From Lantana camara (Eukaryota; Streptophyta; Magnoliopsida; Lamiales; Verbenaceae), in contig CM074855.1 of the NCBI GenBank assembly GCA_037501455.1, positions 34,257,001-34,321,000 of the forward strand: a stretch of DNA of 64,000 nt, read 5' to 3'. Shown here one piece after another: positions 1 through 64,000 of the stretch. The position numbers were made by a program, and so were the translations under genes. Positions within the stretch are counted from its first letter, which is position 1, and each line of letters begins with the position of its first letter. The notes beneath the pieces were generated by a model. The model worked only from the letters and a program-made list of their open reading frames with translations, was not told where the DNA came from and ran no database searches.

Positions 1-2037
1 ATAGACCTTAGAACCTTGAAGTACATCAAAGAGTTCGTCGATATGAGGCAACGGATATTTGTTTTTGACTGTCATCCGATTTAACTCCCGATAATCAACA
101 CACATACGTATCGTTCCATCCTTCTTTTTGACAAACAACACTGGAGCCCCCCAAGGCGATGTGCTAGGCCGGATGAATTATTTATCTGTTAACTCTTGGA
201 GTTGTTTCTTCAACTCTTGTAACTCAGCTGGTGCCATGCGGTACGGGGTCTTAGAATAGGGTTCTGCACCTGGTGTTAATTCGATGACAAATTCGATTTC
301 TCTTTGGGGCGGTAAGGATTCTAAATCCTCAGGGAATACTTCCGGAAATTCCTTCACAATCCTTACCTCTTCCACCTTAATCTTATCCTCAGGCTTATTA
401 ATCAAGTAGGCCAAAATTCCTTGATTCCCTTTTCTGATCAATTGTTTTACTTCCCCAAATAACGCTAAAGATACAGACATCGGTCCACTATCGGGTTTTA
501 TAGGGATAGTCACTGGGTTTTCAATCTTGATTTGCTTATTAAAGCAATCAATTTGTGCTCGGTGATGGTATAACCAATCCATCCCCAAAATAACATCATA
601 GCCTCCAATAGGAAGTTCAATAAGATTGGCGAGATATTCATCTTCACCAATTCTTACTGGGCATTCTGGGTATATCCTATCAGTCATCATACTAGCACCT
701 ACTGGAGTTTGTACCTCAATTTGGTAAGGCATAACTTCACAATGTAAATTTAAATTTACCGCAAAGTTCGGATACATAAAAGAATGGGTAGCTCCAGGAT
801 CAAATAATACTTTGCCTTTACTTCCAAAAACATAAAACATACCTTCTACCACATCGTTGGGGTCTGGTGCTCCCTCTCCGGCTATGGCATAGGCTCGTGC
901 AGGCACTCGAGGTTTTCCTCCAGGTTTTATTGGTTGTTTTTGTGCTCCTCTAGCTACATTGGTCGTCATTTCTCTCTTCTCCGGGCAGTTATTAACATAA
1001 TGGTTAGGATTACCACATCGAAAACACCGATGGTTTTTCTTCCAACAATCTTCCTCCTTGTGATTAGGGTTTCCACAAATTCTGCAATTTCCCACTGTAT
1101 TTGGTCGTCCCCCGGGTCCTCTCCCAGCATTATTGGGGCGATTGTTAGAAAACTTGTATTCCACCCTTTGAAATTTCTTCATAGGGCCTCCTTGCATAAC
1201 TGCCTTACCCTTCCGCACTCCGTCCTCAATCCTATGTATCTCCTGTAACTCAGACTCGGCTTCTAAGGCTTTATTCACCACTTGGACATAATATTCAAAG
1301 TCGCAAGCAATCAAATGGCGTCGAATCTCGGTCCGAAGACTATCCACAAATTTTCTCATCATCCTTCTTTCATCGGCTTGGATGTGAGGTGCATATTGGA
1401 TCAGACGATTAAATTGAGCCTCGTATTGGGAAACTGTGGAGGTTCCTTGAATCAACGCCATAAACTCTCGTTCTCTAGCATCCTTTACTACTTGGGGTAC
1501 ATACTTGTTGTGGAAAGCTCGAGAGAAGTTCTCCCAGGTCCATGGCTTTCCTTGTCGTTCCCATTGGCTGGAGGTTAATCTCCACCAACTTCTAGCAGCA
1601 TCTACGAATAGGAAAGTGGCATAACGTATCTTCTGAAGATCATTGTAATTTAGTGCATGATAGATGTTTTCGATATCACTAAACCAGGATTCTGCCACTC
1701 GATTGTTAGGTTCGCCAAAAAATTTAGGCGGATGGAAAGTAAGGAATCGCTCTAAGCCTTTATCTCCTACGTCACCACCTACGTGCCCTTGCTGTTAGCA
1801 AAATTGTATAAATCGTTGCATCATATCGGGCATGTCTCCTGCCACATGTTGTTGATGGGCTTCTTGGTGTAGAGAACCATGTGGGTAGTTGCCAATGCTA
1901 CGCTCTTCCTCTGTGCGTTCCCTTTCGCTTCTTTCTTGTCCACGGCCTCTGGAAGCTGATGCTCGAGAAAGTGGAGGTCTTCCTCTTCGAGCCGAACGAT
2001 CAGGAGAGTTAGTTCGAGAACCTTGTTGTGATGCCAT
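1..2037 (-). pseudogene. gag-pol: D gag-pol (gag, protease, start of RT), two nonsense codons
   Basis: One reading frame runs from the ATG at 2037 down to base 1, broken by stops at 1795-1797 (TAA, probably from CAA) and 178-180 (TAA). The N-terminus is Arg/Ser-rich. A Retrotrans_gag core follows (SWWRLTSSQW; FHNKYVPQ), then two zinc knuckles (CRICGNPNHKEEDC and CFRCGNPNHYVNNC). The aspartic protease has DPGATHSF and the late motif ILGMDWL. After the second stop the frame continues with the RT N-terminus ([35 protein letters not shown]) and is cut by the window. Gag binds genomic RNA and forms the particle, protease processes the polyprotein and RT copies the RNA. Both stops fit C-to-T changes, as expected in methylated DNA. 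Similarity to A, B and E places D in the Tekay/Del-like chromovirus group; lineage placement is from motif recognition only. Confidence 0.9.
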
Positions 2038-2500
2038 TTTCTACAACTCAACCACACACGCAATTGTCAGTAATTAGAAAATTAAAGACAAGGTTAGCAT
2101 CTCCTACAATCTCATGTAATCCAATCAATACCCTAACATACATTACAGAGACAAAGATGCATAAAATTTTTTTTTGAATGCTATAGCCTAGTACCGGACA
2201 TATTATAAACAAAGCTGTATATATATATATATATACAAAGATTTACATGTAATGTACATAGTGGATCCCACTATCCAGATAAACCTATCTACAACCTGTA
2301 CAACCATGTCCCCACCAGTCAAAATACGGCCTCACCCGTGCAGGTATATACACCTCAAAAGCATGGTCACATAACCTATCAGTCTAACTATGCCATGCTA
2401 AGCAACCTATGAGCAAAAAGGGTTGTTATCGCTACTATCCGATAATCTAAGTAATCACACAAAATTTTAGCCACATGGGTTAATGCCCCATCTACCCAGC
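2038..2500 (-). other. D spacer between extra ORF and gag
   Basis: This noncoding interval between the extra ORF and gag contains a (TA)n tract at about 2218-2235 and no recognisable domain. I see no clear regulatory signal in it. Confidence 0.5.
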
Positions 2501-3488
2501 TCAAATATCAATGTCCTCGTCAGAAGACTCAGTATCATCACTGGAAGACTCAATGTCACTACTAGAGGAACTACTAATCGTAGTCGAAGTGATCCCTGAT
2601 ACAACATCCTCGTCTCCCTCAGGCTCCTCAGGATCTACCATAACAACGTCTAAGAACAGCTGCTCAATCCACTGTACGTCAATATCTTCCATAAATGCAA
2701 CAATATCCTCAATATCCTCATCTACTGGCACCACTAATCCCTGATTCAGCTCCTCACCCTCGGGTGCCACCTCCTCTCCCTCTGGTCCTACTTCCTCATT
2801 TTCATGACCCTCATTTCCCTCATTCTCACCGGCCGGATCAACAACCCAGTGTCCCTCCTCATTGTCCCCAGGCCCCGCTAGATCCTCTATCGGCTCCTCC
2901 TCTCTAGCTATATCCTGTGCCAACCCCACTGGATGTACTACCATACGATCCTCACTCACTACCGTCGGTACTGTCTCACCCCCAGCTGGCCCACAACCTG
3001 GTGGCCAATCTCTAATGGCACTAACTACACCTCTGCCTCTAGGTATGATCGGACTACCGGGAACAGGGCGTACCCCTGATGGTCCTGCCTCCTGAGTATT
3101 GCCAGCAACCTTCTTGGTCTGGCAGTAGTCGAACTCGCAAGTCAAGGTCCAACTCCATGTCTGTATGTACTTCATTAAGGCGACGAATGGACTCTTGGCA
3201 TCGTGCCTCTAGATCCTCAAATATTTTCTTTAAATTTTCTTTTAGACTTTCAGCGTACTCCTGTATTTCTTGTACTCTTTTTGCTATTTCCACATCTACT
3301 GGTTCTTTCCCAGTCCCTAATCGCCTTAACCGCTCAACCTCTCTATTTTGCTCTCGCAGCTCACGACTTAATTCCTTAATTTGTTCCTCATAAGCGTGGA
3401 TAATGGCTAGGAGGTCTTCCCGAGTTTTATTTATATCTATCCCCTCACTAGTAAGATCTATCGTAGCTTTACCCTGATCAGCTGCCAT
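2501..3488 (-). pseudogene. D extra ORF upstream of gag: coiled coil plus acidic tail, frameshifted
   Basis: Between the primer binding site and gag, on the element's sense strand, lies a coding stretch unlike gag or pol. The N-terminal part (ATG at 3488, MAADQGKATIDLTSEG) is rich in Glu, Lys, Arg and Leu with heptad-like spacing (IKELSRELREQNREVERLRRL), which suggests a coiled coil of about 100 residues. At about 3100-3170 the frame shifts. The other frame continues through a Gly/Pro-rich linker into a strongly acidic region (EDIEDIVAFMEDIDVQWIEQL) and ends with a Ser/Asp/Glu run (SSSSSSDIESSSDDTESSDEDIDI) at 2501. Reading both parts as one original protein of about 330 residues is inference. 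I do not recognise the family and assign no function. Ogre/Tat elements carry an ORF before gag, but D's gag and protease look Tekay-like. Confidence 0.65.
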
Positions 3489-3755
3489 CCTGTAATTCAA
3501 ATTTTAAATCAGTACCAGTTTATGTATAAAATTAAACAAATAATAAATAAATAACGAACAATTTTTATTTTAATCATATTATATCAAAGAAGAATGACAT
3601 AGACTGGTCGACCCAGGTTCTGTCATCGCTTCCTCTCTATAGTTTACTTACCAAATCCCAGTCTCGGGGTTCCTACAGTATAGAACTTACTATTGGTTGA
3701 GCCCATACTTCACATTCCAAGGATCCTGTCCCAGCAGATTAGGTATCCAACCTAA

Positions 3756-3767
3756 GCTCTGATACCA
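3756..3767 (-). other. D primer binding site, initiator tRNA-Met
   Basis: The minus strand reads TGGTATCAGAGC, complementary to the 3' end of plant initiator tRNA-Met. It lies two bases inside the LTR end, where minus-strand DNA synthesis would be primed. Confidence 0.92.
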
Positions 3768-5413
3768 CGTGTGGCGCCCCGACCCGGGGCCTCTATTTTG
3801 CCTACGGGACCGGGCGTCAGGTGATACCAGTCACTCCACAAAACCTGTATAAACTCTAATACAAGAGCCATATCTAATTCAGAATATAATACATTAAGGA
3901 TATTCAGTGTCAACACACTTATTTACAACCCTTATTGTCTAAGATTAGAAGTATTGTACATTATTCGTGACCCTACGTTGACTAGACTATCTCAGCCACC
4001 AATATTTACACCTGAGATATAGTCACTACTTTATTCAAACCAATATGTACGCTATGCACAGTATCACCCTTAGCTCAATTCCCATTTCCAGTATCGCATC
4101 CTCTAATAGCACATTCTGGAGAACAAAACGAAATAGAAGGAAATATAGGGTGAGTCAAATGACTCAGTGGGAATTATCGCAATAATCAAGAACCGAAAGA
4201 TATCAGAGCAAATCAGAAAAGTAACGATAACAACGATAAAAAAATAAAGAACAGGGTAAACAAATAATGTTCACTGAAGGTCAAACGTTATAGGTCCCGC
4301 CTTGTATCGCCTTCCCAGATGATCAGTCCAGGCAGTAATCAGTGGCAGTGGACAGTACAGAGACCAGCGACGCACGCGTGGTCATTCCCAGGGAGCGACC
4401 TTACGAATTAGCGAACTTTGGGGTCCCCGCAGTCGTTATTCTCCTTCCAATCGGTTTACAGAATCGGTTACAGAATCAGGCTTAGGTAGGTTTAGGGTAG
4501 GCTTACAGCTCAAAAAAAATGGCTATCAATCAGAGACTCAGAACACAAGGCAGTGAACATGTAATAGATAGTACAACAACAGTTCAACGAATAGATCAAC
4601 AGACAGTAACAGATTAGCAAACCGTTGAGAGGATAATTCAGAAAATAGATCAATAAACAGCTCAAAAGGTAATTCAGACAATTTAAGGAGCAATGCAAAA
4701 GATAAGCCAAAGAACAATCCAAGAATAATGAACCAGATAGGATATATAGAAGTAAAGAGAAAGAAATCATGCTACGAGAATTGTGTTTTGTCTCCAGCAA
4801 GAAGGGGTTATTCACACCTGTCAATCAGGGCTGTTGAGCTTCGTAGTCTGTTTGGTGCTGCTCTAAATTACCTGACAAGAATAAGGTAATTGGCTAAACT
4901 CATATTCTATTGTTGGTGATTAATTATTTCTAGATACGAATTTCTATAATATATCGACATCAATTGGTTAATATTGACGTGTTTATTAATAACTCATTCT
5001 CGACGCAATTAATAATAATTGGATTAATAAACAAGTATATAAAATTATTGTGTATATTTATTAACAATTATATAAGTTCTAATAGATATTTAAACAATAT
5101 TATAAAATATCACTTAATCCTTGAATTAGTCAAATTTCTCCAATAGATTCCATTGGGTGGGGCCCACGTCAAAGTCCAGGTCAAAATAGATTTCAAATTC
5201 AAGGTTAAACTTTAATTATTCTTTACAATTAGTTAATAATACTTCTAATATAATGGCATTAGTGATTACTTATTATAAATGTCACGGTAATAATATTGAG
5301 AATCAAGGTTAATAATTAATTAGTCCTTATAATTATAACTATAATTATAATCATAAATTTAATTACCGAAATCCATTTATATTATTGTTAAGATCTCGGG
5401 TATAGTTGTTGTG

Positions 5414-5446
<33 letters not shown>

Positions 5447-5456
5447 TTTACATAAC

Positions 5457-5499
<43 letters not shown>
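5414..5499. repeat. TTA/ATT trinucleotide microsatellite
   Basis: Two blocks of (TTA)n/(ATT)n at 5414-5444 and 5457-5499 are separated by a short imperfect spacer inside the D LTR. Confidence 0.95.
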
Positions 5500-5502
<3 letters not shown>

Positions 5503-5806
5503 TTTATACATAATTAAGTTCCAATCCGTAACGACCGTCTAGCGAATCATCAATATTATCGTACAGATAGGTTTAGGAAGTCATAAATAATTTTCTGGTA
5601 TTTTTCCGGCGAGTCGCCGCCGCCGGACCGCCGCCTGCCGCCGTCGAACCACCACATTACGTCACTGGAAAATTTCCCAAAAATAACCAAAATGACTGTC
5701 TTTTTACGCTCATTAACAATATTCAATCAATTTCAGCTTATAATCTCAGGTTAGGGATTAATTCAAGAATCCCCTTCCAATCCCAACCTCAAACCCTAAA
5801 ATTAAA

Positions 5807-5871
5807 GGGGGTGATGGCGTCTCTGGTTGGGGAGAATTGGGGGTGATGGCGTCTCTGGTTGGGGAGAATTT
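5807..5871. repeat. 32-bp tandem duplication in D LTR
   Basis: The phrase GTGATGGCGTCTCTGGTTGG recurs at 5811 and 5843, a period of 32 bp, with near-identical flanks. Confidence 0.93.
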
Positions 5872-5932
5872 CTGTGTGTGTGTGAAGGAGTTGAGTGCGT
5901 GTGTTTTTAGGTATAAAGTTAAATGAATTAAA

Positions 5933-5949
5933 GGGGGGGGGGGGGGGGG
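5933..5949. repeat. 17-base G homopolymer
   Basis: This is an uninterrupted run of G on the plus strand within the D LTR. Run length is often misread in sequencing. Confidence 0.9.
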
Positions 5950-7582
5950 TTGGGTTATTTTAATCAGACGCACTATGCATCTGATTTAATTCCTTTTTTT
6001 TTTTCTTTTTACCCCAAACTTTCCTAAATTCTATTTTCACCCCCAAAACTTCTAATTTAATTTATCTAGGCCCAATAACATAATTAATGCCCTATTAATA
6101 TTTTATAAACACACAATTATATAATATAATCGATTACCATAATTTACGGGGCGTCACACCAACACACCTAAGTTAGGCGGGACGTAGACCCAGAATTTAA
6201 AATTCAGAGCGTGCGAATGTGGAAGCTTAAACATGTCAAACCATAAAATTTTCTAACATACAAATAACGGGTTCAACTAGTATAAATCCCTAGTCCCGAA
6301 TATCAACCATAAACAAAATCTTAGATCACAATTCAAACGGGTTCATACTATCCCTAGAAGCCTGTCCCGAATCATCACATAAGTTAAACAATAGATTCAT
6401 ATGCATATACATGCTCATGTTATAAAAACTTAATCAAATTCAAATATGAATGCAAAAGACCAAACTTGTACAAAAGACTCGACTCCAAAACGGAATTCAA
6501 GACCGACTCACGCCGCCTAGCTCGAACTTCAAAGCAAACCTGCAAAGATAAAAACATGGGGAGGGAGGAGGGTCAGTCCAAAGACTGAGTGAGGGGCTAC
6601 ACATGCACACCTACATATACATAGAGCACAACACGTTTAAAAGTGAATGTTCATGAATCCGAGATTAGTTTTTGTACTCCAAAACATTTGCCCGTGATAA
6701 TAATATATATAGGGTGGCTTAACAAACAAAACAAAATGGAACTTAAGTTACATAGTCATAAGGTAAGTTCATAACAGAGGAAACTTAACAGGCATATCAA
6801 AACATATGTTATTAGGTTAAAAGTATACCAAATTTTATCTTAATTTAAGAGTCTACCCCCGTTTCACGAACTTATGACAGACAAGCAAAAAACTTGGTGG
6901 GTACGAGTGCAAATCCAACAAACTCCTTCATATCAAACTCATAGGCATAATAAAACAAAATCAAAACAAGCGTACTTTCTGTACTTCGGGTGATGGAAGG
7001 GTTGTACATACCCTAACCATCCCGGCATTTATGTGTGGGTCGTGAGTTTCATGACACTCACGCCCGAGGATTCCATTTTCCAACCAATCTCCTGGTGGGG
7101 TCCGGGTTGATCCTTAAAGTGGAGATTGTACTCGGGAGTAACCCGACGGCACAACACCGTCCAGGGCCTCCTTCGTATGAATCTCCAGGGCCCAGCAAAG
7201 CGCAAAGAGCAAAAGGTAAAACTCAAAGTGCAAAACCCGCTACCGATAGACAACCGTACCTCATGCATATTGTATTTATCAAATCGTACGTATGTACCAT
7301 GCACCGACCTCAAAATCATATCAAAATCGAAGCTAAGCATATATAGGCTCATACATAGGATTCATACTTTCAAACTAACTACAAAACCAACAAAACACGT
7401 ATGTCACACATATCTACATATACATAGAGGCTTATAAGTCACATGCATCTGAAAACGACCACATTTCAATAGGGTTTAACTATATCCTAAACTCACCTTA
7501 CACTGATGAAGCCAAAGACATGATCGATCCACCCCGGAGTCAACTTGACCAACAAACACCACTCCGGGTGAACCTGAACAAA

Positions 7583-8711
7583 CTGAAGACAAAGTACAAG
7601 ACTTAGACTCAAAACGAACCATATAGATGCACGACTTATGTTTATGCACTTAAGGAATGCAATCAATTAGGCAAAGTTCATGTTCATGTGTACAATTAAG
7701 GTAATGGATGTAAATAAGATGGCAAACGGTAACACTTAATCAATCATGAACATGTGAAACACTTAACACATAATAGCATGCCTTAAAATCACATACTTCA
7801 TCATATCACATCAATTCATATTCATATAAGAGCATATAACAAGTTCAAAACATGTAAGGAAGGCAATTAGGTATAACGATACGTCACTCGTAGCACTTAG
7901 GGCAAACTAGTTCATAGTTCACATGCAAGCATCGAAATCATACCAAAACGAGTACATACACATTATTTATACTTGGAACATAACAAATTCAAACATTAAC
8001 AAGTCATAGAAAAACAATTCATACATATAAACAAGCACACAACATATAAGGATCAAGATAGGGGAGGGAAACGGGCAAGACAAGCAAACAAACGAAGAAA
8101 ACACACAAAACACCAAGCCTTGGGGACTAATGGCCGTTAGTCCCCTATCTTCTATCTTCCACTAACGGCCGTTAGTGGGCACAAAACCTCCAACTGCTAC
8201 TAACGGCCGTTACCTTCAAGAGGGCTAACGGGCGTTAGCCCTCCCCTGCTTCGTCTTCCTCGCACAAACGCCTGCAAATCAGCCTCAAAACCCCACAAAA
8301 CTCACACTAAAGCTAGATAACATATAAGGGAATGTTAGGACATCAAAAACTCAAGAATTTACGGCCTAAAACAAAGCAAAACCCGAAGCAAAACAAGGAG
8401 CAATTATAAGAGATTCAAACATATACATATATTGCATTCAAGCTTGGAGCATTGATGGCAACTCCATAATAACTCAACTACCACTTAATACATGAACATA
8501 GAAGCATCTATGGATGTCTTGTGATCATATATCATGTATCAAACTAAAAGAAATTACAAGGAAAGGCATATAATTCATGCAAGATCCCAAAACCCTCACT
8601 ATTCACCACTATTCATGCTCTTCCCCAAAACCCTAGAAAATTAAGCTCAAATTCTAAGTTTCGTGGATGAAAAGAACCAAAAATGGATGTATAACACAAA
8701 AATATGCTTAC
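7583..8711 (-). other. Intron-like segment in C 3' LTR
   Basis: On the minus strand the donor reads CAAGAG|GTAAGC at 8711 and the acceptor TTTGTCTTCAG ends at 7583 (an alternative CAG ends at 7574). The equivalent sites in the 5' LTR are at 40143 and 38992. Splicing is inferred from site quality and from the precise absence of the corresponding segment in element E. Confidence 0.5.
8122..8245. repeat. Palindrome array, family C: ACTAACGGCCGTTAGT type
   Basis: Four near-palindromes lie at 8122-8145, 8160-8177, 8198-8214 and 8221-8242. The shared unit is CTAACGGCCGTTAG with core CGGCCG or CGGGCG. The array starts about 466 nt after the putative donor. Confidence 0.9.
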
Positions 8712-9447
8712 CTCTTGGATTGGGTGAAGGATGGAAGAGATTTGAGCTCAAAATCCCAAGGGTGTGAATAGTGGCGGGATTTCTATTCTTTTCTTGCTTG
8801 GAGCTGATTTCCTCTTGATTCCTTGCTTATGGTTCGAAATGGGGCACCCAAATCAGGTATAGGGTCAAGTTGGGGAGAAATGGGTTCAAGTCTTGGTTCA
8901 TTTGGATCTCAAACGGGTTGGATATGGCCAAAACGGGTAGGATAGTGCACATCGGTTCAAGCTGCTCGGTTTGTCGAGGTTTCGGAGGTTCAAACGGGAT
9001 TAAAAGGTTATGAGGCTTGTTCTATTGATTCCAAATTGTCAAAACAAGTTCAATGGTGGTGTCAGAATTCGAATCCGAATTCCTGAGCTCAAGTTACAAC
9101 GCCCGGAACCCAGGGTGCGCTAAATGTTCTTTAGCCCCCTTTTAAGTTCCGTAATCACCAAAACAAATTAAAAACTCAAACAAGCAAGCTCTAAAACAAG
9201 TATAAAGCATGTAAACACATTAATAAATAATATAATTCATGCATAGTAAGTTGTTACAAATATCAGAATCGAAAACGGGGCTAAACAGGTTGAAAAGGGC
9301 ATAAAACGTTAATGTTAAAAACAAGAAGCATATAACACATATTCAAAAGTCATTTAAATCATATAATTGCATGCTCAATTAATTAAAATCACACTTGGCA
9401 CACTCGTGTCATTCGTACCTGTACTGCCGAAGAGTCGGGATGTTATA

Positions 9448-9468
9448 AACTCCCCCCCCCCCTTAAAA
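9448..9468 (-). other. C polypurine tract
   Basis: The minus strand reads a purine run (TTTTAAGGGG..., then GAGTT) just before the 3' LTR. This is the usual position of the plus-strand primer. Confidence 0.8.
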
Positions 9469-10258
9469 GGACCTGGTCCTCCAGGTCCGACCGCTCGAGT
9501 TGGAATTGCGAGCAACTCTCTCGTATTCACCTAAGTTCGAGGTTCACGACATCCTGACGAGGGTTAGCTCGAGAAAGGTCTTCTAGCACAAGGGGTCTGA
9601 TTTCTTCAAGTGTAGCTGGAGGGCTCCTTCGCAAACTTGATTCTGGCTTGGAGCAGCTCGATTTGTTTCGCACGATGAGAGGGTCTATACGAGATTCATC
9701 ACCCACCGTTTGATTCATTTCAAGCTAACTCAAGAGCTACGAGATACACGAATGGTGCAGTCACCGGACTTCCACCACTTGCACCTTCTCATCTCTGTTG
9801 ATCACCTTGGAAGCTCAGTAGAGACACGACCCTCAACTTACAGTAGGGCTAGAAGACACGTACACTCAAAGTTGTCTCTCGGGACAACTAAACAACAACA
9901 TGCCACAAGCGCAAGTAATAAGAAAGGAAAAGTACCACATAGGAATCACCGAGTACGCGCACGAAAGAGACAAATAGGCAACAACAAAAGTTGGTTACCC
10001 CCGAAATTAAACAATGCATGAGATGAAATACCATGAATGCAAGTACTTCAAATTCCGGTTTCTATTTGATCTCCCATTTAAAGCTTTTGGTTCATTCTCC
10101 TTTACCTATTGGCCCTCGCACGGTCACAATCTGGAAACTTATGCTCCGAAGACCTACAAGCGTAGCATCTTCTTAGCCTAATCCAATACCCCTCGTAGGT
10201 ATGGAGTCTTTCGGGACTTATGCTTCTTCTTACGCCCTCTCTCGGTTTGTATACTATG
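9469..10258 (-). other. C internal region with no recognisable coding
   Basis: Between the polypurine tract and the gag remnant I find no protease, RT, RNase H or integrase motif in any frame. The pol region appears to have been deleted. Short open frames here carry no known domain. Confidence 0.6.
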
Positions 10259-11013
10259 TCAAGAGGGTCTCTTCTCTACTTGCAGATTGGAGCATGATCC
10301 TAATCCAAGTGGTTGCTCCAATGTAGCTTCTCCTCTGCCCCTTGTTAGAATCCAAATTTCGATCTTCAAGGCTCTCTTCGTGGCTTTTTCCCACGTACTT
10401 GTATCTTTGGCGATCAAAGCTTCCTTAAATTCATCCCGAAGGCCTTCCATAAAATACCTAGCCTTCAACTGATCTTCGTTCATAATATGGGACACATATA
10501 CGCCCAACGTCTCGAACTCCTCCAAATATTCCATAACCTTCTTGTTTCCTTGTTTTAAGGCAAAGAATTCTTCGAGTCTTCATTCTCGGAGTATAGCCGG
10601 CGTGTACCTCTTTCTAAATTCCCAAACAAACACTTCCCATGTTAAGTCTTCATTTGTTGCTTCTAATTATTGGGCAATTCTCGACCACCATTGCTTTGCT
10701 TGTCCTTGTAAAAGTAATGAGACAAGGCGGACCATGTTTTGAGGATTGCATGGCCACACTCCAAATATTCCTTCTATCTCGAAGAGCCATTCCTCCACCC
10801 CAAAATCATCACTTCCTCGAATTGTGAAGGATTAAAGGTCCTAAACTCTCGGTACAAGGTTGCAATCGGATCCATAGACGGTGCTGCGGATGAAGTTTGT
10901 CCTTGATTCGGTTGGAAGTGTTGGAACATCGCGGTCATAAACTCCTCGGAATTAAAAGATGGAAAAGGATGTGGTTGAGAAGGTTGACCATAGTTTTGAC
11001 GACGCAGTGGCAT
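10259..11013 (-). pseudogene. gag: C gag remnant
   Basis: The ATG at 11013 (MPLRRQNYGQPSQPHPFPSF) lies just after TTTTCAG on the minus strand. After about 55 residues the frame shifts near 10830. The continuing gag has QGQAKQWWSRI, TWEVFVWEFRKRYTPA, ALKQGNKKVMEYLEEFE and ARYFMEGLRDEFKEAL, with further in-frame stops near 10673 and 10605. These are the conserved parts of Retrotrans_gag. No zinc knuckle or protease follows. The copy is clearly dead. Confidence 0.8.
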
Positions 11014-11811
11014 CCTGAAAATCGCAAGCACTATAATATAGATATGTGCATGATAATTAGTAAGTGCAAATGTCACATAATTAACTCAATTAAGAGAAAT
11101 CAAGAATTACGATGCATCACGTAATATAAAGTCAACAAGATAATAAAATTTTCAAATACATAGCATATCAAACCATGATGCAAATGCACACATAGTTAAA
11201 TTGTCCTATACCGTTCGACCTAGACGAACTCAACATATAACGCCCCAATTTTCGAAAGTTCAGGTAAGCACGCCATGAGCGGGTCTTCGGGAGTTGGGAG
11301 GTTTAATTTAATTATTTCATTCACCTATTTATAACTTTCATCATATTATATACATTATATCTTCTCGTATTTATATGAATTATCTTTATCGTGAATTATA
11401 TGAATTAATTGTTATATGCGATCTAATTACACTACATGTCCTTAATTGACCTTTGTGTAAATTTGTGTACTTAATTGTATTACATGAATTGCGGTTACTT
11501 GAGCATATTCCATGGAATGATACTTGATAGAATGAATTCAAATATTAGAGGGACTTATGTGCAAAAATGGATGACTCATGTCTATTCTTTCAAGACTTTG
11601 AATATATTATCTCATTTCTTCCAATTTATTCCATTTCATTCCAAGAGATACAAGAATTATCACACACCTACACACACTAAAAATCGGTCATTACACCAAG
11701 GAAGAGAAGAAGAATTTCATCTCATATTTCAAGCTAGATTTTAGAGGTATTGTGAGGCTAGGATCATCATCATCATCTTACCATTTCATCTCATCCCTAT
11801 TCCATTTCAAG

Positions 11812-12754
11812 GTAGAATTTGGAGTTTGTAAATCTCTTGAATATATACTTGAGTAGGGTTTGATGATAAAAGGACGAATTCTTGGGTGTTTATGATTAGA
11901 AGCATGTTTATGATCAAATGATTGAAGCTTGCATGGAAACATTGAATTATATGGAAGTTGGAAGCATGAATATATATGTGGGGTTTTGGTGATGGATTCT
12001 TGATGAGTTGATGTATATTTCATGGTTTAATTGATGTATAAGTCAAGTATAATGTGTAATAGATGCATTTGAGTATTTGTGATGGAGTGGATATTGATGT
12101 GATATTAGTTTTGGGTGATTGTGGTTCGTTTCCCCTGTTTTCCCCCTGTTTTGCTGCTGCTGCTGCTGCGTAGCAGGTCGCGGCCGCGATCGAAAATAGA
12201 GCAAAAATGGTCGAGCCCGCGACCCACTCACAGCTTTGGCAGGACTTCAGGTCGCGGCCGCGGCCTGAAAAACACTAATTTTGATCGTGACCGCTACCCG
12301 TTTTTGGCCAAGTTTCGACATTTGAAAAATTGGAGGAAAATTCGGGGAAAAAATAGGTCGTGCCCGCGACCATTTTGTGAACAAAATGGCTCGCACCCGC
12401 GACCCCTGCATGTTCTGCATGGAAATTTGATTTTCAAACTTTAATTTCAGGGTTTTATTGGCTCGTTTCCGGTATGTGCTATTCATTTCCATGTCATATA
12501 TTGCATTAACTTGCATGTTATGAACTTTGGCATGAGTTTGTGAATTATTTTTCGAGTTTGATTTAATATGTCATTTTGGTTCCAAGTATGTGCATGCATG
12601 AAACCTTGCTACCAATATGAGCTCAAATATTCCTTGAAGTGAACAATTATGTGATTTAATTGTCCGACCATGCTATTGCATTATGTGAATACGCCGCTCG
12701 TCTTATTTGGTTCATACGAGTCAAGTCTTACGTACATTTGTCCTTGTTACACAG
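11812..12754 (+). other. Intron-like segment in A 5' LTR
   Basis: The donor is TTTCAAG|GTAGAA and the acceptor TTGTTACACAG|ATAACGG, 943 bp apart. The 3' LTR equivalent is 19219-19981. Element E has these two flanks directly joined. Splicing is an inference. Confidence 0.55.
12176..12404. repeat. Palindrome array, family A: GGTCGCGGCCGCGACC type (5' LTR)
   Basis: Six copies lie at 12176-12191, 12209-12225, 12250-12265, 12283-12299, 12356-12371 and 12388-12404. Several have decayed by one or two bases. The core is CGGCCG or CGCCCG-like, and the array starts 364 nt after the putative donor. Confidence 0.92.
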
Positions 12755-13149
12755 ATAACGGTCCCAGAGTCGAGGAGCACTTTCCATAGGGTGTTCCCTT
12801 TCTACTTTTGGTTGGTCAAGGTGAGGTTTAATTCCAGATATTTAGAACCCTTATAACCCTAAGTGCTGTTTTCGGCCAAAAGTATATATAGCTATAGTTT
12901 TCAAACTTTAATGATTTTCAACCGATTTCATGGAACGAATTGATTGATTGATTGATTGGGCGAGTAAGCATGTTCACTGTGGGCCCGAGGGTAGTGTATT
13001 GAGCCAACCGGGAAAGCAAGTGCTGACGAGCAACTCTTGCACTATCCTCACCGTTGTTGGGATCACCTCTGAATCCACCAGGAGGTTTAATTTGGTGGAG
13101 GAATAAACCCCGTACGTGGGAGTCATGTTCCCGACGTACAACATGATTG

Positions 13150-13177
13150 GATGGTTGGGTCTTGCAAGCCCACCATC
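13150..13177 (+). other. Conserved hairpin in A 5' LTR
   Basis: The stem is GATGG plus TGGGT pairing with GCCCA plus CCATC, with a bulged T and loop CTTGCAA. Matching hairpins with different paired bases occur in E, F, H and I. Confidence 0.6.
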
Positions 13178-13906
13178 ACCCGGAGGAAGAAGGGTTCATC
13201 AAACTGCTAATTGATCGCACATAATGAATTGCATGATCACTTAATAAATTGAAATAAGCATGTATTGTTAACTATTGGAGAAAGGTTGGAGAATTGCCCT
13301 CACTAGTTGGGCCACAGACTGAATTGATAATGATTGATAACTAAATTGACTTAGTTGTAATCTCGAGCGAGAATTCATATTCTATTCTTAAATTTATATT
13401 GTTTCTTTATAAAATCTTACCCGAAATTATGGCTTGTATGCTAATTGCGCTTATAATCATAAACCCCTTTACTCAGTCTTTCATAGACTGACATCTCACA
13501 TTTTCAGTTTGCAAGTTGAGTGCTAGGCGGGATCGAGTTGGTCTTATTTTGGGTCTTTCTTTTTAAGTCTAACATTCCTTTTTTATGTTAATATATATAT
13601 GACTTATGAATTATTTTGGGTACCTATGTATATCATAACTTGTTATGGAAGATGGATGTATATATTGAAGTGAACGACCCCGAATGTGATAATAAATGAA
13701 TGAATGCATATTATTCTACTTCTGCTTTATTGTCATACATGTTGATTTATTTGAGGGTTAGTCCTGCCTAGCTAGTGAGCCTTTTTTTTTAGTGTCTCTC
13801 GTTCGCTATATGCTCGATTCATGTATGGATTGTCCATTCTATATGTGGATTGAACTATAGTGCGGGGGATATGGCTACCTAGCGTTCCGGGTGCTACATC
13901 CCAAGG

Positions 13907-13918
13907 TGGTATCAGAGC
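13907..13918 (+). other. A primer binding site, initiator tRNA-Met
   Basis: TGGTATCAGAGC lies eight bases after the 5' LTR end and is complementary to the 3' end of initiator tRNA-Met. Confidence 0.95.
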
Positions 13919-14132
13919 CCGGTTGCAAAACCACGGTTCTAGTGTCGTGTCTTGTGAGTCTAAGCCGTACGACATTGGATTATTTGATGAATTACGAGTC
14001 TTGCATTTTACTTGAAGCTACCTGGATCTATTTGAATTATTTGAATTATGTGATTTATGTGTATTATAAGCTTTATTGCACCCATTTTGCACTTGTTAAT
14101 CAAACATGCATATATAGTGTTTGAATTTCAGG

Positions 14133-17100
14133 ATGCCTCGTGGAAGACCTCTTAGAGAGCGTTCTCCGGGTCATAGGCATCATCACCATTATCATTCTCC
14201 TCCACCTCCACCCTCTCAAGCTCAACCGCAGGATTTCTTGAATTCCATGGTACAACTTATAGATCAGAGATTAAGGGATTATATGCCTCCAGCACCACCA
14301 GCTCCTCAACCACCACCTGTACCTATTTCAGCTATATTACGGGAATTTCAAAATCAACACCCACCATGATTCTTCAAAGAAAATGATATGCAAGCCGAGA
14401 AATGGCTTAAGGAAGTTGAAAGGATTTGGAATCTTATCCCTTGTGAATCTAGAGAGAAGGCTCGGTGCACACTTACTTTAATTCAAGGGGAAGCTTATTC
14501 ATGGTGGGAGAGTACCAAGATCATCTTGGATGCCGCCGAGGAAGAAGTTACATGGGAGGTTTTTGTAAGGGAATTCAAGAAGAAGTTCATTCCTCCCTCA
14601 TCTCGCACTAGAAGGCTCAAGGAATTCACGGAGCTCAAATAAGGGGGTAGATCGGTTGCTGAGTATATAGCCGAGTTTGAGAGGTTGTCCAAGTATACAC
14701 CTAACATTGCAAGCGACGATTTCCACAAGGCTATGCAATTTATACAAGGTTTGAGGCTGGATATTCAAACGGCGATTGAAGCAGTTAATACAAGTACATG
14801 GAAGAAGGCCACTACGAAGGCCTTAAAAGTTGAAGATTCAATTAATGCTCGGAGATTCACATACAGGTCGGGTCAGGGCTCCGGTTCAGGGTCGAGGTCA
14901 AATTACAATCCCGGAAAAAGGCCGACCACTTATGATGTAGCTCCAACACAGTTTAAGGGTCCGACAAAGAAATTTAAGCCACAAGTGCCGTTCAGAAAGC
15001 TCCCCGTGCTACACCTACAGCGCCACCACCTACCGGTAAGCCCGGTTGTTCTTATTGTGGGTTACCTACTCATACTTATGAGGGTTTCCGGTGTCGTCTT
15101 AAACTTTGTTTGATTTGCGGGAGTGCCAATCACATGGTTGAGGGATGTCCGGATAAACGGGATCCGTCACCTGGGGGTCAGAGGCCACTCATCAGAGCCC
15201 ATTCATATGCCTTGGAAGGCGAAGAGCAGGATGCCGAGGTGGATCCAGCAGCCGTTGTTGAAGGCACCATTTGCATTCATGGCACAAATATACATACCTT
15301 GTTTGATCTGGGGGACTACCCACTCTTTTATTTCTTGTGATATTTCTATTAAATTGCCTTTACGTGTTAATTATTCTGATGCATGCTATGTGGTTAGTAC
15401 TCCATTTGGTGGTAGTGTAGAAACTAACCGGGTTTTTAAGGAGGTGCCGGTGAGTATTGAGGGTCGGGTTTTCTCAAAGGATTTTATTGAATTGCCGATG
15501 TCTCGTTATGGATCTATCTTGGGTATGGACTGGTTATACAAGCACTGTGCCACCGTTGATTGTCGGGCCAAGAGAATTCAGTTGGGTTCAGAAGTTGTCA
15601 CGGGTTGGAGTTCTAAAATTGTACCTTTATTATCTTTCTCCGAAGCTCAAAAATTGGTTCGTGATGGGACTACGGGATTTATAGCCTATATTCTGAATCA
15701 GCCTAAAGATCAAATGAAGTTAGAGAAAACAGAAGTGGTTAAAGAATTTCTCGAGGTTTTTCCCGAGAAGTTAGATTCATTGCCGCCGGATAGGGAGATA
15801 GAATTTATTATTGATTTGTATCCGAATGCCAAGCCGTACTCTAAAACTCCATATCGGATGGCTCCGGCGGAATTGAAAGAGTTGAAGGTGCAACTTGATG
15901 GTCTTTTGGAAGTCGGGTATATTGGACCAAGCTCGTCGCCGTGGGGTGCGCCGGTATTGTTTGTAAAGAAGAAAGATAGTACTTTAAGAATTTGTATTGA
16001 CTACCGGGAATTGAATAGGATGACCATCAAGAATAAATACCCTCTACCACATATTGAGGAGTTGTGTAACATACTCCAAGGGTCCAAAGTTTGTTCGAAA
16101 CTGGATCTACGACAAAGGTATTATCAACTAAGGATCCGAGCCGAAGATATATCAAAGACGGGTTTCAATACGAGATATGGGCATTATGAATTTGTAGTTA
16201 TGCCTTTTGGTTTGACGAATGCACCGGCCGTTTTTATGGACATGATGCATAGAATTTTCCGACCGTTTCTTGATAAATTTGTTGTAATTTTCATTGATGA
16301 TATTTTGGTCTTTTCCAACTCGGTAGAGGAACATGCAAAACATCTCAAGCTTGTGCTGAAAACTTTGAAGGAACATCAATTATTCGCAAGTTTAGCAAAT
16401 GTGAATTTTGGATCGACCGGGTTTCTTTCTTGGGTCACGGATTGGAAGTCGATCCCTCAAAAGATTGAAGCGGTGTTGAAGTGGGAGAAGCCAAAGAACG
16501 CATCCGAGGTTAGAAGTTTCTTGGGATTGGCGGAATATTATAGGAGGTTCGTGCAAGACTTCTCTAAGATAGCTGCTCCTTTAACCCGGTTAACAAAGAA
16601 AGATGTTAAGTATGTGTGGGATGACTCTTATGAGAAGAGTTTCAATATCTTGAAAGAGAAGTTGGTTTCAGCTCCGGTTTTAACCCTTCCTGAGGGTTGT
16701 GAAGGATACGTGGTTTATACGGATGCGTCAAAGGAAGGTTTGGGGTGTGTTCTAACTTAGAATGGAAAGGTGATTGCTTATGCATCCCAGAAATTGAAGG
16801 AATATGAAAAGAATTACCCGACACATGATCTTGAACTTGCAGCGGTGATATTTGCACTCGGAAAATAGAGACATTACTTGTATGGAGGGTCTTTTGAGAT
16901 TTTTACCGATCATAAGAGTTTCCAATATTTATTTACACAAAAGGATCTCAATATGAGGCAACGGAGATGGATGGAACGGTTAGAGGACTATGATTTTGTT
17001 ATTAAGTATCATCCCGGGAAAGCTAATGTGGTTACCGATGCGTTAAGTAGGAAGGTTAACGTATCGAATTTGGAAGTTGGGGAAAGTAATGGGATGGAGC

Positions 17101-18607
17101 CTATTGTGATTAAAGCTCGGGTTTCTAACATCTCCATTCAACCGGAATTAAAACAGAGAATGTTTGAGGCTCAAAATACGGATCCAGAAGTTCTGAGATT
17201 GGTTGCTAAGGCAAGAGAGGATTCAGAAAGTCCAATCGGGTTAGACGAAACTGGTCTTCTTCGTTTCGAGAACCGAGTGGTAGTACCCGATGAATTGAAA
17301 AGGGTATTTCTTGAAGAAGCACACAAGTCGGCCTATTCGGTCCATCCTGGAGGGAACAAAATGTATAAGGATCTCAAGCAATATTATTGGTGGCGGGATT
17401 AAAGAACGGCGTGGCCGAGTTCGTGAAACATTGCCTAACATGTCAGAAGGTTAAGGCCGAGCATCAAAAACCGGGAGGTCTTCTACAGCCGTTACCTATT
17501 CCTGAGTGGAAGTGGGAACAGGTGACAATGGATTTTATATCCGGGTTACCGAAGGAGAAGGGTGGATATGATGGTATTTGGGTGATTGTGGATCGTTTAA
17601 CGAAGTCTGCGCATTTTCTACCGGTCCGAATGACATACAAGATCCGTAAGTTGGCTGAGATCTATAATAGAGAAATTATTCGACTTCATGGGATTCCGGT
17701 GAGTATTGTTTCTGATAGAGATCCCCGATTTACTTCAAAGTTATGGCAAGAACTACAAGGGATTTTGGGCACGAAACACCAATTCAGCAAGATATTTCAT
17801 CCCCAAAACGATGGGCAGTCCTAGAGGGTGATAAGATATTTGGAAGATTTACTTCGAGCTTGTGCCTTAGATTTTCAAAATTCTTGGCATGATCAACTTC
17901 CTTTAATTGAATTTGAATATAACAATAGTTATCAAGCCTCAATTGGTATGGCTCCTTACGAGTTACTTTATGGTCGGAAATTTCAGTCACCGTTATTATT
18001 TGATTTGGAGGAATGGAAATGGACAAAACAAGAAGAAGTAAAGAAAGGTGAGAAAATTGAGAAACCTTCCAAAGCCGTGAGGGCTATGATTGAAAAAGTT
18101 CAACAGATACAACAACGGATGAAAGCTACACAAGATAGACAGAAAAGTTGTGCCGATATTCGCCGGAGGGATCTTGAAGTGGGGGATCGGGTTTTCTTGA
18201 AGGTATCTCCACGGAAAGGGTTTTCTCGTATTGGCAAAGGAGGTAAATTAAATCCTCGTTACGTGGGTCCGTTTGAAATTATCGAGAGGATTGGGGAAGT
18301 AGCTTACAGGTTGGATTTACCACCTAATCTTATCAGAATTCATAATTTTTATCACGTATCTCAGTTAAGAAAGTACTATCCAGATGAAACTGAAATTCTC
18401 CCCGTTGAAGAAGTGAAATTGGAACCGAATTTGTCATTTGTTCAGAAGCCGATTAGAATTTTGGACAGAAAGTATCAAGAGTTGAGGAACCGAAGCATTC
18501 CTATGGTCAAGGTATTATGGCGAAGTGACAAAACCGAAGAGATGACTTGGGAACCGGAAGAGAAAATTAAGAGGTTTCATCCGGAGTTGTTTATTTCCAA
18601 TCAGTGA
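14133..18607 (+). pseudogene. gag-pol: A gag-pol polyprotein, multiply disrupted
   Basis: The ATG at 14133 follows TTTCAG directly. In order: His/Pro-rich gag N-terminus, Retrotrans_gag ([21 protein letters not shown]), a degenerate and an intact zinc knuckle ([14 protein letters not shown]), protease (near 15300, frameshifted so DPGATHSF reads DLGDYPLF), RT ([14 protein letters not shown]), RNase H, integrase and a chromodomain-like C-terminus (RSIPMVKVLWRSDKTEEMTWEPEEK). Stops lie at 14367-14369, 14640-14642, 16758-16760, 16866-16868 and 17822-17824. Frameshifts lie near 14990, 15310 and 17390, and a short out-of-frame, shortened stretch at about 16388-16465 follows FIDD. Most stops fit C-to-T or G-to-A changes. 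Its closest relative in the window is E. The intact family would make the particle, copy the RNA and integrate the DNA. Confidence 0.95.
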
Positions 18608-18627
18608 ATCTGGGGACCATATTCTTC

Positions 18628-18642
18628 TAAGGGGGGGAGAGT
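18628..18642 (+). other. A polypurine tract
   Basis: TAAGGGGGGGAGAGT lies immediately before the 3' LTR and matches the tract in E. Confidence 0.88.
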
Positions 18643-19218
18643 TGAAACGCCCCAATTTCCGGAAGTTCAGGTAAGCACGCCACGAGTGGGTCTTCGGGAG
18701 TTGGGAGGTTTAATTTAATTATTTCATTTATCTATTTATAACTTTCATCATATTATATGCATTATATCTTCTCGCATTTATATGAATTGTCATTAACGTG
18801 AATTATATGAATTAATTGTTATATGTGATCTAATTGCACTACATGTCCTTAATTGACCTTTGTGTAAATTTGTGTACTTAATTGTGTTACATGAATTGCG
18901 GTTACTTGAGCATATTCCATGGAATGATACTTGATAGAATGACTTCAAATATTAGAGGGACTTATGTGCAAAAATGGATGACTCATGTCTATTCTTTCAA
19001 GACTTTGAATATATTATCTCATTTCTTCCAATTTATTCCATTTCATTCCAAGAGATACAAGAATTATCATACACCAACACACACTAAAAATCGGTCATTA
19101 CACCAAGGAAGAGAAGAAGAATTTCATCTCATATTTTAAGCTAGATTTTGGAGGTATTGTGAGGCTAGGATCATCGTCATCATCTTACCATTTCATCTCA
19201 TCCCTATTCCATTTCAAG

Positions 19219-19981
19219 GTAGAGCTTGGAGTTTGTAAATCTCTTAAATATATGCTTGAGTAGGGTTTGGTGATAATAGGATGAATTCTTGGGTGATTAT
19301 GATTAGAAGCATGTTTATGATCAAAAGGATTGAAGCTTGCATGGAACCATTGAATTATATGGAAGTTGGAAGCATGAATATATATGTGGGGCTTTGGTGA
19401 TGGATTCTTGAACAGTTGATGTATATTTGAGTATTTGTGATGGAGTGGATATTGATTTGTTATTGGTTTTGTGTGATTGTGGTTCGTTTCCCCTGTTTTG
19501 CTACTGCTGCGTAGCAGGTCGCGGCCGCGACCGAAAATAGAGCAAAAATGGTCGCGGCCGCGACCCACTCACAGCTTTGGCAGGACTTCAAGTCGCGGCC
19601 GCGACCTGAATAACACTAATTTTGAACGCGGCCGCTACCCATTTTTGGCCAAGTTTCGAGATTTGAAAAATTGAAGGAAAATTCGGAGAAAAAATAGGTC
19701 GCGCCCGCGACCCCTGCATGTTCTGCATGGAAATGTGATTTTCAAACTATAATTTCAGGGTTTTATTGGCTCGTTTCCGGCATGTGCACTTCATTTCCAT
19801 GTCATATATTGTATTAAGTTGCATGTTATGAACTTTGGCATGAGTTTGTGAATTATTTTCCGAGTTTGATTTAATATGTTATTTAATTATCCAACCATGC
19901 TATTGCATTATGGGAATACGCCGTTCGTCTTATTTGGTTCATACGAGTCAAGTCTTACGTAAACTTGTCCTTGTTACACAG
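19219..19981 (+). other. Intron-like segment in A 3' LTR
   Basis: The donor is TTTCAAG|GTAGAG and the acceptor TTGTTACACAG|ATCACGG, 763 bp apart; it is shorter than in the 5' LTR because of internal deletions. Confidence 0.5.
19517..19712. repeat. Palindrome array, family A (3' LTR)
   Basis: Five copies lie at 19517-19532, 19550-19565, 19591-19607, 19624-19640 and 19697-19712. The first two are perfect 16-bp palindromes GGTCGCGGCCGCGACC. Copies five and six of the 5' LTR array are fused into one here. Confidence 0.93.
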
Positions 19982-20375
19982 ATCACGGTCCCGGAGTCGA
20001 GGAGCACGCTCCATAGGGTGTTTCCTTTCTACTTTTGGTTGGTAAAGGTGAGGTTTAATTCCAGACATTTAGAACCCTTACAACCCTAAGTGCAATTTTA
20101 GGCCAAAAGAATATATAGCTATAGTTTTCAAACATTAATGATTTTCAACCTATTTCATGGAACGGATTGATTGATTGATTGATTGATTGGGCGAGTAAGC
20201 ATGTTCACTGTGGGCCCGAGGGTAGTGTATTGAGCCAACCGGGAAAACAAGGGCTGACGGGAAACTCTTGTACTATCCTCACCATTGTTGGGATCACCTC
20301 TGAATCCACCAGGAGGTTTGGTGGAGGAAAAAATCCCGTACGTAGGAGTCATGTTCCCGACGTACAACATGATTA

Positions 20376-20403
20376 GATGGTTGGGTCTTACAAGCCCACC
20401 ATC
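20376..20403 (+). other. Conserved hairpin in A 3' LTR
   Basis: It is the same stem as at 13150-13177, with loop CTTACAA. Confidence 0.55.
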
Positions 20404-21016
20404 ACCCGGAGGAAGAAGGGTTCATGAAACTGCTAATTGATTGCACGTAATGAATTGTATGATCACTTAATAAATTGAAATAAGCATGTATTGTTCACTA
20501 TTGGAGAAAGGTTGGAGAATTGCCCTCACTCGTCGGGCCACAGACTGAATTGATAATGATTGATAACTAAATTGACTTAGTTGTAATCTCGGGCGAGAAT
20601 ATATATTCTATTCTTAAATTTATATTGTTTCTTTACTAGGCGGGATCAAGTTGGTCTTATTTTGGGTCTTTTTTGTTGAGTCTAGCATTCCCTTTTTATG
20701 TTAATATGTATATAACTTATGAATTGTTTTGGGTACCTATGTATATCATAACTTGTTATGGAAGATGGATGTATATATTGAAGTGAACGACCCGAATGTG
20801 ATAATAAATGAATGAATGCATATTATTCTGCTTCCGCTTTATTGTTGTACATGTTGATTTATTTGAGGGTTAGTCTCTCCTTGCTAGTGAGCCGTTTTTT
20901 TTTAGTGTCTCCCGTTCGCTATAGGCTTGTTTCATGTATGGATTGTCCATTCCATATGTGGATTGAACTATAGTGCGGGGGATGTGGCTACCTAGCGTTT
21001 CGGGTGCTACACAATA

Positions 21017-21048
21017 CGACTCTAAACCCCGATTTTGCAACCTGGGGC
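21017..21048 (-). other. Sliver of C internal region between A and B
   Basis: These 32 bases lie between the A target duplication and the B 5' LTR. They end in ggggc, the B target duplication, whose last two bases form the end of C's primer binding site. Confidence 0.8.
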
Positions 21049-21459
21049 TGTGACACCCCGACTGTTCAATTGTACAGGTATGATATACGTGCGCGATTTA
21101 AATTCATTAATTATGTAATATATGATTTAATTGTCGTTTTATTTCTTATAATTTTCTTACTTGTCTTATTTGAATCTATTTGAACTTATGTGAATTTTGA
21201 TTATTTTGGAATTTATGATAATTGTGGATTTGAACCCAACACCTTTTGAACCAAACCAATTGAACCGGGAAACCTTGAACCGAACCGAACCCCCTTGAAC
21301 CGAACCAGTCCAAGGATTAAAGCCTTGAACCCTTTCTTTTCCCTCATTACGTTATTACATTAAGAGAAAGAAGAAAGAGAAGCTCTCAACTTTGTCCCAA
21401 GCTTTGATCACTTTGAATCACTATATCTCCTCCATTTCTTGACCAATTTCCGATTCGAA

Positions 21460-22437
21460 GTAAGTGCCGAACTCCCCATGACATCCACCATCTTTCTACC
21501 GATTGTTTTCTCTTGAGAATGTGATTTTGTTTGAGTTGTGGATATATGTGAATAGTAAGGGTTTTGGCCAATTTTGACGAATTTGAGTTCTTGGTTGGAT
21601 TTATTTGTTGTATAACTTCATTTATGTGTTCTATATGTGAAGAGTGTTGCATTTAATTCATGGTTTTGGTTGGGATTGCATTTATCATTTGACGACATAA
21701 ATGAGCTTGAATGTGTTTATTTGGGTTTGAGTTTTTGAGACTTGGTTCCATGATTCATGGTTATATATGCATACATTAGTGTATTTAGCATGTTAATTGT
21801 TGAGCTTGTTGCATTTGTTGGACAAATTTTCGTGTTTTGGAGGATTGGTTCGAACCCCTATTTCTCGCCAGTTTTTTGCTCCAGACGCGATCCAAACGAG
21901 CTTTTGGTGCCTTAGTGCATTTTGCAAACGCCCGTTTGGGTTGTAAAATTTTCGGGCAGTAGCTTTCTAAACGGGCGTTTGGTCGCCCTTTGTATTTTGC
22001 AAACGCCCGTTTGGAAAGCCAAATTTGTCACAGACGGTTCGTAAACACCCGTTTGATATTTGAGCTAAAATGGAAAACGGCCGTTTACTGGCCCAATGTC
22101 CGTTTTTGAATTTTTTGACTTTTCCGATTCGATTCCTAAGCTTCCGAAACGCCTTTATGTGTCTTCTATACATGCTTATTGGTAAATTTTGCGCTTGATA
22201 TGTGTTGTATGATTTGTTACGCATGAGCTTGGATTTCCATGCCTTTATTTGACCTAATATGATTCATTTGAATTATTTGTGGCTTGATTTGATATGAAGT
22301 TTCTAAGATATGAATCGATATGATTTGAGTGGCATGTTTATGCATCACATTTGCATCCATTGCATTCATAAGAATTTCCGGGTGTCTATTTGGTTCATAT
22401 GTAAGTCTAAGTCTCGGGTTGCATTCTTTTGTTTCAG
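21460..22437 (+). other. Intron-like segment in B 5' LTR
   Basis: It is 978 bp with donor GTAAGT and acceptor CTTTTGTTTCAG, which match plant splice consensus well. The 3' LTR has the same 978-bp interval once H is set aside (31616-32593), with both sites conserved. Confidence 0.55.
21891..22092. repeat. Palindrome array, family B: CAAACGCCCGTTTG type (5' LTR)
   Basis: Six units start near 21891 (decayed), 21924, 21968, 22000, 22042 and 22074. Cores are CGCCCG, CGGGCG or CGGCCG with AAA/TTT arms. The array starts 431 nt after the putative donor. Confidence 0.92.
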
Positions 22438-23675
22438 AGCCTCTTCAGGATATTCACAAGCCCGAGGTTTAGGTGTCTGTTAATCGTTTAACCCAGTTCC
22501 TCTCCTTTTTCCTTCAAGGTTAGGGTTAGGAGTTTTGTTTAGTTATGAATCCTATGGCCTAATGTGAAGTTTTCTTGCCCTGCATGCGACTCTATTATTT
22601 ATTATATAGTTAAATACGAGTGTTTATGATATGATTATGAATTTATGAACTTCCCTCCTGAGTTTTCGAAATCTGTATAAATATGAGCATAGGTAAGCTC
22701 TTGATTTTGAATCTCTTGGTACGTTTCATTTGATTCTAGCGAGTTGCGCCCTGAAAGATGGGATTATGGTTTGATTCCTAATTCTTGGGCCCCGGAGGTG
22801 TGGGTAAGGGAGACCTGGTGGTGATAACCTCCTTTGAAGTTCCGACGCGCGACTCTAAGAGAGATGGAGAAGGCGTGGTTCTTTGAGCCCTCGGTGAATA
22901 ACCGGGGAAGGCATATCGTAGGTTAGCTACCCCATATGTATTTGAATCAATATAGGTGGAGAGGGTTTGACTCCCGAACACCAAGGAGATGTGGTTGGAT
23001 TTGAATTTAGGAATTCTTTGAGTTTTATTTGATTCCAGGAGTTAAGGGAGGTCCGTTCTCGCCGGACGTTTGTTTACTTTTGTATTGGTGGTTATGAATC
23101 GAGTTGGGATTTCATTTATGAATTATTATCTATCTATTGAGAAATGGTTTGGTTTGCAAAACCCTAGCTCGGTTCATGATCGACCCCGTTTGATTATATG
23201 CTCTGCTCTATATGTATTTATGGTGTGGGTGTGCGTTTAGCCCCCCTCACTCGGTCGAGTTTTGACTGACCCCTTCCTTTTCCCACCTTAGTGCAGGTTG
23301 GCTCGAGCTAGGCGCGGAAGTGCGTCGTTTTGTTGTACTAGCTTGTTTTGGTCGAGTTGCATCATATTTACTTTTCCTTTGGAGATACTTGTACTCGCAC
23401 TTTTGTACTTGGATACCTTGTTACTTGTATTATTTTTCGCCCGGTGTGGCATTGTATATTTATTTGCTTATTTGTTGATCTTGGTTTTTGCTTTCGCCTT
23501 TCCGTTTTCTCGTTCTGCGCGCTCTATTTGGTTTTAGCCCCGCTTAGCTTAGTGTGTGAGTGTAGGTTCCCGTTCGCTTAGGCTTGGGTCCATGTATGGG
23601 CTTCTATTTCATATGAAATCCGAGTTTAGGTGCGGGGGATGTGAATGACCCACGCTCGGGCGTCACATCCTGAAG

Positions 23676-23687
23676 TGGTATCAGAGC
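23676..23687 (+). other. B primer binding site, initiator tRNA-Met
   Basis: TGGTATCAGAGC lies eight bases after the LTR end. Confidence 0.95.
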
Positions 23688-23862
23688 TCTCGGTTGCAAC
23701 GCCGGAGCTCTAGTGTCGAGTTAGGTTTATCTAGGTCGTACGACTTAGAACAACGTGGTTATATGCATTTATGTGGCTATTTGGTTATTCTATGTTAATA
23801 GTGCACATGAACATGTATTGACCCCCACGCATTCGAATTGAATCTTTTGATTTTGTAGAAAT

Positions 23863-26800
23863 ATGACTCCGGGACGACACCATCGTAGAGATAGGACTCC
23901 GGAACATCGTCACCACCGAGATCACTCTCCGGAACATGAGAATAATCCCCCACCACCACCTCAAATGGATCCTGGTAATTTTATGGAGAGATTAGCGGTT
24001 TATTTGGAACAAAGGGCTCAGGAAAGGAACAATAATGACCCTTTGGCAGGAAACAATGGAGGAATGCCTATCACTGCTATTTTGAGAGAGTTTAAGAACC
24101 AAAACCCACCGGTCTGCGTGGGTGGTAATGACGTGTAGGCGGAGGAATGGTTTGTACAAATCAACCGGGTATGGAATCTCATATCGTGTGGGCCTATGGA
24201 GAAGCTACAATGCACACTTACCATGATTCAGGGCCAAACTTATAGTTGGTGGTCAAGTTTGCAGGGAAGATTAGAGGCTACTGGAGAGGAGATCACATGG
24301 GAGGTATTTGTTCGGGAATTCAAGAACAAATATATTCCCAAAGCTATAAGGAATCGACGGTTGAGGGAATTCATGGATCTTAAACAAGGGAGCATGTCTG
24401 TCACGGAGTATATCAACGAATATGAAAGACTCTCTCGTGATGCCCCGAACATCGCCAATGATGATGAAGCAAAGGCCTCGCAATTCCTTCAGGGCCTTCG
24501 AGAGGATATGAAGGACGCGTTAGAGGCTTCCAACACAAGCACATGGAGAAAAGTGACCGATAAGGCTTTGAGGGCTAAGGATAGAGTGGTCTTGAGGAGG
24601 AAGACTTCACATGCCGGGCAAGGGTTTAGCTCGGGGACTTTCAACAAATTTGGGAAGAGGCAGGCATTCCAAGCTTTTCCACAAGCTAGGCCTCAAAACA
24701 AGCAACCCCGACCCGCGGGGTAAGCCCAACCGTTAGCACTTCCGGCGCCACCTCAAGTGCAGTGCAAGTACTGTAAAGGGAACCATCATATGGAGCACTG
24801 TTTCAGGTTACATAAGAGGTGTTATGGTTGTGGGGCACCGGACCACATGCTGAGCAATTGCCCGAATAAGAAGAAACAAGGTGTAGTCGTGGGAGATAAT
24901 CAAAGACCCGCCATCCAAGATAGGGCTTATGCACTCGGGGGTGAAGAGGAGGAAGCCGCCGATATTGATCCCAATGCCGTGATTGAAGGTACCATTAGCA
25001 TTCATAGCACTACATTGCATGAATTGTTTGATCCCGGGGCCACTCATTCCTTTATTTCCGGGGATATTGCTGCTTCCATGTCCTTGCCTGTTTCTTTATG
25101 TGCACATGATTACGTGGTTACCTCTCCCCTTGGTGGTAGTTTGATTACTTGCAGGGTATTTCGGGGTTGTCCGGTAAGTTTTGAAGATCAGATTTTCCTT
25201 GTTGATTTGATTGAGATGCCGATGCAAAGATATGATGTAATCTTTGGAATGGATTGGTTGTATGATCATGGGGCTCAAATGCATTGTCGAGAGAAGAAAG
25301 TTTCTTTTGGTAAAGTGGTTTTTAAGGGCGAGAAGGTGAAGTCAAGCCCGTTTATTTCCTTTGTTGAGGCGAGCAAACTGATCTGGGACGGTGCAACAGG
25401 TTTTGTGGCCTATCTTTTGAATAGACCTAAGGATCAGGCCAAACTTGAGGAGACGGAGGTCGTGCAAGAGTATACCGATATTTTCCCTGAGATATTAGGT
25501 TCTTTACCGCCTGATAGGGACATCGAGTTTGTAATCGACCTTCTTCCCGGAACAGAGCCTTTTTCGAAGATTCCCTATAGAATGGCTCCTGCTGAGTTAA
25601 AGGCGTAGCTTGATGAACTTTTGGCTTCTGGGTACATTCGTCCGAGCACTTCTCCGTGGGGTGCTCCGGTTCTGTTTGTAAAGAAGAAGGATGGAACGCT
25701 ATGGATTTGCATAGATTACCGTGAACTGAATCGGATGACCGTGAAGAATAAGTACCCGTTGCCTCACATTGAGAAGTTGTTCGATATTCTACAAGGTTCT
25801 AAAGTTTATTCTAAGTTGGATTTCAGACAGGGTTACTATCAGCTGCGAATTAGGGAGGAGGATATTCCGAAGACTGGGTTTAATACAAGATATGGGCATT
25901 TTGAATTCGCTGTTATGTCGTTTGGATTAACTAATGCCCCAGCTGCGTTTATGGATTTGATGCACCGAGTGTTCAGGCCTTTTCTTGACAAGTTCGTGGT
26001 AATATTTATAGACGACATACTGGTGTACTCTAAGTCGGCTGAGGAACATGCGCAGCACCTTCGGATTGTTTTGGAAACTTTGAGGGAACACAAGTTATTT
26101 GCAAAGTTCGGTAAGTGTGAATTTTGGATTGACAGGGTTATGTTTCTTGGCCATATTATTTCGGGTAACGGAATTGAAGTGGATCCTTCTAAGGTTGAGT
26201 GTGTACTTCGATGGGGAAGGCCGAGAAATGTTTCAGAAATCAGAAGTTTTCTTGGATTGGCAGGTTACTACCGAAGGTTTGTTAAGGATTTTTCTAAGAT
26301 TGCTGCTCCGATGACTCGTCTAACTAAGAAAGAAGTGAAATTTGATTAAGATGATAAGTGTGAGGTGAATTTTCAGACTCTGAAGGTGAAGTTAACTTCT
26401 GGACCGATTCTTACCCTACCCGAAGGTACCAAAGGTTATGCAGTTTTTACGGATGCTTCCAAAGAAGGTCTCGGAGGTGTTTTAATGCAAAATGGTAGAG
26501 TAGTAGCATATGCTTCAAGGAAGTTGAAGGAGCATGAGAAGAATTACCCTACCCGTGACCTTGAATTGGCTGCCGTTGTGTTTGCTTTGAAGAAGTGGCG
26601 ACACCATCTTTACGGTGTAACTTTCAAAGTGTTTACGGATCACCAAAGCCTCAAGTATCTTTTCTCTCAGAAGGATTTAAATGTAAGATAGAGGCGTTGG
26701 ATGGAATTGCTAGAGGATTATGATTGCACCATTCAGTACCATCAGGGTAAAGCAAATGTGGTAGCCGGTGCCTTGAGTAGAAAGGTGAGTGTGGCTAGTT

Positions 26801-28335
26801 TGGAAGCAGGTTCTTCAAGTTCGGGTTCAAAGATCTTGGTTTCAGGGAGACTTGGTTGACTAATCTTACGGTAATACCAGATTTAAGATAACAGTTGTTA
26901 GAAGCTCAAGCCTCGGATGTAGAGATTAAGAAGTTACCAACTCGTTCAAGAGATGACCCGAATTCTATGTTTGGATTCGATGACTTCGGTTTGTTAAGGT
27001 ATGAAGCGAGAATATGTGTCCCAGAAGAGCTCAAGAGGATTATACTTGTGGAGGCACATTGCTCGAGGTACTCGATTCATCCGGGACGTACTAAGATGTA
27101 TCGGGACCTGAGAGAGAAATTCTGGTGGAATGGCATGAAGTGGGACGTCGCGAACTTCGTGAAGCGATGTCTAACGTATCAAAGAGTGAAGGCAGAACAC
27201 CAGAAACCCGGAGGAACTCTCCAACCACTTCCTATTCCCCGAGTGGAAGTGGGAGCAAGTGACTATGGACTTCGTGTCCGGCTTGCCTAGAGTTAGAGGA
27301 GGGTTTGATGGAATATGGGTAACTGTCGATATATTGACTAAGTCAGCCCATTTCCTCAAGATTAGAATGTCCGAGAAGGTACCAAAACTAGCCGAGTTGT
27401 ATGTTCGAGAGATTGTAGTGTTACATGGGGTTCCGGCTAGTATTGTTTCGGACAGAGATCCACGGTTTACTTAGATTTTCTGGTAGAATCTTCAGAAGTG
27501 TTTAGGAACCAGGATCAAGTTTAGCACCTCTTCGCATCCTCAGACAGACTGTCAATCTGAAAGGTTGATTCAATACTTGGAAGATATGCCTAGAGCGTGT
27601 GCTTTGGATTTTAATGATAAGTGGGATGAGCACCTGGCTTTGGTTGATAACAACAGTTATCAAGGTTCGATTAAGATGGCTCCTTACGAGGCACTTTATG
27701 GAAAGAAGTGTAGGTCTCCTTTATTTTGGGATATTGAGGATTGGAGATAGACTGAAGAGGATAAACTCGAGAGAGCCGAGCCTTAGGAGAATATTGCAGC
27801 TACTATTGAGAAGGTTCATATGATTCGACAGAGAATGAAGGCAGCCGAGGCTCGTCAGAAGAGCTACGCCGATAAGAGAAGAAGACCCTTAGAATTTAAG
27901 GTCGGAAATAGAGTTTTTCTGAAAGCATCTCCTGGAAAGGGCTTCACTCGAATAGGTAAAGGTGGAAAGCTTAATCCACGCTACCTTGGGCCGTTTGAGA
28001 TCTTAGAAAGAATTAGAGCCACGATGTACAGATTGGATTTACCACCAAGTTTAACTGGGATACACAACGTGTTTCACGTTTTACAGCTTAGTAAGTATTA
28101 TCCCGACGAGGCAACTATCCCTCCCGTTGAAGAAGTTCACTTAGAGCCGGACTTGACAATAGAAAAGAATCTCGTTGCCATTCAAGACCATAAATTACAA
28201 GAATTAAGGAATAAGCAAATTCCGTTGGTCAGGTTGCTTTGGAGAGATCAAAAGTCCGAGGAGCCGACTTGGGAAACCGAGGAAAAGATGAGAAGGTTAT
28301 ACCCGGGTTTGTTTGAGGAGTCGGAACGGACTTGA
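23863..28335 (+). pseudogene. gag-pol: B gag-pol polyprotein, heavily disrupted
   Basis: The ATG at 23863 begins an Arg/His-rich gag (MTPGRHHRRDRTPEHRHH). The core (GQTYSWWSSLQ, FKNKYIPK) leads to zinc knuckles (a one-residue-short CKYCKGNHHMEHC and CYGCGAPDHMLSNC). Protease has DPGATHSF and FGMDWL, RT has FIDDILVYS and RNase H has TDASKEG. Integrase has H, H and CLTY (second Cys lost), and the chromodomain-like tail is IPLVRLLWRDQKSEEPTWETEEK. Stops: 24136, 24721, 25606, 26347, 26689, 26889, 27472, 27484, 27748 and 27784 (first bases). Frameshifts lie near 26840 and 27240. Many stops replace CAG/CAA or TGG seen in E, the pattern left by deamination of methylated C. Confidence 0.95.
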
Positions 28336-28346
28336 GGACAAGTCCT

Positions 28347-28363
28347 TTTTAAGGGGGGAAGAT
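28347..28363 (+). other. B polypurine tract
   Basis: TTTTAAGGGGGGAAGAT sits directly before the 3' LTR. Confidence 0.88.
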
Positions 28364-29198
28364 TGTGATACCCCGATTGTTCAACTGTACAGGTATGATA
28401 TACGTGCGCGATTTAAATTCATTAATTATGTAATATATGATTTGTAACACCCGAACGCATGGTGCCACATCCCCCGCACCGAGACCCGACCCGCATATGA
28501 AATGGATAATCCACACACGAGCTAAATCACGGCGAACGGGGACACACACACACACTCTCTCGGCTAGGCGGGACTAACCCTTGAACCAAAAATCAGAGTA
28601 ACACCAATAAAGCGGAAGAAAGAATAATCATATATCTAAGTACCATGAGCTTTCAAGCTCCAAAAACAATAGAATTCATATACCTACTCCAACCAACTAT
28701 TTCAAGTTCTGACAACATAACGCCCCATAACCATATTCATATACAAAAAGGGAATCATGAGTGCGAGTGTAACAAAATAAGAGTGCTAAACACTAATGCA
28801 AGACCTAGACGACTTGTATTCCCGCCTAGCACTCCTTATCCAGCACAAAAGTCACTGAAAACAAAACGGGTTCAGTCCAAAAGGGACTGGTGGGTATAAA
28901 ACAGGCATAGTATGTAAATATCGCAGAATTTAAACATATACATGCAAGTTATAAACCCATAAGAAGTTTTTAGAAGATTTCCCAAGTGGGTGAGATAAAG
29001 AAAGACATCTACGGGTTTACAACGATCATATTCATTCATAATTAGTCATAGGGTTTCAAGCTCGGTGAGTGAGCGTACATAAACTCCAACCAACACCTTG
29101 TGTATTCATATTCATAGTTTCATTGGTTATCATACATATCATATTTGTGCACAATCATTCGATTCATAATCATACATATACACCTTTTCCCTCCAAGT

Positions 29199-29227
29199 GG
29201 TGGACGGGTTTGCAGGACCCGACCACC
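29199..29227 (-). other. Conserved hairpin in LTR H
   Basis: On the minus strand GGTGG.CGGGT pairs with ACCCG.CCACC around loop CCTGCAA, with opposed T residues in the stem. Confidence 0.6.
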
Positions 29228-29661
29228 GGTCCATACATAGGCCAGAGGGGGTACATGAATCCCCCAAAGGCACTCAGCTCCCATTCCTCGCTAATCTCCT
29301 AGCGAGGTCCGGTATCACTGTAGTTGGTTGGAACTAACACATGGGATCACCGTTCGCCCTTACCTCCCCGGATAGCCACATGTATTAAGTTCCAGGGCCC
29401 TTGAATTCATAACAATCATATCAATCATATCTCGCCAAAACATAGGGTAGGATTCATAAAAGAAGGGTTATACGTTCGCAATCATTTACTCGAGAAAAGA
29501 CTCAATATATATAAATATATCATATTACTTTGGCTTAAAACCTTTCACATAGGGAGGTATATCGGGTCGTTTTATCTAAATAGAAGAGAAACCCACCTGA
29601 AACCGACAAAAGAAGACACGAAAGCCTCACTGAGCGGCCTCGTCTCCAACAGGATCAAAAT

Positions 29662-29962
29662 CTGTGCAAGGAAGGTGAGGTGAGACTCAATATGACCAAA
29701 TAAGACGCTCGGCAATGCAATGATCATGATATGAATATGTGAAAGACAAGATTATGTTCATGTGCACTATTAAGGAATTAAATCATATAATCATGTCATT
29801 CACTCATTCGTTCATTTCATTCGAACTCATAATTCCACAATTTCAAACAAACTTATTCAAGAACTTCATATAGAATTGAGGCACAAGTTAAATCACATTT
29901 AAAATTAGAAATAAACAATTACATATATCCAATTAAACCAAATAACAATTAATACATAACCA

Positions 29963-30006
<44 letters not shown>

Positions 30007-30625
30007 CACATGCACGTACATTAGCATGCAACCACAAAAAGCAAGAAAGCAGAAGGTGACACGCCCGTGTCACCAATACAAGGCAACCCTTGACACCCCC
30101 ATGTCAGGGTACAGCGGACTATACGCATGAAAATAGAAGGTGACACGCCCGTGTCACCATTACAGAGCAATCCGTGACACCCATGTCACGGTACAGAAAA
30201 ACCAGACCAACATGCACCCCCGTGTCACGTTGAACAAGGCAAAGTTGACACGCCCGTGTCAACTGTACGCAACAGAAAAAAAACAGAGCACCAGCAGAGC
30301 AAGAACGAAACAAAAACAACAACCAAAAAATTATCCAAAATCAAGTTCAACCGCATAGATTTCATGCTAGAACCACTAGCTTACATATAAATCATTAACA
30401 ATTCATAAAATACATATTTCCACCTTAGATCATCAAAGAATTCATCAATACAAACCCATTTCATCAATCATGCTCCAAGTCCATGAATCTCAAGATATAA
30501 GCATAAATCTTAAGCTTACAATTCACAAACATATTTCCAACAACAAATACACACATAAACCAACATATAGCAAAGCCCTCTTCATGCCAAAAATATCAAG
30601 AAAATCATCCATGCTCCAAAATTAC
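29662..30625 (-). other. Intron-like segment in LTR H
   Basis: The minus-strand donor ATTGAG|GTAATT is at 30625 and the acceptor CTTGCACAG ends at 29662, a span of 964 bp. Confidence 0.5.
30055..30263. repeat. Palindrome array, family H: TGACACGCCCGTGTCA type
   Basis: Six units lie at 30055-30074, 30089-30109, 30139-30158, 30173-30191, 30212-30229 and 30244-30263. The core is CGCCCG or a decayed form. On the minus strand the array starts 362 nt after the putative donor. Confidence 0.93.
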
Positions 30626-32046
30626 CTCAATGAAAGAAATCGAAGCTAAGATTAAGAGATGATGTTGATGATGCTCCAATAATCACAACTCCCACAAATA
30701 TGATGCTTGAATGATGAAATCTTCCTCTACCAGATGAGGGTTTGGCTCGGTTGAAAGGAGGAAGAAAGAACAATGTGTATGTAATGTGTTTGTATGAGAA
30801 TGAGAGGCATGTACGTGATTTGCAGCTATGAAGGAGAAAGAAGTGGCCAATTTGCTATTAAGTCCTCCTATTATCTAAGTCATGCAATAAGGTTCAATTC
30901 CATAACAAGTGAGCAATTAAGTCCAATGTAACTAAGTCCTCAAAGTTCAGGAAATGATCAAATAAGATCACAAAGAAATTAAGTCATGCTCGGGAAATTA
31001 ATTCACATTGCAATCAAGTTCGATTTATGCAAGAGATATCAATTGATATGAATTTCACAAAAATACTAAATATGAAATAACTTAGAATATAATAGTTAAC
31101 ATAATTAACATATATACATATTTATATAATCATGTAAGATATTAATAACATTTAAATAAAGTAATTAACATTTAATATAATTAAACAATAAAATTAAATA
31201 TGTAAATCACGTATGAATAATTATTTCGCGCAATTTGGTAAACACTTACGTCATACCTGTACGGCCGAATTATCGGGGCGTCACATGATTTAACTGTCAT
31301 TTATTTCTTATAATTTTCTTACTTATCTTATTTGAATCTATTTGAACTTATGTGAATTTTGATTATATTGGAATTTATGATAATTGTGGATTTGAACCCA
31401 ACACCTTTTGAACCAGACCAATTAAACCAAGAAACCTTAACCGAACCCCCTTGAACAGAACCGGTCCAAGGCTTAAAGCCTTGAACCCTTTCTTTTCCCT
31501 CATTACATTATTTCATCAAGAGAAAGAAGAAAGAGAAGCTCTCAACTTTGTCCCAAGCTTTGATCACTTTGAATCACTATATCTACTCCATTTCTTAACC
31601 AATTTTCGATTCGAAGTAAGTGCCGAACTCCCCACGACATCCTCCATCTTTCTACCGATTGTTTTCTCTTGAGAATGTGATTTTGTTTGAGTTGTGGATA
31701 TATGTGAATAGTAAGGGTTTTGGCCAATTTTGAAGAATTTGAATTCTTGGTTGGATTTATTTGTTGTATGACTTCATTTATGTGTTCTATATGTCAAGAG
31801 TGTTGCATTTAATTCATGGTTTTGGTTGGGATTGAATTTATTATTTGGTGACATAAATGTGCTTGAATGTGCTTATGTGGGTTTGAGTTTTTGAGACTTT
31901 GTTGCATGATTCATGGTTATATATGCATACATTATTGTATTTAGCATGTTAATTGTTGAGCTTGTTGCATTTGTTGGACAAATTTTGGTGTTTTGGAGGA
32001 TTGGTTCGAATCCCTGTTTCTCGCCAGTTTTCTGCTCCAGACGTGA

Positions 32047-32245
32047 TCCAAACAGGCGTTTGGTGCCTTAGTGCATTTTGCAAACGCCGGTTTGGGTTGT
32101 AAAATTTTCGGGCAGTAGCTTTCTAAACGGGCGTTTGGTCCCCCTTTGTATTTTGCAAACGCCCGTTTGGAAAGCCAAATTTGTCACAGACGGTTCGTAA
32201 ACACCCGTTTGATATTTGAACTAAAATGGGAAACGGTCGTTTACT
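32047..32245. repeat. Palindrome array, family B (3' LTR)
   Basis: The same six units as in the B 5' LTR occur here. The first one, decayed at 21891, still reads AAACAGGCGTTTGG. Confidence 0.92.
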
Positions 32246-33827
32246 GGCCCACTGTCCGTTTTTGAATTTTTTGACTTTTTCGGTTCAATTCCTATGCTTC
32301 CGAAACGCCTTTATGTATCTTCTATGCATGCTTATTGGTAACTTTTGCGCTCGATATCTGTTGTATGATTTGTTACGCATGAGCTTGGATTTTCATGCCT
32401 TTATTTGACCTAATATGATTCATTTGAATTATTTGTGGCTTGATTTGAAATGAATTTTCTAATATATGAATCGATATGATTTGAGTGGCATGTTTATGCA
32501 TCACATTTGCATCCATTGCATTCATAATCATTGCCGGGCGTCTATTTGGTTCATATATGAGTCTAAATCTCGGGTTACGTTCTTTTGTTTCAGAGCCTCT
32601 TCAGGATATTCACGAGCCCGAGGTTTAGGTGTCTGTTGCTCGTTTGACCCAGTTCCGCTCCTTTTTGCTTCAAGGTGAGGGTTAGGAGTTTTGTTTAGTT
32701 ATGAATTCTATGGCCTAATGTGAAGTTTTCTTGCCCTGCATGCGACTCTATTATTTATTATATAGTTAAATACAAGTGTTTATGATATGATTATGAATTT
32801 ATGAATTTCCCTTATGAGTTTTCGAAATCAGTATAAATATGAGCATAGGTAAGCTCTTGATTTTGAATCTCTTGGTACGTTTCATTTGATTCTAGCGAGT
32901 TGCGCCCTGAAAGATGGCATTATGGTTTGATTCCGAATTCTTGGGCCCCGGAGATGTGGGTAAGGGAGACCCGGTGGTGATAACCTCCTTTGAATTTTCG
33001 ACGCGGGACTCTAAGAGAGATGGAGAAGGCGTGGTTCTTTGAGCCCTCGGTAATTAACCGGGGAAGGCATATCGTTGGTTAGCTACCCCATATGTGTTTG
33101 TATCAATATAGGTGGAGAGGGTTTGACTCCTGAACACCAAGGACATGTGGTTGGATTTGAATTTAGGAATTCTTTGAGTTTTATTTGATTCCAGGAGTTA
33201 AGGGAGGTCCGTTCTCGCCGGACGTTTGTTTACTTTTGTATTGGTGGTTATGAATCGAGTTGGGATTTCATTTATGAATTAATATGTATCTATTGAGAAA
33301 TGGTTTGGTTTGCAAAACCCTAGCTCGATTCATGATCGACCCCATTTGATTATATGCTCTGCTCTATATGTATTTATGGTGTGGGTGTGCGTTTAGCCCC
33401 CCTCACTCGGTCGAGTTTTGACTGACCCCTTCCTTTTCCCACCTTAGTGCAGGTTAGCTCGAGCTAGGCGGGGAAGTGCGTCGTCTTGTCGTACTAGCTT
33501 GTTTAGGTCGAGTTGTATCATATTTACTTTTCCTTTGGAGATACTTGTACTCGCACTTTTGTACTTGGATACCTTGTTACTTGTATTATTTTTAGCCCGC
33601 TGTGGCATTGTATATTTATTTGCTTATGTGTTGATCTTGGTTTTTGCTTCCACCTTTCCATTTTCTCGTTCTGCATGCTCTGTTCGGTTTTAGCCCCGCT
33701 TAGCTTAGTGTGTGAGTGTAGGTTCCCGTTCGCTTAGGCTTGGGTCTATGTATGGACTTCTATTTCATATGTGAATCCGAGTTTAGGTGCGGGGGATGTG
33801 GATGACCCACGCTCGGGCGTCACAGGG

Positions 33828-33839
33828 TCTCTGATACCA
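33828..33839 (-). other. C primer binding site, split by B
   Basis: The plus strand reads tctctgatacca, the reverse of TGGTATCAGAGC with one change in the B target duplication. It lies seven bases from the C 5' LTR. Confidence 0.85.
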
Positions 33840-35923
33840 CTTTAGATGTAGCACCCCGCACGATGGGATACCACATCCCCTCACCTACATCCAACCCACA
33901 TGCAAGGTGGGAGACCCACAAATGAACCAAACATAGGTGAGCGGGAGACACACCAACACACCTAAGTTAGGCGGGACGTAGGCCCAGAATTTAAAATGCA
34001 GAGTGTGCGAATGCGGAAGCTTAAACATATCAAACCATAAAATTTTCTAACATACAAATAACGGGTTCAACTAGCAAAAATCCCTAGTCCCGAATATCAA
34101 ACGTAAACAAAATCATAGATCACAATTCAAACGGGTTCATACTATCCCTAGAAGCCTGTCCCGAATAATCACATAAGTTAAACAATAGATTCATATGCAT
34201 ATACACGCTCATGTTATACAAACTTAATCAAATTCGAATATGAATACAAAAGACCAAACTTGTACAAAAGACTGGACTCCAAAACGGAATTCAAGACCGA
34301 CTCACGCCACCTAGCTCGAACTCCAAAGCAAACCTGCAAAGCTAAAAACATGGGGAGAGAGGAGGGTCAGTCCAAAGACTGAGTGAGGGGCTACACATGC
34401 ACACCTACATATAAATAGAGCACAACACGTTTAAAAGTGAATGTTCGTTAATCCAGGATTAGTTTTTGCACGTCAAAACATTTGCTCGTGATAATAATAT
34501 ATATAGGATGACTTAACAAACAAAACAAAACTGAACTTAAGTTACATAGTCATAAGGTAAGTCGATAAAAGAGCAAACTTAACAGACATATCAAAACATA
34601 TGTTATTAGGTTAAAAGTATACTAAATTTTATCTTAATTTAAGAGTCTACCCCCGTTTCATGAACTTATGACAGACAAACAGAAAACTCGGTGGGTACGA
34701 GTGCAAATCTAACCAACTCCTTCATATCAAACTCATAGGTGTGAGCAAACGAAATCAAAACAAGTGTACCTTCTCTACTCCAGGTGATGGAAGGGTTATA
34801 CATACCCTAACTATCCAGACATACATGTGTGGGTCATGAGTTTCGTGACACTCACGCCTGAGGATTCCATTCCCCAACCAATCTCCTGGTGGGGGTCCGG
34901 GTTGATCCTTAAAGTGGAGACCGTACTCGGGAGTAACCCGACGGCCCAACACCGTCCTGGTGCTCCTTCGTACGAATCTCCAGGGCCCAGCAAAGTGCAA
35001 AGAGCAAAAGGCAAATGTAACGCCCCGACTTTTCAGTCGTACAGGTATGACGTATGTGTTTACCAATTTGCACGAATTAATTGTTTATAAGTGTTTTATG
35101 TATTGAATTTTATTATAAATTGTTATTATTTTATTTTCTTTTATTTTATGTTAGTTTTGTTAAAGTAGTATAGTTAATTTTATAATTAAATGTTAAATGT
35201 TAATTAATTATAGCTTTAATTATGTTATTATTAATTTCCACATTAAACGTTGACCTTCACATTTAATTTAAAACGGAATTTAATTTTTATTATTTAATTT
35301 GGGATGTTATGAATTGTGAATGCTTTGCGCTTGAGTGTTTTAATCGCGCTTCGTTCTTATATGATTTGATTTCGAAAATTCGTGAAATTTTAGTATGTTG
35401 TAGATTTATGTGTTATGAACATGACCATATGCTCGTTTCATGTTTTCGATCTCGTTTGGCGTGGTAACGAAATTATTTTTAGTTGTGGAACCAAATCGGG
35501 GGCTAACGGGCAATTAGCTCACCCTTGGTTCCGTATGTGATATCTTGAGCTCGGGAACTCGGATTCGGGTTCTGTCACCTCTGCTGAACTCGTATCGAAG
35601 ATTTGGGTTCAATGGAACAAGCCTCATATTTTTCTATGCCAATTTGAACCCTCGAAACTCAACCGAAAATGAATCGGTCGTAAAACTGCCACACTTAGCC
35701 ATTTTAACCATAACTCTCTCAATACTTAACCAAATTAACCAAGGTTTGGCCTCAATTGACTCTAGTTAAACCCTCTACCTGATTCTCCCAATCTCATTTC
35801 GTCCAAGGCAAGGGAAAGAGAGGAAATAGCTGCAAACTTGGAGATCAAATTACTATTCCCATCACTATTCATTTTGTGAGATTTTGAGCTCCAATCTCAA
35901 CCAAACTCAACCAAATTCAAGGG

Positions 35924-37347
35924 GTAAGTTTATGATTGTTTTCTCCACTCAGATTTAGTCATTTTGATCCAAGAATCTCTGAGTTTGAACCATGATTGAT
36001 TGAGATATGATTATGTGAATGAATAGTTAGGTTTAATTTTCATTCCTTGAATCCATGACTTTATTTTCGAATTCTTTGAGAATTAGTGCATGATATATGA
36101 CCATCCTAGCTTCCTTTACTTGCTCTTGGACTGGAATTTGATTTATATGAAGTGTATGTGGAACCACCATGATTGAAATGTGAGTTTGAAGCTTTTGAGA
36201 ATAAATTTGCTTCCATGCATGCTGCTGTGTGTTGCTGCTGTTGCGTGCTTGTGTGCTGCGTGTTGCCTTATTTATTTTCTTACCTTTGATTGTTGGTTGT
36301 TGCTGTTTTGTTACTTGAAGAGGTCCTCTGCTGTTGCTGCATGAGAAAGGAGAAAGAACAGGACAATAGTTGTTGTTGTTCGTCGCGCTGTTGTGATCTC
36401 CCCGCCTGTGTTGGTTATGTCCCCGGGCGGGGACACTTTAGGCAGTAGCTACTGCCTTCCCCATGCCCGGCCGGGGACTCTTGCTTCCTTTTCTTTCCCT
36501 GGGCAGGGGCCTGCGTGGATTTTATTTTGTGTGTTGTGTATGATATTGTGTGCATGAGTTTATGTGATGCATGATATATATATCTATATTATATGTGTAC
36601 ATGCAAGTATATATATATTTATATGTGTGCATATGAATCATGTATATATTCTATATACTCATGCATGTGCGTACTAAATATATTACGTATTTATATATAT
36701 AGATATGTTACGTGTGTTATATTTTATTTTTTTTTTGTATGCATGTGAAATGAGTATGTATTATATGTTAGTGCATGTATGTATATATATTATATATAAA
36801 TATATTATATGTTATATATATTCTTAATTAATGCATGCACGTTTGATATGTATGTTTATTATATTATATATATATATATAAATATGTATGGTATTGTTTA
36901 ATTTAATTGAAAATTTAATGTGTTGTTATTTAATATGTGGAATCCTAATAATAATTTGAAATGAAATTATGAGACTAGAATGGTATGATATGTATTGAAT
37001 TAATATGAAATCTAAGTGCTATTATTTAAGGATTTGAGTGGTATTATATTATTTCATGAAGTGTGACCTTTAAATTGTGGAGTTTTATGCTATGAACTAT
37101 GAAATGAATGAATGTGAAAACTTTATAGATTGAATAATGAACGAATGATAATGAAAGATATGAAATGTTTGGGCTTGAAACCTTTATGCTATGAACGTAC
37201 TTGAATGAATTACTTGAATTATGTGGCTTCATGACATCATTTTACTTTTTAAACATCTCATACCATATGTATTACGTTGTCGTGCGTCATATGTGGTTCA
37301 TTTAGAGTCCTGAGTCTCACGAATGCGCGGTATTGTCTTTTGTACAG
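35924..37347 (+). other. Intron-like segment in LTR I
   Basis: The donor CAAGGG|GTAAGT and acceptor GTCTTTTGTACAG bound 1424 bp; both match plant splice consensus. Confidence 0.5.
36397..36511. repeat. Palindrome array, family I: GTCCCCGGGCGGGGAC type
   Basis: Four units lie at 36397-36414 (decayed), 36419-36434, 36457-36478 and 36496-36511 (decayed). Cores are CGGGCG or CGGCCG. The array starts 473 nt after the putative donor. Confidence 0.88.
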
Positions 37348-37787
37348 TTTTCTCCAGGGCGGAGATGCCGAGTTCATAGGTTTTCCTCTAGTATTCTTTT
37401 CATCTTGGTACCGTTCGGTAAGGTGTAACAGGTGGGTTTTCTTCTATTAGATATGAATTTACCCGATATATCCCTTATGTGAAAGTTTTTAGCCAAAATA
37501 TTATAATTATATATATCGAGTCTTTTCAAAAGAGTCAATGATTTCCAACGTAAAGCCCTCCTTTTATGTATTCCCCACCTTATGATTTTTGGCGTGGACA
37601 TGATTGAACGCACAGGCCTAGGGACTTAGTTCAAGTGGCGATCCGAGGAGGCAAGGGCCGACGGTGATCCCTTATACTAGTCCTACCACATTTACGGTGA
37701 TACCGACCCTCGTCAGGAGATTAGCGAGGAATGGGAGCTGAGTACCCTTGGGGGATTCATGTACTCCCATTGGCCCATGTATGGACT

Positions 37788-37816
37788 GGTGGTCGGGTCT
37801 TGTTAACTCGTCCACC
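37788..37816 (+). other. Conserved hairpin in LTR I
   Basis: GGTGG.CGGGT pairs with ACTCG.CCACC (one G-T wobble) around loop CTTGTTA. Confidence 0.6.
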
Positions 37817-39530
37817 ACCCGGAGGAAAAAGGTGTAAGTGTTTATGTTTATGAATGATAATGATTATGATTGTTTATGAATGAATATGAACGAATATGTA
37901 TGAATGTGTATGATCACTAACGTAAAAGATTGAATTGATATGCACACACGAAGAGTAGGTTGGAGATATTCGCCCACACGCCAGGGCTCACGTACTGACC
38001 GCATGATTGTAATGACTAAATGAATTTGATAGTTGTAATCCCGAGCGTTGTTTTCCTTTGTTTTACCCACTTGGGAAATATCTTAAAAACCTCACACGGG
38101 ACTATAGCTTGCATGTGTGGTTGTTTAAATTCTGCGATATTGTTATATATGGTATGCCCTATTTTATACCCACCAGTCTCCAATAGACTAGGTGGGAAGT
38201 CGAGTTTGTCGAGTCTCTTGATCGAGTTGGAGTCTGTTCTTATGCATTTTGTAATTGAATAAGTTATAAATTTATGCATGAAATGTTATGATTATGTTAT
38301 ATTGATTCGGGACAGGCTTCTAGGGATAGTTGAACCCATAAATTTGTGATTTATAATTTATGTTTTAATTTTCGGGACTAGGTATTCATGCTAGTGGAAC
38401 CCGTCTTCTATGATAAACTTCGTTATTGAATATATGTTCTGCTTCCGCACTCGCATTTAAATTCATGAGCTTGTCTATTTGGTTTCGAGGTTCTAGCTCC
38501 CGCCTAGCCTAGTGTGTGAGTGAGTCCCCGTTCGCCGTGATTCGGCTCGTGTATGGACTCTCTATTTCATATGCGGGTCGGGTGTCGGTGCGGGGGATGT
38601 GGGGCCTTCCGTTGGGGCGCTACAGCAAAACTCAGTGCAAAACCCGCTACCGACAGACTACCGTATCTCATGCATATCGTACTTATCATATCGTATATAT
38701 ATACCATGCACCGACCTCAAAATCATATCAAAATCGAAGCTAAGCATACATAGGGTCATACATAGCGTTCATACTTTCAAACTTACTACAAAACCAACAA
38801 AAAACGTATCTCACACATATCTACATATACATAGAGGCTTATAAGTCACATGCATTCCAAAACGGCCAGATTTCAATAGGGTTTAACTATATCCTAACCT
38901 CACCTTACACTGACGAAGCCAAAGACACACGATCGATCCGCCCCAGAATCAACTTGACCAACAAACACCACCCCGGGTGCACCTGAACAAACTGAAGACA
39001 AAGTACAAGACTTAGACTCGAAACAAACCATATAGACGTACGGTGTATGTTTATGCACTTAAGGAATGCAATCACTTAGGCAAAGTTCATGTTCATGTGT
39101 ACAATTAACGTAATGGCAGCAAATGAGATGGCAAACAGTAACACTTAATTAATCACGAACATGTGAAACACTTAACACATAATAACATGCCTTAAAATCA
39201 CATACTTCATCATATCACATCAATTCATATTCATATAAGAGCATATAACAAGCTCAAAACATGTAAGGAAGGCAATTAGGTACAACGATACGTCACTCGT
39301 AGCACTTAGGGCAAACTAGTTCATAGTTCACATGCAAGCATCAAAATCATACCAAAACAAGTACATACACACTATTTATACATGGAACATAACAAATTCA
39401 AACATTAACAAGTCATAGCAAAGCAATTCATACATATAAACAAGCACACAACACATAAGGATCAAGATCGGGGAGGGAAACGAGCAAGACAAGCAAACAA
39501 ACAAAGAAAACAAGCAAAACACCAAGCCTA

Positions 39531-39679
39531 GGGGACTAACAGCCTTTAGTCCCCTCTCTTCTATCTTCCACTAACGGAGGTTAGGCCCCTCTCTTCTATC
39601 TTCCACTAACGGTCGTTAGTCGGCACAGAACCTCCAACTGCTGCTAAAGGCCGTTACCTTCAAGAGGGCTAACGCCCCT
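39531..39679. repeat. Palindrome array, family C (5' LTR)
   Basis: Five decayed units start near 39531, 39570, 39604, 39642 and 39664. One extra unit, together with the intervening CTCTTCTATCTTCCACTAAC, is duplicated relative to the 3' LTR. Confidence 0.85.
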
Positions 39680-40880
39680 GCTTCGTCTTCCTCGCGTGAA
39701 CACTTGCAAATCAGCCTTAAAACCCCATAAAACTCACACTAAAGCTAGTTAAAACATAAGATCATGTTAGGATATCAAAACTCAATAATTTAAGGCCCAA
39801 AACAAAGCAAAAACTGAAGTAAAAAAAAGGAGCAATTATAAGAGATTCAAACATATACATATACTGCATTCAAGCTTGGAGCATTAGTGGCAACTCCATA
39901 ATAACTCAACTACCACTTAATACATGAACATAGAAGCATTTATAGATGTCTTGTGATCATATATCATGGATCAAACTAAAAGAAATTACAAGGAAAGGCA
40001 TATAATTTATGCAAGATGCCAAAACCCTCACTATTCATCGCTATTCATGTTCTTCCCCAAAACCCTAGCAAATCAAGCTCAAATTCTAAGTTTCATGGAT
40101 GAAAAGAACCATAATTGGATGTATAACACAAAGATATACTTACCTCTTGGATTGGATGAAGGATGGAAGAGATTTCAAATCAAAATCTCAAGGGTGTGAA
40201 TAGCGGTGGGATTTCTCTTCTTTTCTTGATTGGAGCTGATTTCCTCTTGATTCCTTGCTTATGGTTCGAAATGGGGCAGCCAAATCAGGTATAGGGTCAA
40301 GCTGGGGAGAAATAGGTTCACGTCTTGGGTCATTTGGAGCTCAAACGGGTCGGATATGGCCAAAACGGGTAGGATAGTGCACATAGATTCAATCTGTTCT
40401 GTTTGTCGAGGTTTCGGAGGTTCAAACAGGCTTAAAAAGTTATGAGGATTTTTCCATGAACTCTGAATCATCAAAACGAGTTCAATGGTGGTATCAGATT
40501 TCAAATCCGAATTCCCGAGCTCAAGTTACGCTGCCCGGAACCCAAGGTGCACTAAATACTCTTTAGCCCCCCTTTTAAGCTCCGTAATCACCAAAACAAA
40601 TTAAAAGCTCAAACAAGCAAGCTCTAAAACAAGTATAAAGCATGTAAACACATTCATAAACAATATAATTCATGCATATTAAGTTTTTATAAATACCGGA
40701 ATCGAAAACGAGGTTAAACAGGTTGAAAAGGGCATAAAACGTTAATTTTAAAAACATGAAGCATATAACACATATTCGAAAGTCATTTAAATCATATAAT
40801 TGCATGCTTGATTAATTGAAAGCACACTTAGCACACTCGTGTCGTTCGTACCTGCACTACTGAAGAGTCGGGATGTTACA

Positions 40881-41409
40881 TGGCCACTCAGGATTCCTAG
40901 GGACGTGGTCGACCAAGCATTAAATGCACCCAATAGTGGGGCAGTTGTTAGTTTGAGCCTCCTCCATGACGACTAACACCATCATTATGGCCAAGGGTAT
41001 AAATACCTCATGTTTACTCCGTCAGGTAATTAACTCCAACCACCGCATTCACATTTGACCTCTTGCTCTTTGTTTTACAATCGACCACTGACTTGAGCAT
41101 CGGAGGGCCAACCTGGATAAAACCACCTTCAGTCTCGAGTTGCCTCTGAGCTCACGTTCTCTCTTCCTTTCCAAGCATCCGACCAAGTGAGCAGGTTTCC
41201 CCATCTACAAATTCTAAGTGATCCAGCCTATTTAATGCTCGAGCTTACTCGATCCAATATTTGTCTCAATCATTTTATCGCCGCTTGTGAGAACCTTGCA
41301 ACGACAAGCCTAAGTCAAACTCTGAGGAACATTACTAGTGATCGGCTGTTTAATGAGAATGGTCGTGAAATTTTTCCCCAAAGACAAGCTATTGCTAATG
41401 CTCAGGCTC
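40881..41409 (+). repeat. LTR fragment, probably Tat-type gypsy
   Basis: It has TATAAATA at 40998-41005 and, about 95 bases later, TGACTTGAGCATCGGAGGG followed by GCCAACCTGGATAAAACCACC. That phrase resembles the R-U5 part of Tat/Retand-type plant LTRs as I remember them; I could not check. No LTR ends are visible. C on the left and a hAT-like element on the right interrupt it. Confidence 0.45.
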
Positions 41410-41417
41410 CACCTTGC

Positions 41418-42322
41418 TAGGGATGTAAGCGAGACGAACCCATTCATGAGACTAACGAATCGAATCAATAAATGTTCGGGCTCGAGTTCGAGGAAGTTGA
41501 ACCCGAACAGAGCCTTGGCTCGATTTGTAACCTTCATGAACCGAACTCGAACCATTTCTTTTCAAAATTTAGGCTTGCGAACCCATACATTTAATTAAAA
41601 ATTAAAATATTTATTATATATATTCTTAATATGTAATATTATATATATAACGATTAAATAATAACGTATAAATAATAACGTATAAACCCTGAATCTTTCA
41701 AACCATTTCAAATTCTAAAAAAAGTAGAAAAAGCTAAGTATCCAAAATATTTCTCAGCCGACCCAAGCCCCAATGTTGTTCCACCGGCAAAACCCCATTT
41801 CTCCACTCATGATCTGCACACAAGGGACCACGTCACTCACTGCTTAAGAACTTGCTGAGTCTTAAGCCGCCCAACACTGAAGAACATCTCACCACCACTT
41901 TACCACCACCACTGACCTAACGCACCACCGTCCGAAGTTCTTTTCTCTTTCTTTGTATAATGCCTCCACCACTCCGCCTGCTTACCGCTCATCACCTGAA
42001 GGCCTTCTTATTGCGCCACCAACTCAGATCTTAGATCTATAGCCCACAACCAACTCCGCTGGCTACCACCCTACAAAAACTCACCTGCTTGCCGTACACC
42101 ACCGCCGCACCATCTTCTCAATCTTTTTTTCTCTTTAATTTCTTAAATCTAGATCTCTCGAACCTGCAAATCAAATTCGAAATGAACCGAATATGAAATC
42201 TACCTTGAATCGAACTCAAACATATTTTTTGAAGGTTCGTCAGGCTCGAGTTCGAGTTTGGGTTCGTGAAAATAGGGACGAACTCGAACCCCTAAAAAGG
42301 GCTTGGTTCGCTTACATCCCAA
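41418..42322. mobile_element. hAT-like non-autonomous DNA transposon (905 bp)
   Basis: The terminal inverted repeats are TAGGGATGTAAGCGA on the left and its near-perfect inverse on the right (one mismatch in 15). They are flanked by the 8-bp duplication caccttgc (41410-41417) and caccttgt (42323-42330). Subterminal regions repeat GAACTCGAAC and GGCTCGAGTTCGAG motifs in both orientations, as in hAT elements. No transposase is present. The middle (about 41760-42130) is less AT-rich with ACC/GCC-rich runs and may be captured sequence. Confidence 0.88.
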
Positions 42323-42330
42323 CACCTTGT

Positions 42331-42417
42331 ATTGCTCCTCCTCTTTTTTGCCCCACAGTTAGTCTACTCGATGCCAGAGCTTGACAACTATCTTCAAGCC
42401 AACCGAGAATAGGTAGT
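42331..42417. other. Continuation of the Tat-like LTR fragment
   Basis: This short stretch lies after the hAT duplication and before a copia LTR start. It has no features of its own. Confidence 0.3.
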
Positions 42418-42592
42418 TGTTATTTGGAATAGTGCCCTAAAAAGCCGATTTGTTGTAATCTGTTTGGGACTTTCCTTATATCACAAACAATCTTTGAATA
42501 ATAAACGTTTGACATTGATCTTATGAAAACAATTTTTTATGTTCATTTGCGTGTTTCGTGTGTTTCCTATTGCGTGCACATGTATTAGAACT
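42418..42592 (+). repeat. Ty1/copia LTR fragment related to element G
   Basis: From 42418 the sequence TGTTATTTGGAATAGTGCCC, followed by AAAGCCGAT and, further on, ACAATCTTTGAAT, matches the start of G's LTR read on the minus strand (TGTTAGGAATAGTGCCCTAG). Clear similarity lasts about 95 bases. The rest is probably the same LTR, diverged or truncated. Confidence 0.6.
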
Positions 42593-42681
42593 TGTAACAG
42601 CCCGAAACCCGCCTGCAGATATTTTTGTCTTTGCTATCCATAAGTCGGCATAGCCTCACGGTTTTGTTCTTCCCATTGGTA
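42593..42681 (+). repeat. Start of a TRIM-like small LTR, truncated by F
   Basis: TGTAACAGCCCGAAACCCGC, GCAGATATT and AGCCTCACGGTTTT resemble the first 90 bases of a small LTR family common in angiosperms, from memory. F interrupts it after 42686 (tttaa). Confidence 0.35.
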
Positions 42682-43662
42682 TTTAATGTAACGCCCCAAA
42701 TTCCGAAAGTTCAGGTAACCACGCCACGAGCGGGTCTTCGGGAGTTGGGAGGTTTAAATTTAAGTATTTCATTCAATTAATTGCCCTTTCGTTATATTAT
42801 CTGCATGACATTTCTATGCATTTACATGAATCGTCATTTATATGAATTATATGAACTAAGTGATTTAATTGAATTGAATGTCCTTGATTGATTTTTTGGT
42901 GTAAATTCTTGGATTTAATTATATTCCGTGACTTGGAGCTAAGTGGCCTTTTTGTGTAGGGATAGCACTTAATTGAATTAATTCAAATGAGGGAGGGGCT
43001 TGTTTGCGAAATGTGGTGATTCATCTAATTCTTGGAAGACTTTAGATTAATTAGCTTTATATTATATTGTATGTATACATTCCTCTCATACACTTGATCA
43101 TTATATTTCATCCAATTTCTTCACACACACACCATATACCGATTAAAACACCAAGGAGAAGGAGGAAATTTTATCTCATTTTCAAGCTAAATTCTTGAAG
43201 GATCTTGAAGCTAGAAGCATCATCATCATTATCTCTTCACTTCATCTCATTTCTTGCTTGAATTCAAGGTAAACATGTGTTGGAAAACACGAATCAGAAA
43301 GCAGCGGAATTTAAAAATTTTCCCAACAAAAGGACCTAGAACTCGCAATCGTGTAACCAAATTCGTAACGATAGAAAACTTACTTTTCTTTTATTCTTTC
43401 TTGAAGCGTTTCAAGCCACCCAAGAACGCTCTTCTCGTGGCTTGATCCCCTCTCCTTGGTAGAGCTCGAATCTTCAAACTTCTAACTTGAAGTCTCTAGA
43501 GAAAGTCCACCAACTTGATCACAATCTAACTAGTAAGGATGCTAGTTCTCTAGTTAGTGTTTAGGCTTAACCTAGGGTTTAATTTAATCTTGGAGAAAGG
43601 AAGGTGTTCAACACATGAACCAAGAAATGTCTATTAGCTCTAAAGGGGAGCATGAGCTCCCC

Positions 43663-43670
43663 TATATATA
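43663..43670 (-). promoter_or_regulatory. Candidate TATA box of G (3' LTR copy)
   Basis: The minus strand reads CCTATATATAGGGGAGC, an isolated TATA-like element in the position expected between U3 and R. The copy in the 5' LTR is at 51825-51832. Confidence 0.55.
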
Positions 43671-44015
43671 GGAAAGGGGAGGGGCGGCCGAACCTAGTCC
43701 TTATTGGACAAGGATTTGGTTCCTCTCCCTCCTATTACTTGATCATCAAGTATTTTCCAACTTTGACTTTGAATTCTAATTCTAGTCAACTTTTAAGAGA
43801 GCTAAAAATATCCAAACTATTTTTGGATAATTTTATACTTTATTTATTATAAAATAAATAACTTATTTTTATCTAATTAATTAATTCGTAATTAATTAAC
43901 TAGATTATTTTCTCCAAAATTAGACTTTCTTTTTAATTCAAAATTAAACCAAAGTCTATTAAATAATTAACTAATTAATTATTTAATATATATATAATAT
44001 ATATATATATATACA

Positions 44016-44083
44016 CACGTGTGTGACACGTGTCACAGTGACACGTGTCACTCACGTGAGCCACACGTGTGACTTCACACGTG
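44016..44083. promoter_or_regulatory. Six-copy CACGTG cluster in G 3' LTR
   Basis: CACGTG starts at 44016, 44027, 44042, 44053, 44064 and 44078, mostly within longer palindromes such as GACACGTGTC. CACGTG is the G-box/ABRE core bound by plant bZIP and bHLH factors. It lies about 350-420 bases upstream of the TATA-like site. Confidence 0.85.
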
Positions 44084-45231
44084 TGGAACCCTATTGGCCC
44101 GATTAACTCGTTTAATCATTTTTAAGCCTCAACTCATGTAACCAAGTTGTTGTGTGTGACCCTCTAGGTTCTCAATTCAATTAGCAGTGACCCCAATTAA
44201 TTAATTCACCAATTAATTAATCAGTCCACAGATTAAACGACCATAGTCTAGCAACAGGTGTTTAACCCCTAGCTGAATTGGAATGTTCGGATTCGACAGA
44301 ACCTTTAAGTCATTGATTCATGTGAGATACAATCCTCCTACTTACTATCTCTCAACCAAGATCTAGGGCAAGGGAATAATCAGAACCCTAATAATCCGGT
44401 CTTAAAGCTAAGTGCATTTCATATCCATTTGATCTCAATCCAAGAAACCCTTTTCTTGATGTCTTGATCTACTGCCTTGGCCAAGGACTCCATATGGCAT
44501 ATGAATGACTTACACAATAAGAGATCACCTTGCAGATGCAAGTGTAGGTCCTTTCTTGATTCTCATTCACTTTCATGAATCACTTGTGCAGCCCCAACAT
44601 AAGCCTTGAATCAGTTGTCTAAGGCGACACCCTTTAAAGCTTATACCTAAGACTACAGAGTTAACTCATAAAGTGACAAGGAACCTCAAGTCTAAGGATC
44701 AATTAATCACATCAATGACTCGTGAGATATTTCCTAATCTGGAAGTTTCCATTTCCTGAAATAGAAACTTCCTTTCCCATTTAGGAATGTTCTCACACGG
44801 GGCACCTCAGTGAACTTACTTGTTAAAGTAAGCACCCTCATATATCACGCACGTATCAACTATACACTTTGCACCTCCATGAAACAAGGTGGTCCTTCTT
44901 AAGGGCGTGATCCCACAAGCAAGCCTTAGAGGAGTCAGGTTGACACTCCCACTGTCTGTAGGACTCATCGGCTTGGAGTATTTTACTAATCATGACTTAT
45001 GTGATATAGGGCTCGTTTCATGAACCATTTCACCTAAATGGTAGAGTCCTAAAGTCATCAGGATTAGGGGAGTTCTCATACATGCACAGCTAAAGTAAAC
45101 GCATACCAAACAAGAGCATATAAAGAAGTGTTGCCTCAATTCGTTATTTCATTCAAAGATTGTCTGTGATTACAATAAGGAAAAGCACAAAGCGGATATA
45201 CAATTGGCTTTCTAGGGCACTATTCCTAACA

Positions 45232-45245
45232 ATCTCCCACTTGTC
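45232..45245 (-). other. G polypurine tract
   Basis: The minus strand reads ACAAGTGGGAGAT immediately before the 3' LTR. Confidence 0.85.
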
Positions 45246-45247
45246 CG

Positions 45248-48200
45248 TCAAAGCCATTCTGAAGCTACTCTAAGTCCCATCTTCTGAAGATGACTTTGGA
45301 AAGCTTCTCGACTAAGGGGTTTAGTAAGTGGATCTGCCACGTTCTCTGCTGATGTGACCCTCTCAATTTGCACATCTCCTCTTTTGATAATATCACGGAT
45401 TAGGTGATACTTCCTCATAATGTGCTTGGTCCGTTGGTGAGATCTTGGTTCTCTTGCTTGAGCAACCGCCCCAGTATTGTCACAAAACACAGTAATGGGG
45501 TCTTTCATGCTAGGAACAACATTCAATTCTTGAATGAAGTTTCTAATCCAAACACCTTCCTTAGCTGCATCATTTGCAGCTAAGTATTCGGCCTCAGTGG
45601 TCGAATCTACAGTGGTTGTTTGCTTGGAACTCTTCCAACTCACTGCTCCGCCGTTTAGGCAGAAAATGTATCCTGACATTGACTTAAAATCATCTAAGTC
45701 AGATGCAAAGCTTGCATCACAGTATCCTTCGACATTAAGATCTTTCTGACCTCCGTAAACTAAGAATAAATCTTTAGTACTTTTCAAGTACTTAAGAATA
45801 TTCTTCACGGCAGCCCAGTGACCATCTCCAGGGTCAGATTGGAAACGACTCGTTACACTAAGTGCATAAGCCACATCCGTTCGAGTACATAACATTGCAT
45901 ACATTATGCTACCTATTGCGGATGCATAAGGTGTATGAGTCATTCTTTCCTTCTCAAGGTTAGTCTTAGGACACATCTTCTTTGAAAGACATGTTCCTAC
46001 ACTCATAGGAAGGTTCTTAACCTTTGCTGACTCCATATTGAATCTTTTCAATACTTTGTCAATGTACATCGATTGTGATAGTCCTATTAACCTTCTAGAT
46101 CTATCTCAATAGATTTTAATTCCAAGGATATAGGACGCATCACCAAGATCTTTCATCTCGAATTGGTTCGATAACCATAACTTAGTCACTTTCATGTCAT
46201 CCTTCGAATTCCCAATAAGAAGGATGTCATCAACATAAAGTACTAAGAATTGCACTGAGGTCTCCAATTCCTTTCTATACACACATGATTCATTCGAAAT
46301 TTGGATGAATCCAAACGCTTTGACCGATTCATCAAATCGAATGTTCCAATTCCTAGAAGCCTGTTTCAATCCATAGATTGATCTTTGGAGTTTGCAAACC
46401 TTTTGCTCACTCCCACTGAATGTGAAACCTATGGGTTGCTCCATATAAATGTCTTTGTCAATGTCACCATTGAGAAAGACAGTTTTCACATCCATTTGCC
46501 ATATCTCATAGTCATAATATGCAGCAATGGCAAGCATGATCCGAATAGACTTTTGCATTGCAACTGGTGAAAAGGTTTCATCAAAATCCACGCCGGGTCT
46601 CTGAGTGAATCCTTTTGCAACCAGTCTTGCTTTGTAGGCTGCAATGCTTCCATCAACTCCAAGCTTTCTCTTAAAGATCTATTTGCAACCTATGGGTTTG
46701 ACCCCATCAGGCAAATCTACCAAGGTCCAAACTTGGTTGGAGTTCATGGAATCCATTTCGGATTTCATGGCTTCTATCCACTGTTCAGAGTCAGAATCTG
46801 AAAGTGCCTCCTCATATGTTAAAGGATCATTATCCTTTTGAGAGATTTCATGGAAGAATCCATACCATCTCTCCGGCTGTCTAGGAGTGCGTTCAGAACG
46901 CCTTAGAGGAGGATTTACATGTGTATCGAAATTCGTGATTGGTTGTAGTTGATCAGAGTGGGACGTTTCTTCAGTGGGTGACGTGGGGTTATTTTGTACT
47001 TCTTCTAATTCTATGATCTTGCCTTTCTTTTCTTTAAGGAACGGTTCCTCAAGAAAAGTGGCATTTCTAGAAACAAACACCTTTTGCTCAGATTGATCAT
47101 AGAAATAGTATCCTATGGATTCCTTAGGATAACCTACAAAGTAGCATAAGTTAGAACGAAATTCTAACTTATCTCCCACTGTCCTCTTCACGTAAGCAGG
47201 ACAACCCCAAATTCTTAAGTAAGAATAACTAGGGATTTTACCATGCCACATTTCATAGGGCGTTTTGGGGACTGACTTAGAGGGAACTAGATTCAAAATC
47301 TTTGCTGCATTTTCTAGGGCATAACCCCAGAAAGAAGGTGGTAAGTCAGTGAAACTCATCATGGAACGAACCATATCAAGTAGGGTTCGATTCCTTCTCT
47401 CAGAAACTCCATTAAGCTGAGGAGTTCCCGGAGGAGTCCACTGAGAGATAATCTAATTATCTTTGAGATGATTAAGGAATTCTTCACTAAGATATTCGCC
47501 TCCTCGATCAGATCGAAGTGCTTTGATCTTGTGACCAGTTTGGTTCTCAACCTCCTTTTGAAATTCTAAGAATTTCTCAAAAGCTTCAGATTTATACTTC
47601 ATTAAGTATACATAACCATACCGACTAAAGTATCAGTAAAGGTTATGAAGTACTGATGATTGTTTCTAGTGCTTACACTAAGCGGTCCACAAACATCAGT
47701 ATGGATCAAATCCAAAACCTTAGTGGCACGTTCCACAGTTCCTTTAAAAGGGACTTTGGACATTTTTCCTTTGAGACAGGATTCGCAAGAAGTTAACTCT
47801 TTGAGATCATTTTCAGAGAATGATCCTAAAGTGTTTATCTTGCTAATTCTGTTCTTGGAAATGTGTCCTAATCTAGCGTGCCATAAGGGAGCTGAAACTT
47901 TGTCATCTCTCTTACGCTTTGTTTCTCGTTGTATATTCATAATATTGATATTTTGAGTTAGGTAAAGTCCATTACTTAGAGTACCGATATGAACGGAAGA
48001 GTTGTTCCGTTTGATAAAATATTTACCATTCTTAATATAAGTTTCATAACCTTCACAATCTAATATTGGAACTGAAATTATATTACGAATAATGCTCGGT
48101 ACATAAAGGACTTTATTTAATACTAACTCAAAACTACCTAAATCTAATCTAATTGTGCCTAAAGCTCGAGCTTCAACGTTTGAGCCATCGCCGATCTTCA

Positions 48201-49167
48201 AGACACATTCTCCTTCTTTGAGTTGTTGGACTTCACTTAGCATCTGTACATCATTACAGATATGAGTTCCACAACCGGTATCAAGTACCCAAGACCTAGA
48301 ATTAATAGAAAGATTTACTTCAACGAGAAAGATACCTTTCTTTAGAGTAGCCTTGTACTCTGGGCAGTTTCTCCTCCAATGTCCCGCTTTGCCACAATGG
48401 AAGCAAACATCCTCTTTCTGATCACGCTTCTTCTTTTGGGCCTTCCCCTTCGAAATGCCACCAGTGGGCCTAAGGGGTTTCTTCTTCTTCTTTTGGGCTT
48501 TCTTGCCCTTACCTTTAGAAGGCCCAGAAGAGGAAGATGGAGCATTCACCATCAAAACCTTATTGTCCTTCTTGATCGTGCTTTCAGCAGTCACAAGCTG
48601 ACTAATCAGCTCAGCTACAGTAGCACCAGCATGATTCATGTTGAAGTTAAGGACAAATGGGTTGAATGATGGTGGGAGCGAAGCTAGCAACAAATCCACT
48701 GAAAGCTCATCTTTCAGTGGCATGTCCATGGAAGCAAGTTTCTCAGTAAGGGCAAGAAACTTAAGTCCATATTCATGGACACTTGAACCTTCCCTCATTC
48801 TCAAGTGGAACAATTCCTTTGATGTGTTATACCTTGTAACACGTTCATGAGGGCGGTAAAGTTGCTCTAAGTGGTCGTAAATCTCCCAAGCAAATTCCAT
48901 GGCCTCATGTTGCCTTTGCAAGTCCGGAGACATGTTAGCCAACATAAGGCAACGGGCTTGGAGATTATCATCCTTCCACTTCTGAATCGCGTCCCGCTCA
49001 GCCCGAGTGGGAGCCTCCCCTTCAGGTCTAGGCTCCCCTTCGAAGAGAACATAAGTTTTCTTCTCAGAATCTAAAATGATTTTTAGATTCCTCAGCCAAT
49101 CAGAATAGTTGGGACCAGTCAACTTGTTTGACTCGAGGATCGATACAAGAGGGTTTTTGGTTGCCAT
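45248..49167 (-). pseudogene. gag-pol: G gag-pol polyprotein, three stops and one frameshift
   Basis: The ATG at 49167 starts MATKNPLVSILESNKLTG. Gag has the copia gag core and a zinc knuckle (CFHCGKAGHWRRNC). Protease has LDTGCGTH. Integrase has the zinc-binding HARLGH...CESCLKGK and the DDE parts LIHTDVCGP and NGVSERRNR. RT has FLNGDID, KLQRSIYGLKQASRNWN and LYVDDILLIG. RNase H has GYCDASF, STTEAEYLAAN and CDNTGAVAQ, ending near 45248. A frameshift near 47625 interrupts integrase between its first and second Asp. Stops are at 47453-47455 (TAG), 46679-46681 (TAG, expected Trp) and 46106-46108 (TGA, expected Arg). All else is well preserved, in line with the small LTR divergence. Confidence 0.95.
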
Positions 49168-49373
49168 TTCAAAACACGTAGAGAATCACAGAACCTACGA
49201 CCTAAATGGTAAAACAGAGAACTAGTGAGCATGCTGAATTATAACGATATACAAAAGATAAGGTCTTTAATCTAATGTAGCTCCCACTGTTTTTCAAAGA
49301 TCTAGAATTCCCAAAGATCTAAGAGGAACACGTTTCCCAATGGGTACTAAGATCCTAGGCATTTTACCTCGAA

Positions 49374-49694
49374 CCCACGACTCGCGGACATTCTAAGTAA
49401 GAACCCTAGGTAGGTACAACTTACCAATTCTAACACCTTTAGAACTCTTAGTAATTGTTTTTGCATCACCTATCTTTCAATATGGACCCACGACTTGTGC
49501 GACATCCATATTTACTTAGGCGTTAAGCTAAACCCATCAATCATAAGATCATGGCCAAAACTTAGTTCGAACGACCCACGACTCGCGGACATCGCCCTTG
49601 CTAAAATTGACCACGAAATATTGACCATTTAAAATGATTAATTAGGTAACTAAGAACTAATAAGCTCCACTAGCTATCCCACGACTCGCGGACA
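49374..49694. repeat. Four dispersed copies of CCCACGACTCGCGGACA
   Basis: Copies lie at 49374-49390, 49487-49504 (variant CGACTTGTGCGACA), 49575-49591 and 49678-49694, spaced 113, 88 and 103 bases. Three are identical over 17 bases; the sequence between them is unrelated. Confidence 0.93.
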
Positions 49695-50867
49695 ATAACT
49701 AGCTTTACTTACTAAACTTAAAACCTATTGATGGAATGCTAGGAATTTAATTCAAAATTTGCATCTCGAATTAAACACCTATTTGTTCGAAATTAGCTTA
49801 ATATTTAATGGGAATTTTTGAATCAACCGGAGAGTTGTCCGGTTCGACCTCACCAACATATATGTTATCCAATTTTATTAGTCTTGATTAATGCAAGTAC
49901 ACTTAAATGCATATCAAACAAGCACATAAACAGATAACATGTCCTAGCATGATACTAACATGTAATGATCATGGGTTCTACCTATCTTATGCGTGATATG
50001 TGGGAGCCACTCCACAATCACAAGTTCTAACATACATGCCACATAAACAGTTTAAATCACATAAGGGAAAGCGGTAACAAAATACGAGCCCTATCTCTAT
50101 TACATTTAACAATTGAGATTCCCCTCCCTAACATTTTGAGGGGTCTTCACTTATGGCCTCCTTGTTACTTGAATGTGGTCCATCTTACTCCATGGGTGCA
50201 TTGTCTCCAAAATGAAAATAAAACCTCACCACCTACCTCTACTCTCAAATTACAATAAAAAGAAAAAGACATAAAGTAATAAGGCTCAATCTTCATATTG
50301 GCCTTAGACAATTACACGGGGCATACCCCGGCCTCAAAAACAGTAATATGGAAAGCCACATAATAAATCACATAACAGTACGCACATAAGTGAGGCTCCA
50401 ACCTCAATTGAAAAACGCAACTATAGGGCTCCAACCCCAATTTAAACCATCCATGTGCATAAATTAAAACCATACATAGATCTAAACCCATGATCACCTA
50501 ACATGCTTTTGCAAGAATTTAAATTTAACCAATAAATTAAAATTCTCGCTTTAAGCTCTAATAGCTTAAAACACGACTTAGATGCAATTCTTGTTCAAGA
50601 GCCTTTTCTATAAAACCCGAAAAACAATAAACTAATAAAATTCCAATTAATTTCTGAAAATTAATAATTTTATTCTTTCAATATTTTCAGAAAATGGAGA
50701 TTGCAATTTTTCCAAAATTTAAATCGCTTAAATTTTCAAAATCCCAATTCAAACAATTATTTCAAAAATAATTCAAATTTAATAAATAAAATTTTTCAGA
50801 AAAATTAAATCGGGATTTCAAGGACCGAAAATACGAAAACACGAAAACGCCAAAACCGTGCCTGGAA

Positions 50868-51170
50868 CCGCCCGGAACGAGCACAGGCTCGCCGCGCAGC
50901 GTCGCGCGCTAGGCGCACGCCCTGCGCGCAGCTTGCTGCTGCTCTGGTGCGGGTGATGCCGGGCGGGTGCTCCCGCGCGGTGGCGGGAGAGTGCGGGCGG
51001 CTGTCCCGTGCGGTTGCGGAACAGGCGGGCGGGTGCGCCTAGGCGGGGGCCTAGGCGCTGGCGGGCGTCAGTGGCGGGCAGTCCCGTGCGGTTGCGGGAC
51101 TGCTGGGCGGGCGGTCGCGGGCCTGGCGTGCTACGCCTTAGCACGTCAGGCTCGCGTTTTCGTAACGCGA
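50868..51170. repeat. GC-rich hairpin block in G leader
   Basis: It is strongly GC-rich compared with AT-rich flanks. Units CTCCCGC...GCGGGAG (about 50970-50988), GTCCCGTGCGGTTGCGG (51003-51019) and GTCCCGTGCGGTTGCGGGAC (51081-51100) are self-complementary. ORFs across it show compositional repeats (RNRTG) and no domain. Confidence 0.8.
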
Positions 51171-51425
51171 TTTCGTGTTTCGTACTTTTAGTTCAAAAAC
51201 CAAAACAATCCAAAATTCAAAAAACACGATTTAAATTAATTTCGATCAAAACGGTTTTCAAGAAACACAATTTAAGAAAACAGTTTCAGAAATTCAAGAA
51301 AAATTACAGTTTCGTATTTCAGGCTTTCTAAAAGAACTCAAGAATACCTAATTCGCATCTAAGCCTAAGAATTTCTACCAAATTCAGAATAATTGAGATG
51401 AATCAGAAACACGATTAACGAGGTG

Positions 51426-51437
51426 GCTCTGATACCA
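51426..51437 (-). other. G primer binding site, initiator tRNA-Met
   Basis: The plus strand reads gctctgatacca two bases from the LTR, the reverse of TGGTATCAGAGC. Confidence 0.95.
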
Positions 51438-51439
51438 CT

Positions 51440-53393
51440 TGTTGGAAAACACGAATCAGAAAGCAGCGGAATTTAAAAATTTTCCCAACAAAAGGACCTA
51501 GAACTCGCAATCGTGTAACCAAATTCGTAAAGATAGAAAACTTACTTTTCTTTTATTCTTTCTTGAAGCGTTTCAAGCCACCCAAGAACGCTCTTCTCGT
51601 GGCTTGATCCCCTCTCCTTGGTAAAGCTCGAATCTTCAAACTTCTAACATGAAGTCTCAAGAGAAAGTCCACCACCTTGATCACAATCCAACTAGTAAGG
51701 ATGCTAGTTCTCTAGTTAGTGTTTAGGCTTAACCTAGGGTTTAATTTAATCTTGGAGAAAGGAAGGTGTTCAACACATGAACCAAGAAATGTCTATTAGC
51801 TCTAAAGGGGAGCATGAGCTCCCCTATATATAGGAAAGGGGAGGGGCGGCCGAACCTAGTCCTTATTGGACAAGGATTTGGTTCCTCTCCCTCCTATTAC
51901 TTGATCATCAAGTATTTTCCAACTTTGACTTTGAATTCTAATTCTAGTCAACTTTTAAGAGAGCTAAAAATATCCAAACTATTTTTGGATAATTTTATAC
52001 TTTATTTATTATAAAATAAATAACTTATTTTTATCTAATTAATTAATTCGTAATTAATTAACTAGATTATTTTCTCCAAAATTAGACTTTCTTTTTAATT
52101 CAAAATTAAACCAAAGTCTATTAAATAATTAACTAATTAATTATTTAATATATATATAATATATATATATATATACACACGTGTGTGACACGTGTCACAG
52201 TGACACGTGTCACTCACGTGAGCCACACGTGTGACTTCACACGTGTGGAACCCTCTTGGCCCGATTAATTCGTTTAATCATTTTTAAGCCTCAACTCATG
52301 TAACCAAGTTGTTGTGTGTGACCCTCTAGGTTCTCAATTCAATTAGCAGTGACCCCAATTAATTAATTCACCAATTAATTAATCAGTCCACAGATTAAAC
52401 GACCATAGTCTAGCAACAGGTGTTTAACCCCTAGCTGAATTGGAATGTTCGGATTCGACAGAACCTTTAAGTCATTGATTCATGTGAGATACAATCCTCC
52501 TACTTACTATCTCTCAACCAAGATCTAGGGCAAGGGAATAATCAGAACCCTAATAATCCGGTCGTAAAGCTAAGTGCATTTCATATCCATTTGATCTCAA
52601 TCCAAGAAACCCTTTTCTTGATGTCTTGATCTACTGCCTTGGCCAAGGACTCCATATGGCATATGAATGACTTACACAATAAGAGATCACCTTGCAGATG
52701 CAAGTGTAGGTCCTTTCTTGATTCTCATTCACTTTCATGAATCACTTGTGCAGCCCCAGCATAAGCCTTGAATCAGTTGTCTAAGGCGACACCCTTTAAA
52801 GCTTATACCTAAGACTACAGAGTTAACTCATAAAGTGACAAGGAACCTCAAGTCTAAGGATCAATTAATCACATCAATGACTCGTGAGATATTTCCTAAT
52901 CTGGAAGTTTCCATTTCCTGAAATAGAAACTTCCTTTCCCATTTAGGAATGTTCTCCCACGGGGCACCTCAGTGAACTTACTTGTTAAAGTAAGCACCCT
53001 CATGTATCACGCACGTATCAACTATACACTTTGCACCTCCATGAAACAAGGTGGTCCTTCTTAAGGGCGTGATCCCACAAGCAAGCCTTAGAGGAGTCAG
53101 GTTGACACTCCCACTGTCTGTAGGACTCATCGGCTTGGAGTATTTTACTAATCATGACTTATGTGATATAGGGCTCGTTTCATGAACCATTTCACCTAAA
53201 TGGTAGAGTCCTAAAGTCATCAGGATTAGGGGAGTTCTCATACATGCACAGCTAAAGTAAACGCATACCAAACAAGAGCATATAAAGAAGTGTTGCCTCA
53301 ATTCGTTATTTCATTCAAAGATTGTCTGTGATTACAATAAGGAAAAGCACAAAGCGGATATACAATCGGCTTTCTAGGGCACTATTCCTAACA
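51440..53393 (-). repeat. G 5' LTR (1954 bp)
   Basis: It is the same length as 43278-45231 with about 13 substitutions. It carries the same TATA-like site and CACGTG cluster, which here drives the element's own transcript. Confidence 0.96.
52178..52245. promoter_or_regulatory. Six-copy CACGTG cluster in G 5' LTR
   Basis: The same six CACGTG sites as in the 3' LTR, all conserved, start at 52178, 52189, 52204, 52215, 52226 and 52240. Confidence 0.85.
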
Positions 53394-53751
53394 ACATGGA
53401 ATTGGATGAATCTTTTGATTGGTGAATGAGTAGGGTTCATGAGTTATATGATGGATTCTTGCAATATTTGAGCTAGGAGCATGATTAGGATGATTAGAAT
53501 GGAAGTTTGCATGAATACCTTGAAGTATATGGAAGTTGGAAGCATGTGTATATATGGGGTTTCGAATGATGAATTATTGATGATTGATGCATGTTTCATG
53601 GTTTATATGCTACGTAAATGATGTCTTTAAGTTATATACATGTTATATGTTTGTTTTGGAGCATTTTGGTTGAGTTTGCTTTGGGTTTTCATTCCTTTTC
53701 TTTCTTCCCTGAAGCTACCCCTGTTTTGCCCCTTTTTCCAGCTCTGGAACA

Positions 53752-53860
53752 GTACCTGGGCGGTCGGGGGGGGGGGGGGGGGGGTACTTTTGTCCCGTAA
53801 ACCTTCTGGACAGCTTTACCCGGTCGGGGAACTTTTCCTTGAAATTTACCCGGCCGGTTA
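53752..53860. repeat. Palindrome array, family F: TTACCCGGCCGGGTAA type
   Basis: Units lie at 53752-53788 (expanded by a 19-base G run at 53766-53784), 53816-53830 and 53846-53860. Cores are CGGTCG and CGGCCG. The array starts about 361 nt after the putative donor once G is removed. Confidence 0.8.
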
Positions 53861-54864
53861 CTCCCTCATCCAAACTCTAAATGACCTGATTTTTGAACCG
53901 TTGGAAAGCCCTTGAAGTCTAAAACAACCTCCAATTGAAATCATCTCAATATCGTTTCTAGTTTGTGAGATATTATCAATTCTTTTTGGTGTCACTGCTT
54001 TACCGACAAACTACATTCACCCAACTTCAATCCTACGCCATTTTATCCTCGCTTTGAACTAGAAAACGAGCCATATATCATTTTAAAGGTATAATTCTCT
54101 AGTTTCATTCTCAAAAAACAAAACCCAATTCCAATCTCTAGAACTTTAGATATTTCCTGTTTTCCACAGCTTGATCATTTTCAAAAATTACCGGTTTTTG
54201 CCAAACTTCACCAAAACCCTTGTTATTGCGTTCCTTTCACTTTCTTGGCTCCCCTATGTAACTTATATGACTTTTATGCTTACTTAATTGATAATTATGC
54301 TCCTATTTGACACTTTTTGATACTTTATTTGGGAATTTGGGCACATTCATAATAGTTATTGATTGTAAACACATGATTGACATCGCATGATTTTGCCGTT
54401 CGTCTTAAATGGTTCTTACGAGTCAAGTCTCACGTACACTTGTCCTTGTTACATAGATCACAGTCTCAGAGTCGAGGAGCCCGCTCTTTAGAGTTTCTTT
54501 CCACTTTTGTTGGTTGGTGAAGGTGAGGTTTTAATTTCTAGTTATGGAACCCTTATAAGCCTTACGTGATTTTTGGCCAAAACGTATCTATATATCTATA
54601 GTTTTTGAACCTTATGATTTTCAAATGATTTCACAAAAATGGATTGATTGATTGATTGATTGACGAATTGATTGTTTTGGCGAGTAACTATTGTTCACGT
54701 TGGGCCCGAGGGTAGTGTATTGAGCCAACCGGGAAAGCAAGGGCTGACGGGTAACTCTTGCACTATCCTCACCATTGTGGGATCACCTCTGAATCCACCA
54801 GGAGGTTTGATGGAGGAAGAAATCCCGTGTGTAGGAGTCATGTTCCTGACGTACACCATGATTG

Positions 54865-54893
54865 GATGGCTGGGTCTTGCAAGCCCGCCACCA
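54865..54893 (+). other. Conserved hairpin in LTR F
   Basis: The stem GATGGC/TGGGT pairs with GCCCG/CCACC around CTTGCAA, weaker than in A. Confidence 0.5.
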
Positions 54894-55584
54894 CCCGGAG
54901 GAAGAAGGATTTATTGATTGAAATTGCTAATTGTGCACGGAATTGTTTGTGTGATCACCTAATCCACTAATAAATTGAAGTATTATACACTGTCGGTGAA
55001 AGGTTGGAGACTTGCCCTCACTCGCCGGGCCACAAATTGATTGTATTGAATTGATTGAATTGATAAAATGGATTAGTTGTAACCTCGGGCGATATTATCT
55101 CTTCTTTTCTAAATCGTGTTGTTATTTTCCAAAATTATTACCCGAGATTATAACTTGTATGTATGTGCGCAAATATCTATTTATACCTCTCGCTCAGTCC
55201 GTGTTGGACTGACACCTCAACCTTTCAGCTTTTGCAGGTTCGTGCTAGGCGGGAATTAGAGTTTAGCCTGTCTTTTATTCGGGTCTAGCACTTCACCTTC
55301 ATATTTTGGCTCATGTATTGATACTTCTTATATTTTGTATTATACCTTACCTAATGTTGGAGGTGATATTGTATTGTATGAAATGTTGGTATTTATTAAT
55401 AAATATGTAAATATGGTACCTATAAGTATTGAATGTTGTTGCTCCCGCTTTTATTGATATAATTGTTTAGTGGTATTAATTGAGGGTACCCGTCTAGCTT
55501 TTGAGTTTTTATTGTCTCCCATGGTTCATGTATGAATTGCCCGTTTCATATGTGGATTGTGGCTAGAGTGCGGGGGATGTGGCG

Positions 55585-57426
55585 TGTAACGCCCCAGTTT
55601 CCGGATGAACAGGTAAGCACGCCACGTGTGAGTTTGAGCGTAGGTTTTATTTTATTTCTTTTAATTTCATAATATACTACGTGGCATTTCATATTTTTAT
55701 AGAATTCATGAAACATTGTTTATATCAATTATATGATCTTATATCATTCATAATATTATTTCATGACTCGGAAAATATTTCTTGCATGAAAACCATTACC
55801 GAGAGTGATAAAATTACCAAATTGTCCCTAGTTAAATATTCTCAAATATTAGGGACTCAATTGCATACACTTGTAAGGACCAAATGGAGCATATTTTAAA
55901 TTGGGGCATATCTAATTGTATAACTTAAAGACTTCAAGGTTTAATTGGCAATTTGGCAAAATTCACAAAAATCAAGAGATGAATCACGTTAATCATCTCT
56001 TGGCTTCCATGAGATCATTTCATCCAAAGTTTGCCAAACATATCCATCTCTCTCGGTATTTCAAGAAGAGGAAAGGGAAGAAGATAATTTTCTATCAATC
56101 ATCAAGATTTCAAGAAGTGTTTCAAAGAATTGGAAGTCATCATCATCATCTTCATCTACCTTCTCCATTTCTTTCATTTTCAAGGTCACGAGGGCGTGGA
56201 CGAGGAGCAAGCTCCTTAGAACGCTACTTTATCTTATTTTGCAAGAAAGGTGAGGTTTTGTTTTGGTAAAATGAACCCTACCACCCGTACGTGCTAGTTT
56301 TCGGCCAAAACCTATTATAATTATAACCGTTTTCAAAGTAATAAACATTTCAAGCAAGAATGTATCGATTGTCATGATTTTCAATGCATGTTGGCGAGTA
56401 CATGATTGCACGTGGGCCCGAGGGTAATTCTTGAGCCAACCGGGAAAGCAAGGGCTGACGGGTAACTCCTGAATTAACCTCACATTGTTGGGATCACCCC
56501 CGAAGCCACTAGGAGATTAGTGGTGGAAGGAGTTCCGTGTCTAGAGGGTCATGTCCTCTACACACACCATGTCGTGGATAGTCGAGCCTTGCAAACTCGC
56601 TATCACCCGGAGGAAGAAGGAGACTGGGGATTAATCCGGAATGTCGGGTTATCCTCGGGTTATTGCATGTTTTCAAGTATGAAATTGTCTATGTGAGCAC
56701 TAAACGAATTGCATGATCACTTATTTATCAAGCAAGCAAGCATGATCACGTATTGTTCACGATTGGGAGTTCGGTTGGAGATTGCCCTTACTCGCCGGGG
56801 CCACATGTTCATGATATTGACAAGATTGATTAATTAAACGTGTTAAAATGGATAGTTGTAATCTCGGGCCAAGGATGAGATTTCTTGAACTATATAATTA
56901 TGGTTTTCTAAAGGTCTTTACCCGAGGCTACAACTTGCATGTGACGTGTGTTATATATATTTATTGCCCCTCACTCAGTCTTCGGTAGACTGATACTTCA
57001 CTTTTCAGGTACCTTTTGAGCGTGGTTGTGCTAGGCGGGAGTTGGTCGAGTCTTGCATTCCCACGAGTCTAGTTTCATACCTTTCATGTACAGTACTTGG
57101 AGACATTTCATGTTATGGATTGATATTAGTATTTTGGATTCACGGTTATGTATATTATTAATAGACCCTAATGTAGTGACAGTAAATGGTACCTATATGT
57201 ATCTATGGAATAAATATGGTACCTATATCTATATATGAATGACTTGATTGCTTCCGCTTTTCTATTCATGTTTGTTTGATTATGTTGGGGAGAGTGTCCC
57301 GCCTAGAGCGTCGTTTTGTTGTCACCCGTTCGCTGTGGTCTTGGTTTACGTATGAACTGTCCATTTCGTACGTGGATTGAGGCTACAGTGCGGGGGATGT
57401 GGCGCCTTGGGGTCTAGGGTGCTACA
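55585..57426 (+). repeat. E 5' LTR (1842 bp), lacking the intron-like segment
   Basis: It starts TGTAACGCCCCAGTTTCC and ends TAGGGTGCTACA. It is homologous to A and F but about 0.8 kb shorter. At 56184/56185 it reads TTTTCAAG|GTCACG where A has a 763-943-bp GT...AG segment. No palindrome array is present. The hairpin block and 3' box GTGCGGGGGATGTGGCG remain. ORFs inside, repeated in the 3' LTR, are not genes. Confidence 0.95.
56574..56606 (+). other. Conserved hairpin in E 5' LTR
   Basis: GTGGATAG and CGAG pair with CTCG and CTATCAC around the loop, with one bulged T. The second copy is at 63238-63270. Stem bases differ from A but remain paired. Confidence 0.65.
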
Positions 57427-57434
57427 TCTACAGG

Positions 57435-57446
57435 TGGTATCAGAGC
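57435..57446 (+). other. E primer binding site, initiator tRNA-Met
   Basis: TGGTATCAGAGC lies eight bases after the 5' LTR. Confidence 0.96.
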
Positions 57447-57680
57447 CCGGTTGCAAAACCGAGGTTCTCGAGTCGTGTCGAGTCAGTCTAGGTCGCACGG
57501 CATAGGATCATGTGGTATTGGGAGTCTGCATTGGGCTGATTTACTTGATTTACTCCCTTATTCGTATTAATTGAACTACGTGACTTTCCTTGAATATGTG
57601 TTATTTGATATTATGGACATTGTGTGCACACATTTGCATTTATTGATCAAGCCACGCATGTTTAGTGTTCTAATTTCAGG

Positions 57681-60600
57681 ATGGAGCCCGATAGATATCA
57701 CAGTGATCGATCCTCGAGGCACAGGCATCATCACCGCCGACATCATCGCCGCGAGAGATCACCACCTCCTCCACCTGCCCAGGCACAGCCCCAGGACTTT
57801 ATGAACGCAGTAGTGGGGCTAATTGATCAGAGATTACAGGAACGGGTACCTCCACCACCACCACCAGCGCAGGTAGCACCTCCGGAGAATCGCATTTCTG
57901 CTATCTTGCGAGAGTTCCAGAATCAGCGTCCCCCGAAGTTCTATAAGGGAGACGACATACAGGCAGAGATGTGGTTGAAGGAGATCGAGAGGATTTGGCA
58001 GCTTATTCCTTGTGACAGTCAGGAGAAGGCCCGCTGTACACTCACTCTTATTCAGGGCGAGGCTTACTCCTGGTGGGAGAGTACCGAGATTGTTCTGGCG
58101 GCAGCAGGGACCGAGGTTACCTGGGAGGTCTTTGTACGGGAGTTCAGAAACAAGTATATTCCTCTAGCTTCCCGTACTCGTAGATTGAGGGAGTTTACAG
58201 AGCTAAAACAGGGAGGCAGGTCTGTGGGCCAGTATATCGCTGAGTTCGAGAGGCTTTCTCGCTATGCACCTAACATAGCGAACGATGACTTTCACAAGGC
58301 GATGCAGTTTGTTCAGGGGTTGAGACCGGACATCCAGGATGCATTGAAAGCGACTAATACGAGCACCTGGGCAAAGGCTACCGCAAAGGCCCTGAAGGTT
58401 GAGGATTCTGATAGTGCGAGGAGGGCTACTCAGCGAGTAGGACAGGCTTCAGGCTCGAGAGCAGGTCAGGGATCGAGCTCGGGAAAGAGGCCGATGGTTT
58501 ACTCCGCACCTCCGGTACAGAGAGACTCTGGGAAGAAGTTTAAGACTGCAGGATCATCACAGAAGAGTGCAGGACCGTTACTGAGAGGCCCGAGAGCTCC
58601 AGCACCACCCCAGCCACCTCAGAGACCGAGATGCACATGGTGTGGACATCCTACACACACCTATGATAACTGCAGGCGCCGGTTAGGCTTGTGTTTGATT
58701 TGTGGGAGTAACGAGCACTTGGTTGACGGTTGTCCGGATCGCCAGGACCCACCCCCTGCAGGACCGAGACCATTGGTGAGAGCTCGAGCTTATGCACTTG
58801 CTGGAGAGGAGCAGGAGGCTGATATTGACCCCGCTGCAGTAGTTGAAGGTATTATTTGCATCCATGGCATGAACATCCATACATTATTTGATCCAGGAGC
58901 TACACACTCCTTTCTTGCGCATTCTATTGCTATTACCTTGTCTTTGCCTGCTATGTGTACTTCTGTGCGCTATATAGTTAGTACTCCTTTCGGTAGTAGG
59001 CGAGAGACGGATCAGGTTTACAGGGATGTTCCAGTGGTGATTGAAGGCAGGGAATTTCTGACAGACTTTATTGTGATGCCAATGGAGAGATACGGGGCTA
59101 TTTTGGGAATGGAATGGTTATACAGGCATTGTGCTACAGTGGATTGTCGGGCTAAGAAGGTTCAGTTGGGTTCAGAGGTTGTTACGGGCTGTACTTCGAA
59201 GACTGTACCCTTACTTTCTTTTTCAGAGGCTCAGAGGCTAGTCAGAGACGGGGCTACCGGGTTCATTGCTTACATTCTGAACAAGCCTAAGGATCAGGTA
59301 AAGTTAGAAGATACTGAAGTGGTAAAGGAATTCCCTGAGGTATTTCCAGATAAGTTGGATTCATTGCCGCCTGAACGGGAAATTGAGTTTGTGATTGATC
59401 TTTTCCCGAATGCTGAGCCGTATTCTAAGACTCCTTACCGGATGGCTCCAGCCGAATTAAAGGAACTAAAAGTTCAGCTTGAAGCTTTATTGGAAGTTGG
59501 GTACATTCGGCCAAGTTCTTCGCCGTGGGGAGCACCGGTGTTGTTTGTCAAGAAAAAGGACGGGACTTTGAGAATGTGCATCGATTACAGGGAGTTGAAC
59601 AGGATGACTATTAAGAACAAGTATCCCCTCCCACATATCGAGGAGTTATTCGATATACTCCAGGGTTCTAAGGTGTATTCGAAATTGGATTTAAGGCAGG
59701 GATACTATCAGCTGCGAATCCGAGCAGAGGACATTCCAAAGACAGGATTCAATACTCGGTACGGGCACTATGAGTTCGTGGTTATGCCTTTTGGATTGAC
59801 TAATGCCCCTGCAGCTTTCATGGATATGATGCACCGGATATTCAGGCCTTTCCTCGACAAGTTTGTGGTGATATTTATTGATGACATTCTGGTTTTCTCA
59901 AAATCAGCCGAGGAGCACGCAAGACATCTCAGACTTGTTCTTCAGACATTAAAAGAGCATCAGTTGTTTGCCAAGTTCAGCAAGTGTGAATTTTGGATCG
60001 ATCGGGTTTCTTTCTTGGGGCATGTGATTTCAGGGAAAGGGTTGGAAGTCGATCCCTCGAAAATTGAGGCCGTGCTTAAGTGGGAGAAACCAAAGAATGC
60101 CTCAGAGATTAGAAGTTTCTTGGGATTGGCCGGTTATTACAGAAGGTTCGTCCAGGATTTCTCCAAGATTGCTGCACCGTTAACCCGGATGACAAAGAAG
60201 GATGTTAAGTTTGTTTGGGATGAAAAATGTGATCAAAGCTTCAACTTTTTGAAAGAAAAGTTAGTCTCAGCTCCGGTGTTAACGCTTCCCGAGGGTTCAG
60301 AAGAGTATGCAGTGTATACAGATGCTTCTAAGGAAGGCTTAGGTTGTGTTTTAACTCAGAAAGGAAAGGTGATCGCTTATGCTTCCCGTAAGCTAAAGGA
60401 ATATGAAAGGAATTACCCGACACACGACCTAGAGCTTGCAGCCGTGATTTTTGCGCTCGGGAAATGGAGATATTATCTTTACGGGACTTCCTTTGAGATA
60501 TTTACCGACCATAAGAGCCTCCAGTATTTATTCACACAGAAGGATCTGAATATGAGGCAACGGCGTTGGATGGAAAAGTTGGAAGATTATGATTGTACAA

Positions 60601-62210
60601 TTAAATACCATCCCGGGAAAGCCAATGTGGTCGCCGATGCACTTAGCAGGAAGGCGAGTGTATCGAGTTTGGAAATAAAGGAAAGTAAAGAAGTTGCCCC
60701 GATTGTGTTACGGGCTCGGGTTTCTAATATCACAATTCAGCCGGAATTGAAGAATCAGTTATTTGAGGCTCAGAGTAAGGATCCGGAAGTACAGAGGCTT
60801 GCAAGTAAAGCTAAGGATGACCCGGAGAGTCCATTTGGGTTTGATGAGACTGGATTGCTTCGATTTAAAAACAGAGTAGTAGTACCTGAAGAATTGAGAC
60901 GGGTCCTACTCGAGGAAGCTCACAAGTCAGCCTACTCGATCCACCCAGGAGGAAACAAGATGTATAAGGATTTGAAGCAATTTTATTGGTGGAACGGGTT
61001 GAAGAGGGACGTGGCAGAGTATGTGAAACATTGCCTGACTTGTCAGAAAGTGAAAGCTGAGCACCAAAAACCCGCGGGACTTCTACAACCGTTACCTATC
61101 CCCGAATGAAAGTGGGAACAAGTAACTATGGACTTTGTTTCTGGATTACCGAAGGTTAAAGGCGGGTTTGATGGTATTTGGGTGATCGTGGATAGATTTA
61201 CAAAGTCTGCTCACTTTCTACCGGTCCGGATGTCCTATAAGATCCCGAAGTTGGCTGAGATCTATAACAGAGAGATTATTCGACTTCATGGTATTCCGGT
61301 GAGCATAGTATCGGATCGAGACCCGAGGTTTACTTCGAAGTTGTGGCAAGAATTACAGGCTGTCTTGGGAACGAAGCTTAAGTTCAGTACAGCATTTCAC
61401 CCTCAAACAGACGGCCAAACTGAAAGATTAATCAGATATTTGGAAGATCTTCTTCGGGCTTGCGCGATGGATTTTCAGAACTCGTGGTCAGAGCAGCTTC
61501 CCTTGATCGAGTTTGCTTATAATAACAGCTTTCAGGCTTCGATAGGGATGGCTCCTTACGAGTTACTTTATGGAAGAAAGTGCCGATCCCCGTTGTTTTT
61601 CGATTTGGAAGAATGGAAATGGTCGAAACAGGAAGGGGTAAAGAGAGGTGAAAGATTCGAAAGGCCTTCCAAAGTCGTTCAGGCTATGATTGAGAAAGTT
61701 CAAGTGATTCAACAACGGATGAAAGCCGCGCAAGATAGACAGAAGAGCTATGCAGATAAACGCCGAAGGGATCTAGAATTTGAAGTTGGTGACCGGGTAT
61801 TCCTGAAGGTGTCACCAAGGAAAGGTTTCACCCGGATCGGGAGAGGAGGAAAGCTTAATCCTCGCTATTTAGGTCCGTTCGAGATTCTTGAAAGAATAGG
61901 CGAGGTAGCCTATCGACTGGACCTACCACCGAGTCTTACGGGGATTCACAATGTGTTTCATGTTTCGCAACTAAGGAAATATTACCCCGATGAAACTACG
62001 ATTCTCCCCGTGGAAGAAGTTGAACTGGAACCGAATTTGACATTTATTCAGAGGCCGGTTAAGATTATGGATCGGAAATTTCAGGAATTGAGAAACCGGA
62101 GAATTCCCATGGTTAAGGTGTTGTGGAGAAGCGACAAGACCGAGGAAGCCACGTGGGAAACCGAGGATAAAATGAAACGGTTCCACCCGGAGTTGTTCGA
62201 GCAGGACTAG
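57681..62210 (+). pseudogene. gag-pol: E gag-pol polyprotein, 1509 codons with a single nonsense codon
   Basis: The ATG at 57681 follows TAATTTCAG. Gag has a His/Arg-rich start, the Retrotrans_gag core (about residues 95-200; GEAYSWWES) and two CX2CX4HX4C knuckles (first Cys at residues 318 and 338). Protease has its Asp at 404 (DPGATHSF). RT has DYRELNRM and FIDD (734-735). RNase H has Asp 881 (TDASKEG) and Glu 918. Integrase has EAH, SIH and HCLTC, then the core (VIVDRFTKS, VSDRDPRF, FHPQTDGQTERL). A chromodomain-like tail (IPMVKVLWRSDKTEEATWETEDK) ends at 62210. The only lesion is TGA at 61107-61109, between the zinc and catalytic parts of integrase, where A has TGG (Trp). Chromodomain tails direct chromovirus integration toward heterochromatin, which fits this setting. 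Confidence 0.97.
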
Positions 62211-62234
62211 AGAATCTGGGGACCAGATTCTTCT

Positions 62235-62248
62235 AAGGGGGGGAGAGT
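62235..62248 (+). other. E polypurine tract
   Basis: AAGGGGGGGAGAGT lies directly before the 3' LTR. Confidence 0.9.
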
Positions 62249-64000
62249 TGTAACGCCCCAGTTTCCGGATGAACAGGTAAGCACGCCACGTGTGAGTTTG
62301 AGCGTAGGTTTTATTTTATTTCTTTTAATTTCATAATATACTACGTGGCATTTCATATTTTTATAGAATTCATGAAACATTGTTTATATCAATTATATGA
62401 TCTTATATCATTCATAATATTATTTCATGACTCGGAAAATATTTCTTGCATGAAAACCATTACCGAGAGTGATAAAATTACCAAATTGTCCCTAGTTAAA
62501 TATTCTCAAATATTAGGGACTCAATTGCATACACTTGTAAGGACCAAATGGAGCATATTTTAAATTGGGGCATATCTAATTGTATAACTTAAAGACTTCA
62601 AGGTTTAATTGGCAATTTGGCAAAATTCACAAAAATCAAGAGATGAATCACGTTAATCATCTCTTGGCTTCCATGAGATCATTTCATCCAAAGTTTGCCA
62701 AACATATCCATCTCTCTCGGTATTTCAAGAAGAGGAAAGGGAAGAAGATAATTTTCTATCAATCATCAAGATTTCAAGAAGTGTTTCAAAGAATTGGAAG
62801 TCATCATCATCATCTTCATCTACCTTCTCCATTTCTTTCATTTTCAAGGTCACGAGGGCGTGGACGAGGAGCAAGCTCCTTAGAACGCTACTTTATCTTA
62901 TTTTGCAAGAAAGGTGAGGTTTTGTTTTGGTAAAATGAACCCTACCACCCGTACGTGCTAGTTTTCGGCCAAAACCTATTATAATTATAACCGTTTTCAA
63001 AGTAATAAACATTTCAAGCAAGAATGTATCGATTGTCATGATTTTCAATGCATGTTGGCGAGTACATGATTGCACGTGGGCCCGAGGGTAATTCTTGAGC
63101 CAACCGGGAAAGCAAGGGCTGACGGGTAACTCCTGAATTAACCTCACATTGTTGGGATCACCCCCGAAGCCACTAGGAGATTAGTGGTGGAAGGAGTTCC
63201 GTGTCTAGAGGGTCATGTCCTCTACACACACCATGTCGTGGATAGTCGAGCCTTGCAAACTCGCTATCACCCGGAGGAAGAAGGAGACTGGGGATTAATC
63301 CGGAATGTCGGGTTATCCTCGGGTTATTGCATGTTTTCAAGTATGAAATTGTCTATGTGAGCACTAAGCGAATTGCATGATCACTTATTTATCAAGCAAG
63401 CAAGCATGATCACGTATTGTTCACGATTGGGAGTTCGGTTGGAGATTGCCCTTACTCGCCGGGGCCACATGTTCATGATATTGACAAGATTGATTAATTA
63501 AACGTGTTAAAATGGATAGTTGTAATCTCGGGCCAAGGATGAGATTTCTTGAACTATATAATTATGGTTTTCTAAAGGTCTTTACCCGAGGCTACAACTT
63601 GCATGTGACGTGTGTTATATATATTTATTGCCCCTCACTCAGTCTTCGGTAGACTGATACTTCACTTTTCAGGTACCTTTTGAGCGTGGTTGTGCTAGGC
63701 GGGAGTTGGTCGAGTCTTGCATTCCCACGAGTCTAGTTTCATACCTTTCATGTACAGTACTTGGAGACATTTCATGTTATGGATTGATATTAGTATTTTG
63801 GATTCACGGTTATGTATATTATTAATAGACCCTAATGTAGTGACAGTAAATGGTACCTATATGTATCTATGGAATAAATATGGTACCTATATCTATATAT
63901 GAATGACTTGATTGCTTCCGCTTTTCTATTCATGTTTGTTTGATTATGTTGGGGAGAGTGTCCCGCCTAGAGCGCCGTTTTGTTGTCACCCGTTCGCTGT
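62249..64000 (+). repeat. E 3' LTR (first 1752 of 1842 bp)
   Basis: It matches 55585-57336 except at 63368 and 63975. The intron-less junction is at 62848/62849 and the hairpin at 63238-63270. The window ends about 90 bases before the LTR end. Confidence 0.96.

Follow-up and report, generated by a model that had tools for sequence, protein, structure and literature searches.

What are the arrays of short GC-core palindromes in the LTRs of Lantana camara retrotransposons, and may they act as a recognition code? The window, i.e. the whole stretch of 64,000 nucleotides analyzed here (GenBank assembly GCA_037501455.1, contig CM074855.1, positions 34,257,001 to 34,321,000, forward strand), contains LTR retrotransposons nested in one another throughout, as judged by self-BLAST and reading of the sequence. 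By the same means, LTR pairs were found for the elements A and B. The 5' LTR of A (11235 to 13903, plus strand) lies next to a PBS (TGGTATCAGAGC at 13907) and matches the 3' LTR (18643 to 21012, plus strand) in self-BLAST, the ends of both being approximate. The solo LTR H sits inside the 3' LTR of B, the solo LTR I inside the second LTR of C, and a copia element interrupts F; E occupies the left end of the window (LTR at 3772 to 6158, minus strand) and G the right end. RT, RNase H and chromodomain-like proteins are encoded by both A and G, which makes these elements Ty3/gypsy chromoviruses; we take their clade to be Tekay. The RVT_1 domain was matched in both elements. With a cut-off of 25.1 bits, the Chromo domain scored 25.9 in A and, slightly under that line, 24.6 in G, where the integrase core rve also matched below its own cut-off.

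A first-pass annotation of the window had described arrays of three to six near-palindromes in six LTR families (A, B, C, F, H and I). Using a fixed criterion for palindrome axes (at least six of seven arm pairs, at least five of six core bases G or C), we detected 32 GC-core axes in the window compared to 6.97 expected (sd 2.60, highest 15; 200 block-wise dinucleotide shuffles). Twenty-five of them fell into nine array stretches, and the seven outside correspond to the chance level; the stretches were drawn around palindromes already seen, and the free test is the window total only. Four axes each were found in the 5' and 3' arrays of A and of B and three each in the first copy of C and in H, counts that were reached in 0 of 1000 shuffles in every case. 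The second copy of C (one axis, p = 0.035) as well as I and F (one axis each, p = 0.09 each) gave weaker signals. The automatic criterion overlooks some units (three of six in H), and a few axes were set by hand.

The array in the 5' LTR of A (12176 to 12404, plus strand; arms GGTCGCG) has axes at 12184, 12217, 12258, 12292 (set by hand), 12364 and 12397, which are paired at distances of 33, 34 and 33. The spacer separating the last two palindromes, at 12380, is itself near-palindromic (CCATTTTGTGAACAAAATGG). The 3' LTR of A (array at 19517 to 19712, plus strand) has axes at 19525, 19558, 19599, 19632 and 19705. In the 5' LTR of B (21892 to 22088, plus strand; arms CAAACG), three pairs with centers 32 apart each are formed by 21900 and 21932, 21975 and 22007, and 22049 (set by hand) and 22081; the array of the 3' LTR (32048 to 32244, plus strand) shows the same order in partial decay. 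On the minus strand, the first copy of C (8125 to 8238; arms CTAACG) has axes at 8231, 8206, 8168 and 8133 (25, 38 and 35 apart), and the array of the second copy (39570 to 39660), whose LTR holds the inserted solo LTR I, is decayed. Also on the minus strand, H (30056 to 30261; arms TGACACG) has axes at 30253, 30219, 30181, 30148, 30098 and 30064, at distances of 34, 38, 33, 50 and 34, with 30219 and 30098 set by hand. The weak arrays of I (36419 to 36478, plus strand; arms GTCCCCG) and F (53816 to 53861, plus strand) comprise axes at 36427 and 36471 (44 apart) and at 53824 and 53854 (30 apart), respectively; I contains an additional perfect 16-bp palindrome with a different core at 36449.

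Palindromes were recovered at all annotated array places. The number of three to six units held in A, B, C and H, whereas F has two and I two plus the one of different core. The core was mostly CGGCCG, CGCCCG or CGGGCG as described, but CGACCG, CGGTCG and CGGGGG also occur in relatives. The initial observation is therefore partly confirmed, i.e. clearly in four families and weakly in two, and it extends to the genome. In all five arrays tested, the inner 16 nt were similar among units (0.62-0.88) and the outer flanks dissimilar (0.24-0.35), indicating that the inner site itself is kept and that most sites are not mere passengers of larger tandem repeats; by reading, duplicated stretches form exceptions in H (about 84 nt long) and in the second copy of C (a short one). 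A palindrome cluster of another kind was noted in the copia LTR pair (44029-44073 and 52191-52235), where the core is CACGTG (GACACGTGTC and relatives) instead of CGNNCG.

Searches of the genome covered part of the assembly from which the window comes (378 contigs, 1.27 Gb in total). GGTCGCGGCCGCGACC occurred 2022 times and its reversed control once; a pattern of LTR end plus PBS gave 8403 + 8567 matches and the control 0. From about 100 LTR ends listed for one chromosome, 18 LTR types were chosen by hand via the LTR-end sequence, blind to arrays and with one copy each, leaving out L043, L056, L059/L060 and L064, in which arrays were already visible. Thirteen of the 18 contained palindromes at a distance of 30-35 bp, which none of 100 shuffles did; this criterion was fixed after the spacing had been seen. 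Among the remaining types, L079 and L082 have units 74 apart, and L072, L074 and L075 one unit or none, within survey pieces of 0.9 kb each, so that arrays elsewhere would be missed. Four further LTR types outside the 18 also have arrays, and palindrome pairs 30-35 apart were contained in three of six random 10-kb genome pieces as well. E and G are members of the lineage in whose window copies no array was found.

Some further sequences came up in these searches. L030, a random piece of C2, contains many palindromes with an ATCGC half-site (at 1293, 1622, 5674, 6768 and 6953) and is probably a satellite. L001-L004, contigs filed as bacterial, encode an RT 63-67% identical to that of the window and are probably eukaryotic contamination; L001-L003 have 0, 0 and 1 GC-core palindromes and L004 has 39 in 20 kb of 63% GC. 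Viral contigs were covered by four of eight scans, which found no relatives.

The palindromes are arranged as pairs, and the spacing goes with the arm sequence. With L030 excluded, neighboring centers were 31-34 nt apart in 65 of 136 distances from 45 clusters, many of which are related copies, compared to 9.6 for random placement (sd 2.9, highest 22 of 2000); up to eight units were detected per array (L013). The spacing was 33 (35 cases in 24 arrays) or 34 (5 in 5) for GGTCGCG, 32 (7 in 7) or 31 (2 in 2) for GGGAACG, 32 (4 in 3) for CAAACG, 31 (4 in 3) or 30 (1) for TWCCCG, and 34 (8 in 5) or 32 (4 in 2, L077 and L033) for GACACG, with single cases of 34 for GGTAACG and 35 for CTAACG. The 24 GGTCGCG loci had been selected for an exact A palindrome, which biases the arms and leaves the spacing unbiased. 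As 32 is common to GGGAACG and CAAACG, and GACACG has two values, a spacing is not unique to one code. In the window, C and I depart from 31-34 with the distances given above. Genome-wide, the gap pattern CCGCGACCN{5,35}GGTCGCG gave 2177 + 2507 matches and its reversed control 5 + 2. Among the first 100 matches listed, which represent 68 distinct places after overlapping readings had been merged to the shortest, the gap corresponded to 33 in 46 and to 34 in 10 places (56 of 68). In seven of the eight GACACG pairs spaced at 34, the first unit has the center GGGG and the second GGGC; the orientation of the eighth (L031) is undefined. An obligation of the two units to pair with each other is disfavored, because partner sequences often differ (e.g. 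GGTAGCG..CGCTACC beside GGTCGCG..CGCGACC).

By reading, a donor-like site on the 5' side and an acceptor-like site on the 3' side flank the array in each array family. In A, the putative intron 1 spans 11812 to 12754 of the 5' LTR (plus strand; CAAG/GTAGAA to TTACACAG/ATAACG, slashes marking the splice sites), with an acceptor side that aligns with F, H and G, the sibling G being intron-less; in the 3' LTR, it was read from the sequence at 19219 to 19981 (plus strand). In the alignment, the acceptor side is in register for A, F, G and partly H, and the donors of B, C and I are out of register. The putative donor lies 364 and 298 nt from the array in A, 432 in B, about 472 in C and about 364 in H, all near the values annotated before; the distances to the first accepted axis in I (about 495, previously 473) and F (about 431, previously 361) deviate from them. 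AGGTNN donors at such distances were present in nine of 21 genome pieces examined. In six of them (L066, L076, L078, L083, L084 and L085), the donor precedes the first unit by 361-382 nt, in L081 by 298 nt, in L070 by 474 nt and in L077 by 479-484 nt. Three of the other pieces are without a unit, and most others begin too close to the array to judge; L065 and L068 have enough upstream room, yet no AGGTNN donor at such a distance.

In the LTR of G, exon 1 and exon 2 are directly joined at 56184/56185 (plus strand), and intron 1 is missing together with the array. In a relative of G, a single locus covered by L085 and L043, precisely this junction is occupied by a GT..AG stretch of about 820 nt with five GGGAACG palindromes inside. 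Its splice sites are TTTTAAG/GTTGGT in L085 and GCACAG/GTCACG in L043, where G reads TTTTCAAG/GTCACG, and the flanks are 81% and 91% identical. From this fusion and the relative's intron at the same place, G is most simply read as a copy made from spliced RNA. This shows that the intron is real in the lineage of G and that the array was dispensable for at least one round of copying; in the other families the intron remains putative. The G LTRs (55585-57336 and 62249-64000) are 99.9% identical across the 1752 nt compared, and the intron-less copy was therefore inserted recently. G thereby resembles SpIREs, spliced integrated L1 copies that are likewise copied from RNA after splicing of a leader intron (PMC5860796), and it shows their defining exact loss of the GT..AG intron of a relative. 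Unlike these L1 copies (PMC5860796), G is an LTR element, the loss affects both LTRs, and the array is removed.

Two further splice-like features were noted. At 12815-13503 in A and at matching places in B, F, G and H, another candidate donor (AGGTGAG) and a candidate acceptor (TTTCAG) ahead of a shared TGCTAGGCGGG suggest a second LTR intron that is retained in G. In addition, an acceptor-like TTTCAG directly precedes the gag ATG in A (14120-14135) and G (57670-57685), so that splicing might remove the PBS from gag mRNA.

The position in a spliceable stretch implies that the array is present in unspliced RNA only. It is therefore conceivable, albeit unlikely in our view, that the palindromes are hairpins or self-pairing sites used for dimerization or packaging of the genomic RNA; in retroviruses, packaging signals extend in part past the splice donor. 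Five of the eight array stretches folded as RNA (A5 with -5.4, A3, B5, C1 and H) had z-scores between -4.0 and -5.6, as an RNA element would predict, but the antisense strands fold equally well, and in 100-nt windows the array was the best-folding part in A3 and B5 only of seven array LTRs. The individual hairpins are weak in B (-3.4 kcal/mol, equaled in 65 of 200 shuffles) and F (-0.9, equaled in 146 of 200). A strand test comparing G.U with A.C mismatches showed no preference in the window (8 vs 8), in 102 GGTCGCG units (16 vs 17) or in 1338 stem cells of 223 units (27 vs 38), the latter list taking in 12 L030 satellite units and six pieces of undefined orientation.

Two properties of the units fit an RNA element better. 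The center dinucleotide is polar with respect to transcription in two codes (GGTCGCG: CC 43, GG 0; GACACG: GG 23, CC 1) and not polar in CAAACG (4 and 4), which is unexpected for independent symmetric DNA sites, though common descent contributes. Moreover, the outer arms of GACACG units pair within the unit above the cross-unit null (83 vs 45.4, 0 of 3000 shuffles), which exceeds what a simple dimer site needs and may in part stem from two mixed unit types. Outer pairing within units was also found in GGTCGCG (p = 0.0013) and in the window (p = 0.0007-0.017 with duplicates removed), there carried by C and H, with A and B alone at p = 0.2-0.6. No significant outer pairing was found in GGGAACG, TACCCG, TCCCCG and CAAACG, however, and an RNA element has no obvious need for a near-fixed spacing. 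Furthermore, G in the window was copied from array-less RNA, and Rfam returned no RNA family in the window at gathering thresholds. Retroviral packaging and dimerization signals comprise one or few hairpins, and the arrays differ from them by up to eight units and the missing G.U signature. In both, palindromes are located in the genomic RNA leader (PMC2222663, PMC5086612). Altogether, the spacing and the lack of a G.U excess favor putative paired DNA-binding dimers. Apart from the arrays, single windows near the LTR 3' ends of A, H, I and G (13785-13884, 20893-20992, 28443-28542, 38496-38595 and 57325-57424) showed strong local RNA folds, with z between -4.6 and -7.7 and with sequences that look alike between families by eye.

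If the arms are read as a code, do they label LTR families, as the annotation had proposed? This proved wrong. LTRs from two clades share GGTCGCG arms, and the arms do not follow the trees: on trees of 20 rows, several of which differ in base make-up, the arm labels require 13 changes (3' LTR) and 12 changes (leader plus gag) compared to 13.6 when shuffled, counts as low being reached in 86 of 200 and 23 of 200 shuffles, and only CAAACG makes one group. Furthermore, close relatives have different codes. Per 100 columns, the sister elements L056 (GACACG) and L064 (GGGAACG) agree at 62-89 upstream of the array, at 32-43 within the array blocks and at 80-100 past the intron acceptor, and they are 88.9% identical over the last 900 nt of the LTR and 92.6% over leader and gag (PBS to +1500). 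The same pattern was observed for L066 and L070 (60-81 per 100 upstream, 32-55 in the array).

The spacers were in part shared between codes. A 13-nt piece (TCATGAAGAAAAT) is common to GGTCGCG and TWCCCG arms and another one (CTTAGTGCATTTT) to GACACG and CAAACG arms, and spacer similarity across codes was 5.61 vs 4.77 (sd 0.09, highest 5.05 of 300 shuffles), to be taken with caution as spacers also exceed the shuffles when compared to their reverse complements (5.28 vs 4.77). Sister elements with unlike codes and identical spacers between unlike arms thus point to a common repertoire of arms that would be swapped or rewritten rather than to family labels, and both cassette exchange and in-place rewriting are suggested. 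The proposal of a recognition code is accordingly retained in part: the constant form, the arm-linked pair spacing, the 33-34 gap in most of the listed places and the differing arms of sisters fit it, but not as a family label. Gag was considered as the reader of the code. The L056/L064 pair, with different codes but 92.6% identical leader and gag, makes this unlikely, as does the tree, although the former is only one close sister pair.

Based on these sequence patterns, we lean towards arrays being DNA recognition modules in the first LTR intron that are read by paired dimers. A module would consist of two palindromes with centers mostly 31-34 bp apart, i.e. about three turns of B-DNA, and an AT-rich spacer between them. 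Each palindrome would be held by one homodimeric DNA-binding protein, placing two dimers side by side, and arm sequence and spacing would determine which protein binds. The reader would presumably be of host rather than element origin, and the likely output would be control of transcription or chromatin from the intron, as an enhancer, insulator or anti-silencing platform. Exchange of array cassettes or rewriting of arms would change the address. Findings that speak against such modules include, besides the distances in C and I, the polar centers, the outer-arm pairing and the array folds, a spacing of 33-34 that misses a whole multiple of 10.5 and the recent insertion of G without an array. 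More tentatively, and with considerable doubt, the arrays might constitute an address system of paired dyad operators in the LTR intron, comparable in its logic to the immunity groups of temperate phages. It would draw on a limited number of codes that differ in arms and preferred spacing, and a family of paired-dimer proteins would presumably supply one reader per code. An element would change its address through cassette exchange or through rewriting all its palindromes in concert around kept spacers.

A neutral origin appears improbable to us. In this case, template switching in hairpins, in the course of replication or reverse transcription, would perfect palindromes and spread them without their having a function. 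Such a process could yield symmetric double changes, and nine of 15 in GGTCGCG units do keep pairing; it could likewise rewrite arms around a kept spacer. It leaves unexplained, however, the shared CG..CG core, the single place in the LTR and the arm-linked spacing.

The annotation had pointed to VANDAL transposons of Arabidopsis as an analogy. The targets of VANC proteins are likewise short motifs that are clustered in noncoding and intronic DNA of the mobile elements, differ among relatives and turn over fast (PMC5735166, PMC10398659), and the arrays are dense noncoding motifs differing between related elements as well. By this analogy, each lineage might encode, or once have encoded, its own reader that binds the array and lifts silencing, which we deem very unlikely. 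In G, two ORFs carrying gag-pol domains take up the internal region, and in A this region is no longer (about 4.7 kb), which leaves no room for a dedicated reader gene; no further ORF of at least 250 aa was found in G, the one element with intact ORFs, which is itself array-less. In addition, the code does not follow gag, and the VANC21 motif YAGTATTAY is non-palindromic and arrayed in one orientation (PMC5735166). Compared to VANDAL/VANC as portrayed there (PMC5735166, PMC10398659), the arrays belong to LTR retrotransposons and consist of palindromic dyads with near-fixed pairing and codes spread across lineages, and no encoded reader was found. The analogy thus carries as far as clustered noncoding or intronic motifs with fast turnover.

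The preferred DNA modules can also be compared to sites for host proteins. The Drosophila gypsy insulator is an array of Su(Hw) sites in the leader of a Ty3/gypsy element, bound by a single host protein at non-palindromic sites and not known to switch among codes; the arrays share with it the placement of putative protein sites in the transcribed leader of such an element. The heat elements of ONSEN and the U3 repeats of Tnt1 are sites for stress factors in plant LTRs that are repeated, sometimes palindromic and different between subfamilies. They lie upstream of the transcription start, in contrast to the arrays in the intron, and we know of no code-specific pair spacing for sites of this type. 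Among the papers listed in searches of the open-licence PMC literature, a set that most subscription papers lie outside, none had a title or opening of the abstract that describes paired palindromes of this kind.

The elements themselves offer natural experiments. L056 and L064, and the more distant L037 and L050, have similar backbones with different codes and represent natural swaps, and the intron-less G represents an array-less control. If our reading is correct, the arrays would provide a handle, readable from sequence, on how related retrotransposons of one genome partition regulators among themselves or escape silencing.
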